Part shown: in pieces, positions 1 to 36,028 of the stretch | Layout: the number at the start of each line of letters is the position of its first letter | How positions within the stretch are numbered: position 1 is the stretch's first letter | IMG/VR virus record: IMGVR_UViG_3300027498_000009 | Coordinates: 1 to 36,028 of that record | Source: a virus | Reading direction: 5' to 3' (one strand) | DNA: 36,028 bases | The notes under the pieces: generated by a model | What the model saw: only the letters and a program-made list of their open reading frames with translations | Database searches by the model: none | What the model was told of the DNA's origin: nothing | Translations under genes and position numbers: made by a program

Positions 1-531
1 GCTGCTGGTGATGCGATGGAGCAGCCGGTTTACATCCGCGCAAACAGGGTTAATGGCACGCCCAGAACGCCGACGCCAGACACGCCGGCAGTCAGAAAGT
101 CTCTTGCTGATCGACAAATCGACGCGGCTTGGGTGCGTGGGCCAGACGGTCCTGAGCTTCGGGTAGCCAGATCCGACCAAGTTCGCGCAGCCGGGAACGA
201 TGCCGAGGGGCCGGACCTGGCCAGCCGCGCCAATGAGCCAGCGCCGCGAGCAGGCCCACAAGAGCGGCCCGATGCCAATGCCGAAGTGCAGCAGAGTGCA
301 GCACCCCGACAAGCCCCAGACACCCCAGATCAGGCGGACGAGTTTGCCGCGCAGACTGAGCTCATGGCAAACGATCTGATCGCGAGCTCACCCGAGCTCA
401 TGGTGGAGCTCGACGACGGCACCCGAATCACCGCAGCCCAAGCTCTGGCCGACGCAGGCGAAGCCATTGCCACGGCCAAAACCGAAAGCAAAGCCTTTGA
501 TGCTGCGGTGCAGTGTCTACTGAGGACGTAA
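1..531 (+). CDS. C-terminal part of large internal virion protein (5' end outside window)
   Basis: The frame is open from base 1, so this is the end of a longer gene; an internal ATG at 16 is not a convincing start. The visible 176 residues have a long low-complexity Ala/Pro/Asp/Gln-rich linker and then an acidic-alanine C-terminal segment (about residues 120-176) with the pattern DLIASSPELMVEL followed by a helical AQALADAGEAIATA stretch and a final Cys-Leu-Leu. This kind of tail closes many large polyvalent or internal virion proteins of podoviruses. It runs into the next gene with a TAATG junction, implying translational coupling. It is in phase with the gene that leaves the right edge of the window (34109 onwards), so the two may be one gene of a circular genome. 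Exact function unknown; a virion or DNA-ejection role is inferred from position. Confidence 0.6.
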   Translation, partial: AAGDAMEQPVYIRANRVNGTPRTPTPDTPAVRKSLADRQIDAAWVRGPDGPELRVARSDQVRAAGNDAEGPDLASRANEPAPRAGPQERPDANAEVQQSAAPRQAPDTPDQADEFAAQTELMANDLIASSPELMVELDDGTRITAAQALADAGEAIATAKTESKAFDAAVQCLLRT

Positions 532-2939
532 TGAAAGCCCAATGCATTGATGAAGTCCAAAAGGCCATTGGCCGCAGCCTGAACCAAGCGGAGCGCACCG
601 GGATCGAAGATCGAATCTCCGGCCACATGAGACGCAATGCCTACAAGAATCGACAGCAATGGCAGCAGATGAGCCGCGACCAGCGATTGCATCAAGCCGC
701 TAGTGATGCCGCTGCCGAGATCGAAGCAGAGGCAGCTAAGAAAAAGCAGAGGATAGCGTTACAGATTGTGGCTACAGGTCGGATTGTGACCGGGCTTCAA
801 ACTGCCAAAGCCACTGGTAAGCGGCAGGCCCTGGAATTGTTTGAGCATGTTGAGCGAATAGATTTAGATCGCAAAGGTATTGCACATCAATATTTTGGTG
901 ATTTGATTGAGGCGATGGAAGCTATTAATAGCCGATTGTTGGGCTTGATTGAAGATCCGCGCACAGCCCGCGCTGTTATCCAAGAAATATTTGGTGTAGA
1001 CAGTGGCAGTTCGATAGCCAAACAAGCAGCCAAAAGCTGGCTTGATACAGTTGAAGCGATGCGGCAAAGATTTAACCAAGCGGGCGGTGAAATTGGAAAG
1101 CTAGGTTATGGGTATATTCCGCAGCCTCACAATGCCGTGACAATCATGAAAGCGGGCAAACAACAATGGTCTGACGAAACGCTGCCGTTATTAAATCGAA
1201 ATCGTTACGTCCACGCCAATGGGAAAAAACTAAACGATGATGAGATTAAAGAATTTTTGGGGGCGGCGTGGGAAACGCTGGCAACCGATGGTGCTAATCA
1301 AATCCAGCCTGGACAAATTGGTAGATCAATGCTGGCCAAAGCCGACAGCGAACACCGCGAAATTCATTTCAACGGCCCGGATGAGTATCTTGCTTATATG
1401 CGTGCATATGGTCGATCAGGCGTACTAGGAACAATGCAAGCTCACGTAGGCGGGCTGGCCAAAAACATTAGCGCGGTAGAAAACTTTGGCCCCAATCCAG
1501 AAGCGGCATTTCGGGTGGCCTATGACACGATCAGAAAGCAAGCGCTGTCTACTCGGGTGGGGTTGAATGCAGTCGATGTGAAATCATCGTTTAACACTGT
1601 CATGAGCGCTTACGATCACCCGGCAAACGCCACCATCGCCAATGCAGTGCAAGGCGCACGTAACCTGCAAGTCGCCAGCAAACTCGGTGCCGCCGTCCTG
1701 TCATCAGTGACGGACATCGGGACGATTGCGGTCACAGCCCGCTTTCACAAACTGCCCACGCTGCAACTGGTCAGCAATACCATCCGAGCCTTTGGTAAGG
1801 GCGATGCCGAGTTCGCCAACCGAGCGGGCTTGATTGCCGATAGCCTGATCAGTGATATGAATCGCTGGGCAGAAGGCAACATCGGGCCAGGGTGGACCAG
1901 CAAAGCAGCACAGGCCACGATGAGACTGTCTCTGATGAACGCCTGGACGGACAGTCTGCGGCGCGGCTTTGGTATGACGATGATGGGCGCAATGGGCAAG
2001 ATCACCCGCGAGGGATGGGATACCTTGGACGCTCAAACGCTCAAACGCATGAAGCGGGCCGGGATCAATGAGGACACCTGGCAGATCTTCCAGCAGGCCA
2101 CACCCGAGCAGCACAACGGGTCGCAGATGTTGACCAAGCAGAGTATTGAAGCGCTGGACATTGACGACCGCGCAAAGAATCAAGCCATCACCCGGCTGCT
2201 CGCGTTCATCACCGACGAGTCAGAATACGCGGTAGTCAATCCTGATCTTATGACACGCACGATTCAGCAGGGCGGCACGCAAAAGGGCACCGCAGCCGGT
2301 GAGATCTGGCGCAGTGCGATGCTGTTCAAATCGTTTCCAATTGCCATGATGTCGCGTCACTGGAATCGAATGCTCAACGATGAGACATTGGCCAGAGGCG
2401 GGCGCATGGAATACGGCGCAATGATGCTGACGAGCTTGATGGTGCTGGGCTACGTGGCCATGAGCGCCAAAGACATCAGCAAAGGCAAAGACCCCAAAGA
2501 CACCAGCGATCCAGCAACCTGGGGCGCGGCGTTTATGCAGGGCGGCGGGCTGGGCATCCTCGGTGATTTTTTCCTGACCGACACCACGCGCTATGGCAAT
2601 AGCATGCTAGCAACCCTGGCAGGCCCACTGGCCAGCACCGCCGAAGATGCGTTTCAACTGACCATCGGTAATGCGCATCAAGTGGCGCGGGGCAATGACC
2701 CGAAAGCCGGGGCCGAGGCGATCCGATTTCTCAAGTCGAATACGCCGCTGGCCAATCTTTGGTACTCACGCGCGGCGATGGATCGCCTGATGCTGCACAA
2801 CCTTCAAGAAATGGCCAGCCCCGGCTATTTGAGGCGCATGGAGCGACGCGCTAAGAAGGATGGCCAGGACTATTGGTGGCGTCCTGGGGAGTCGTCACCA
2901 GCCCGAGCGCCCGATTTTGCGGGGGTTGTGGGACAATAG
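531..2939 (+). CDS. Large internal virion protein (ejection protein-like)
   Basis: The 802-residue protein starts at the ATG overlapping the preceding stop (TAATG); an upstream GTG at 513 is in frame but less likely. The N-terminal 100 residues are charged and helical. The middle has the pattern GYIPQPHNAVTIMKAG...W...LPLLNRNRYVHANGK (about residues 190-230), which recurs in large structural proteins encoded next to terminase in BPP-1-like podoviruses. The C-terminal third has Gly/Ala-rich hydrophobic helices (for example AAVLSSVTDIGTIAV and MMLTSLMVLGYVAMSA) that could insert in a membrane. No enzymatic motif was found. From its size, position before the terminase genes and amphipathic C-terminus I infer that it is carried in the capsid and released during DNA ejection. 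Confidence 0.65.
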   Translation: MKAQCIDEVQKAIGRSLNQAERTGIEDRISGHMRRNAYKNRQQWQQMSRDQRLHQAASDAAAEIEAEAAKKKQRIALQIVATGRIVTGLQTAKATGKRQALELFEHVERIDLDRKGIAHQYFGDLIEAMEAINSRLLGLIEDPRTARAVIQEIFGVDSGSSIAKQAAKSWLDTVEAMRQRFNQAGGEIGKLGYGYIPQPHNAVTIMKAGKQQWSDETLPLLNRNRYVHANGKKLNDDEIKEFLGAAWETLATDGANQIQPGQIGRSMLAKADSEHREIHFNGPDEYLAYMRAYGRSGVLGTMQAHVGGLAKNISAVENFGPNPEAAFRVAYDTIRKQALSTRVGLNAVDVKSSFNTVMSAYDHPANATIANAVQGARNLQVASKLGAAVLSSVTDIGTIAVTARFHKLPTLQLVSNTIRAFGKGDAEFANRAGLIADSLISDMNRWAEGNIGPGWTSKAAQATMRLSLMNAWTDSLRRGFGMTMMGAMGKITREGWDTLDAQTLKRMKRAGINEDTWQIFQQATPEQHNGSQMLTKQSIEALDIDDRAKNQAITRLLAFITDESEYAVVNPDLMTRTIQQGGTQKGTAAGEIWRSAMLFKSFPIAMMSRHWNRMLNDETLARGGRMEYGAMMLTSLMVLGYVAMSAKDISKGKDPKDTSDPATWGAAFMQGGGLGILGDFFLTDTTRYGNSMLATLAGPLASTAEDAFQLTIGNAHQVARGNDPKAGAEAIRFLKSNTPLANLWYSRAAMDRLMLHNLQEMASPGYLRRMERRAKKDGQDYWWRPGESSPARAPDFAGVVGQ

Positions 2940-2944
2940 CGCCC

Positions 2945-3310
2945 ATGCGGGCAGATCAATTTGAAAAATTAGTTGAGCTACAAGAGACCCTGATGGACGT
3001 TTTTCTGGCTGAGGTCAAGCCGGATGAATGGCCAGGGGCGGGGATTCACATTCGCGAAATGTCCGCGCCCCAGCGTGGTGATCGCCTCTGGTGTAAGAAG
3101 AACGCCAGCCACACGCTGTCCCTTGTCACAAAACTCAGTCAGATCATCGTCACTGAACGTCGCGTAGTGGCGGGTGATCCAACGTTGCCGGACGACGATA
3201 GCATTCAATCAGAGGCCGACATTCAATCGACTGAGGACCGCATGATTGATGACTACGAGGCGTTAGCGACTGACACGATCAGACACCTTGTCAAGCGAAG
3301 CCGGGAGTAA
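2945..3310 (+). CDS. Candidate small terminase subunit / conserved phage protein
   Basis: This 121-residue acidic protein sits directly before the large terminase and overlaps it by 23 bases. The ATG at 2945 begins the product MRADQFEKL; an in-frame GTG further upstream lies inside the previous gene. Visible conserved-looking block: DEWPGAGIHI...RGDRLWCKKNASHTLSLVTKL (about residues 27-65), then an acidic C-terminal half. A small protein with an RGDR-W-KKNA-TL block occurs before terminase in related podoviruses as I recall, and position suggests the DNA-recognition (small) subunit of the packaging motor. I see no clear helix-turn-helix, so the TerS role is inference. Confidence 0.55.
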   Translation: MRADQFEKLVELQETLMDVFLAEVKPDEWPGAGIHIREMSAPQRGDRLWCKKNASHTLSLVTKLSQIIVTERRVVAGDPTLPDDDSIQSEADIQSTEDRMIDDYEALATDTIRHLVKRSRE

Positions 3311-4949
3311 TCGCAGGCCGGTTTCGTTTCTGGCTTTCTATTTGCAGTGGGCCAAAATCCAGGGCTGGAAAGTTCCGGCTGTACACGTTGAGCTGTGCGT
3401 GTGGCTGGAAGAAAACCGACACGAACCGCTGCTACTGATTCAGATGTTTCGCGGATCTTCAAAGTCCACGACCGTCTCAATCTTTGAAGCCTGGGAGTTA
3501 CGCGCAAACCACCGCGAGGTAATGCAGATCTGGGGCGCTGACAAAACCGTTGCCGCCAAGATGAGTCGATACACGCGGCATGTGCTGGCGCGGCATCCGA
3601 TGTGCGATGGCATGATTGATCCACGAGCGCCAAAGAATGCGTTCTTTGTAAATGGCCACACCGATGCGCGTAACCCGTCAATGGAAGCCATCGGGATTGA
3701 TCAGAACGCCACGGGCTCACGGTCAACCTGCACGATCTTTGATGACATCGAAGTACCAAAGAACATTCGCACCGAGGCCAAACGCGAAGGGCTGCGGGAC
3801 AAGACGGCAGAGGCCATTCACATCCTTGTGCCCAAAGGACGGCGGCGCTACATCGGCACCCCGCACACGCACGACACCATCTATCAAGAGGTGGCCGACG
3901 AAGGCGCAAAGCAATTCATCCGCCCTTTGTTCAGCCATCACAAGCGATGCCGCGAATCGACGCACCTCAAGCGCTTCGCGTTTCCGTTCAAGCCGAATGC
4001 TGATGGCCTGTACGTGTTCATTGGCCACGGCAAGAAAGCGCGATTACTGATTGAGGGGCGCGACTACAAGCGCGTGGGTCAGGCGATTGAATTCGCTAAG
4101 CCGCCGATGGCAGAGATTGACATCTACGCGGGCAACATCTGGCCGGAGCGCTTCGACCGGGCTGACTTGTTGATTCGGCGCAAAGCCTGCCGCACGATCA
4201 ACACGTGGGACAGCCAATACCAGCTCAAGGCCAAAGCGATCACGGCCACCAGGCTCGACCCTGACCGCATGACTGTCTACGATGTTGAGCCCAACGTGGT
4301 CATTCGCAACCGCACCCCCGTCATGATGCTGGGCAAGGCTCGCATTGCTGGATTCATGGCGTGGTGGGATGTGTCGCTGGGCAAGGTCAAGTCCGACGCT
4401 AGCGCTTTGTCAATTGTCTTAGCTGACTACGAAGGGCGGCTGTACTGGCATCGAGCCGTTGCATTGACGGGTGATCTGGAAGTGATCGACGAGCGCAACA
4501 AAAAGCTAGTTGACGGCCAGGTGTATCAACTGATCGAAACGCTGCGGCAATGCCATATCCATCATGTGCATATCGAAGTGAATGGGCCAGGTGGATTCGT
4601 CCCCGCTATTGCTCGCAAGCACTGCAAGCCGGTAGGCATTACGGTCGGGGAAAAGTTCAGCAGCACGAACAAGCAGGCGCGGATACTTGATGCTTTCGAG
4701 CCACCGCTAAAGTCTCGGTTCATCTGGTGCCATGAGTCGGTGAAAGAGTCGCCCGCCTACGAGCAGATGCGGGGGTTTGATCCTAAGCAACGGGATCAGC
4801 CTGATGATTACCTTGACTCGGGGGCGGGGGCGATACTTGAAACGCCGATCAGGTTAGAGCGCATTGTTCAGACCGAAGTCGCGGCGGCGCAGATGGTGGT
4901 TAAGACGCAGAGAGGAAATCAGAATGCTAGTGTTCAGATGGACGATTAG
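3288..4949 (+). CDS. terL: Terminase large subunit (DNA-packaging ATPase/nuclease)
   Basis: The packaging motor pumps DNA into proheads and cuts concatemers. ATPase: a Walker A-like FRGSSKST at residues 54-61, of the T7 gp19 type, and a Walker B TIFDDIE around 149-155. Nuclease half: an aspartate in AWWDVSLG (about D361) and another in KSDASAL (about D370), with a further acidic cluster near the C-terminus (QPDDYLDSGAG), consistent with an RNase H-fold nuclease. Length (553 residues) suits this family. The start is uncertain: the listed TTG at 3288 lies inside the preceding gene, and conserved sequence begins only around FLAFYLQWAK (residue 14). The 3' end overlaps by 23 bases the last gene of the opposing early operon. 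Confidence 0.93.
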   Translation: MSSEAGSNRRPVSFLAFYLQWAKIQGWKVPAVHVELCVWLEENRHEPLLLIQMFRGSSKSTTVSIFEAWELRANHREVMQIWGADKTVAAKMSRYTRHVLARHPMCDGMIDPRAPKNAFFVNGHTDARNPSMEAIGIDQNATGSRSTCTIFDDIEVPKNIRTEAKREGLRDKTAEAIHILVPKGRRRYIGTPHTHDTIYQEVADEGAKQFIRPLFSHHKRCRESTHLKRFAFPFKPNADGLYVFIGHGKKARLLIEGRDYKRVGQAIEFAKPPMAEIDIYAGNIWPERFDRADLLIRRKACRTINTWDSQYQLKAKAITATRLDPDRMTVYDVEPNVVIRNRTPVMMLGKARIAGFMAWWDVSLGKVKSDASALSIVLADYEGRLYWHRAVALTGDLEVIDERNKKLVDGQVYQLIETLRQCHIHHVHIEVNGPGGFVPAIARKHCKPVGITVGEKFSSTNKQARILDAFEPPLKSRFIWCHESVKESPAYEQMRGFDPKQRDQPDDYLDSGAGAILETPIRLERIVQTEVAAAQMVVKTQRGNQNASVQMDD

Positions 4950-5208
4950 CGGGAATTAAAGCGCGGATAGATTTGGCGGCTGTATCAAGCCCTGAGTTGT
5001 GGCCTGCCGCCAAATTAATGCAATGAAGCGAATCGGGAATAATTTTTGATTCACATTCTTCTGCTGCTCGCTCAAACGCAAGACGAATCAACTCGGTTGA
5101 GAATGCCCATCCCTCCGGAGTCGTGTCGTCAACGTCAATATCACCATAAGGTGAAATCGCTCCAACAGCTCGCGCGACAATGTCGTGAATTTCTTGTTCA
5201 TCCATCAC
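4927..5208 (-). CDS. Small hypothetical phage protein (end of early leftward operon)
   Basis: A 93-residue acidic, mostly helical protein. The C-terminus contains AAKSIRALIP, a short pattern that often ends small phage proteins of unknown function. Its ATG overlaps the stop of the upstream lipoprotein gene (ATGA, 4 bases), so it is translated as part of the leftward operon. Its last 23 bases overlap the 3' end of the terminase gene on the other strand. Function not recognised. Confidence 0.7.
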   Translation of the reverse strand: MMDEQEIHDIVARAVGAISPYGDIDVDDTTPEGWAFSTELIRLAFERAAEECESKIIPDSLHCINLAAGHNSGLDTAAKSIRALIPANRPSEH

Positions 5209-5789
5209 CGATTCCTTATCCCTTCAACATCATTAGCCGCAACACCACAGGCCACAAACAGATCGCGCTCGGAGCCATGAATAGCCCAGCCCACAATCTC
5301 GCCGTTCCTGTCGAGCGTCGTCCATGTTTGTTCGCTGCCTGACTCGTTCAACCACCACGAGTAGGTGACGCCAGACCCATGCAGTTCAATGATGGCAGTG
5401 GCCGGGTTAGTGTCATAGGTGAAGTCTGAGCCACCGATACCCAAGTCAAAGTTTGTCGTCTGCTGCTCGGCATAGACAATCAGAAAACGCGGCAATGAGC
5501 CGTTGTTTCCGCGAACGCAATCGAGCGTGGCCGACATATTGTCTACTAGCTGCGGGTACGTTGGCTCAGGCTCGGCAGGCGCGACGATCACGGGCTCAGG
5601 CGAACCAACCACAGGGGCCGGTGCTGGCTGCTGGCGCTGCTCTGGTGCTGGCTGTGACGGCTGCGCCGGTTCTACTGCGGGTTGCTCGTCGCGCTGCGCT
5701 GAGTCGGTGGATGTCGGGGCGACTGATTCGCCACCGCCACCGCAGGCGGCTAAGAGTAAGGCGAGAAGTAAAGGGGTAATGGTTTTCAT
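5205..5789 (-). CDS. Phage-encoded lipoprotein, candidate superinfection-exclusion factor
   Basis: The 194-residue product begins MKTITPLLLALLLAAC: a positively charged N-terminus, a hydrophobic core and the lipobox L-A-A-C with the lipidated Cys at residue 16. Position +2 is Gly, not Asp, so outer-membrane sorting is expected. A long Pro/Ala/Gln-rich tether (about residues 28-80) leads to a globular domain of about 110 residues with two cysteines (about 91 and 181). The RBS is GGAG seven bases before the ATG. It is in the early operon, not the lysis block, which argues against a spanin. Small lipoproteins made early by phages (Cor, Llp) can block receptors against further infection; that role here is inference, since no sequence similarity to these was recognised. 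Confidence 0.8.
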   Translation of the reverse strand: MKTITPLLLALLLAACGGGGESVAPTSTDSAQRDEQPAVEPAQPSQPAPEQRQQPAPAPVVGSPEPVIVAPAEPEPTYPQLVDNMSATLDCVRGNNGSLPRFLIVYAEQQTTNFDLGIGGSDFTYDTNPATAIIELHGSGVTYSWWLNESGSEQTWTTLDRNGEIVGWAIHGSERDLFVACGVAANDVEGIRNR

Positions 5790-5977
5790 GGTGACTCCGG
5801 CAAATCAATAGAAACAAGATCCTGAAGCTCGGCATTCATTGAAACGAATACGCGACCGTCTTTTGTGGTGAAGTTTGCGGCGGGCAAAAAATCAGCCAAT
5901 AGCGCTTCAATCTCCGCGCTGTTCAGGTGTGGCAATTGCTCTTGCGCGGTTCGCAATTCTTGGGGGGTTAGTCTCAT
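5786..5977 (-). CDS. Small hypothetical protein
   Basis: A 63-residue protein beginning MRLTPQELRTAQ. It is rich in helices (EIEALLADFLPAANF) with an acidic C-terminus. Start and stop overlap the neighbouring genes by four bases on both sides (ATGA), which supports it as a genuine, translationally coupled member of the leftward operon. No function recognised. Confidence 0.65.
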   Translation of the reverse strand: MRLTPQELRTAQEQLPHLNSAEIEALLADFLPAANFTTKDGRVFVSMNAELQDLVSIDLPESP

Positions 5978-6123
5978 GATTGTTTGCCGTCTAACAATTC
6001 TTGCAAAATCATGATTGCTTCATCAACTGCCTGCCGACTAACTTTGCAATAGGTGCCGTCCATGTCGGTTTGCTCTTGGTTTTTCAGGGCGTTTATCAAG
6101 TCTTGTGTGACGTCAGGAATCAT
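5974..6123 (-). CDS. Small hypothetical protein, 49 residues
   Basis: I place the start at the ATG at 6123 (MIPDVTQDL) because GGAG lies seven bases upstream; a longer form from 6186 would have no RBS and an implausible hydrophobic leader. The product is a charged helical protein ending ILQELLDGKQS. Its stop overlaps the next start by four bases. Function unknown. Confidence 0.6.
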   Translation of the reverse strand: MIPDVTQDLINALKNQEQTDMDGTYCKVSRQAVDEAIMILQELLDGKQS

Positions 6124-6141
6124 TTTAATCTCCGGGTAAGT

Positions 6142-6193
6142 GCTAGCGATCACAACTAGCAACACGGTTTTCTGCACCCAACACATATTGGGT
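6142..6193 (-). other. Two hairpins in the leader between two early genes
   Basis: On the leftward transcript, ACCCAA-N6-TTGGGT (6176-6193, six perfect pairs) is followed by GCTAG-N9-CTAGC (6142-6160, five perfect pairs). There is no T-tract, so neither is a good intrinsic terminator. They could be processing or stability elements in this unusually long (96 base) gap of an otherwise overlapping operon. Confidence 0.35.
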
Positions 6194-6219
6194 TTGTACC
6201 CTCCGCTCAGGCCGGAAAC

Positions 6220-6867
6220 TTATTGAAGCGGCGGCGTTGCGTCTTTAGCCGATGTTTTTTTGCCAAAGAATGGCACTACTTTTTTGTCGCTTGCTTTGGC
6301 GTCATCGTTCACGCCATCCTCGTCAAACATATCTTTCTGCGCGGCTTCGACGGTGATGGTTGTTTCGCCACCACTCCAAATGCCGAGCAACTTTTGCGCG
6401 TCTTTCTTTTCAAACACTGACTGCACTCTAAACGTGATCACGCAATAGCCCGCGTCCTTTGGCTCGACTCTAAACTTGTTGACCTTCGCCGTAGAAAACT
6501 CTAACTGGCTTTCACGGCCCCACGGGAAAGTGACCAGCGCACCCTCAAGTTTTTTGGTCAACTCGATAGGCTTGGCAATCTCCCGATACCGCAGGCGGTC
6601 GAGTTTTTCCATGCCCGCAAACTCTTTGACATCCTGATCCGCGTCGGGTTCCTGATCGGTGTACAGCATCGGGATCAACTCGGGATCGAATTTGCCAAGC
6701 AGCGCATTGCTGCCTTGAATCTCAATCGTAAGGTCACACGCGGGCTTTAATTCTTTTCCGTGCTTCTCGAAACGCAGATTACAATGCGTCACCTTGCAAT
6801 TCTGTTGATCGTAGCCAAACGGTACGGGTTCGGCGGTCTTTTTCTTTGCGGGTTTCTTGCTGGCCAT
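6220..6867 (-). CDS. Conserved phage protein of recombination operon
   Basis: A 215-residue protein starting MASKKPAKKK, with a Lys-rich N-terminal tail, a central domain of alternating beta-like strands (about residues 20-165: TIEIQGSN, ALVTFPWGRES, YCVITFRVQSVF) and a Lys/Asp-rich disordered C-terminus. I recognise the general type from phage recombination operons but know no assigned function. The basic N-terminus and acidic C-terminal tail resemble single-strand DNA-binding proteins in outline, which is only a suggestion. It follows the coiled-coil gene by six bases, so the two are co-translated. Confidence 0.7.
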   Translation of the reverse strand: MASKKPAKKKTAEPVPFGYDQQNCKVTHCNLRFEKHGKELKPACDLTIEIQGSNALLGKFDPELIPMLYTDQEPDADQDVKEFAGMEKLDRLRYREIAKPIELTKKLEGALVTFPWGRESQLEFSTAKVNKFRVEPKDAGYCVITFRVQSVFEKKDAQKLLGIWSGGETTITVEAAQKDMFDEDGVNDDAKASDKKVVPFFGKKTSAKDATPPLQ

Positions 6868-6873
6868 TTTGGG

Positions 6874-7977
6874 TTAGTCCTTTTGATGGGTTACGGTATC
6901 AATGATCGCTTGCGCGGCTGCTTTGATGGCATCGGCTGGCTTGCCGTCGATCACCATCACTGCCAGATCATAACCAGCCTCACCGACAGATGCTAACTTT
7001 TGCGCTCGTGCAAGTTCGGCCAGTCGTTTCTGTTCGGCCTTCATTCTGGCCTTCTCAGCCGCTGCTTCTGCTTTGGCCTGCTTGTCCCGTTCAGCTTGTG
7101 CTTCTGCTTCGTGCTTGGCAGCTTCGGCCCGATCAATTTCGGCTTGCCGTTCATCTTCCTGGCGCTGCTTCTCGGCTTCAATGGCTGCGCGTTCTTGCTC
7201 AAGTTTGGCGGCTTCGGCATCTTGCTTTGCTTGAACCTCGGCAGCAGCTTGCTCTGCGGCTTCCTTTTCGGCCTGGGCTTTGGCTTCCATCGCTTCAAAC
7301 TTTGCCAGCAGCGCCTGTTTTTCTTCGGCATCTTTGGCGCGTTGGGCGTTCAGTGCTTCGCGTTCAAGCCTGACGGCTTCGGCGGCTTGCTCAGATTCGA
7401 GCGTACTGGCGTGCATTGTCTTTAGGCGATCAATAACAGAGTCCTGTACAGCTTTGGCCTTGTCTGCAAACTCATCGTAGCTATCACCCACGACCACGCC
7501 CGCGAGCTTGTCAATGGTTGACTGAATAGCATTAGAAGGTGCTCCGACCATTTGCTCTGCCAGTCCCCGCATAGACTCGATACGCCCTTCAATTTCTTTG
7601 ACGCGCTCAAGTTCAGCGACGCGGGCGGCCTCACGTTCGCGGGCTTTGCGTTCTTCAACTGCTTTGATGTCAGCATCAACCGGCTTTTCAATGGCTTTGA
7701 TAGCGTCGATAAGTTTGGTGTAGTCCGCGTTGAGTGCATCAAGCGCTTGCTGGTGAGGGGCTTTCAGATCTTTGGAAGCTTTGCCTAGCGTTGTGCGCAG
7801 TGTCACGCATTGCTTACGAAAAGCGCGAGCCTCTTTGTCGCCCTCGGTTGTATCGAGATCCCAATTAGCTGTCTTGACAATTTCGCGCAATGTAGACAGG
7901 CCCGCTTCGATTGGGTTATAGCCTGCAATTTCGGTGATGCGTTCAACCTTTTCGACTTTGGTTTGTTCGACGCTCAT
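6874..7977 (-). CDS. Coiled-coil accessory protein of the recombination operon
   Basis: A 367-residue protein with an N-terminal helical region (residues 1-100) and an uninterrupted Ala/Glu/Lys/Gln-rich coiled coil from about 105 to 330, with a small C-terminal globular end (VGEAGYDLAVMVIDGKPADAIKAAA). The N-terminal part, with KQCVTLRTTLGKASKDLKAPHQQ, resembles the DUF1351-type proteins that accompany phage RecT/Bet. RBS AGAGG is before the ATG. Role: probably assists the annealase/exonuclease pair; this is inferred from gene order. Confidence 0.7.
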   Translation of the reverse strand: MSVEQTKVEKVERITEIAGYNPIEAGLSTLREIVKTANWDLDTTEGDKEARAFRKQCVTLRTTLGKASKDLKAPHQQALDALNADYTKLIDAIKAIEKPVDADIKAVEERKAREREAARVAELERVKEIEGRIESMRGLAEQMVGAPSNAIQSTIDKLAGVVVGDSYDEFADKAKAVQDSVIDRLKTMHASTLESEQAAEAVRLEREALNAQRAKDAEEKQALLAKFEAMEAKAQAEKEAAEQAAAEVQAKQDAEAAKLEQERAAIEAEKQRQEDERQAEIDRAEAAKHEAEAQAERDKQAKAEAAAEKARMKAEQKRLAELARAQKLASVGEAGYDLAVMVIDGKPADAIKAAAQAIIDTVTHQKD

Positions 7978-8065
7978 TTGATCCTCTGTGGTTATAAGTT
8001 AATGGCCGGATCGCACGGCCCTCTGGTTTCAGTCGTCGGAGTAGTCCTGCCAGATCAGGGGGTGG

Positions 8066-8938
8066 TCAATCTTCGCCGCGTTCCATAGCCCGCTCACGCT
8101 CGTTATACCGCGCTGTGAGCTTCGCCTGCTCGTCCGGATCAACGACTAGCCGAATCATTTCGCCCGCAACTTCCAGAACATCGAGCGCGTCCGAGTTGTT
8201 GATCTTTTTTAGTACTTGCGCGTAAGACATGGCGTTGCCGTCATCGTCGGCGGGGGTTTGCTGGTCTGCTTCGGATTGAATCTCGTCGGCTGGCGTCTCG
8301 TCGGTTAACTGCTTGCCGTTGATTTTCATGTTGAGCTGGTCAATCTCTTCGACGCCAGTAGCAGAGCCAGTCACCTCAGCGTCAATGATCCGCTCTGCTT
8401 CGTCTTGATCGTAGATGCCAACCAATGAATAAGCGACGCGCGCGCATTGAATCATGGCTTTGTGTCGCAACATGCGGCGCGGCATTTGCGTCCAGGGCTC
8501 AGTGCCGCGTTTGCATTCTTCGTAAAACTCTTTGACGACAGTGGGTCGCGTGCGATCTTTGCGGTAGATCGTGCATGTGATCCAGCGCGGCACCGGAACT
8601 TTTTCGGACATATCCGGGCCGTATTCAAACTCAATGCCATCATGCTCGGGCTGACTGTTGATGATACGAGCCCAGCCGTCAACACCGACCATCGGCACAA
8701 TGTCATTGCCCTTGCCAGGAAAGGCGTAAATCTCTTTGGTAAAGGGGTTAAGCCCGTACTGATCTGCAACGATCAACAGCGCTACCATCTGCTCATCTGA
8801 TACTTCGCTGCCGCCCTTGCCTTTGAATACAGTGTTTTTGAGCGTATTGACCAGATTGCTCTGAGAGACTTTGAATCGCGTGGCCATCTGTGCCAGGGCG
8901 CTGGCGGGTTTGGTTGTAGTCGTGACTTCGTTACTCAT
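8066..8938 (-). CDS. bet: Bet/RecT-family single-strand annealing protein
   Basis: This is a 290-residue homologue of lambda Bet, which binds single-stranded DNA and anneals homologous strands. Diagnostic blocks are ALLIVADQYGLNPFTKEIYAFP, VPMVGVDGWARIIN, and PRRMLRHKAMIQCARVAYSL followed by GIYDQDEAERI. All are nearly identical to the corresponding lambda Bet segments as I remember them. The C-terminal tail is acidic. I chose the ATG at 8938 (MSNEVTTTT) because GGAGAG is 9 bases upstream; a longer frame from 9022 would overlap the exonuclease. It lies 14 bases after the exonuclease gene, the usual partner. Confidence 0.95.
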   Translation of the reverse strand: MSNEVTTTTKPASALAQMATRFKVSQSNLVNTLKNTVFKGKGGSEVSDEQMVALLIVADQYGLNPFTKEIYAFPGKGNDIVPMVGVDGWARIINSQPEHDGIEFEYGPDMSEKVPVPRWITCTIYRKDRTRPTVVKEFYEECKRGTEPWTQMPRRMLRHKAMIQCARVAYSLVGIYDQDEAERIIDAEVTGSATGVEEIDQLNMKINGKQLTDETPADEIQSEADQQTPADDDGNAMSYAQVLKKINNSDALDVLEVAGEMIRLVVDPDEQAKLTARYNERERAMERGED

Positions 8939-8952
8939 TTGTGACTCTCCAA

Positions 8953-9825
8953 TTATTGAGCAATTTGCATGTAATAGCGCGGCATTTCCATTCGCTGAAT
9001 TGTTTCGGGATAGCTGGGCCAAAACCCTGATTCTTTGGCCAGGGCGTATTGCGCAAGCGCATCATTAGCTCGATACAATCCAATAGCCATCAACGGGGCA
9101 GGACATAAAAACACTTGCACCCCATAAGGCGCCTGATACTCCGCTGCAATCCAAAGCCAATAGCGCAACGACTCATTGAATACGTGCTCGCTGCCACTGT
9201 TATAAAAGCCTGCCTGAACGTCATAGCGAAAGTTTTGGATGGTCCGCATGAAGCCACGTTGGCTGGCATCGTTAGTGGTTTTCAGATCGACCGCTATCAG
9301 GTCATCAGTCAGACGGTCAAAACGCATTTTGCAGTTCGTGCGCGTTTCGTTGTCCTGCCAAAATCCAGACAGCTCAGAGCGCCCTGGCATTTCAAGGTAG
9401 TGCATTGCGCCCTTATGATTTTGGATTGCCCTGGCGCAGCACTCTGCCCGGTGTATTTCGTCTGGCTTGAGCAAAACTTGTCCCGGCTCAAGCCCGCTAA
9501 TGATGGCTTCCTTGCGCTCACGGTCGGCAGGTTTACGCAAGTTCAGGTCTGGCATTTCCACAACCGTGACATCGATCAGATCAGGCGTCAGCACCATGCA
9601 ATGGACTGCTGTGCCAATATCCATTTCGGTTGATGCTTTGCGCGTCTGCTGTTCCTCTGCTTTCAAATGCAAGGGCGACTTATCAATGATGGTTTTGAGT
9701 TTGGATGAGCTAGCCGCATCAATGGCAAGGTAATCAGAAAAATCCATATCTTCAACAAGCCCGGATTTATACGAGTCAGCACCCATTACCTCGACGCCGT
9801 GATCAAGTTCTAATTCTTCGCTCAT
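8953..9825 (-). CDS. RecE/DUF3799-type exonuclease (PD-(D/E)XK)
   Basis: The 290-residue protein resects double-stranded DNA 5' ends to make 3' tails for Bet. The catalytic core is visible: CKMRFDRLTDDLIAVDLKTT (Asp, then D-L-K of the PD-(D/E)XK fold) followed by YDVQAGFYN, the conserved Tyr-Gln helix. The N-terminus has the YLAIDAASSSKLKTI and GTAVHCMVLTP segments typical of the RecE C-terminal nuclease family. The ATG at 9825 (MSEELELD) overlaps the stop of the preceding small gene; an ATG at 9852 is further inside that gene and less likely. Confidence 0.9.
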   Translation of the reverse strand: MSEELELDHGVEVMGADSYKSGLVEDMDFSDYLAIDAASSSKLKTIIDKSPLHLKAEEQQTRKASTEMDIGTAVHCMVLTPDLIDVTVVEMPDLNLRKPADRERKEAIISGLEPGQVLLKPDEIHRAECCARAIQNHKGAMHYLEMPGRSELSGFWQDNETRTNCKMRFDRLTDDLIAVDLKTTNDASQRGFMRTIQNFRYDVQAGFYNSGSEHVFNESLRYWLWIAAEYQAPYGVQVFLCPAPLMAIGLYRANDALAQYALAKESGFWPSYPETIQRMEMPRYYMQIAQ

Positions 9826-9977
9826 ATCATCACCACAATCGCAAGCGCCCAAACCAAGCAGAAGGCAACCGCACCCACCGCCAACTCAGCCAAAAACTTA
9901 GGCCAGCTACGATCCTCGGAATCGTCAAACAGTGACCAGTCGGACAGGTGGCGCATGAAGTCGTCAAAGTTGTTCAT
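9822..9977 (-). CDS. 51-residue membrane miniprotein
   Basis: Short product MNNFDDFMRHLSDW... with an acidic N-terminal half and one hydrophobic helix at about residues 30-51 (AVGAVAFCLVWALAIVVMI). GGGGGA is 7 bases before the ATG. It overlaps the upstream gene by four bases (ATGA) and the exonuclease start by a few bases. Type II or tail-anchored single-pass inner-membrane protein is expected. No family recognised. Confidence 0.7.
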   Translation of the reverse strand: MNNFDDFMRHLSDWSLFDDSEDRSWPKFLAELAVGAVAFCLVWALAIVVMI

Positions 9978-10075
9978 GATGCAATCCCCCACAAAAGGCC
10001 AGCAGCAATCAAGGCAAGCACGATGCAGCGCAGATAGTCGGGCGCGGCGGTTAGTAAATAGATGGTCCAGTTCAT
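9974..10075 (-). CDS. 33-residue membrane miniprotein
   Basis: Product MNWTIYLLTAAPDYLRCIV..., essentially two short hydrophobic segments or one hairpin. ATGA overlaps at both ends join it to its neighbours, and GGTGA precedes the start. Too short for domain assignment; the overlaps are the best support for it being real. Confidence 0.6.
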   Translation of the reverse strand: MNWTIYLLTAAPDYLRCIVLALIAAGLLWGIAS

Positions 10076-10215
10076 GACGTCACCAATGCAACGGCAAGAG
10101 CACCGGAAGTAGCCGCAACCATTTGAGCGGCAAAGTCATAGACAAAGAACGTGTCGTTAATTGCAGCGGCGACCGTGCCAATAACAAAAGCTGCAAACAG
10201 TTTTAGTAAGATCAT
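10072..10215 (-). CDS. 47-residue membrane miniprotein
   Basis: Product MILLKLFAAFVIGTVAAA... with one hydrophobic helix at residues 1-19 and a second at about 31-46, so likely a two-pass hairpin. GGGGGGA is 4-5 bases before the ATG. It overlaps its neighbours by four bases on both sides. Function unknown. Confidence 0.65.
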   Translation of the reverse strand: MILLKLFAAFVIGTVAAAINDTFFVYDFAAQMVAATSGALAVALVTS

Positions 10216-10505
10216 GATTCCCCCCGAATCTCATCAGCAATAAACCCGATAACTTTCTCTTTCCCCACAACACCCAACATCGTCGCGTCATAAGACTCAC
10301 CGCGAATGGCTTTGGAAATAACGCGCTGCACTTCGTTAAGGTCGAGCAGATTGGGTAGGCATTCAAGGATGTACGCGCACTGCTCTGTCTCGGTCATCTG
10401 TGACCAGCGCTCGGCGGCTTGATCTTCAATGGTGTTTAGTGGTTCGTGAACCAGACCGGGCAGCGATGTGTCTAGGCTGATTTGGGACTGTTGAAAGGTG
10501 TTCAT
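10212..10505 (-). CDS. First gene of the early leftward operon, unknown function
   Basis: A 97-residue acidic protein (MNTFQQSQISL...), helical, with EQCAYILECLPNLLDLNEVQRVISKAI in the middle. GGAG is 6 bases before the ATG and a promoter lies about 25 bases further upstream. It holds the position of lambda N, but it lacks an Arg-rich RNA-binding N-terminus, so I do not call it an antiterminator. Confidence 0.7.
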   Translation of the reverse strand: MNTFQQSQISLDTSLPGLVHEPLNTIEDQAAERWSQMTETEQCAYILECLPNLLDLNEVQRVISKAIRGESYDATMLGVVGKEKVIGFIADEIRGES

Positions 10506-10535
10506 TGTGACTCCGTTTGTGTTGACTGAGCCTTA

Positions 10536-10564
10536 ATCCTATTTCAACACTGAAACGATAGCAA
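10536..10564 (-). promoter_or_regulatory. Leftward early promoter
   Basis: Read on the minus strand: -35 TTGCTA (10559-10564), 17-base spacer, -10 TAGGAT (10536-10541), each four of six matches to sigma-70. The start would fall near 10529, giving a leader of about 24 bases with a GGAG. The spacer contains the inverted repeat TTTCA-N4-TGAAA (10542-10555). Confidence 0.6.
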
Positions 10565-10614
10565 GCTATTTCAGAAAAGAATTTGTCAAATCTGAAACGC
10601 TAGCCGATAATCGG
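10542..10614. repeat. Operator cluster: palindromes and a 13-base direct repeat
   Basis: Between the divergent genes lie TTTCA-ACAC-TGAAA (10542-10555), ATTTG-T-CAAAT (10581-10591, over the rightward -35), CCGAT-A-ATCGG (10604-10614, over the rightward -10), and the near-identical direct repeats CTGAAACGATAGC (10550-10562) and CTGAAACGCTAGC (10592-10604), 42 bases apart. The repeats sit in or beside each promoter, as repressor sites would. Confidence 0.65.
10583..10611 (+). promoter_or_regulatory. Rightward early promoter for a leaderless HTH mRNA
   Basis: TTGTCA (10583-10588) and GATAAT (10606-10611) each match sigma-70 in five of six positions with exactly 17 bases between. The expected start at 10618-10619 coincides with the A of the ATG at 10619, and no ribosome-binding site precedes that ATG, so the transcript is probably leaderless, as with lambda cI from PRM. 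Confidence 0.75.
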
Positions 10615-10618
10615 TCGC

Positions 10619-10810
10619 ATGAAATTACGTGAACACTTACAAAGAACACGAGCCACGCTCATGGCGATGGACAAACAGCAGACCGGCAAGATCTGCGGCA
10701 TCACTGGCATGAGCGCCACCACGTTCTGGCGGATTCAGACGGGCAAGAAAATCCCTGATCTGTGGGAGTACGAAGATTTATTGAAGGCTATTGGGAGGGT
10801 TAGCAAATGA
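10619..10810 (+). CDS. Small HTH regulator (Cro/CI-like DNA-binding domain)
   Basis: A 63-residue protein that is nearly all helix-turn-helix domain: TGKICGITGMSATTFWRIQTGKKIPDLWEYEDLLKAIG fits the pattern of XRE/Cro-type domains (GxxxxxTGMSxxTFWRIxxGKKxPxL). It sits at the divergent control region and most likely binds the operators there as a Cro- or repressor-like switch. It is too short to contain a separate dimerisation or cleavage domain. Stop overlaps the next start by four bases. Confidence 0.8.
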   Translation: MKLREHLQRTRATLMAMDKQQTGKICGITGMSATTFWRIQTGKKIPDLWEYEDLLKAIGRVSK

Positions 10811-11040
10811 AAGTAAGTCTTGCAAAAGCATTTATGTCATGGGCCAGCAAGGCGCTGAGAACAAATAACGGCGCTGTGAGCGAAAGCAAGCTGCCCTGGT
10901 ATGTGGGCGTGGGCTCGGGCTACATTGCCCCTCTGCCGCCATATCGAAGCAAGTACAACCCTCATGTTGGTAAGAAGGAAGCCGCCAGGGCGCTCAGATT
11001 CAAAGACAAGCATGGGCACTGGCCTGGGAATACGTTTTAA
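10807..11040 (+). CDS. Small basic protein, unknown
   Basis: A 77-residue basic protein (MKVSLAKAFMSWASKALR...). The RBS GGGAGGG is 8 bases before the ATG, which overlaps the HTH gene stop. It contains many aromatic, Pro, Gly and basic residues (PWYVGVGSGYIAPLPPYRSKY). It holds the position of lambda cII, but no HTH is visible. Function unknown. Confidence 0.65.
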   Translation: MKVSLAKAFMSWASKALRTNNGAVSESKLPWYVGVGSGYIAPLPPYRSKYNPHVGKKEAARALRFKDKHGHWPGNTF

Positions 11041-11084
11041 TCAGATAAGGGTCAGCCGGTAGTGCCCGTCAACAACCACCCAAC

Positions 11085-11110
11085 ACCGGCAGCCGGGGCA
11101 GCGGTTTTTT
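11085..11110 (+). terminator. Possible intrinsic terminator after the first rightward genes
   Basis: ACCG-GC pairs with GC-(AG)-CGGT across a seven-base loop and is followed by a run of six Ts (11105-11110). The stem carries a two-base bulge, so it is weak. It lies 45 bases after the stop at 11040, where lambda has tR1. Confidence 0.4.
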
Positions 11111-11140
11111 CATTCAATTTTTCCCGCTGTGACCCGGCAC

Positions 11141-11278
11141 CTATCCCCAGCCTGACACCCACAACCACACGATAAAACCAACAACGAACCACCGGATCGT
11201 CCGAATAATTCTGTCTGTCAATTCCAGCAACGGCCAGAAGCGCCAACTGCGGCGGTACTTATCGAGCAGATTGATAAT
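11141..11278 (-). CDS. Cryptic Arg/Trp-rich membrane peptide with no standard start codon
   Basis: The frame between stops reads ...LLDKYRRSWRFWPLLEL then TDRIIRTIRWFVVGFIVW and LWVSGWG, which looks like real protein: a basic aromatic N-terminus then one membrane helix. There is no ATG, GTG or TTG upstream of the conserved-looking part; ATT (11278), ATC (11275) or CTG (11269) are the candidates, with GGGAG just upstream. The RBS lies in the loop of a seven-pair hairpin (ATTGATA/TATCAAT, 11270-11298) that also covers these codons. A decayed gene is as likely as an active one. Confidence 0.3.
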   Translation of the reverse strand: MINLLDKYRRSWRFWPLLELTDRIIRTIRWFVVGFIVWLWVSGWG

Positions 11279-11352
11279 GGTCTCCCGCGAGTATCAATTC
11301 AAATGATTATGTCTTGAGTGGTATGGCTGTGATACCTTTCACTCCGTTGACC

Positions 11353-11458
11353 TGTCAGTCGATGCAAACCTAAGCCCGTTTAAGCCTGGGGCGGTCCCGA
11401 AAGGGGGCAACGCATAGCGCGTTGACTGACAGCCGCTTCAGCCTTAAACGGGTTTTTT
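11353..11458 (+). ncRNA. Candidate small structured RNA ending in an intrinsic terminator
   Basis: CCCGTTTAAG (11375-11384) pairs perfectly with CTTAAACGGG (11443-11452) and is followed by TTTTTT (11453-11458). Inside are GCGG/CCGC (11391-11394 with 11433-11436), a CCC-GAAA-GGG hairpin (11396-11405) and CAACGC-ATAGC-GCGTTG (11408-11424), giving a four-way junction. TGTCAGTC (11353-11360) upstream is the exact complement of GACTGACA (11424-11431) in the junction, so a pseudoknot or alternative fold is possible. No coding frame fits. I found no clear promoter. Confidence 0.5.
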
Positions 11459-11460
11459 GC

Positions 11461-11740
11461 GTCTAAGCCAACCGTCAGTGCCACGAAGTTATGGGGTCCA
11501 AGAGTGCCCGCAGCACACAAAAGCTCAGCGGTAAGGGGTCGAAGTTAGATCGCCCGGTGCAAATCCGAAAGAATCCGCCGGCTGCCTGTACTCACAATGC
11601 CGAGGGGCGAACGGTATCAATCCGTTGCTGAGTGAGACCCGAGCAATTCGGGGTTGGACATCTAAGGCTAAATGCTCTGTTGTGGGGTAGGGGGCCTTAT
11701 GGAAGGAACGGACAGAAGCAGCAAAGCATTAGGGGCTTGT
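11461..11740 (+). ncRNA. Possible structured RNA or long 5' leader
   Basis: No convincing reading frame. CCAACC (11468-11473) pairs with GGTTGG (11652-11657) to close a domain of 190 bases containing AACGG-N7-CCGTT (11610-11626) inside ACTCA/TGAGT (11590-11633), and CCCGA-N5-TCGGG (11638-11652). A second domain is closed by AATGCT (11671-11676) and AGCATT (11725-11730), with CTGT/ACAG and CCTT-N4-AAGG inside. GGTGCAAATCC (11556-11566) resembles a loop of cobalamin riboswitches, but the rest does not fit. Confidence 0.35.
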
Positions 11741-11752
11741 GGTGAGCAACAA

Positions 11753-11761
11753 TTATCCACA
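11753..11761 (+). promoter_or_regulatory. Perfect DnaA box
   Basis: TTATCCACA matches the E. coli DnaA consensus exactly and lies 21 bases before the next start codon, ahead of the replication-type genes. A single box could mark the origin region or DnaA control of the downstream operon; no iterons were found nearby. Confidence 0.5.
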
Positions 11762-11781
11762 AGCAATACAGGGAAGATTCT

Positions 11782-12243
11782 ATGAAAGAAAAAATCCGGC
11801 AAATGATCGTGACAAAAGGGGCATTCAAAGGCCGATATTTTGTCGAATTGTCCACATACGCATTGATTGACATTGCTCAACAAGCGGCGGCGAAAGAGTC
11901 TCAAGCGGCATTTAAGATTTTGCGCGACCGATACAAAGGGTCAGAAGCAAAAGCAACGCTTGCTCGCAAGAAAACGAATCGAGCAAATAGCGGCGAGTAC
12001 AGCAACGCACATCAAGAGCAAATGATTGAATCGTGCAGCATCAGCGCGATGCGCGGCACTGAGGACGCCACAGGCTGGGCAACTATCGTTAGCCCTTACT
12101 TGCTGATTCCATCGCTGGACAAACGGTGCTGCGACCTAAGCACAGACGAGAAGATGGAGTATTTAGCGCACACTTTTTACGGCCCGTCAGTCAAGGCGGC
12201 AATCGAAAACCAAATGGGGTTTATCCATGCAACAGTCACTTGA
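11782..12243 (+). CDS. Hypothetical protein before the replication protein
   Basis: A 153-residue protein starting MKEKIRQMIVTKG with AGGGAAG before the ATG. N-terminal half is basic and helical (AFKILRDRYKGSEAKATLARKKTNRA), C-terminal half contains a Cys pair (KRCCDL). No family recognised. It overlaps the following replication gene by 17 bases, and is preceded by a DnaA box, so a role in replication initiation is plausible but not shown by any motif. Confidence 0.65.
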   Translation: MKEKIRQMIVTKGAFKGRYFVELSTYALIDIAQQAAAKESQAAFKILRDRYKGSEAKATLARKKTNRANSGEYSNAHQEQMIESCSISAMRGTEDATGWATIVSPYLLIPSLDKRCCDLSTDEKMEYLAHTFYGPSVKAAIENQMGFIHATVT

Positions 12244-12646
12244 AGCAGTAGAAACAGCCGAGCCCATGACCTTCGATCAATTTTGGTCGATCTATCCGAA
12301 AAAGGTCGCCAAAACCGAAGCGCGAGTAGTCTACGACAAGCTGAGCGAATACGACTTGATCGAGCTTGGCAAGATGGCTCCGGCTTTGATTCATTCCTGG
12401 CGATTCCGCGAGCGTCGCCACATCATGGCCCCCGACAAATTCTTGCGCCGCAAGCGATGGCATGACACACCCGACGCGGAACCGGGCACGACTGGCGGCC
12501 AGCGGCAGGCAAGTCACCAGATGATGATGATGGCCAGAGATGACGATAAGCCAATTGTCCCAACACCCGCAGAGCAAGCGCGGATCAATTTACAAAACGC
12601 TCGGGCGATGATTCGCGGGGCGGTTAAAAGGATGCCAGGATCATGA
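12227..12646 (+). CDS. Replication protein (O-like / replisome-organiser C-terminal type)
   Basis: A 139-residue protein with the block FDQFWSIYPKKVAKTEARVVYDKL (residues 17-40) and, about 35 residues later, APDKFLRRKRWHDTP. The F-W-x-x-Y-P-K-K...K-A opening with a later L-xx-xRW sequence is frequent in phage replication initiators and DnaT-like helicase-loading proteins, normally behind an N-terminal DNA-binding domain that is missing here. It therefore probably links phage DNA to host replication enzymes. No helicase, loader or primase gene is seen next to it. Confidence 0.6.
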   Translation: MQQSLEAVETAEPMTFDQFWSIYPKKVAKTEARVVYDKLSEYDLIELGKMAPALIHSWRFRERRHIMAPDKFLRRKRWHDTPDAEPGTTGGQRQASHQMMMMARDDDKPIVPTPAEQARINLQNARAMIRGAVKRMPGS

Positions 12647-12987
12647 ACAACGACATCAACTCAATCGACCACATCGCCGGTTGCATGGCCACACAGATTG
12701 AGAACATTGCGATTGCGGTGGTTGGCTATCACGAGGCGCAGAAACATGGGCTGACGGCGTGGCAAACCACTGATCACGTGAGACACGTTCAAAGGCAGAA
12801 AGGCTATCTGGTCGATCTGATTAAGCGGTTGCCTCAGTTGCAAGCGCAGCCGGAAAAGTCAGAGCGGGCTTGCGACTTGCTTGTTCAGTTTCGTGACGAA
12901 GCGCTTGCGATTAAAGATTCGGCAAGGATTCATCCGCAAAGGGTTGTAGAACGGTTAGACGTAATTCTTACGGCGCTAAATCGATGA
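12643..12987 (+). CDS. Hypothetical helical protein
   Basis: A 114-residue helical protein (MNNDINSIDHIAGCMATQ...) with a middle segment rich in Arg, Lys and Gln and two cysteines. It overlaps both neighbours by four bases (ATGA), and AGGAT precedes the start. Not recognised. Confidence 0.65.
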   Translation: MNNDINSIDHIAGCMATQIENIAIAVVGYHEAQKHGLTAWQTTDHVRHVQRQKGYLVDLIKRLPQLQAQPEKSERACDLLVQFRDEALAIKDSARIHPQRVVERLDVILTALNR

Positions 12988-13172
12988 GCGATCGCCGAGA
13001 TTGCCGCAGTTGCAAGTTTGGGTTTCCCCCAGAAGTTATGGACTTGAGTTGGAAAATTCCATTCAGACATTTCGCACCAATTGCCCGTTATTGCATTCAG
13101 TTGGATGGCTTGATAGATCCAATCAAAATCAGCGAGTGCCCGGTAGTCAATGAGCCTTTGGAGGTGGAGTGA
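12984..13172 (+). CDS. Small Cys-containing protein
   Basis: A 62-residue protein with CRSCKFG near the N-terminus and two later cysteines (RYCIQ and SECPVV), four in all, a spacing that could bind one zinc or iron-sulphur ion. The C-x-x-C-K-F/H-x pattern is common in small phage proteins of unknown function. ATGA overlap with the previous gene. Confidence 0.65.
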   Translation: MSDRRDCRSCKFGFPPEVMDLSWKIPFRHFAPIARYCIQLDGLIDPIKISECPVVNEPLEVE

Positions 13173-13543
13173 TGAAGTTTAGGAAAAAGCCGGTAGTGAT
13201 TGAGGCGACTCAGTGGAAAAAGAACGGCGATCATCCTGATGATTATGCAGATCCCGTGCAGGGCTTTGAGAATGGGGAGCTAGTCGAGTTTGATCCTGAA
13301 CATTGCAAGCTAGCAGATTGGGAAGGTCAAGTTGTCCGGCGTTTTAACCATCCTCAAATAAGCGGGCTTGTTGATTGCCATATTTGCCAAACTCCGATGT
13401 GTGGTCACGGCTGGATTGATACGCTAGAAGGTGGTCACAATGTTTGCCCTGGCGACTGGATCATCACCGGCATCAAAGGCGAACGCTACCCGTGCGAGCC
13501 GGATATTTTTGAAGCGACTTATGAACCTTTGGGGATCGAATAA
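13172..13543 (+). CDS. Conserved phage protein (PGDWIITG-KGERYPC family)
   Basis: A 123-residue protein beginning MKFRKKPVVIEATQW and ending with CPGDWIITGIKGERYPCEPDIFEATYEPL, a combination I recognise from many phages and prophages, where it is annotated as a hypothetical protein. CHIC and CGHGWIDTLEGGHNVCPGD add a likely metal- or redox-active Cys/His cluster. I use the ATG at 13172 behind GGAGGTGG; an in-frame GTG is one codon earlier. Biochemical role is unknown. Confidence 0.8.
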   Translation: MKFRKKPVVIEATQWKKNGDHPDDYADPVQGFENGELVEFDPEHCKLADWEGQVVRRFNHPQISGLVDCHICQTPMCGHGWIDTLEGGHNVCPGDWIITGIKGERYPCEPDIFEATYEPLGIE

Positions 13544-14067
13544 TGGAATCAGATGCAGGCGAAAAACACATGGACCGATTGATGGCGGCGCTCAGCGAGC
13601 CGTTGAATCTGCCGCTAACCGGACAAAGCAACAAAATCCAGTCAATGGACGACGAGCCTCTGACGCTTGAGCAAGTCGCGCAGGCGATGAAAGAAGTGCA
13701 GGCGGCTAAGGAGCAGGCTTGGAAGGATCGGCATCCGTTGGTCCAAATTCCATCGGAGCCTGTGACTAACAGCGAGCAAGGCGTGGAGTACTTTCCGGGC
13801 GATGTTTTGTTGCACTCGTATCCGTATCACCATCTATACGAGCCGCAAGTGAAAGAATCCGCAATAGCCGAAGAGAAAAAATACAAAGAGCAAGTTCAAT
13901 GGCTTGAAAATTATTGGATGGATGTTTACAAAAACTCAAAAAACACTTCGCCGCCCGATCTAATCCGCACGCCAGCAGCCCAAGCGGTCAGCGCTGCTAT
14001 GAACATCGGCCAGGACGTTAAGTCGATGCCACGGATGGGGTGGGAGTTTGAGGGGAGGCTGCGGTGA
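13543..14067 (+). CDS. Hypothetical acidic protein
   Basis: A 174-residue protein (MESDAGEKHMDRLM...) whose ATG overlaps the preceding stop by one base (TAATG). It has a helical charged middle (about 50-75) and an aromatic-rich stretch YFPGDVLLHSYPYHHLYEP. An alternative start is the ATG at 13570. Function not recognised. Confidence 0.6.
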   Translation: MESDAGEKHMDRLMAALSEPLNLPLTGQSNKIQSMDDEPLTLEQVAQAMKEVQAAKEQAWKDRHPLVQIPSEPVTNSEQGVEYFPGDVLLHSYPYHHLYEPQVKESAIAEEKKYKEQVQWLENYWMDVYKNSKNTSPPDLIRTPAAQAVSAAMNIGQDVKSMPRMGWEFEGRLR

Positions 14068-14285
14068 GTGATGACGACATCGACGCAAGGCAAATGGAAT
14101 TAGTGGGCGATATTCAAAAGCTCAGAGCAGAGTGTGAAGAAACTGTTGCCCCACTGGTAAAAGAGTACGTCAGATTGGAAGGTTTTCGAGTAAGAAGAGT
14201 TGTCGTTTTTGGCAGCGAAGTGGAATTTTTGAAGAATCCCCACGCCGCAGGGCGATCCGCGAATTTTACACAGGGGCAGAAATGA
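14064..14285 (+). CDS. Small hypothetical protein (GTG start)
   Basis: A 73-residue protein beginning at GTG with a four-base overlap (GTGA) onto the preceding stop and GGGGAGG upstream. N-terminal half is an acidic helix (MELVGDIQKLRAECEE), the C-terminal half basic. Not recognised. Confidence 0.55.
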   Translation: MSDDDIDARQMELVGDIQKLRAECEETVAPLVKEYVRLEGFRVRRVVVFGSEVEFLKNPHAAGRSANFTQGQK

Positions 14286-14731
14286 GCCAGCCAGGATGGG
14301 AGGGCGAGAAGGTTTTGGAGCCGAAGTGCAGTGATTGCGTTCATAGCGGAGTCCAAACGCTAATTGGCGGGGTTGTCCGCATTATGCCGCCGCCATTGAT
14401 GTGCGATTGGATGAAGAATAGAAACTACGGGGAGCCATGGGATCGCCGCTATGCGTGGGAAATGAGAGATGCTGACAACGATTTTTGTGGGCCGGATGGC
14501 AAGTGGTTCGAGCCCAAAACCAAACCTGCCCTTGAATGCGTGTCTCTGCGCCTGGTGATCACTCAAACGGTTCGGGGCGATTACATGGTTAAGATGAGCA
14601 ACGACGCAGCTGGTACGTCATCGAACACGGTCGAGCAGCGCTACACAAAAGCCATTGTGTCTGCCCTTGGATTTGCCGAGGAAGAATTGGCGCAGTGGAC
14701 TCACATGATGCAGATCAAGGGGAAGCTATGA
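14282..14731 (+). CDS. Hypothetical protein with N-terminal Cys motif
   Basis: A 149-residue protein. The first half has CSDCVHSG, then CDWMKN and DFCGPDGKWFEP, a four-Cys arrangement that could hold a metal; the second half is a separate domain with beta strands and a helical end. This C-x-x-C-x-x-x...C...CGPDGKWFEP layout is often seen in small phage proteins. ATGA overlap with the resolvase gene. Confidence 0.65.
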   Translation: MSQPGWEGEKVLEPKCSDCVHSGVQTLIGGVVRIMPPPLMCDWMKNRNYGEPWDRRYAWEMRDADNDFCGPDGKWFEPKTKPALECVSLRLVITQTVRGDYMVKMSNDAAGTSSNTVEQRYTKAIVSALGFAEEELAQWTHMMQIKGKL

Positions 14732-15213
14732 CGATCCTAATGATCGGCTGCGATCCTGGCATGACTGGCTACCTGGCGCTACTCGACAAAGACGCTCGAC
14801 TGCTCGACACCGCCAAGATGCCGCTAAAGCCCAAAGATCCCAAGCGCAAATCGAACCGGGTGGACCCGCACGGCCTGGGGATGATCGTGCAAAACTGGCG
14901 CAAGGCTTACGCAGGCGCACCCTGCTACGCCTGCATCGAGGATTTGCAGTTCATGCAGGGCGACAAGATGGGCGCGTTCAGTCTGATGAACATGGGCAGC
15001 GCGGCAGGCATTGCCGAGGGCGTGCTGACGATCATGTGTCGCGGCGTGATGATGGTTCCCCCGGCAAAGTGGAAGCGGGATCTTCGATTGAGCAAAGACA
15101 AGGCCGCATCGGTCGAGTTGGCGCACCGGCTGTTTAACAAAAATATGGGTCATGACCGTGCAGAGGCCGCGCTGATTGGGTATTACGGGCTCAGTCAGGG
15201 GATGGGACGGTAG
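14728..15213 (+). CDS. RuvC-like Holliday junction resolvase
   Basis: A 161-residue RNase H-fold nuclease. The N-terminal strand MIGCDPGMTGYLALL carries the first catalytic Asp (residue 9) in the D-P-G-x-x-x-T-G motif; E71 in ACIEDLQFMQG is the second; HDRAEAALIGYYG (D143, E146) supplies the C-terminal acidic residues, as in RuvC HDRAEAL. Length is close to RuvC (about 170). Its likely job is to cut branched intermediates made by exonuclease and Bet recombination before packaging. The ATG at 14728 overlaps the previous stop (ATGA); an upstream in-frame start is not needed. Confidence 0.9.
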   Translation: MTILMIGCDPGMTGYLALLDKDARLLDTAKMPLKPKDPKRKSNRVDPHGLGMIVQNWRKAYAGAPCYACIEDLQFMQGDKMGAFSLMNMGSAAGIAEGVLTIMCRGVMMVPPAKWKRDLRLSKDKAASVELAHRLFNKNMGHDRAEAALIGYYGLSQGMGR

Positions 15214-15505
15214 CCAATCTGGCACAATTGGCCCACGGCAACCACCGCAGGCCCATCCCCTGATCCGCAAGCCCCTAACACCGATTGACTGGTTTCGAGT
15301 CATCATCCAGCTAAACCGGGCTGGCAAATCGGTGTCGCTCATCGCCAGAGATACGGGCTTTCCAAACAGCACAGTGCGCTCATGGTGGGTCGGAATTGCC
15401 AACCCGCCACACGACAAAGGCGAAATCCTGCTGGCCTACTGGTCAGAGCACACGGGAAAATCGCAAGATCTTGCGCCACGGCTTCGCTATCCTGCGACTC
15501 GATAA
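15176..15505 (+). CDS. HTH protein, candidate late-gene regulator
   Basis: A 109-residue frame with a good helix-turn-helix: VSLIARDTGFPNSTVRSWWVG (residues 55-75), preceded by TPIDWFRVIIQLNRAGK. Start is uncertain: TTG at 15176 overlaps the resolvase gene by 38 bases, and no better in-frame ATG exists before the domain. Its coding end contains the first copy of the TCGCAAGATCTTG late-promoter element, so it may regulate its own downstream unit. No effector domain is visible. Could alternatively be a small terminase-type DNA-binding protein. Confidence 0.6.
   Translation: MGITGSVRGWDGSQSGTIGPRQPPQAHPLIRKPLTPIDWFRVIIQLNRAGKSVSLIARDTGFPNSTVRSWWVGIANPPHDKGEILLAYWSEHTGKSQDLAPRLRYPATR
15461..15493 (+). 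promoter_or_regulatory. Late promoter 1 (palindrome plus -10)
   Basis: TCGCAAGATCTTG at 15461-15473, part of the perfect 14-base palindrome CGCAAGATCTTGCG (15462-15475), then 14 bases, then TATCCT (15488-15493). The expected start is near 15500, 44 bases before the first ATG of the portal block. No normal -35 hexamer is present; the palindrome is in its place. Confidence 0.65.
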
Positions 15506-15543
15506 CCTCAGATTCCCCGTTAACGAGACCAGGAGCCACCCAC

Positions 15544-15909
15544 ATGGCCAAACGCAACGCTGTACCAGGCGAAACCATTGACGCGACCAACGAAAACGCA
15601 CCAGACGCCGCTGATGCGGTCGAGATGACTGCGGCTGTCGAGCACGATACCGCGTCAGAGGTCGAAGCCAATGACGACTTGAACACCGATCAGCTGGTGC
15701 AGATCCTATCCGAGCGCCTGGAAATGCAAGCCGACGAGATTGGCGAGCTTCGCGCAGAACTGCAACAGCTCAAGCTGGTGGTGATGAAGGTCAGCGCAGG
15801 CGTTCAGCGAGAACCAGAAGCGCCGCAGATGTCACGAGCAGAGGCCACCGAAAAGGCCAAGATGACCGGCAAAGCTCAACTATCCGTTGACGGCTACATC
15901 CAGCCCTAA
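15544..15909 (+). CDS. Acidic coiled-coil protein before the portal
   Basis: I start at the ATG at 15544 (MAKRNAVPGET) because AGGAG precedes it and it follows late promoter 1; a longer frame from 15382 would read through that promoter. 121 residues: disordered acidic N-terminal third, then a heptad-like helix (VQILSERLEMQADEIGELRAELQQLKLVVMKV) and a short C-terminal tail ending DGYIQP. Possibly a small structural or assembly protein; no homologue recognised. Confidence 0.65.
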   Translation: MAKRNAVPGETIDATNENAPDAADAVEMTAAVEHDTASEVEANDDLNTDQLVQILSERLEMQADEIGELRAELQQLKLVVMKVSAGVQREPEAPQMSRAEATEKAKMTGKAQLSVDGYIQP

Positions 15910-15923
15910 ACCGGGAGCTAGTT

Positions 15924-16130
15924 ATGTGCGGTAAGAAGCCGAGCCTTCCTGAAGTCGAGAAAGTCGATGTTGAGGCGCAGCAGCGCGATGCCGAGGTCAA
16001 GGCCAGTCAGCGAGCGCAGCAAGAGAACAGCCAGCGCCAGCAACGTCGGCGGCGCTCGTCTTTGGATCGGGGCCGGGGCTCAGCGTTAAGCCTTTATGGT
16101 GGTGGTAGCAGTTCATTGGGCGGACGTTGA
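15924..16130 (+). CDS. Small basic Gln/Arg-rich protein (MCGKK type)
   Basis: A 68-residue protein starting MCGKKPSLPEVEKVD and ending in a Gly/Ser/Leu tail (LYGGGSSSLGGR), with a highly charged Gln/Arg centre. Proteins with a similar MCG... start and glycine-rich end precede the portal in several podoviruses I recall. Stop and next start overlap as TGATG. Role unknown; possibly a minor head-tail component. Confidence 0.7.
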   Translation: MCGKKPSLPEVEKVDVEAQQRDAEVKASQRAQQENSQRQQRRRRSSLDRGRGSALSLYGGGSSSLGGR

Positions 16131-17755
16131 TGTATGACTCAAAATTAGCGGAGCGGATTTGCAAGCGCCAAGTGCGGCTTTCGGGTCTGCGCGGCCCGCA
16201 CGAGAACCGCTGGCGCGATGGGTTCAACTACTCATTCACCGAGCGAGCCGATGCGTTTTACGGCTCAAGCAACATGGTCAACAACGACCAGCACAAAAAA
16301 CCCAAGATCGTTGACTCGACTGGCCTTGATGCGTGCAAGACGCTATCGGCTGGCATCGTTGGGGCGATTGTCCCCAGCAATATGCAATGGTTTGATCTAA
16401 CCTCGGGCGATGATGACCAGATTGAGCACAACGATTGGTTGAGCGAATCGGGCCGGTTCATCTGGGAGAACATCCACGCGAGCAACTTTGACTCGACCGT
16501 GAACGACAACTTCCATGATGCCGTGGTCGCTGGTTGGTTCGTGCTGTACTGCGAAGAAGCCGAGGGCGGTGGGTTTAACTTTGAGTGGTGGCCGATAGGC
16601 GAATGTTTTGTCAGCGCTTCAAAGTCTGGCGGCATGATCGATACGATTTACCGCGAGATGACCAAGAGCGTCGAGCAGTGCGTCAACGAATACGGCCTTG
16701 AGAATGTCAGCAAGCAAACCCGCGAGCTGTACATGAAGGGGCCGGATCAGTGGGACAAAACGGTCGAGCTGCTTTACTGCATTGAGCCCCGCCAGCAGAA
16801 CAATCCAGATTCACCCTTCGCCAAAGATTTGCCATTTGCCGCGTACCACGTTGAGAAGGCCAACAAGCACATCTGTCGCGAGTCTGGCTATCACGAGTTC
16901 CCTTGCGCAGTGCCCCGCGTTCGTATCATTCCCAAAAGCCACTACGCCATCGGCCCGTATGACGATGCACTAGCCAACGTCAAGACGCTGCAAAGCCTGG
17001 GCAAAGATGAGATTCAGGCGAGCGAGCTGGCGGTAGGCGGGATCTGGAAAGCCAAAGACGATGGCGTGTTGAATCCGTCCACGGTTCGCATTGGCCCGCG
17101 TCGCGTCGTGATCGTTGCGGACATGGCGAATTTCGAGCGCATGGATACGTCCAACGGTCGGGGAGCGCAGCAAGGCTGGTCAACTAAGCAGGACTTGCAA
17201 CAGCAGATCCGCAAGCAGATGCGCACTGATCAGCTTGAGCCGCAGGACAAGCCGCAAATGACCGCCTATGAGGTCAGCGTGCGCGTGGCAATGATTCGGA
17301 CGCTGATCGGCCCGGAGTTCAATCGCTTTGAGAATGAATTCCTGGGCGTGATCGTTAAACGCTGCTTTGCTATTTCGATGCGGGCTGGCGTGCTGGGTGA
17401 TCCACCCGAAGGATTGGAAGCCTACTCGGTTGATTACACCTCACCATTGGCCAGGGCTCAAAAGCAAGAGGATGCCGAGGCTACCAAGATGTTTGTCGGT
17501 TACGTCAATGAGCAGGCGCAAGTCACGGGCGATACCTCAGTGCTCGACATTATCAACAAAGACAAAGCGAATCGGCATGTGGCGGACGGCACCAACGTTC
17601 CGACCGACATCCTCAACAGCCCAGATGAGATAGCCGAGATCCGCAAAACCCGAGAGCGCCAAGCGCAAGAGCAGGCCAAGCAAGAGGAACAGCAGCAGAT
17701 GCAGGTAATGGCGGCTGAGGGTGCAGCGAAACGCGCAGGAGCAATGGCACTATGA
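16130..17755 (+). CDS. Portal (head-tail connector) protein, T7 type
   Basis: A 541-residue protein (MYDSKLAERICKRQVRL...). Its N-terminal pattern R-L-SGLRGPHENRWRDGFNYSFTER, followed by DSTGLDACKTLSAGIVGAIVPSNMQWFDL, is typical of the T7-like head-tail connector family (DUF/PF12236-type). The C-terminal part has the RTLIGPEFNRFENEFLGVIVKRC helix and an Ala/Gln/Glu-rich tail (QEQAKQEEQQQMQVMA). Twelve copies form the ring through which DNA enters and leaves the capsid, docking the terminase. I use the ATG at 16130; TTG at 16127 adds one residue. Confidence 0.93.
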   Translation: MYDSKLAERICKRQVRLSGLRGPHENRWRDGFNYSFTERADAFYGSSNMVNNDQHKKPKIVDSTGLDACKTLSAGIVGAIVPSNMQWFDLTSGDDDQIEHNDWLSESGRFIWENIHASNFDSTVNDNFHDAVVAGWFVLYCEEAEGGGFNFEWWPIGECFVSASKSGGMIDTIYREMTKSVEQCVNEYGLENVSKQTRELYMKGPDQWDKTVELLYCIEPRQQNNPDSPFAKDLPFAAYHVEKANKHICRESGYHEFPCAVPRVRIIPKSHYAIGPYDDALANVKTLQSLGKDEIQASELAVGGIWKAKDDGVLNPSTVRIGPRRVVIVADMANFERMDTSNGRGAQQGWSTKQDLQQQIRKQMRTDQLEPQDKPQMTAYEVSVRVAMIRTLIGPEFNRFENEFLGVIVKRCFAISMRAGVLGDPPEGLEAYSVDYTSPLARAQKQEDAEATKMFVGYVNEQAQVTGDTSVLDIINKDKANRHVADGTNVPTDILNSPDEIAEIRKTRERQAQEQAKQEEQQQMQVMAAEGAAKRAGAMAL

Positions 17756-18276
17756 GTGGCGAAGTCGATGACGTGTTGCAAGCCGATGGATGGTTAGTCA
17801 GTGGGCTGGCGACTTCGGGATCTGCCAGCCTGCTAACTACCTCTGGCGAAATGAACGAGACGTTGACGGTTGATGGCTGGGATGTTGGCGATACGGGGAG
17901 CGGGACGATTGGCAAAGCCCGAATCCTCACCGCCAACCTGCTACCCGTCACCGCGCTATCAGAGTCAGGCGATGCGGTTGCAACGCACAGTGTTCCGAAT
18001 CTGCCTTCTGGCGTGACAGTGACGGGGTGGTCGTTGACGGCAGGTGACACGCAATTCAATCTGATTGACAACGGCGCTACTGCTGATGTAACGGTTGACG
18101 ATCTGACCGGCGTTAGCGCTGACACGAGCTACACGGTGCAAGCGACATTGAGCGCGGGTGATCCGTTGGTGCGAGTTGTGACCGTCACGTTTGCCGAGCC
18201 TGTTGGCTACGCATTGGAAGTTGAACCGGGCTTTGCGCTCGAAATTGAACCGGGCTTTGCCCTTGAGGTGGCGTAA
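17752..18276 (+). CDS. Beta-rich structural protein with C-terminal octapeptide repeats
   Basis: A 174-residue protein made of Thr/Val/Gly-rich strands, including TSYTVQATLSAGDPLVRVVTVTF near the C-terminus, which reads like one Ig-like or fibronectin-like beta-sandwich. The end consists of ALEVEPGF, ALEIEPGF, ALEVA, a tandem octapeptide. It follows the portal by ATGA overlap and precedes the tailspike by TAATG, so it is probably a virion component at the head-tail joint or a fibre base. No family recognised. Confidence 0.65.
   Translation: MSGEVDDVLQADGWLVSGLATSGSASLLTTSGEMNETLTVDGWDVGDTGSGTIGKARILTANLLPVTALSESGDAVATHSVPNLPSGVTVTGWSLTAGDTQFNLIDNGATADVTVDDLTGVSADTSYTVQATLSAGDPLVRVVTVTFAEPVGYALEVEPGFALEIEPGFALEVA
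18214..18270 (+). repeat. 24-base tandem repeat encoding an octapeptide
   Basis: TTGAACCGGGCTTTGC occurs at 18221-18236 and 18245-18260, with a 24-base period (eight residues, ALE[V/I]EPGF) and a third degenerate half-unit before the stop. The identical 16-base cores suggest recent unit duplication. Confidence 0.7.
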
Positions 18277-19892
18277 TGGCTATTACTGATGGAAATGGGG
18301 ATTTAGTCCCGTCAAAGAATCCGGCTTCAATATCGGCGGCAAATTGGGGCGCAGTTCGTGCTGCTATGAATCTGTTTCGAGACGCTTCGGAATGGGGCGT
18401 CACCTACGATTCATCAGTCGATTCATCAACTGAAGCGCAGGCAGCTATTGATGCCAACAAGGGCGGCTTTTTAGTCTTTTCAAAAGACTTCATGGCCAAA
18501 GACCTGAAGATGGACGACAGCACCTACAACGGCACGACCATTATCATGGAAGGCCGGATGTACTTAGCCGGTAACGGTAGCGCCAACACGCCGGGGCTTG
18601 CTGTACCAGCAGGACTATACATCGGGCCGGTTGCAGACGTGACGTTACACTTCAGAGGGCACGGCAACCGCTTAAACATGACAGTTCGGGAACAGATCAG
18701 CTTGCTTGTGCTGGCGGGTTGTACGAACCTAAATATTCCTGAGTTTGATGCTGTTGAATGTCGAGGCGATGGCGTCTACATGACGCACACGGGTTCAGGA
18801 TCATTAGGCGACTATTGTGATGGCGTTCACTTTGGAAGATTTAGGGCGGTCAACAGCGCAACAGATGGCCGCAACGGACTGACAATCATCACAGGCAAAA
18901 ATATTGTTGTTGATGATTACTATTCAAATCGGTTCGGACACTTGGTCGGCGGTGGTTCTATGCCTGGTGGTATTGACATTGAGCCAAACAATTTATATGA
19001 ACTTGTCGAAAATGTTCAGATTGGAAAGGCGTTTATTCGCACTGTTGGAACGGCTGGCTTTGCGGTTCATGGCCAGAGCAGCAAACTGACCGTCAATGTC
19101 ACTTGTGCAAATTTGGTGATTGAGAACTATGTAGACCCCTTTATTGACGATCAAAACAGCAATACCACGCAAGCATCCACAACGCGGTTAATCAGAGTCG
19201 CCAATGCTCGACAGGTAAAGATTAGTGCCGTGGGGCGGTTCATAAACGCCTACGGAGTGGGATTAGAAATTCAGGGGTCAGATGACTGCAATATTGCGTT
19301 GCAAGCCACCAAAGTTCACTACGGCCTCTATGCTGGTGGGGTTGCCGTTTACGGAGGGGCCAAGGACTGCGATCGTTGCCGACTTGATGTAGTCGCAACC
19401 GATGTATCCCGATATGGCGCATACGTTGCCAATCTCTTTGACTGCGTTGTTGCGGGCACGGTTAGTGATCCCAAGACAGCCTTTTACACCAATCGGTTTG
19501 GGGTTTACTGCGCTGAAACTTTAACTAGAACTCGGTTTGAAATGGGCGTTGAGTATTCTGCTGATTGGACTCGCGCCTATAGAAACGCTGCTGCAACCTA
19601 CACCAGCGTTGTCTTGAATGGTGTGGACCTATCAGCGTTCACGACTGTTAACAACCGGGTTGACGATACGGTAATGAAGCGAACGAACAGCCCTGGCGCT
19701 TCAGATGGAACAGCGCAGCCTAATGATGGTTCGTGGGTTCAGGGGCAGTTCTACCAAGACACTGCATCGTCAAAAACTGCGAATGGGAACATCAGAACAG
19801 GATGGCTGAGACTGACGACCGGTGCTGCCAATGTCGCGGGTACAGATTGGGAGCCGGTCTACCAGCCGACCACTGATGTCTCCCACGCTTGA
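18276..19892 (+). CDS. Tailspike / tail fibre with beta-helix domain
   Basis: A 538-residue protein. Residues 1-80 look like a head- or tail-binding region with GRVFVFSKDFMAKDL-type sequence; about 80-440 is a succession of short strands with Gly/Asn turns (for example GDGVYMTHTGSGSLGDYCDGVHFGRFRAVNS and KNIVVDDYYSNRFGHLVGGG), the style of a right-handed parallel beta-helix as in polysaccharide-degrading tailspikes. The C-terminal domain (about 465-538) contains GSWVQGQFYQDTASSK and TGWLRLTTGAANVAGTDWEPV. It probably binds or digests a surface polysaccharide of the host. I see no assignable catalytic residues. Confidence 0.7.
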   Translation: MAITDGNGDLVPSKNPASISAANWGAVRAAMNLFRDASEWGVTYDSSVDSSTEAQAAIDANKGGFLVFSKDFMAKDLKMDDSTYNGTTIIMEGRMYLAGNGSANTPGLAVPAGLYIGPVADVTLHFRGHGNRLNMTVREQISLLVLAGCTNLNIPEFDAVECRGDGVYMTHTGSGSLGDYCDGVHFGRFRAVNSATDGRNGLTIITGKNIVVDDYYSNRFGHLVGGGSMPGGIDIEPNNLYELVENVQIGKAFIRTVGTAGFAVHGQSSKLTVNVTCANLVIENYVDPFIDDQNSNTTQASTTRLIRVANARQVKISAVGRFINAYGVGLEIQGSDDCNIALQATKVHYGLYAGGVAVYGGAKDCDRCRLDVVATDVSRYGAYVANLFDCVVAGTVSDPKTAFYTNRFGVYCAETLTRTRFEMGVEYSADWTRAYRNAAATYTSVVLNGVDLSAFTTVNNRVDDTVMKRTNSPGASDGTAQPNDGSWVQGQFYQDTASSKTANGNIRTGWLRLTTGAANVAGTDWEPVYQPTTDVSHA

Positions 19893-20042
19893 TTATGACC
19901 CCCACACACCGGCACCCGGATGTTCAACGGCCATGACCCATTCCCCGGTTATTTGCGCGTCAGGCTTTCTATTGTTAAAAGCAAATTGCAAAAAACTATG
20001 AAAAACACCAACGGCTTGTCAGGGCGACAAGGTGATCGGCTA

Positions 20043-20414
20043 ATGATCCGATTCCTCTGTTTGCTGTGGCCTGGGGCGCTGGGTTACCTTGGCGCTTACA
20101 GTGCGGCTTCCAGCACTTCTCGCGTGTTCGCGTCGATTCCAAACGGTCAAGTGATTGGTGTTGCTATAGAAATATTGGCGGTCTTGTTATTGCTAGAAGT
20201 AACGTTGTTTCTGGTGGTGCCGGCGTGGCGGCGGTTCTGTCGAGCAAGTGGATTGCTTTATGTGTTTGCCGGGACAATTCCAATGTTTTTCGCAGTGCTT
20301 CTGCCCGCGTACTTAGACGTTAGAGATCCGATATCTCATGTTTATTTTCTGGCCGGGGTTTGCGTATCAGCAGCCGGCGTTCGGATTCTGTACGGGTCTC
20401 GGAATAATGAGTGA
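20043..20414 (+). CDS. Four-helix membrane protein of the lysis block
   Basis: A 123-residue protein. I choose the ATG at 20043 (MIRFLCLLWPG), with AGGTGA 7 bases upstream; an ATG at 19998 has no RBS. Hydrophobic segments at about 1-20, 38-59, 71-90 and 96-115 suggest four membrane passes. First gene of the block, 150 bases after the tailspike gene; that gap shows no clear element. It may be a holin or antiholin. Not recognised by family. Confidence 0.6.
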   Translation: MIRFLCLLWPGALGYLGAYSAASSTSRVFASIPNGQVIGVAIEILAVLLLLEVTLFLVVPAWRRFCRASGLLYVFAGTIPMFFAVLLPAYLDVRDPISHVYFLAGVCVSAAGVRILYGSRNNE

Positions 20415-20790
20415 AGCCACATCAGTGGTGTCGAAAGCCGGAGCGATTGCCGGCGGTATAACCGCTGCCACTTCCAAGGTAAGAACTGTTGTTGCACCAG
20501 AGCTTTGGGAATTGCCTTGGGAGTCTTTGCTTTTCGCGTCTGGCATTGCGGCGTTCTTCGGCGTGGTCAGCAGGTTGCGCAAAATCGAAGAAGGCTCTCT
20601 GGATTGGAGAAGCTTCTGGACGGCCGCAATCTCAGGCGGTTGCTCAGGTCTGATCGTCTCTGCTTTGATGCTGGGAAACAAAGCCGATCCGCTCTATGTG
20701 TTCGCCGCAATGGTTGTGTTCGGACTTTTAGGCGGTAAGGGTCTTGACTTGATTCTGAATCGCGGCGCTAAACAAGTAGAGGGCAAGTGA
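20407..20790 (+). CDS. Putative holin
   Basis: A 127-residue protein (MSEATSVVSKAGAIAGG...), ATG at 20407 overlapping the previous stop by eight bases. It has a helix at about 43-57, a charged loop (RKIEEGSLDW), and two further helices (about 70-90 and 95-112), then a basic C-terminus. Three hydrophobic segments with a basic tail fit class I phage holins, which form the timed hole in the inner membrane. The call rests on topology and on its place before other lysis-type genes. Confidence 0.6.
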   Translation: MSEATSVVSKAGAIAGGITAATSKVRTVVAPELWELPWESLLFASGIAAFFGVVSRLRKIEEGSLDWRSFWTAAISGGCSGLIVSALMLGNKADPLYVFAAMVVFGLLGGKGLDLILNRGAKQVEGK

Positions 20791-20930
20791 TGACACTCTT
20801 TCTATCTCTCGGCTTCGTCCTGATGTGCAGCCAGCCGATGCCAGGGGCTAAGCATGGTTTGTTGATGATCGACCACCCGATGCTGTTGCGCTATATCCCG
20901 TTGAAGGTCAAATGCAAAGGTGACGTTTGA
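20790..20930 (+). CDS. 46-residue secreted or lipoprotein-like small protein
   Basis: ATG overlaps the holin stop (TGATG); the stop overlaps the next start (TTGA). The product MTLFLSLGFVLMCSQPMPG... has a short hydrophobic N-terminus ending L-M-C, close to a lipobox though Met at -1 is unusual, and a Pro-containing sequence. A truncated outer-membrane spanin (Rz1-like) is possible; this is weak inference. No inner-membrane spanin partner is apparent. Confidence 0.5.
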   Translation: MTLFLSLGFVLMCSQPMPGAKHGLLMIDHPMLLRYIPLKVKCKGDV

Positions 20931-21349
20931 TCGTTCGACTACAACGCCTGATCAGCGGTTCACATGGGACGTTTGGCGTGTTGCGCGCCCCAGGCTGGAC
21001 GGCGCTCAGCATTGAATGTCCGTGGATAAATAATATTCGCAATGTGTCGTGCATTCCTGATGGGCAATATCGAGTGGTGATGTCTTACTCGCCCAAATTC
21101 CGGCGGCGCATGTATGAGATTCTTGACGTACCGGGGCGGTCGGGTATTCGCTTGCACGGCGGCAACTTAGCCGGAGACCGGACCAAAGGGCTTATTACTC
21201 ACTTCTCAGGTTGCATAGGGCTTGGCATCCGACAAGGTGTGTTGAGCAACCAGCGGGCAGTACTCATATCTCAAGCGACCGTCTCGACGTTTGAGAGTCT
21301 CATGCAGCACAAAGACTTTGACCTAATCATTGAGGGCGACCATGCTTGA
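20927..21349 (+). CDS. DUF5675 protein with YkuD-like His/Cys motif, candidate wall enzyme
   Basis: A 140-residue protein starting at TTG with four-base overlap. Order of motifs: FGVL, then CIPDGQYRVV (residues 42-51), GIRLHGGN (H77) and THFSGCIGLG (H92, S94, C96). This order and the P-G-Y / H-G / (S/T)H..SGCI signature match the active site of YkuD-type L,D-transpeptidases, except for a two-residue insertion before Gly-Cys. The family seems to be DUF5675, of unknown function. It lies in the lysis block where an endolysin is expected, so a peptidoglycan role is possible. The enzymatic role is inference. Confidence 0.65.
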   Translation: MIVRLQRLISGSHGTFGVLRAPGWTALSIECPWINNIRNVSCIPDGQYRVVMSYSPKFRRRMYEILDVPGRSGIRLHGGNLAGDRTKGLITHFSGCIGLGIRQGVLSNQRAVLISQATVSTFESLMQHKDFDLIIEGDHA

Positions 21350-21956
21350 ATCTCTCGCGGGAATTGCTACGGGTGGCTGGGGGCCGATTGTTGGGTCACT
21401 GGTTGGATTCGCTGGCGGCATCGTTAATAAGTTCATGGCTTACAAAGTTCGCAAGCTTGAGATTGCCGACAATGCCAATGCTCGCGCCCACGCCAAAGAT
21501 ATGGCCGTCATCAATTTCAATCGAGAGAAAGAGCTGACGACGCTTGAGATTGAAGGCCGCGCAAGACAGGCATCAATTGATGGTGAGATTGACATCGAGA
21601 AGATGGACTTGGGCAATCTGGGGATCTCGATTGGCGCAGACCGAGCCGCCTACCTGTCTGAAGACGCCCAGGCAAAGAGCAAAGTGGTGATGTACGCAAT
21701 GGCGGTGGTCGATTGGGTGCGCGGCATGACGCGGCCCGTGCTGACTATCTCGCTGATCTATGGCGCATGGCACATAAACATGCTGTTGATCGGATTTCTG
21801 GAGACGCTCAACAACGGCGGATTGCCGGTCAATGTCGTGATTCAACTCACGGTTATTTCAGTTGTCACTATTCTGACGCTGGCAACGACTGCTGTGGGTT
21901 ACTGGTTCGGCTCTCGTCCGACTGTGCTCAAGAAGCTGTCCGAGGTGATTAAGTGA
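21342..21956 (+). CDS. GTA-type three-TM holin-like protein
   Basis: A 204-residue protein; I use the ATG at 21342 (MLESLAGIATGGWGP), overlapping the previous stop by eight bases. It has an N-terminal hydrophobic stretch (about 8-30), a long charged helix (about 34-100, coiled-coil-like: KVRKLEIADNANARAHAKD), and two C-terminal membrane helices ending in AVGYWFGSRPT. The layout and the final WFGSR match the holin family described from gene transfer agents (GTA_holin_3TM). It likely contributes to membrane permeabilisation. A second holin-type gene sits upstream. Confidence 0.65.
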   Translation: MLESLAGIATGGWGPIVGSLVGFAGGIVNKFMAYKVRKLEIADNANARAHAKDMAVINFNREKELTTLEIEGRARQASIDGEIDIEKMDLGNLGISIGADRAAYLSEDAQAKSKVVMYAMAVVDWVRGMTRPVLTISLIYGAWHINMLLIGFLETLNNGGLPVNVVIQLTVISVVTILTLATTAVGYWFGSRPTVLKKLSEVIK

Positions 21957-22258
21957 CAGACAAGCAGACCGAGTACCCGTGCGGTCCGTCCTGGCTATGG
22001 TGGCGCATCCGCAAATGGATATCACCTAAATGGGCGTGCCCATGCTGCCGAGCGCATGACAAAGGCTACACAGGCCAAGGGGATCGCAAGCTAGTCGATG
22101 CTGAATTCCGCAAATGCCTGATGATTTCTGCATGGCAGACGGGCGGCAGTGAGGGCCACGCCAATCGAGAGTTGCGGGCGTTCTTAGCGGGCATGTCGGT
22201 GACGGCGTTTGGCTGGCTGTTCAAGCGCCCGCGTTGGTGGAACGATCTGGGCCGCTGA
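21953..22258 (+). CDS. Phospholipase A2-like protein
   Basis: A 101-residue protein starting GTG (ATGA-style GTGA overlap). Residues 29-39 read C-P-C-C-R-A-H-D-K-G-Y, the PLA2 active-site pattern C-x-x-H-D-x-x-Y with His35 and Asp36, followed by VDAEFRKC (D49, F52, C55), which matches the second helix of bacterial and fungal PLA2-type enzymes. The N-terminus YPCGPSWLWWRI and the C-terminus FGWLFKRPRWW are Trp-rich and could bind membranes. If active, it would hydrolyse membrane phospholipids at lysis. No signal peptide seen. The motif is clear, but activity is inferred. Confidence 0.65.
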   Translation: MTDKQTEYPCGPSWLWWRIRKWISPKWACPCCRAHDKGYTGQGDRKLVDAEFRKCLMISAWQTGGSEGHANRELRAFLAGMSVTAFGWLFKRPRWWNDLGR

Positions 22259-22264
22259 CCATTT

Positions 22265-22297
22265 TCGCAAGATCTTGAACCGCAGGGCGGGTTAAAT
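22265..22297 (+). promoter_or_regulatory. Late promoter 2 (palindrome plus -10)
   Basis: TCGCAAGATCTTG at 22265-22277, 14 bases, then TTAAAT (22292-22297); the core CAAGATCTTG is palindromic. It fills the gap between the phospholipase-like gene and the fibre gene, with the ATG at 22330, 33 bases after the hexamer. Confidence 0.6.
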
Positions 22298-22329
22298 GGC
22301 GGCATCCAACATCCACCGCGAGATTATCA

Positions 22330-25300
22330 ATGCCGATTAATGGGCAACCGTTTAAGGTCATCATGGCCACGGTATTTGACGACCCAAATCAGGCGGGCAT
22401 TCAGCCCTATCGACCCCCGTTGCCAAAGTACATGCTGGCGCTTGCGCATAATGATTTACCCAGCATCCCGGCTGCATACACCGCAGGGACTTATCCAATC
22501 CAGTTTGTAAACGGGCGCTGGGAAACAGAAAATCAGTTAGACATTACGACCCAAGACGCAATTAATGCCAAGGCCAGCTACGATGCCAAGCTGCCGCTGT
22601 GGTCGGTGCAGGGTGCGGTTACTGAGCTAATTGCCATTGATATTGAATGCTGGATGTTTCCGCCGTTCACTTTTGGCGCGGATCTGCAATACACCATTGA
22701 CAACATTGTGGACGCAGCACAAAAGCTGCAAGCCACATTGCAACAACCTCTAACCTTCTACAACCTGGGCCCCGCGTCCGGCTTAGTTGCGACCAAGCAA
22801 TACACTGCGCAAAACGACACGCTTGCGCCATTGCGGGGAGCCAATGACTTACTAATCCCGCAAATCAATCCGCACATTGCTGCATGGACGCCTAAGGCAT
22901 ACGCCGTTTACGACAGCGCAGATCAGACCACTAGCGACGCTGAATGGCAATGGTGGAAAGATTGGATTTCGTTTCAGGTTTCAGAAGCGCGTCGCTTGTC
23001 ACCCAATACGCCGATTTATCCTTATCTTTGGTGGGAATACGACCCGGTCGGAGATCAAGGGACAGGCACCGCAATTCCAATTAATCGGTGGCGAGAAATG
23101 CTCGACCACTGCTTATCTGTTGCTGACGGCGTAACAATCTGGGGCGGCGGTGCGGCAGAGTGGAGCGACTCAATGCCGTGGTGGGTCGAGCTACAGAGCT
23201 TTATGTCTGATAACGGTATAGACCAACCCAAGGAATCAAAAGTGCCATCATTTACTGCCGACACCGCCACCCTCAATGCCGTCATATCGGCGGCAGACAA
23301 TCCGGCCAAACGAGCGGCGGTCAATGCGGGGCTAGGCGAGGGCACACTGACCTTTGAGCTGGTCGCCCTGAACAGCATCATCACCGGCACATTCTCCGGC
23401 TCAGTTTGGGGTGATGCGGTGCTGGCTGTAGATAATGTGCAGCTTGCCAGCGTCGGCGGGCCAGGTGGGGCTGTAGCAGACGCCACGCGACTGACCGTTA
23501 CCAATGCAAGCGGGCGATTTGTTCGCTTCCCCCCTGGGGCGTATTCGTTTGTTGGCGCTGGCGGCTCGGACAACGTACAACCCGGCAATGAGATCCGGGT
23601 GACATTCCGATACGAACCTGATCCCGTAACGCCACCAGCAGACGATCTATACATCCCGGTTGCCGAGCTAATCGCTGGCATGGAAGAAGCCAGCACGTTA
23701 CAGCCCGCATTCGGTCAACACACCAACAATGAGGCGGTGATGCGGTCGCCAACCTATGATGCTGTTGTCGGCTACCTCGGGGCGGCCCCAGCAGGCCAAG
23801 ATGACTTTGATGACTTCGTTGAGGAAATTTACCCGTGGCCGTGGGCGTATCCGGCAACAGGGCATAACGTGGGCATCGGTTTACGGCTCGAGATGCGGCG
23901 GCTGAAAGTGTCGGCTTGTCGAAAGAGCACGGGGCAATGGCAAGACTTGCCCGAGTCAGGCTTAGGCCCAAACCTAGGCTGGAATGGCAACACGCAGACC
24001 GGCCCAAGCACCAAACTACGCAACGAAGCAGGCACCGGCAATTTATCTTTTGGGCCAACTACCATCAATGAAGGCGTGGAAGTCTGGCCGCCCGTTGAAA
24101 CCTACAAAGACAAAGCGTTATTCCGCGATACCAAAGCCTGGGGCATTGTGTTTCAGGCGCGGGTGATTGACGACAATGGCGACCCGTACAACGGCGCGGA
24201 TGGTCGCTTTGCTGTGCAGCTTGGATTTGACCAGTACGGGGGCAGAGAACGCGGCGGTGACGACAAGTATGCAGCGCCAGCCCGTTATCCTCGGACTCGC
24301 GCAGACGGCGGAAACAAGCGCTGGGATCTAGTAACAGGCGGCGACTGGACGACCATCGGCCTAATCACAATGGAATCGTTCAAGTTCAACGAGAATCCAC
24401 ATGCTGGCTACGTCCCGCCCTGGCCTTATGACCGCTCGCCTTATGTCCTCACCCGCCAGCAAGTGCTGGACAATCCGCCATCGTGGGCAACAGGGGGCGG
24501 CACATCAACCACTTCATCTATGTTCGGCGGTGTAGTCGATGCCGATCCAAACTATGTAGTCAGGCCACGGCCCGCCAATGCGGTGCGCGATCTGATGGTG
24601 GCAACGGACCCGGCATGGCTTTGCGGAGAATTCGCGACGGGTTGGCACCAATGGCTTGGCGTTAAACAAGGCGGTGTGACTTCTACGCATATGCGCCTTG
24701 TCGATTGGCGCGACAACGGCAACCCGGATGACGGTGGCATGTTCGTCGGCTCAGTCGTTAAGAGTCGGCACAACTACGAAACGGCGAGGATTGCCAGATG
24801 TGCAGCGCAGAGTAATGGGTGCCCCAAGATTCTGCCAATCTGGATGTTTCCCAAGTGGATGATTTCAGCGGCCAACATTGCAGAAGTTCAAGCGCGAGGC
24901 GGACAGGAAAATCAATTTGGGCAGATATTTAATATCACCCGATACCCGTCATTCCCTTATGGTGCACACCCGCCCGAAACGTGGGAGTACATCAAGGAGT
25001 ACGTGAGGGCGATCTATCGTCCCGTGTCTGAGTTGGGCCCAAATGGTGAGCCAGGACTAGGCTACACAAAAGACAATTGGCCAGTGCTTGAGCTGGGCAA
25101 CGAACAGAAGTTTGCCAGTCGCACTATCGGTGCGAGTCGTGCGTGGTTTGCGTCAAGCTCTGCTGTCAATACGCGCTGCTTTAATCTCATGACTATGCGT
25201 GAGATGAACGAAGGATTGAGAGCGCTGAAAGAAGTTGCACCGGCTGGTGTGTTGGTTGCTGCTGGCGGCTATGAAGGGGATTTCAACGGCAGTGTAGGCA

Positions 25301-25911
25301 AGACACTGGCCAATCCAAACGCTGAATACTCGTATTTCCAAGCGCAGATGCTGACCGATGACAATCACGGCGGACTTGGCATTGATCATGTCGACATTGT
25401 TTTTGCTCATCCGTATATGTACGCCTACAACCCAGAGCGCTCGCAAGTCGAGATTGACAATTGCAGAGCGCAAATCGAGTGGCTTGCCGCGCATTTGGGA
25501 AGGCCTGAAATTGCAGCGATACCATTGCATTGCAACGAAACCGGGCACGAGTCGCCAAGCGGAGTTGATAACACTTACGGCACCATCACGTATTTGATCA
25601 ATCAGCAAGGCGCAGCGTCCGCTTATGCCACCACTGCTCGCAACATGAAGCGGTCAGTTTTAATTTGGGTAGCCAATGGCTCAAAACAGAATTGCTTAGG
25701 CGGTAATCACTTTGTCGACCGTCCCTACGGAAACCCGCGTGATTCATATGGCGAGCGCCAGACTTACGGTGCCCCATCAGAAGTGCCCGAGCTGATCGCT
25801 GCAAACCAGTACGGCAATCAGGTGGTCAATAAAGTGGTGCGGCAAGCATACCAATTATCAGACGGGCAAATTGTTTGCTACTTTGAAGATGGCACAACCT
25901 TACAGGCATAA
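22330..25911 (+). CDS. Giant tail protein with two glycosidase-like domains
   Basis: An 1193-residue protein. N-terminal domain (about 1-300) reads as a TIM barrel: strand AIDIECWMFPP with a D-x-E pair (D104/E106), then PIYPYLWWEY and DGVTIWGGG, in the style of GH56 hyaluronidases. A linker (305-450) is beta-rich. The C-terminal half (about 880-1193) has WPVLELGNEQKF (acid/base candidate Glu925) and LHCNETGHES (nucleophile candidate Glu1070) about 145 residues apart, matching clan-A glycosidases such as GH39/GH5. It probably degrades host capsule or exopolysaccharide. GH family assignment is inferred by motif, and the folds would need confirmation. Confidence 0.65.
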   Translation: MPINGQPFKVIMATVFDDPNQAGIQPYRPPLPKYMLALAHNDLPSIPAAYTAGTYPIQFVNGRWETENQLDITTQDAINAKASYDAKLPLWSVQGAVTELIAIDIECWMFPPFTFGADLQYTIDNIVDAAQKLQATLQQPLTFYNLGPASGLVATKQYTAQNDTLAPLRGANDLLIPQINPHIAAWTPKAYAVYDSADQTTSDAEWQWWKDWISFQVSEARRLSPNTPIYPYLWWEYDPVGDQGTGTAIPINRWREMLDHCLSVADGVTIWGGGAAEWSDSMPWWVELQSFMSDNGIDQPKESKVPSFTADTATLNAVISAADNPAKRAAVNAGLGEGTLTFELVALNSIITGTFSGSVWGDAVLAVDNVQLASVGGPGGAVADATRLTVTNASGRFVRFPPGAYSFVGAGGSDNVQPGNEIRVTFRYEPDPVTPPADDLYIPVAELIAGMEEASTLQPAFGQHTNNEAVMRSPTYDAVVGYLGAAPAGQDDFDDFVEEIYPWPWAYPATGHNVGIGLRLEMRRLKVSACRKSTGQWQDLPESGLGPNLGWNGNTQTGPSTKLRNEAGTGNLSFGPTTINEGVEVWPPVETYKDKALFRDTKAWGIVFQARVIDDNGDPYNGADGRFAVQLGFDQYGGRERGGDDKYAAPARYPRTRADGGNKRWDLVTGGDWTTIGLITMESFKFNENPHAGYVPPWPYDRSPYVLTRQQVLDNPPSWATGGGTSTTSSMFGGVVDADPNYVVRPRPANAVRDLMVATDPAWLCGEFATGWHQWLGVKQGGVTSTHMRLVDWRDNGNPDDGGMFVGSVVKSRHNYETARIARCAAQSNGCPKILPIWMFPKWMISAANIAEVQARGGQENQFGQIFNITRYPSFPYGAHPPETWEYIKEYVRAIYRPVSELGPNGEPGLGYTKDNWPVLELGNEQKFASRTIGASRAWFASSSAVNTRCFNLMTMREMNEGLRALKEVAPAGVLVAAGGYEGDFNGSVGKTLANPNAEYSYFQAQMLTDDNHGGLGIDHVDIVFAHPYMYAYNPERSQVEIDNCRAQIEWLAAHLGRPEIAAIPLHCNETGHESPSGVDNTYGTITYLINQQGAASAYATTARNMKRSVLIWVANGSKQNCLGGNHFVDRPYGNPRDSYGERQTYGAPSEVPELIAANQYGNQVVNKVVRQAYQLSDGQIVCYFEDGTTLQA

Positions 25912-25913
25912 CA

Positions 25914-27545
25914 ATGGCTCAAGTAGCACTACAAGATTCGAGAGCGTCGACCTGGGATGGGGCGGCATTCAATACGACAATCACAACAGCGCCAGGGCTA
26001 GCGGGCGAACATCAGCTGATTGTCATGACACATTTTTCTGGCACTGTCGCTGCGCCTGAGTTAAGCGGCTGGCAAAAAGGTGGCACGGTCACTTTGGGCA
26101 GCAACAGCTTCACCGCTTACAAAAGAGTGTTGACGGCTGATGTCACCTCGGGCGGTGTGCAGGCGAGCTTTGCTCAGGCAGTCGAAGGTGAGGCATGGTG
26201 CGGCTCGTTCAATGGTGCTATTGGAACTATTACGCCATTCAACGTGCTTGAGTACACCGCCACCGCCAGACCCATTGGCGCAGTGACCGCACAAGCGGCG
26301 AACGCTTTGCAGTTGTTTGCGGGTGCGACAGATGCTTACCCGAGGCAAGCCGACCCATCGACTGGCTGGACAGAATCAAGCGACCGAGCGCAATACGCGG
26401 GCGCGGGCGGATTGGCCTTGCATGTCATGCACCGGCCTATTGGCGCAGGCGCTTCGGGTGCGTCGTCTTACGACATTCGATTGACAGATATAGACGGCGG
26501 CACTGGCGGCACTGGCGCAGGAACGCGCACGATGGCGCTCAACATTGCCATTGAAGAAATTGAGCAGACTAACGTTGCTACGTTTGATGTGCTGGCGGAA
26601 TTCCCGTCTATTGCGGTGACCGTCACCCCGGATCGCAACACGGTCACCGACAACGAAACCGCATCAATCAATGCAAACGTGGTTGGCTCAGACCAGGGCG
26701 TGACATACAGCATCGTCCAGGGCGTTGGAACAGTCACCGCGCAAGGTGTCGTCACACCAACAGAGCCAGGAACGATTACAGTGCGGGCGGCTAGTGTCGA
26801 AGCGCCCTCGGTGTTTGCTGACGCTGTGATTGATGTGCTGCCGGTCGTTCCGACAATCAATCCGGTGGCCGCGTCGGTGAGCCCAGCAGCGCTGAGCGGC
26901 ACTGCCGAGCCTAACGCCACGGTTCAACTGCAGATCTACGGCAACACGATCACGACAAGCGCCAACGGTTCGGGTCAGTGGGCCACCAATGTGGCATTGC
27001 CCCCTGGCGACTACGAGCTGTTAGCCACGCAAACCAAAAATGGCAAAACCAGTGGATCGGCCGGACCTGTCGCGGTGCAAGTGCTCGATGATGATGTGGG
27101 CGTAACCCTTGACCCGCCCGTCATGTATGCCATTGCAAGCGGTGAGGGCGACATCACGATTGCCGGCACCGGGGCAGTTGGTGCGACCGTGCGTCTCAGG
27201 TTAAACGGTGCTTTGCTGCCTAGCATGGCCACTGTGGATAGCAATGGCAATTGGAGCGTGCTGCTTTCGCTGCCCGTGGGTGGTTACAGTGTTGTCGCGT
27301 ATCAGGTCAAAGACTTGACGACCAGCAACGTCACCGAGCCCAAGCTGTTCAATGTTTACATTCCTGTTGCCCCGCCTGCCCCAACAGAATGGGGAGCCCG
27401 TCACAATGAAATGACCACGGACAAGCGCGGCGATCTACCAAAACCCCCTGTTACTGCCGATGAGTCGCTGGGGGTCGGCTCAGTCAAGACACCCTTTCGC
27501 ACCCCGAAAGCATGGCCAAAAAAAGGGATTCATAACAAGGAATAG
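25914..27545 (+). CDS. Ig-like domain virion protein
   Basis: A 543-residue protein. N-terminal domain (1-210) of beta strands; then three Ig-like domains: about 217-305 (VTVTPDRNTVTDNETASI...TITVRA, Big_2-like), 312-395 (SPAALSGTAEPNATVQLQIYG...NGSGQWATNVALPPGDYELLA) and 400-480 (AIASGEGDITIAGTGAVGATVRL...DSNGNWSVLLSLPVGGYSVVAY), the latter two being clear repeats of one another. The C-terminal 60 residues are Pro/Lys-rich. Such domains decorate phage capsids or fibres and bind carbohydrates. It lies two bases after the fibre gene; likely a fibre-associated or head-decoration protein. Confidence 0.65.
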   Translation: MAQVALQDSRASTWDGAAFNTTITTAPGLAGEHQLIVMTHFSGTVAAPELSGWQKGGTVTLGSNSFTAYKRVLTADVTSGGVQASFAQAVEGEAWCGSFNGAIGTITPFNVLEYTATARPIGAVTAQAANALQLFAGATDAYPRQADPSTGWTESSDRAQYAGAGGLALHVMHRPIGAGASGASSYDIRLTDIDGGTGGTGAGTRTMALNIAIEEIEQTNVATFDVLAEFPSIAVTVTPDRNTVTDNETASINANVVGSDQGVTYSIVQGVGTVTAQGVVTPTEPGTITVRAASVEAPSVFADAVIDVLPVVPTINPVAASVSPAALSGTAEPNATVQLQIYGNTITTSANGSGQWATNVALPPGDYELLATQTKNGKTSGSAGPVAVQVLDDDVGVTLDPPVMYAIASGEGDITIAGTGAVGATVRLRLNGALLPSMATVDSNGNWSVLLSLPVGGYSVVAYQVKDLTTSNVTEPKLFNVYIPVAPPAPTEWGARHNEMTTDKRGDLPKPPVTADESLGVGSVKTPFRTPKAWPKKGIHNKE

Positions 27546-27548
27546 GCG

Positions 27549-27818
27549 ATGGACGGCGAAGTAAACAGCGATGATGAAGCAGCCATTCCTACCGGGCTAT
27601 CCGACGAAGCCCAGCGCATGGCGCAGCTCTATCATCAGATTTTCGAGATAGACCAGCGCGGGGCGGCGGTGCTTGAAGATCTGATGAACCGCTTTAAAAG
27701 CCAGACGCCAGCGGTCGAGGGCGGCATTGATGCGGTGCTGACCACGTACCGGAATGCAGGCCGGACAGAGGTCATAGACTTCGTGATTCGGCGTATCAAC
27801 CAAGGGCGTGAACGCTAA
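27549..27818 (+). CDS. Bbp19-like small protein
   Basis: An 89-residue acidic helical protein; AQLYHQIFEIDQRGAAVLEDLMNRFKSQTP...AYRNAGRTEVIDFVIRRI resembles the small Bbp19-type proteins near capsid genes of BPP-1-like phages (Y/F-x-x-I/F-F...G-A-A-V-L-E-D-L). AAGGA precedes the ATG, and late promoter 3 lies just downstream. Role unknown; possibly head assembly. Confidence 0.65.
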   Translation: MDGEVNSDDEAAIPTGLSDEAQRMAQLYHQIFEIDQRGAAVLEDLMNRFKSQTPAVEGGIDAVLTTYRNAGRTEVIDFVIRRINQGRER

Positions 27819-27820
27819 TT

Positions 27821-27853
27821 TCGCAAGATCTTGCACAGGACACGCCCTATTAT
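27821..27853 (+). promoter_or_regulatory. Late promoter 3 (palindrome plus -10)
   Basis: TCGCAAGATCTTG at 27821-27833 (12-base palindrome GCAAGATCTTGC), 14 bases, then TATTAT (27848-27853), a strong -10. Expected start is near 27860, 23 bases before the scaffold ATG. It would drive scaffold and capsid genes. Confidence 0.7.
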
Positions 27854-27882
27854 CTGGCCCATATTGATAACCGGATAAGCCC

Positions 27883-28773
27883 ATGTTCATGCAAAACCTT
27901 CGCGCATACCTGTTCCAAGATGAAGCTGGCGACGGCACTGGCGCGGGCGAAGGTGGTGGCGGTGGTGATTCTGGGGATAGCGGCGAAAGCGCTGCACTCG
28001 ACAAAGGGTCGGCGGGCAGTGAAGGCGAAGGGGGTACGCCCGCCGACCAGGCAGCATCAAAGACAGAAACCGCGCTAAGCAAGAACGCATCGACCGAAGA
28101 TCCCTTTCACGGCACCCCGGAGAAGTACCGGGTGATGCGTGAGGATGGCTCCCTGGACGAGCAGGCGACGCTGGCAAAGACCGCGACCGCTTACAACGAT
28201 CTATCGAAAAAGATGGGTCAGGCCGATGGGGTTGCCCCAGCTGCACCAGGTGACTATGAGATCAACATGCCCGGCGAAATGGGCAAAGAGTTTGACCAAG
28301 AAGATCCCGGCTTCAAAGAATTTCTGACCAATGCGCACGCAGCTGGATTCACTCAGAAGCAGCTCGATACCACGATGGAAGCGTTCGGTAAGACCATCGG
28401 CAAGCTCACGGGTGACATTGCGATCCTCAATGAACAAGAGTGCAACGCACAGCTTGAGGAAGTCTGGAAAACGCCAGACGAGCGGGCTGCAAATTATCAG
28501 GCAGCATTCCGAGCGTTTGAGTCATTCTCGGGTGAGCGCTTCGACCAGATGCACGCTAAGTATGGCAACGATCCAGACATGATTTGGATGATGGCCGAAG
28601 TGGGTAAGCAGATGAAAGAGGGCTCGCCGCCACCGAATGGAGATGATCCGGTCAATACCGGGGGCGTCTCGATGACCGAGCTGGTCCGCGATCTGGGCAG
28701 CAAAGACAAGGCAGTACGTGAAAAGGCGCAGGCCGCATGGTCAAACCTATACGGACAGCCAGAAAAGCAGTAG
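27883..28773 (+). CDS. Head scaffolding protein
   Basis: A 296-residue acidic protein located directly before the major capsid gene. The N-terminal 85 residues are a disordered Gly/Asp/Ser/Glu stretch. It then has a conserved-type block FHGTPEKYRVMREDGSLDEQ and a long helical C-terminal half (FGKTIGKLTGDIAILNEQECNAQLEE). Acidic, helical, flexible proteins in this position are scaffolds that shape the prohead and then leave. The second ATG (27892) is also possible as start. Late promoter 3 lies just upstream. Confidence 0.8.
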   Translation: MFMQNLRAYLFQDEAGDGTGAGEGGGGGDSGDSGESAALDKGSAGSEGEGGTPADQAASKTETALSKNASTEDPFHGTPEKYRVMREDGSLDEQATLAKTATAYNDLSKKMGQADGVAPAAPGDYEINMPGEMGKEFDQEDPGFKEFLTNAHAAGFTQKQLDTTMEAFGKTIGKLTGDIAILNEQECNAQLEEVWKTPDERAANYQAAFRAFESFSGERFDQMHAKYGNDPDMIWMMAEVGKQMKEGSPPPNGDDPVNTGGVSMTELVRDLGSKDKAVREKAQAAWSNLYGQPEKQ

Positions 28774-28859
28774 CAATACACACTGGCCCGCGTGGCGGCG
28801 GACACCCAGTCAAAGCCCGACAGGCGCTGTCAGCAGTCGCAACAGCGTCGGAGTTTCCA

Positions 28860-28914
28860 GGCCCGGTATCGGACACCCTGTAAGCGGCTCCGTTAATACT
28901 TTGGAGTTACCACA
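28860..28914 (+). promoter_or_regulatory. Capsid gene leader (shared leader module)
   Basis: GGCCCGGT at 28860-28867 and TTTGGAGTTA at 28900-28909, then CAATGGCAG. The same arrangement precedes the cement-like gene. TTGGAG is the ribosome-binding site. The preceding 28774-28859 bases hold small inverted repeats, such as GACAG-GCG-CTGTC, but no terminator. Confidence 0.55.
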
Positions 28915-29790
28915 ATGGCAGCATCACACGATTCAATCGACCAAGCATTCGTTACCGCCTGGGACAATGCAATCCGAGAAACCGCGCAACAGTCCGAGTC
29001 GCGCCTATTGGCGTGCGTGCTCAATGAAGGCACGGTCGAGGGCGAAGCCTTCACCCATAACTTCATGGGCTCAACCGAGATGGACGAAGTAAACGACCGT
29101 CTTGGAGACACCATCTGGGGCGCAGTCGAGCACAAGACTCCCATCGCACCGATGCAGGACTTCTACAAAGCTCTGCCACTGGATCGCAAAGACATCCCGC
29201 GCATGAAGGTCAACCCGGTAGCGGGTGGCAATTACATGGGCACCCTGATCAAAGCTAAGAACCGCAAAGTAGACGACATCATCTACAAGGCAGCGATTGG
29301 CACGCAGGGCTTGAAGGATGGCTCCACCATCGTATTGCCTAACACGCAAAAGATTCTGGCCGGTGGCACTGGTCTTACCAAGGGCAAACTGATCACGGTT
29401 CGCAAGATCTTCCGAGTCAATGAGAACGACCAGCACGCGGGCGAGGAATTGGTCATGCTCTATGACGATGCCATGCTTGAAGATGTGTTGGCCGACACCA
29501 CGTTGACCAGCGCTGACTTTATGGCGGTCAAGATGTTGCAGGCTGGCGATGTGTCAGGCAAGTGGATGGGCTTCGAGTGGATTCCCTACAACAAGTTCAA
29601 TCTAAACGGCACGGTGCGCACTGGTTTGGCCATGACTAAAACGGCGGTTAAGTTTGGCATGGGTTACGAGCGCGGCAATGTCTCAGAGCGCAACGACAAG
29701 CAGGACGCTTACCAAGTGTCTTATGCCTTCTCTGGTGCGGCACTACGCACTGAGGAAAAAGGTGTTGTCGCGGTCGAGATCGAGCAGTAA
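28915..29790 (+). CDS. Major capsid protein
   Basis: A 291-residue protein starting MAASHDSIDQAFVTAWDNAIRETAQQSESRL. The order scaffold, this gene, cement-like protein, adaptor, nozzle matches the head operon of BPP-1-like podoviruses. Sequence features such as AVEHKTPIAPMQDFYKALPLD, TLTSADFMAVKMLQAGDVSGKWMGFEWIPYNKFNLNG and GMGYERGNVSERNDKQDAYQVSYAFSGAALRTEEKGVVAVEIEQ resemble a phage capsid family with the HK97 fold. A TTTGGAGTTA leader gives a strong RBS. Confidence 0.9.
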   Translation: MAASHDSIDQAFVTAWDNAIRETAQQSESRLLACVLNEGTVEGEAFTHNFMGSTEMDEVNDRLGDTIWGAVEHKTPIAPMQDFYKALPLDRKDIPRMKVNPVAGGNYMGTLIKAKNRKVDDIIYKAAIGTQGLKDGSTIVLPNTQKILAGGTGLTKGKLITVRKIFRVNENDQHAGEELVMLYDDAMLEDVLADTTLTSADFMAVKMLQAGDVSGKWMGFEWIPYNKFNLNGTVRTGLAMTKTAVKFGMGYERGNVSERNDKQDAYQVSYAFSGAALRTEEKGVVAVEIEQ

Positions 29791-29805
29791 TCACAGCACT
29801 TTAGC

Positions 29806-29855
29806 GGCCCGGTTCAGTCCTGGTCACTGACGCCAAACCTTTTGGAGTTAAGACA
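29806..29855 (+). promoter_or_regulatory. Second copy of the capsid leader module
   Basis: GGCCCGGT at 29806-29813 and TTTGGAGTTA at 29841-29850 followed by CAATGGCAG, the same order as in front of the capsid gene but with a shorter interval. Likely gives matched high translation of both shell proteins. Confidence 0.55.
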
Positions 29856-30305
29856 ATGGCAGAAGTAAACAGCAAACAGGCAGCTAACAAAGCAGCCAAC
29901 AAGCGCAACAGATCGGCAGATTACAACCCGGTTCGTTGTTTGGTCATTACCACGCCTGACGCATGGACTGCCGCCGATGGCGACACGATGGCAACAGGTC
30001 AAAAATTGCCGCCAGAAGCGCGACCGATTGGAGTTAAAGTAGGCTGTGCGGCAGGCGCAGCAAGCTCTACCGTATCAGTCGGCCATCGTAAGCTGTCTGA
30101 CGGTTCGGGCGCGGTTGCTGCATCGTTGGGCTCTCAAGCCATCAATGCGGCTGGTACGTTCGATGTGGACAACGGCACGCTGATGGCTAACGGCGCGGAT
30201 GCGGTCACGCCTGATTATGAGGTCGAGGTATTTCTGACCTTTGGCGGTGCCAATCCAACCGCTAACCAAGATCTGCGCATCGAAGTGTTGTTCGTCGCGC
30301 CGTAA
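29856..30305 (+). CDS. Capsid cement / decoration protein candidate
   Basis: A 149-residue protein directly after the major capsid gene. N-terminal 25 residues are Asn/Lys/Ala-rich and basic; the rest is a beta-rich domain (GVKVGCAAGAASSTVSVGHRKLSDGSG...YEVEVFLTFGGANP). In BPP-1-like phages the gene after the capsid protein encodes a jellyroll cement protein that stabilises the shell; position, size and beta content fit. No motif proves it. Confidence 0.6.
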   Translation: MAEVNSKQAANKAANKRNRSADYNPVRCLVITTPDAWTAADGDTMATGQKLPPEARPIGVKVGCAAGAASSTVSVGHRKLSDGSGAVAASLGSQAINAAGTFDVDNGTLMANGADAVTPDYEVEVFLTFGGANPTANQDLRIEVLFVAP

Positions 30306-30343
30306 GATATTTTGAGTCCTCCCTCCCGCTAATGCGGAGTTAT

Positions 30344-30368
30344 GCCCGGCTTCGCGCTGGGCATTTTT
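30344..30368 (+). terminator. Intrinsic terminator after the capsid genes
   Basis: GCCCGGC (30344-30350), loop TTCGC, GCTGGGC (30356-30362), seven pairs with one G-U, followed by ATTTTT (30363-30368). It lies 38 bases after the cement gene stop and would reduce readthrough to the tail genes, giving high capsid and lower tail protein levels. Confidence 0.8.
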
Positions 30369-30383
30369 ATATCAGGTGAGAGC

Positions 30384-30947
30384 ATGACACCGGAACAAAT
30401 ATGTAGCGCTGCCCTGATCGATCTAGGTGGGCAACCCATTACAACGTTTACTCAATCAACGATTGCCATCACCGCCGGGACGCTTTACCCGTTGGAACGC
30501 GCCAAGGTGATGCGGGCGAAACCGTGGACGTTTCTGCGGTTGGTTGCCAAGAGCAACAAAACCGGAACAGAGACGGAAGGGTTCACGCTGCCCAACAGAT
30601 TCTTTTTCCCAGCCAACTTTATTCGGTTGTGGGAAGTTACAGACATGAGCAATTGCCGCATTGAGTATGAATTAGGAAGCGCCGGGATTTTATATGCCCG
30701 ACCGGAAAGCATCATGCTGACCTACTCCCACGACCTGGCCGAAGAATTTTGGCCGGACTGGTTTAATGAATTGATGGTCGCTGCCATGAAAGGTCGGCTT
30801 GCCTACGCCCAGACCAATAGCCGCACAATGACCGCGCAGTGCAAAGAGGAATACGAATACGCGCTGAGGACTTACGCGGGCATTGAAGCTACCGAGCATG
30901 AAGCCGAAGAATTTGGGCGTTCGTCTGACTGGCTGGGAGTTCGCTAA
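30384..30947 (+). CDS. Head-tail adaptor (tail tubular protein A, gp11-like)
   Basis: A 187-residue protein; the ATG at 30384 (MTPEQICSAALIDLGG) has AGGTGAG before it. The start E-Q-I-C-x-x-A-L-x-x-L-G-G and the middle RAKPWTFLRLVAK...FFFPANFIRLWEV fit the T7 gp11-like adaptor family found between capsid and nozzle genes. Twelve copies usually form a ring under the portal. Confidence 0.85.
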   Translation: MTPEQICSAALIDLGGQPITTFTQSTIAITAGTLYPLERAKVMRAKPWTFLRLVAKSNKTGTETEGFTLPNRFFFPANFIRLWEVTDMSNCRIEYELGSAGILYARPESIMLTYSHDLAEEFWPDWFNELMVAAMKGRLAYAQTNSRTMTAQCKEEYEYALRTYAGIEATEHEAEEFGRSSDWLGVR

Positions 30948-30949
30948 TA

Positions 30950-33157
30950 ATGGCGCAATCACGCTATCAGCCTATCGTCTCTTTTGTCTCGGGTGAGCTA
31001 ACGCCACTACTGCGCGGTCGGTTTGATATGGCTCAGTATCGCCAGGGCTGCGAAGTGCTGCGCAACATGATGCCGTTGCCATTTGGCGGGGCAAAGCGCC
31101 GTGCAGGCACAGAGTTTTTGAATCGCGCCGACTCTGACGCAACCGGCAGTCGCTCTCGCCTGATCCCGTTTCATGTGTCAGTGACCGAATCGTATGTGAT
31201 TGCAATTGGTCCAATCAACATAGTGGTTTACAACGGTACCGATGGCACTGTGGCGGCCACCATCCCGACGCCTTTTGGCAACGCTTACGAATCTTTGGAC
31301 TATGAGCAGGCTGGTTTAACGCTGATTTTCACCGGGCCAAACACTAAGCCGACACGACTGGTCAAAACATCAAGCGGCTGGGGTATTGGGGCCATTCGGT
31401 TCTCTCCTGAGCCAACGGCGGTGCTTCCCGATAGCTACCCCGCGTCATCGTTTTCGCCCGCTAGCAGCAATCAAAACGGGTCGACAGTTGTTTTTACTGG
31501 CACGCCTCCTAGTGGCTCACTTAATCGGACAATCACACAAGGCAACAGCCTGGGGGTTGTTCAGTTTGTTTTTGCCGGTAGTTTCAACGTCATTGTTGAG
31601 ACTGGTTTTGATCCGGCATCAACCTTGCCGTTTGAATTTTCCGGGCCATTGCAATGGTCAATCACGCCAACAGGGTCAAACAGAGTCGGCGGCATTATGA
31701 ACGTGTCGACAAACGGCGAATGGGATGCGTCTCGGATTGGCTCGGTGATCAACATCAACGGCGGCAAGATCCTAATTACCGGACTGGTCGACGCCTCGAA
31801 CGTTACAGGCGAAGTATTGCAAGAGCTGGTGGATACCACTGGCGCGACAGGTGCATCATGGTCGCTTGAGTCGAAGATCTGGGGCGGTGGCACGAAAGGT
31901 TATCCGAGGGCGGTTGCATTCCATGAGCAGCGCCTACTGTTTGCTGGCTGGAACGGCAACCCTACCGGCATCGTCGCCAGCGCTATCGGAATCCCGTTTG
32001 ATTTTCGCGTAACCGAGTTGGCAGAGGATGGCTATGCGTACGCGCTGCAAACCAGCAAGCAAACGAGCATTCAATATCTCGTCAGCGATCAAGAGCTAAT
32101 TGTTCACACCGATGAAGGCGAGTACGCGCTACTGCCCAGCAACAACGAAGCGCTATCGAGCGTCAATATCCCGAGAGCAAGACCGCAGTCGAAGCATGGT
32201 TGCCGAAGAATCAAACCGATCTCGGTCAATGAAGAACCTGTTTTTGTTCGCTTTGACGGTCGCAGAACTATTTCAATGGGCTATGACGGCGGCGCATCTG
32301 CTTACGTGCCCGCAGATATTGCCATTCTGGCAGAGCATTTGTTCAAGACACCCATTATTGATATGACCTTTGCCAGGACGCCAGTCCCAACGATTTATTG
32401 TGTATTGGCCGATGGCACGATGGCTTGCTGCACTTATGATCGCAGTCAGAGCGTTGTCGCGTGGTGGCCGTGGGACACCAATGGAAAAATCGAATCTGTC
32501 ACTGCGGTCTCGAGCGGTGAGCGCGATGAGGTCTATATGTGCTGCACTCGCATTGGTGATACGCATCGAGTCATTGAACGGGTGCGGGATGATTGGTATC
32601 CCCGCAATGATGAAGCAGCAGCGGGTGACATAAACAAACGCATTGGCGTGATGCTTGACTGCGCAACGCTTGAGATTAGCCCGGCGTTTTTAGTCGAAGT
32701 TGATATGAACCCAATCTTTCGCAGCGTGGTCATGACCGCTGTTGCTGATGGGTACGACGCTGGAGAGCGAGCAGTGCCGCTAGACAACACCTATCAAATA
32801 TCAAACTTCGCGGATCGGATTGCAGTGGGGTTCAACTACACCAGCGAGCTTGCCCCCATGCCCAACGAAGCGGCCACACAATCAGGGACAGGCCAGGGGC
32901 GACCAGTACGCACCGGCCCTGCCATGCTGAAAGTACACAACAGCATCGGCGGCACAGTGAACGATCTAAACCAGATTGGCCCGTCACCAGTACACTCGGA
33001 CGATTCACGCGCGACGCCAATTGAATTACTAACCGGCGAATCAGATATGACGCTGCAAGGGTGGAAGCGCGACGAGCCCAGCATGAGGATTAAGCAGGTC
33101 AGGCCGTACCCGCTTCACGTCCTATTCATTTCGGAACGGCTGAGTAACGCGCCATGA
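30950..33157 (+). CDS. Tail nozzle (tail tubular protein B)
   Basis: A 735-residue protein with the hallmark N-terminus SFVSGELTPLLRGRFDMAQYRQGCEVLRNMMPLPFGGAKRRAGTEFL: the S-G-E-L-x-P-x-L-x-G-R...Y...C...N-x-x-P-x-G-x-x-x-R-R-G block found in tail nozzle proteins of podoviruses. Ends with RVYPLHVLFISERL-type beta strands. Six copies form the tail nozzle. Stop overlaps the next start by four bases. Confidence 0.9.
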   Translation: MAQSRYQPIVSFVSGELTPLLRGRFDMAQYRQGCEVLRNMMPLPFGGAKRRAGTEFLNRADSDATGSRSRLIPFHVSVTESYVIAIGPINIVVYNGTDGTVAATIPTPFGNAYESLDYEQAGLTLIFTGPNTKPTRLVKTSSGWGIGAIRFSPEPTAVLPDSYPASSFSPASSNQNGSTVVFTGTPPSGSLNRTITQGNSLGVVQFVFAGSFNVIVETGFDPASTLPFEFSGPLQWSITPTGSNRVGGIMNVSTNGEWDASRIGSVININGGKILITGLVDASNVTGEVLQELVDTTGATGASWSLESKIWGGGTKGYPRAVAFHEQRLLFAGWNGNPTGIVASAIGIPFDFRVTELAEDGYAYALQTSKQTSIQYLVSDQELIVHTDEGEYALLPSNNEALSSVNIPRARPQSKHGCRRIKPISVNEEPVFVRFDGRRTISMGYDGGASAYVPADIAILAEHLFKTPIIDMTFARTPVPTIYCVLADGTMACCTYDRSQSVVAWWPWDTNGKIESVTAVSSGERDEVYMCCTRIGDTHRVIERVRDDWYPRNDEAAAGDINKRIGVMLDCATLEISPAFLVEVDMNPIFRSVVMTAVADGYDAGERAVPLDNTYQISNFADRIAVGFNYTSELAPMPNEAATQSGTGQGRPVRTGPAMLKVHNSIGGTVNDLNQIGPSPVHSDDSRATPIELLTGESDMTLQGWKRDEPSMRIKQVRPYPLHVLFISERLSNAP

Positions 33158-33609
33158 TCAGAACCGCCAACCACGCAGACGCCACGATGATTGCCGCGAT
33201 GGCTTACGACATGCACAAGCAAAGCCGGTTTGCCACTGACTATCCTTTCGATCATGACAAGTTTGCGCAGATGCTTGCCGTGGCGATTGACTCGGACACT
33301 TATTGCGTTCGTGTGTCGATTGAGCAGGACGGCACGATTAACGGCGGGCTGATTGGTTTTGTGTCGCCGCAATTCTTTAGCGCTGCGATGGTCGCTCAGG
33401 ATGTCGGCATGTTTGTTGTGCCATCGGCGCGGCAGGCTGGCATCGGCAAAGATCTGGCCACCGCGTTTTATGAGTGGGCGTGCGATGTGGGCGCGGTCGA
33501 TTGTGAGATGGGCTGCAATACCGGCGTGGCTCGATCTGGGTTTGGTCAGTTGATGGATCACATGGGGTTTGAGAATGTTGGCGATCTGTTTTCTAAGAGG
33601 TGTCGATAA
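33154..33609 (+). CDS. GNAT-type acetyltransferase-like protein
   Basis: A 151-residue protein with MIRTANHADATMIAAMAYDM (GNAT beta1-alpha1), GMFVVPSARQAGIGKDL containing the acetyl-CoA pyrophosphate loop R-Q-x-G-x-G-K (about residues 93-99), and CNTGVARSGFGQLMDHMGFENVGDLF, the usual GNAT C-terminal strand order. Four-base overlap with the nozzle gene. Such proteins sit in the tail block of several podoviruses. Acetyl acceptor unknown; modification of a virion or host protein are both possible. Confidence 0.75.
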   Translation: MIRTANHADATMIAAMAYDMHKQSRFATDYPFDHDKFAQMLAVAIDSDTYCVRVSIEQDGTINGGLIGFVSPQFFSAAMVAQDVGMFVVPSARQAGIGKDLATAFYEWACDVGAVDCEMGCNTGVARSGFGQLMDHMGFENVGDLFSKRCR

Positions 33610-34106
33610 TGTGTGTGTCGCTATTAGTCTTTTCGACGGTCGTTGCTGCGGGCTCAGCCATTCAGCAGGGCAAGAATGCCGAAGCGTATGGTGAGTACCA
33701 AGCGAAGCAAGCGAACGAGCAAGCCAAAGCCAAAGAAGGTGAGGGGCGCATCCTGGCAGAGAAGTCGCGCCGCGCTGGTCGTATTGCTCGCTCAGAGATT
33801 GCCACGCAAGCCGGGGCTTCGGGGCTGGACATCAACAGCCAGGTATTCCAAAACGCTGAAATGCAAACCAGTGAAGCCTATGAGGCTGACGCACTGGCGG
33901 CGATCTATTCCGGGCAGAACGCGGGGCGCTCGATCCGGGCGGGCGGTGCTTATGCTGAAAGCCAGGGCAATGATGCAAGGCGCTCGGCAATGATGAGCGG
34001 GGCAGCAGCGGCATTGAATGGTTGGTCTGGCTACCGGGCAAACTCAGCAGCATCTAGTCAGGCATCGCAACGTCGCGAGCTGGCAATCAATGAGTCAAGA
34101 GGCTAA
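33609..34106 (+). CDS. Small internal virion protein (ejection-type)
   Basis: A 165-residue protein using the ATG at 33609 (MCVSLLVFSTVVAAGS), which overlaps the preceding stop (TAATG); AGAGG precedes it. An N-terminal hydrophobic stretch is followed by a long Ala/Gln/Glu helix and a GASGLDINSQVFQNAEMQTSEAYEADALAAIYSG segment. This type of small, helical protein with a hydrophobic head begins the internal virion protein block of T7-like and BPP-1-like phages. Confidence 0.65.
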   Translation: MCVSLLVFSTVVAAGSAIQQGKNAEAYGEYQAKQANEQAKAKEGEGRILAEKSRRAGRIARSEIATQAGASGLDINSQVFQNAEMQTSEAYEADALAAIYSGQNAGRSIRAGGAYAESQGNDARRSAMMSGAAAALNGWSGYRANSAASSQASQRRELAINESRG

Positions 34107-34108
34107 GC

Positions 34109-36028
34109 ATGGCGCGACTACAGATCCCACGGCCTACTGGCGCGGTTGTTCGTTCAGGTGGTGCGCCACGAGTTGGCCCGCCCGTAGACACGACGCAGGG
34201 AATGCGGGACTTAGGGCGCACGCTCGGCGCAGCGGGGCAGCGTGAATTCCGCGCAGCCGAGGGGCAAAAGAACATTGACGCCGCCGAGGAAATTGCCAGC
34301 AATCGAGACACCAAACGGCGCGTGGATGAATACGAGCGCGAAGCCATCGCCACCGAGAAGGCAGAGTTAAAGCGGCAGCAGGAAGCGGACAAACTGGCGG
34401 CGAATAAACAAGAAGCCGACGACAAACTGTCCGCTGGTAATGCCCTGATCCAGTATCAACTTGATTCTGATGCAGTGCTTCGCGAGTTTGACGGGGCGCT
34501 CAAGTCTGGCGAGTTGTCGCCGCAGGAATATCAAGACAAGATCGCGGGTCGGTTCAAAGCGTTGGGCCAGGATGTGGCGGGCCAGCTATCAGAAACCGCT
34601 AAGCCGATGTTCAATGCTGGCGTGCAAAAGTCGGCTATGAAAAACGTGCTCGCTGTTCGTGATCGGGTCAGCGCTCATCAAGACGAGCAGTTGATGGGCA
34701 AACTGACGAAAAGCACCGAACAATTGGAGAGGCTTGCGACCGGAGATTTGAATCAAGCGCTGTCAGCAGGCAAAGGTTTGTTCAGTGAGTGGGGGCCATA
34801 TGCTCAGGTGCATGGGGCAGACAAAGCGGCAGAGGCCGGGGCGAAGTTCAAAGAACGCGCCACGCAATCGCACTACCGCGCCAAGCTGGCCGATGCGTCA
34901 CAGTCCCCCGTCGATCTGAAAGAGCTTCGACAGTCGGTGGCGGGCAATGGCGACATGGACCCCATGCAGCAATCGGCCATGCTGAGCAGCATCGACAGTC
35001 GCATGAGTGTGCTGGACAACCGGCGACAGGCTGCAATTGCTAAGCGCGATCGACAAGCAGCGAGTGCGGTCAAAAGCCTGCAATCGTTGGCTGACGGTGG
35101 CTTTCCCATATCCGATGCTTACGCCAGCCAGGTCGCCGCGCAGGCCAAGGGCACCTCAATGGCGGGCACGGTCAAGGAGATCATGAAAGGGGCGGCAGAG
35201 TCGGCGGGGTTTGGCTCGATGTCGGTTGACCAACAAACGGCGGCCGTGCAGAAGATGACCAGTGAGGCTGCGGCTAAGGGTGTGACCCCGGCAACGTCGA
35301 AGCGCTTGCAAAAGTTGATGAAGATCCGCGACGCTACTGCGCGAGACTATGTCGCCGATCCGTGGCAAGCCGCCGCTGACCGAGGCCAGATTGACGGGAT
35401 ACCCCCCATTGATCACACCAGCGTCGAAGGATTGGCCGCGTCGATGCAATCGCGCATGGAGCAGATCGACACCATCGAGCAGGCAGCAGGACGACCCGTG
35501 TCGCCGCTGCAACCCAAAGAAGCTGAGGCCGTCGCGCGGATGCTTGATTCAATGGCGGCCAATGAGAAGGCGGCAATGCTCGGGGAATTGTCTGAGTCTG
35601 TTGGCCCGGACCGCATGATGGCCCTGGCTGGTCAGTTGAGCGGTGGCGATGAGACGCTGGGTGTGGTTGCCGCGGCTCAGGCGCAGGGACTTAAAACCCC
35701 GGACGGCCAAAACCTGGCCAGCCTGATCATCAAGGGCGACGAAGCCATCAAAGGCAAGCGCGTGAAGGTAGACGACGCGGCAGGCGATGGCATTCAGGCA
35801 GAGATGCGCGAATACCTCGGAGATGCGATTGCCTCACCCGTGGCCCGCGATGCGGCGGTCAATGCAGCGATCAAGGTCTGGGCGGCCAAAGAAGCAGAAG
35901 GCAACTCGATTGACTATGACGAAGCCCTGGAAGCGGTATCGGGCGCGGTGGTCGATCACGGTGGCCGCAAAACCCTGGCCCCTATCGGTTGGACGGCAGA
36001 CGATTTTGAGCGGTCGCTGTCAGATCTG
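34109..36028 (+). CDS. Large internal virion protein (3' end outside window)
   Basis: 640 residues in frame to the window edge, starting MARLQIPRPTGAVVRSGG and with a hyper-helical Ala/Gln/Glu-rich composition from about residue 40. Repeating pattern of helices with small hydrophobic residues (for example SAMKNVLAVRDRV, DPMQQSAMLSSIDSRM) suggests a rod-like structural protein. No lysozyme or transglycosylase motif visible. It ends exactly on a codon boundary and its frame continues into the open frame at base 1, so the two pieces may form a single gene of 816 residues. Confidence 0.65.
   Translation, partial: MARLQIPRPTGAVVRSGGAPRVGPPVDTTQGMRDLGRTLGAAGQREFRAAEGQKNIDAAEEIASNRDTKRRVDEYEREAIATEKAELKRQQEADKLAANKQEADDKLSAGNALIQYQLDSDAVLREFDGALKSGELSPQEYQDKIAGRFKALGQDVAGQLSETAKPMFNAGVQKSAMKNVLAVRDRVSAHQDEQLMGKLTKSTEQLERLATGDLNQALSAGKGLFSEWGPYAQVHGADKAAEAGAKFKERATQSHYRAKLADASQSPVDLKELRQSVAGNGDMDPMQQSAMLSSIDSRMSVLDNRRQAAIAKRDRQAASAVKSLQSLADGGFPISDAYASQVAAQAKGTSMAGTVKEIMKGAAESAGFGSMSVDQQTAAVQKMTSEAAAKGVTPATSKRLQKLMKIRDATARDYVADPWQAAADRGQIDGIPPIDHTSVEGLAASMQSRMEQIDTIEQAAGRPVSPLQPKEAEAVARMLDSMAANEKAAMLGELSESVGPDRMMALAGQLSGGDETLGVVAAAQAQGLKTPDGQNLASLIIKGDEAIKGKRVKVDDAAGDGIQAEMREYLGDAIASPVARDAAVNAAIKVWAAKEAEGNSIDYDEALEAVSGAVVDHGGRKTLAPIGWTADDFERSLSDL

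Follow-up and report, generated by a model that had tools for sequence, protein, structure and literature searches.

Repeated palindrome at three late gene blocks

What could the function be of a 13-base word, TCGCAAGATCTTG, that recurs without change near the beginning of three late gene blocks of a phage genome, and which protein would read it? Within the window, by which we mean the whole stretch of 36,028 nucleotides that was analysed, exact copies are found at 15461-15473, 22265-22277 and 27821-27833, all on the + strand. The earlier note was correct in reporting these copies and the hexamers (TATCCT, TTAAAT and TATTAT) that start exactly 14 bases past each of them: a search of the window with TCGCAAGATCTTG-N14-TNNNNT finds those three places alone, and there are no matches in 100 dinucleotide shuffles. 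The palindrome in which the word is embedded is 14 bp long at copy 1, 10 bp at copy 2 and 12 bp at copy 3. The features of the three putative promoters and the genes that follow them are:

15457-15461, + strand: A/T tract AAAAT immediately upstream of dyad 1, a possible proximal UP element
15462-15475, + strand: dyad 1, CGCAAGATCTTGCG, a perfect 14-bp palindrome located ahead of the portal block and overlapping the helix-turn-helix (HTH) gene at its 3' end
15488-15493, + strand: -10-like hexamer TATCCT of late promoter 1, at offset 21 from the dyad core; predicted start ~15500
15544-15909, + strand: first ORF of the portal block, with the next start codon after promoter 1
16127-17755, + strand: portal (head-tail connector; PHROG 332, PF12236)
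22266-22279, + strand: dyad 2, CGCAAGATCTTGAA, with a degenerate right arm, in the 71 bp of intergenic DNA that precede ORF 22330-25911
22292-22297, + strand: -10-like hexamer TTAAAT of late promoter 2; predicted start ~22304
22330-25911, + strand: large ORF of 1193 aa, the first gene to follow promoter 2; only its size is fibre-like
27822-27835, + strand: dyad 3, CGCAAGATCTTGCA, in the 64 bp of intergenic DNA that precede the scaffold/protease gene
27848-27853, + strand: -10-like hexamer TATTAT of late promoter 3; predicted start ~27860
27883-28773, + strand: scaffold/protease-like gene after promoter 3 (PHROGs 3742 and 458)
28915-29790, + strand: major capsid protein (PHROG 3437, E 1.6e-75)
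29400-29412, + strand: one-mismatch copy within the capsid ORF, without a -10 hexamer

The last of these, already described as a partial fourth copy, is probably not a promoter. Some other details had to be amended. The hexamers precede the next start codon by 51, 33 and 30 bases at promoters 1, 2 and 3, rather than by 33-51 bases, and while profile matches bear out the names portal, scaffold/protease and capsid, the "fibre" of the second block has no match in PHROGs, Pfam or the PDB sequences and its name is unverified. The repetition had also been judged far too improbable for chance, but some 13-mer occurs three times in 3 of 100 third-order Markov resamplings of the window; a thrice-repeated 13-mer is thus not extremely rare, and the strength of the repeat lies in its strand, spacing and context.

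The absence of a -35 hexamer was borne out, since the best match to TTGACA is 2/6 at all three promoters (spacers 16-18). Moreover, a sigma-70 consensus scan of positions 15200-29000 recovered none of the three sites, giving 3 matches against 8.4 in shuffles. The -10 hexamer lies 12 bp downstream of the dyad, and the dyad axis, as judged from the hexamer position, is at about -31.5. One of the copies is situated inside, and another just behind, a 9.8-kb block between the portal and a Bbp19-like gene that is absent from the relatives.

The same layout in related phages

Megablast against phages gave no match, no relative turned up in IMG/VR with the portal as the only query, and TCGCAAGATCTTG-N14-TATNNT retrieved from IMG/VR a single contig, where the match falls in unrelated A/T-rich DNA with the look of coding sequence. 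Nor was the exact word TCGCAAGATCTTG found in the related loci that were compared; an equivalent dyad is present there instead. Among 55 non-redundant related late regions, 25 have a common 14-bp dyad at two places, close to the stop codon of a small HTH gene and again ahead of the capsid gene, as against 1/55 and 0/55 in the reverse-complement and cross-locus controls. The window itself was scored as a miss in this count because its third dyad is just outside the region searched; a wider region finds it. In the larger but redundant set, in which the same contigs recur, 220 of 307 loci have an HTH ORF upstream of the capsid gene. A common dyad occurs in 135 of these 220 (28 distinct dyad pairs), a looser rule finds a pair in 31 of the remaining 85, and 54 have no such pair by either rule. 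These 54 include ten Acinetobacter/Alcaligenes-type loci, in which a longer HTH protein accompanies a non-palindromic repeat.

The spacing is conserved as well. A hexamer TANNNT or NAYAHT, a pattern derived largely from the very sites on which it was counted, begins 21-22 bases from the dyad core at 57 of 90 sites, compared with at most 4 at any other offset from 8 to 69; it is found at 38/45 of the sites after the HTH gene versus 19/45 of those upstream of the capsid gene. The 57 hexamer-bearing sites match TTGACA in only 2-3 of 6 positions. The location of dyad 1 agrees with that of the first copy in the relatives, which are also A/T-rich at the offsets of the window's AAAAT tract; the two other sites of the window are off the positions that the relatives use.

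The arms of the dyad vary from phage to phage. Its centre in the relatives is GA[AT]N, so that the GATC on which the palindrome was said to be centred is incidental, and Dam methylation as the point of this tetranucleotide is rejected. The earlier note would also have given up its proposal if the element were missing from the same places in related phages. The letters do differ in every relative but the position and architecture persist, and such a rule would consequently misfire. Taken as a sequence pattern, the layout of dyad, spacing and -10-like hexamer and its place at late blocks are supported, as is the idea of a phage-specific late regulon governed through a palindrome at the -35 position.

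A candidate regulator beside the first promoter

Dyad 1 overlaps the end of a small gene. This gene closes the early rightward set, is the last one ahead of the late genes and adjoins the first late promoter:

15176-15505, + strand: HTH protein P0001, candidate late-gene regulator, 109 aa if the start is TTG at 15176 (start codon uncertain)

P0001 matches PHROG 16553 (labelled transcriptional repressor; E 1.1e-10), the profile of which matches all 26 of its aligned relatives. BcepC6B is its sole phage match by tblastn, and a member of the family from an E. coli prophage (WP_015365933.1) is still annotated as a hypothetical protein. Some of the relatives' HTH proteins weakly match terminase HTH families. 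In the AlphaFold2 model the domain covers approximately residues 36-95, with a predicted recognition helix at 64-72 (NSTVRSWWV). The predicted fold aligns (VIA-align) with CylR2 (Z 9.1 over 66 residues), C.Esp1396I (Z 8.6) and P22 c2 (Z 7.9), at identities of about 10-14% to the HTH structures compared; Foldseek gave no match at E 0.001, its best E being above 0.1. Among the folds compared, the model thus hints, weakly, at the lambda-repressor/Xre-like HTH class.

Covariation of protein and dyad

If P0001 and its relatives bind the dyads, the two should have changed together. All HTH columns were compared with the half-site positions in 45 non-redundant protein/dyad pairs, omitting L065, L164, L133 and L207, in which the automatic register differs from the core. 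The strongest association, with z-scores for mutual information taken from shuffles that ignore phylogeny, is between recognition-helix column 35 and half-site base 2 (z 6.85), and it is still first when the window is left out. Here T accompanies I/L/M/V in 22 of 28 cases, A accompanies Q in 2/3, C accompanies E in 3/9 and G accompanies R in 3/5, the window included, with Arg68 of P0001 opposite G. Column 36 with base 5 ranks second (z 5.25); this pair falls outside the top eight without the window alone, but is again second when the divergent L018 and L019 are removed too. The covarying residues of P0001 (S65, R68 and S69) are positions 2, 5 and 6 of the predicted helix.

A comparison of disjoint nearest pairs gives a similar picture: column 35 differs in 12 of 13 pairs that are unlike at base 2 versus 7 of 18 that are alike, the largest such excess of any column, while for column 36 and base 5 the same comparison rests on 3/4. 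Nature also provides a direct contrast, as L062 and L069 have 86% identical domains but the former combines GCCGAGA with helix residues QS and the latter GTCGGGA with MG; across L062, L069 and L039 the domains are 81-86% shared. With sites and proteins varying together over many lineages, the group amounts to a natural experiment on the change of DNA-binding specificity.

A putative late-gene switch and its alternatives

From this covariation we infer that P0001 binds the dyad; that it would activate the late promoters is suggested by the position of its gene, the missing -35 and analogy with known phages. The reading that we regard as probable is that P0001 is a late-gene regulator, most likely an activator, that replaces the -35 element as a dimer. 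Made as the final product of the early rightward gene set, P0001 would bind as a homodimer to each 14-bp dyad (half-sites CGCAAGA and TCTTGCG), the axis of which falls where a -35 element would lie and is followed by a weak -10. Promoters that have no -35 should be nearly silent until this happens; bound P0001 would then help the host RNA polymerase to open them, and the portal, ORF-22330 and scaffold/capsid blocks would be switched on together. Elsewhere in the group, the regulator and its site would have drifted jointly into specific pairs. A bolder version, which we put forward tentatively and are inclined to doubt, is that a lone small HTH protein has taken over -35 recognition from the host sigma factor (single-protein sigma appropriation) and that its family has branched into many regulator/promoter pairs, orthogonal to one another and read by a simple code: helix residue 5 would specify half-site base 2 (aliphatic-T, Gln-A, Glu-C, Arg-G), and base 5 would be set by helix residue 6 (Gly-G, Ser-A).

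P0001 could instead bind the dyads and repress the late promoters, for example in a lysogen or early in infection. The dyad does span the -35 region, a usual place for a repressor, and both the label of PHROG 16553 and the likeness of the predicted fold to lambda-repressor/Xre proteins point in this direction. Nevertheless, late promoters without a -35 and with a poor -10 leave little to repress, and the location of the gene, last in the early rightward set and next to the first late promoter, is one at which an activator or a Q-like factor would be expected. A passage of PMC10695390 also states that late expression in well-studied phages is always positively controlled. We therefore think repression unlikely.

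It is very improbable that the repeat is instead a hairpin within the RNA of a long late transcript, such as a nut/put-like antitermination signal or a processing site. The element of some relatives does resemble a stem closed by a loop of four bases, and several loci have a terminator-like hairpin ahead of it. The fixed spacing to the -10-like hexamer, however, would leave the dyad untranscribed, and the dyad covaries with a recognition helix that belongs to a DNA-binding fold. Furthermore, the strict set of 30 distinct dyads has 14 arm positions that are not Watson-Crick pairs, and none of them is G-T, which suggests that the site is double-stranded DNA rather than RNA; in a looser set the figure is 5/29, about the chance level. 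Antitermination of the lambda N/Q type uses a site in RNA or a complete promoter with pausing, and of these two forms the spacing and the lack of G-T pairs tell against the first.

There is a similarly slight chance that the dyad is bound by a different protein, from the host or from among the other regulators of the phage, and that the link to the HTH protein reflects shared descent. Every HTH column shares one tree with the sites, and several columns outside the helix (55 and 57 among them) also reach z > 4. Yet the top column lies in the recognition helix and stays on top without the window, near-identical proteins with different dyads differ in that helix, and the dyad varies among close relatives, which is not predicted for a shared host factor. 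Finally, short module-border linkers that promote recombination and have no role in transcription, a notion encouraged by the copies in and behind the 9.8-kb block, would need neither a palindrome, nor a -10 at a fixed distance, nor covariation with a protein, and are extremely improbable.

Two other candidates were also considered. Binding by the terminase small subunit (a pac site), to which the weak terminase HTH matches drew attention, is rejected as the sites are found at several late starts with a -10. Stoperator-like sites, as in mycobacteriophage L5, were set aside as the sites are few and each has a -10.

Significance and comparison with known systems

In the open-licence literature we found no description of these promoters or of their regulator, and of the 10 papers there that contain the motif strings, the 9 listed have titles on other subjects. 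The activator reading would provide a likely late-gene switch for a widespread group of temperate, short-tailed phages and prophages in Gram-negative bacteria, would make late promoters predictable from sequence in both, and would make the family a possible source of orthogonal promoters. The mechanism would be of a known kind, represented by P1 Lpa and T4 MotA, but the regulator family is apparently undescribed. P0001 belongs to PHROG 16553 by sequence, and a late-activator role would be new for that family; its predicted fold resembles the C proteins of restriction-modification systems and the lambda/P22-type repressors, but this is a common fold.

The late repeat of P1 is centred near -22 and requires SspA, whereas the window dyad is 14 bp long with its axis at about -31.5 by hexamer position. 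The likeness is in an inverted repeat common to the late promoters, 3/3 in the window; in the account of PMC10695390, P1 has 11 late promoters with a 9-bp inverted repeat that is the site of the phage-encoded activator Lpa. The Mu activators Mor and C are dimers that act at middle or late promoters containing a dyad, and C serves four late ones (as described in PMC4461284). This resembles the dyads and the proposed dimeric regulator here, but the Mor element is centred at -43.5 (as given in PMC4390567) rather than at about -31.5, and the Pfam matches listed for 26 HTH proteins at E up to 0.1 include no Mor family. With regard to position, the T4 middle promoters (MotA/AsiA, sigma appropriation) are similar: according to PMC2988021, a phage element centred at -30 stands in for the -35, with 12 +/- 1 bp between it and the -10, and the corresponding dyad-to-hexamer distance is 12 bp in the window and 13 bp (offset 22) in most of the relatives, again with no -35. 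The MotA box, however, is described in the same source as non-palindromic, with MotA acting as a monomer, whereas the site in the window and its relatives is a 14-bp dyad.

The repeated element in the window

The window, a complete virus record of 36,028 bases, has temperate short-tailed phages as its closest annotated relatives (Yersinia phage YeP5, Alcaligenes phage Piluca and Acinetobacter phages), the best of which share 37-45% protein identity with it over portal or capsid. As an earlier note had described, it carries exactly three copies of a 13-mer, all on the + strand, with the hexamers TATCCT, TTAAAT and TATTAT each 14 bases past a copy. The same note held that chance would hardly produce such a repetition; this stands for the compound of 13-mer, spacing and hexamer (0 of 100 shuffles) but not for repetition as such, since some 13-mer was present three times in 3 of 100 Markov resamplings. 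The reported lack of a -35 was borne out (best match 2/6), and no sigma-70 consensus promoter was found at any of the three sites. The 13-mer overlaps a 14-bp dyad, a perfect palindrome at the first copy, whose arm or half-site there is CGCAAGA. All three hexamers begin at offset 21 from the dyad core, their position putting the dyad axis at about -31.5, and A/T tracts (AAAAT, ATTTT, AATTT) lie directly upstream.

Conservation of the layout among relatives

Capsid relatives were collected from IMG/VR and GTDB, giving 307 sequences that take in the window and partly repeated contigs; 220 of the 307 have a helix-turn-helix (HTH) ORF upstream of the capsid gene. Of the 307 other fetched loci none contains the 12-base core CGCAAGATCTTG; it matches four loci, three of them excerpts of the window, and the fourth, L004, was set aside as a chance match. 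YeP5 has a 13-mer of its own in three copies, intergenic and on the late strand. Exact repeats shared by the end of the HTH gene and the remaining locus were compared by strand: in 48 of 67 loci the longest on the coding strand exceeded the longest on the opposite strand, and in 12 it fell short of it.

In a controlled comparison, a shared dyad means 14 bp with at least 13/14 identical and at least 8/10 arm pairs. Clustering of capsid DNA at 90% left 55 non-redundant loci, of which 25 carry the same dyad both around the HTH stop and ahead of the capsid, as against 1/55 when the second region was reverse-complemented and 0/55 when it came from another locus. The larger, redundant set gave 135/220, with 28 distinct dyad pairs; here the dyad starts 0-19 bases past the HTH stop codon in 72/135 or lies, as in the window, within the last 50 bases of the gene (28/135), and in 108/135 a distance of 180-199 bases separates the second copy from the capsid match downstream of it. 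A looser rule adds 31 of the 85 loci failing the first, and 54 of the 220 with HTH and capsid have no dyad pair by either. On these comparisons the letters of the element change among relatives while its layout persists.

The hexamer is sharply positioned. With offsets measured from the first GA[AT]N core base, a hexamer (TANNNT or NAYAHT) starts at offset 22 in 45/90 sites and at 21 in 12/90, any other offset from 8 to 69 having at most 4/90; NAYAHT was derived post hoc from largely the same sites, the control being this sharpness. Hexamers follow the HTH gene at 38/45 sites and precede the capsid at 19/45. Among the 57 hexamer-bearing sites, the best match to TTGACA is 2/6 in 45 and 3/6 in 12, an extended TG occurs once, and four A/T bases stand directly upstream of the dyad in 29.

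The HTH protein and its covariation with the dyad

The gene at 15176-15505, which adjoins the first dyad, codes for a protein with an HTH domain of 60 residues. It overlaps the end of a resolvase-like ORF (14695-15213), and its putative start, TTG at 15176, is the only standard one before the domain. The protein matches PHROG 16553 (E 1.1e-10), as do 26/26 aligned relatives; a Pfam search found no family above its cut-off. The AlphaFold2 model has block means of 95-98 pLDDT over residues 41-100 and predicted helices at 39-48, 53-60, 64-72 and 79-93. Its nearest solved folds are Xre/lambda-repressor-like (CylR2, Z 9.1; C.Esp1396I, Z 8.6; P22 c2, Z 7.9), and Foldseek gave no match below E 0.001. 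A homologue in an E. coli prophage, where it is labelled a hypothetical protein, has dyads at the gene's 3' end and upstream of the capsid; a related region occurs in 3 of 5,426 complete E. coli genomes.

We paired the domain with the majority half-site in 45 non-redundant cases (from 131 loci before dereplication; four others were left out for register). Over all domain columns and variable half-site positions, scored against shuffles that ignore phylogeny, the strongest link joins base 2 to column 35 (z 6.85) and the next joins base 5 to column 36 (z 5.25). In the window protein these columns correspond to Arg68 and Ser69, at positions 5 and 6 of the predicted recognition helix.

Residues paired with half-site bases
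Base 2 T, column 35: I 12, L 7, M 2, V 1, W 2, Q 2, F 1, H 1
Base 2 A, column 35: Q 2, D 1
Base 2 C, column 35: E 3, Q 2, T 2, R 1, D 1
Base 2 G, column 35: R 3, G 1, T 1
Base 5 A, column 36: S 4, G 1
Base 5 G, column 36: G 31, D 4, N 2, S 1, C 1, R 1

With the window dropped, the base 2 link is still first (z 6.08) and the base 5 link leaves the top eight; with L018 and L019 dropped as well, they again rank first (z 6.73) and second (z 5.89). In disjoint nearest pairs column 35 differs in 12/13 when base 2 is unlike and in 7/18 when alike, making it the top column; column 36 differs in 3/4 and 6/19 for base 5, ranking sixth. Among pairs at least 55% identical, columns 32, 36 and 35, all within the recognition helix, are most enriched for change when half-sites differ. 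Because of these reruns and pair comparisons, we regard the link of column 35 to base 2 as solid and that of column 36 to base 5 as suggestive. On this covariation the HTH protein is the probable binder of the dyad.

Exceptions and neighboring features

The dyad/HTH model does not cover the Acinetobacter/Alcaligenes branch, whose HTH protein is longer and whose repeat, present before several late genes, is non-palindromic; no palindrome or fixed -10 was seen with this repeat.

L008 6, 22690 and 24199, late strand: repeat ACACCCAACAAA before late genes
L008 19458, late strand: variant TCACCCAACAAA before a late gene
L011 4144, 5435 and 17299, late strand: ACACCCAACAAA before late genes
L012 1931, late strand: ACACCCAACAAA before a late gene
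L009 20850 (minus), late strand: ACACCCAACAAA before a late gene

A terminator-like hairpin follows the repeat at L008 24199 and L011 5435.

The relatives' second dyad lies between scaffold and capsid, and the putative window promoters 2 and 3 lie elsewhere: promoter 3 upstream of the scaffold gene, promoter 2 inside a block missing from relatives. Some 9.8 kb (17752-27545), containing promoter 2, a holin-like gene, DUF5675 and large ORFs, separate the portal from a Bbp19-like gene (27549-27818); in the E. coli prophage L311 these two genes are neighbors. The capsid leader has hairpins at 28782-28810 and 28858-28880 with the common frame GGCCCG...CGGACACCC. A similar pattern upstream of relatives' capsids gave 49 matches; the outer two bases are fully complementary in 46, covering 7 stem types, a finding suggestive of a conserved RNA element. 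An Rfam search of the window found no match. A long gap without a likely gene (11040-11780) separates a Cro-like ORF from the replication genes; the RNA fold of 11330-11780 has z -2.1, and a Proteo-phage-1 RNA match at 11040-11094 is weak and below threshold.

Mode of action and known systems

The dyad more probably acts as DNA than as RNA. Among 30 distinct strict dyads, 14 arm positions are non-Watson-Crick and none of these is a G-T pair; in the looser set G-T pairs make up 5 of 29, about the chance share. Since the hexamer sits downstream, the dyad would stay untranscribed. We give most weight to the HTH protein being an activator of the late promoters: lacking a -35 and having a poor -10, the promoters would need help rather than restraint, the candidate regulator's gene closes the early rightward set and touches the first late promoter, where lambda has Q, and late expression in well-studied phages is described as positively controlled (PMC10695390). 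That the protein instead represses these promoters, as the PHROG label "transcriptional repressor" would have it, seems to us improbable on the same grounds.

We found no description of this group's late promoters in the open-licence literature. Among other phages, P1 is described as having a 9-bp inverted repeat, the binding site of Lpa, at 11 late promoters; in Mu, Mor is reported to bind a dyad element centred at -43.5 and C to serve four late promoters. At T4 middle promoters the MotA box, described as centred at -30 and 12 +/- 1 bp from the -10, replaces the -35, a geometry nearly equal to that of the window promoters. We treat all three systems as analogues, not as established homologues.

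Follow-up and report, generated by a model that had tools for sequence, protein, structure and literature searches.

Enzymes of the YkuD L,D-transpeptidase family (PF03734; for example LdtMt1 and LdtMt2) use a Cys together with a His to form an acyl-enzyme at mDAP3. Other close comparators are the L,D-carboxypeptidases Csd6 of H. pylori and Pgp2 of C. jejuni, which are cellular cell-shape enzymes with extra domains, and Tlde1 (PF10908), a type VI antibacterial effector domain. In Tlde1a, the residues matching the active-site region are R115, H121, S128, H129, G130 and C131 (PMC9638812). Killing by Tlde1a occurs through linked carboxypeptidase and exchange activity, and its second His matters for crosslinking and, in part, for carboxypeptidase activity (PMC9638812).

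Phage endolysins with a YkuD catalytic domain are a recognised kind. The endolysin list of Oliveira et al. 2013, taken up in PMC5017753, includes YkuD as a catalytic domain with 3 entries; those entries were found by the PF03734 model, and the table in PMC5017753 does not include DUF5675. Some crAss-like phage proteins named ‘L,D-carboxypeptidase/transpeptidase’ or ‘transpeptidase catalytic domain protein’ are of the DUF5675 type by profile (cr50_1, 2e-18; cr112_1, a divergent relative, 2e-10), but these are database names only. In the literature searched, DUF5675 appears in two papers only, as a bare name, and no paper assigning it to lysis was found; the two Vibrio phage papers naming a DUF5675 gene make no mention of a holin gene or a lysozyme. 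A YkuD-type phage endolysin is therefore already known as a kind, from the Oliveira list and the crAss-like record names, while the breadth of DUF5675, its structural assignment and the evidence from its gene slot appear to be new.

The DNA analysed here (the window, 36,028 nucleotides) is a 36 kb virus record. Judged by its gene content it comes from a tailed phage, because terminase, head-tail connector, capsid, tail and recombination genes are present, and the record is possibly incomplete. It contains an overlapping run of five genes around a DUF5675 gene:

20338-20790, + strand: holin, superfamily III (LydA type), 5' of the DUF5675 gene (PF16083, 6.4e-05, below the Pfam cut-off; phrog_785 holin, 7.4e-05)
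20787-20930, + strand: small ORF, 46-47 aa, N-terminus hydrophobic (ORF list, sequence)
20927-21349, + strand: DUF5675 protein, 140 aa, proposed endolysin and predicted YkuD-fold cysteine peptidase (PF18925, AlphaFold2, PDB matches)
21342-21956, + strand: phrog_6637 membrane protein, proposed lysis partner of DUF5675 (phrog_6637, 2.6e-08)
21953-22258, + strand: phrog_6098 protein, 101 aa, small and phospholipase-like, last gene of the apparent cassette (phrog_6098, 2.8e-08; PLA2G12, 0.047)

The DUF5675 frame is open, starts with TTG and has AAAGGTG 5' of the start. Its product matched DUF5675 (PF18925) at 80.6 bits (E 1e-22; gathering cut-off 26.7 bits) and phrog_1501, annotated ‘unknown function’, at 5e-18. 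The YkuD model (PF03734) did not reach its gathering score and gave no match at E up to 1, and Tlde1 scored 13.2 bits (E 0.13), below its gathering score of 30.1 bits. An NCBIfam search with the protein found nothing, as did PDB sequence searches with the protein and its 46-member profile. A simple hydropathy scan detected no transmembrane segment.

The small ORF overlaps the holin gene by 4 nt and the DUF5675 gene by 4 nt. Its product has a hydrophobic start and a Cys (LGFVLMCSQ) and could be a small lysis protein. The ATG of the phrog_6637 gene overlaps the DUF5675 stop by 8 nt (ATGCTTGA). The phrog_6098 protein carries CCRAHDKGY, resembling the active-site signature CCxxHDxxY of secreted phospholipase A2, and could, to judge from this motif, attack membranes during lysis; the motif was present in the window and not found in relatives. 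Among the 52 window ORFs, no other peptidoglycan hydrolase domain was found in Pfam at E 0.01 or among the PHROG matches listed. Directly after the lysis genes lies a 1193 aa protein (22330-25911, + strand) with no Pfam match at E 1.

The original prediction was that the DUF5675 family is a derived YkuD-type cysteine enzyme. An AlphaFold2 model built from a 46-member alignment (pLDDT 96.7, pTM 0.89) was compared by VIA-align with the best 1000 PDB chains from Foldseek. The best 20 rows were all structures of L,D-transpeptidases or L,D-carboxypeptidases (Z 7.3-9.7, on a scale where, by the tool's own warning, Z near 8 can occur without kinship), and the next row was unrelated (Z 2.2). They included Pgp2 (Z 9.7; 110 residues, 3.0 A), Csd6 (8.8), LdtMt1 (8.8), Tlde1a (8.4), LdtMt2 (8.1), Bd1075 (7.5), DpaA (7.3) and other L,D-transpeptidases. 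Foldseek alone placed Csd6 first as its sole confident PDB match (probability 0.96), the other listed matches being at 0.08 or below. The exclusive occupation of the best 20 rows by this fold and the large gap in Z indicate that the modelled similarity to the YkuD/L,D-transpeptidase fold is a real fold match.

Profile comparisons pointed the same way. In a Pfam scan of the 46 members (24,736 families), the only families besides DUF5675 to match more than two members were two L,D-transpeptidase families: Tlde1, with 14 members matched (best 0.0024), and YkuD, with 4 (best 0.062). HHalign of a 129-member DUF5675 profile against a profile of YkuD-type domains from bacterial genomes placed H77 on the catalytic His and G95-C96-I97 on G-C-I. 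The score was 27.2, with a probability of only 29%; 30 column-shuffled controls scored at most 13.9. The predicted fold and this pairing of H77 and C96 with the YkuD His and Cys support the assignment to a derived YkuD-type enzyme.

It had further been proposed that P-G-Y, H77, H92 and C96 follow the order and spacing of L,D-transpeptidase active sites. The window protein contains P44-D-G46-Q-Y48, L-H77-G-G-N80 and T-H92-F-S-G-C96-I-G. T15, E30, N36, S41, G46, Y48, R71, H77, G79, N80, G95, C96 and S115 are invariant in 46 aligned relatives. A broader set of 129 non-redundant DUF5675 proteins was drawn from viral contigs, phage records and bacterial genomes; all keep E30, Y48, H77 and G95. The codons of most interest are as follows:

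21137-21139, + strand: Arg71, 6 residues N-terminal of His77 (127/129; the R115-H121 offset in Tlde1a)
21155-21157, + strand: His77, proposed catalytic base, in I/L-L-I-H-x-G-N (129/129; aligned to the YkuD IHG histidine)
21200-21202, + strand: His92, not conserved (38/129, indel loop)
21212-21214, + strand: Cys96, proposed nucleophile, in G-C-I/V/L (128/129, the sole exception being Ser; aligned to the YkuD S-x-G-C cysteine)

On this alignment, P44-x-G46-x-Y48, H77-x-G-N80 and G95-C96 form the conserved core of DUF5675 and are not chance motifs. The proposal held for H77 and C96 in both order and spacing. The distance between them is 19 in the window protein, and in the members measured it is 11 or 12 in 54 and 18 or 19 in 56. 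It did not hold for H92, which we reject as a catalytic residue and place outside the active site because so few relatives keep it and because it lies in a loop of variable length that about half of the family lacks. By analogy with Tlde1a, Arg71 is a possible binder of a substrate carboxylate.

The family shares with YkuD L,D-transpeptidases the predicted fold (Z about 8-8.8), the P-x-G strand and the order of catalytic His followed by Gly-Cys, but falls below the Pfam YkuD cut-off, is phage-encoded and lies within lysis cassettes. Positions 93 and 94 are variable among the 129 relatives, and the full [S/T]-H-G-C motif does not occur in DUF5675. Since the S/T-H before G-C is missing, the alignments place DUF5675 beside the YkuD L,D-transpeptidases as a sister family, outside PF03734. 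Csd6 and Pgp2 are the top structural matches, but are about 14-19% identical to it. The resemblance to Tlde1 lies in weak profile matches, in the offset of the conserved Arg from the His and in the short distance from His to Cys, which is 10 in Tlde1a and 11-12 in many DUF5675 proteins; in contrast, Tlde1 is secreted and has no phage lysis context, and Tlde1a has a capping subdomain and an S-H-G-C motif.

We regard a swap of genes at one locus as the strongest functional evidence. P2/HP1-like phages have a common tail-tube gene followed by lysis genes, and the genes after the tube gene are:

HP1: holin, lysozyme, Rz (Phage_lysozyme, 2.5e-30)
Kappa: DksA, holin, endolysin (Phage_lysozyme, 1.9e-27)
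Salinivibrio SMHB1: M15_3 peptidase (7e-14), three-TM holin (1e-14)
Pseudoalteromonas C5a: pesticin-type lysozyme (3e-40)
Vibrio vB_ValM-yong1 (tube 95% identical): SLT-like protein (weak, 0.035)
Vibrio 10N.286.45.B12_PE001: DUF5675 (1e-25), membrane proteins

These neighbours indicate that DUF5675 replaces several unrelated wall-cutting enzymes at a single position. The SLT-like protein in the endolysin slot of yong1, gp35 (NC_049477.1; L186, 3199-3696), is named ‘DNA-directed RNA polymerase subunit alpha’, probably a misannotation in view of its slot and its match.

Eight endolysin families (Phage_lysozyme, Amidase_2, M15_4, GH108, GH19, M15_3, SLT and Muramidase) were sought in 28 records that carry DUF5675, of which 20 were phage genome records ranging from 4.8 to 158 kb. 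None of the eight was present in 22 of the records. The matches obtained were one to M15_3, five to SLT and two to Muramidase. Phage_lysozyme, Amidase_2, M15_4, GH108 and GH19 matched nothing in the 28 records, the GH108 and GH19 results being discounted as the control genomes were silent for them. The positive controls worked for Phage_lysozyme (HP1 and Kappa) and M15_3 (SMHB1).

Fusions also link the domain to the cell wall. Two Bacteroidota proteins join an N-acetylmuramidase to DUF5675 (Muramidase, 5.5e-62 and 2.6e-64), one Cytophagales protein joins DUF5675 to SH3_3 (1.9e-13), and two jumbo-phage proteins of about 1280 aa, a virion-like size, combine SLT with DUF5675. The Bacteroidota fusions (L120, 2453-4327; L160, 68-1528) have N-terminal transmembrane segments, then the N-acetylmuramidase and a C-terminal DUF5675, and are apparent two-activity wall hydrolases by their domain content. 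Gene context and fusions together back the earlier view that the protein acts on peptidoglycan, with a predicted degrading role.

Four microviruses, whose complete genomes measure 4.8-7.2 kb, each have a gene for a DUF5675-type protein (4e-31 to 7e-12) among the few that they carry. For the same virus family, a role in lysis has been suggested for an M15 peptidase gained by horizontal transfer (PMC3394797), which makes the parallel a natural one. Other carriers of the gene are Cellulophaga phage phi39:1 and Pseudomonas putida phage pf16. In PV067912.1, a complete 4.8 kb Gokushovirinae genome, the DUF5675 ORF (L004, 1660-2064) is unannotated and lies between the capsid and pilot protein genes.

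The downstream partner recurs in relatives. phrog_6637 matched 32 of 33 aligned downstream neighbours and lies directly 3' of DUF5675 in 38 of 60 non-redundant viral loci. Of 32 genome loci, most of them proteobacterial, 22 have it in the same position; this is an independent figure, because the genome loci were left out of profile building. The two genes are thus tightly linked, both in phages and in prophage-like loci of proteobacteria. Its features are an N-terminal GGxTGLxG, charged helices, and C-terminal RGxxRPxLT and WWFGxR. GTA_holin_3TM weakly matched 2 of the 33 aligned relatives (best 0.0018), and the AlphaFold2 model is all helical (pLDDT 75.9) and too weak for the fold to be named. 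Among loci without phrog_6637, four have an Rz-like spanin gene next (up to 9e-27) and two have a holin gene (7e-26). A PHROG scan of upstream neighbours recognised a holin directly 5' in only about 3 of 39 relatives, so a holin immediately upstream is not a general rule. In crAss-like cr112_1, the DUF5675 relative is found two genes away from a gene annotated as lysis/holin. DUF5675 thus occurs in a lysis cassette or an endolysin slot, with a holin upstream in the window, a spanin or holin next in relatives, and the swap in P2/HP1-like phages. The phrog_6637 partner accompanies just 1 of 44 Bacteroidota copies, and for that reason the role of those copies may differ. Several copies occur per chromosome in Filimonas zeae (L151, L154, L167) and Desulfoluna limicola (L100, L104, L105).

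Against this computed background of family, conservation, predicted fold, gene slot and fusions, we consider it likely that DUF5675 is a YkuD-fold sister family with H77 and C96 that works here as an endolysin, probably hydrolysing the mDAP-D-Ala bond. The protein would have kept the YkuD fold, the P-x-G-x-Y strand, a catalytic H77 and a nucleophilic C96 in G-C, and would have lost the S/T-H. Made without a recognisable membrane segment, it would be released to the periplasm by the holin. Cys96, with His77, would attack donor stems at the bond that joins the L-centre of mDAP3 to D-Ala4, giving an acyl-enzyme, which water would resolve at mDAP3, releasing D-Ala4 onward. We infer hydrolysis rather than transfer from the lysis context. 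In 4-3 cross-linked peptidoglycan such a cut would separate adjacent strands (L,D-endopeptidase), and the same cut would also trim tetrapeptides (L,D-carboxypeptidase). The membrane protein encoded by the overlapping phrog_6637 gene would most likely take part in this lysis step, in the role of a holin or of a spanin-like partner. To our knowledge, no characterised endolysin has L,D-endopeptidase bond specificity.

Degradation of the wall has to be weighed against exchange chemistry. DUF5675 might be a Tlde1-like transpeptidase/exchange enzyme that puts other D-amino acids in place of D-Ala4 or forms 3-3 links, and would then weaken or remodel the wall while leaving cross-links uncut. By weak matches Tlde1 comes closest among Pfam families, the R71 offset equals that of R115, and Tlde1a does kill through linked carboxypeptidase and exchange activity (PMC9638812); however, the second His relevant to Tlde1a crosslinking and, partly, carboxypeptidase activity (PMC9638812) is missing in DUF5675, and an enzyme that trades places with lysozymes and peptidases is suggestive of rapid degradation. 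We regard exchange as unlikely, though it carries more weight than the other two alternatives.

A virion-associated lysin serving DNA entry instead of release is more doubtful still. The jumbo phages with an SLT-DUF5675 protein also encode a separate muramidase, so DUF5675 may serve entry in these phages, and in crAss-like cr50_1 the gene lies among tail and virion genes. In most phages, however, the protein is stand-alone, about 140 aa long and adjoins a holin, spanin or membrane partner, and it has taken the endolysin slot of P2/HP1-like phages. There is only a very slight chance that this YkuD-fold protein has another function altogether, as a cysteine enzyme on a non-peptidoglycan target or in protection of the host wall against other phages. 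A fold is no proof of substrate, and for many copies on Bacteroidota chromosomes the surroundings give no clear link to lysis, but fusion to SH3 and to two different domains that cut glycan strands argues against such a function, as does the slot swap. We therefore retain a hydrolytic endolysin as the preferred reading.

DUF5675 probably represents a widespread type of phage lysis enzyme that has been overlooked. More tentatively, and with some doubt, DUF5675 and phrog_6637 may make up a lysis module of two genes that is itself widespread. In that case an L,D-transpeptidase fold would have become an L,D-endopeptidase that cuts cross-links, employed by tailed phages, crAss-like phages and small single-stranded DNA microviruses, and phrog_6637, where present, would supply holin and/or spanin function. 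If the endolysin assignment is correct, it would give a function to a large ‘unknown’ family (PF18925, phrog_1501), identify the lysis enzyme still missing from many marine, gut and single-stranded DNA phages, and mark phrog_6637 as a candidate lysis partner. Endolysins would gain an L,D-bond-cutting class, and a fold used mainly for building cross-links would be seen to serve wall breakage.
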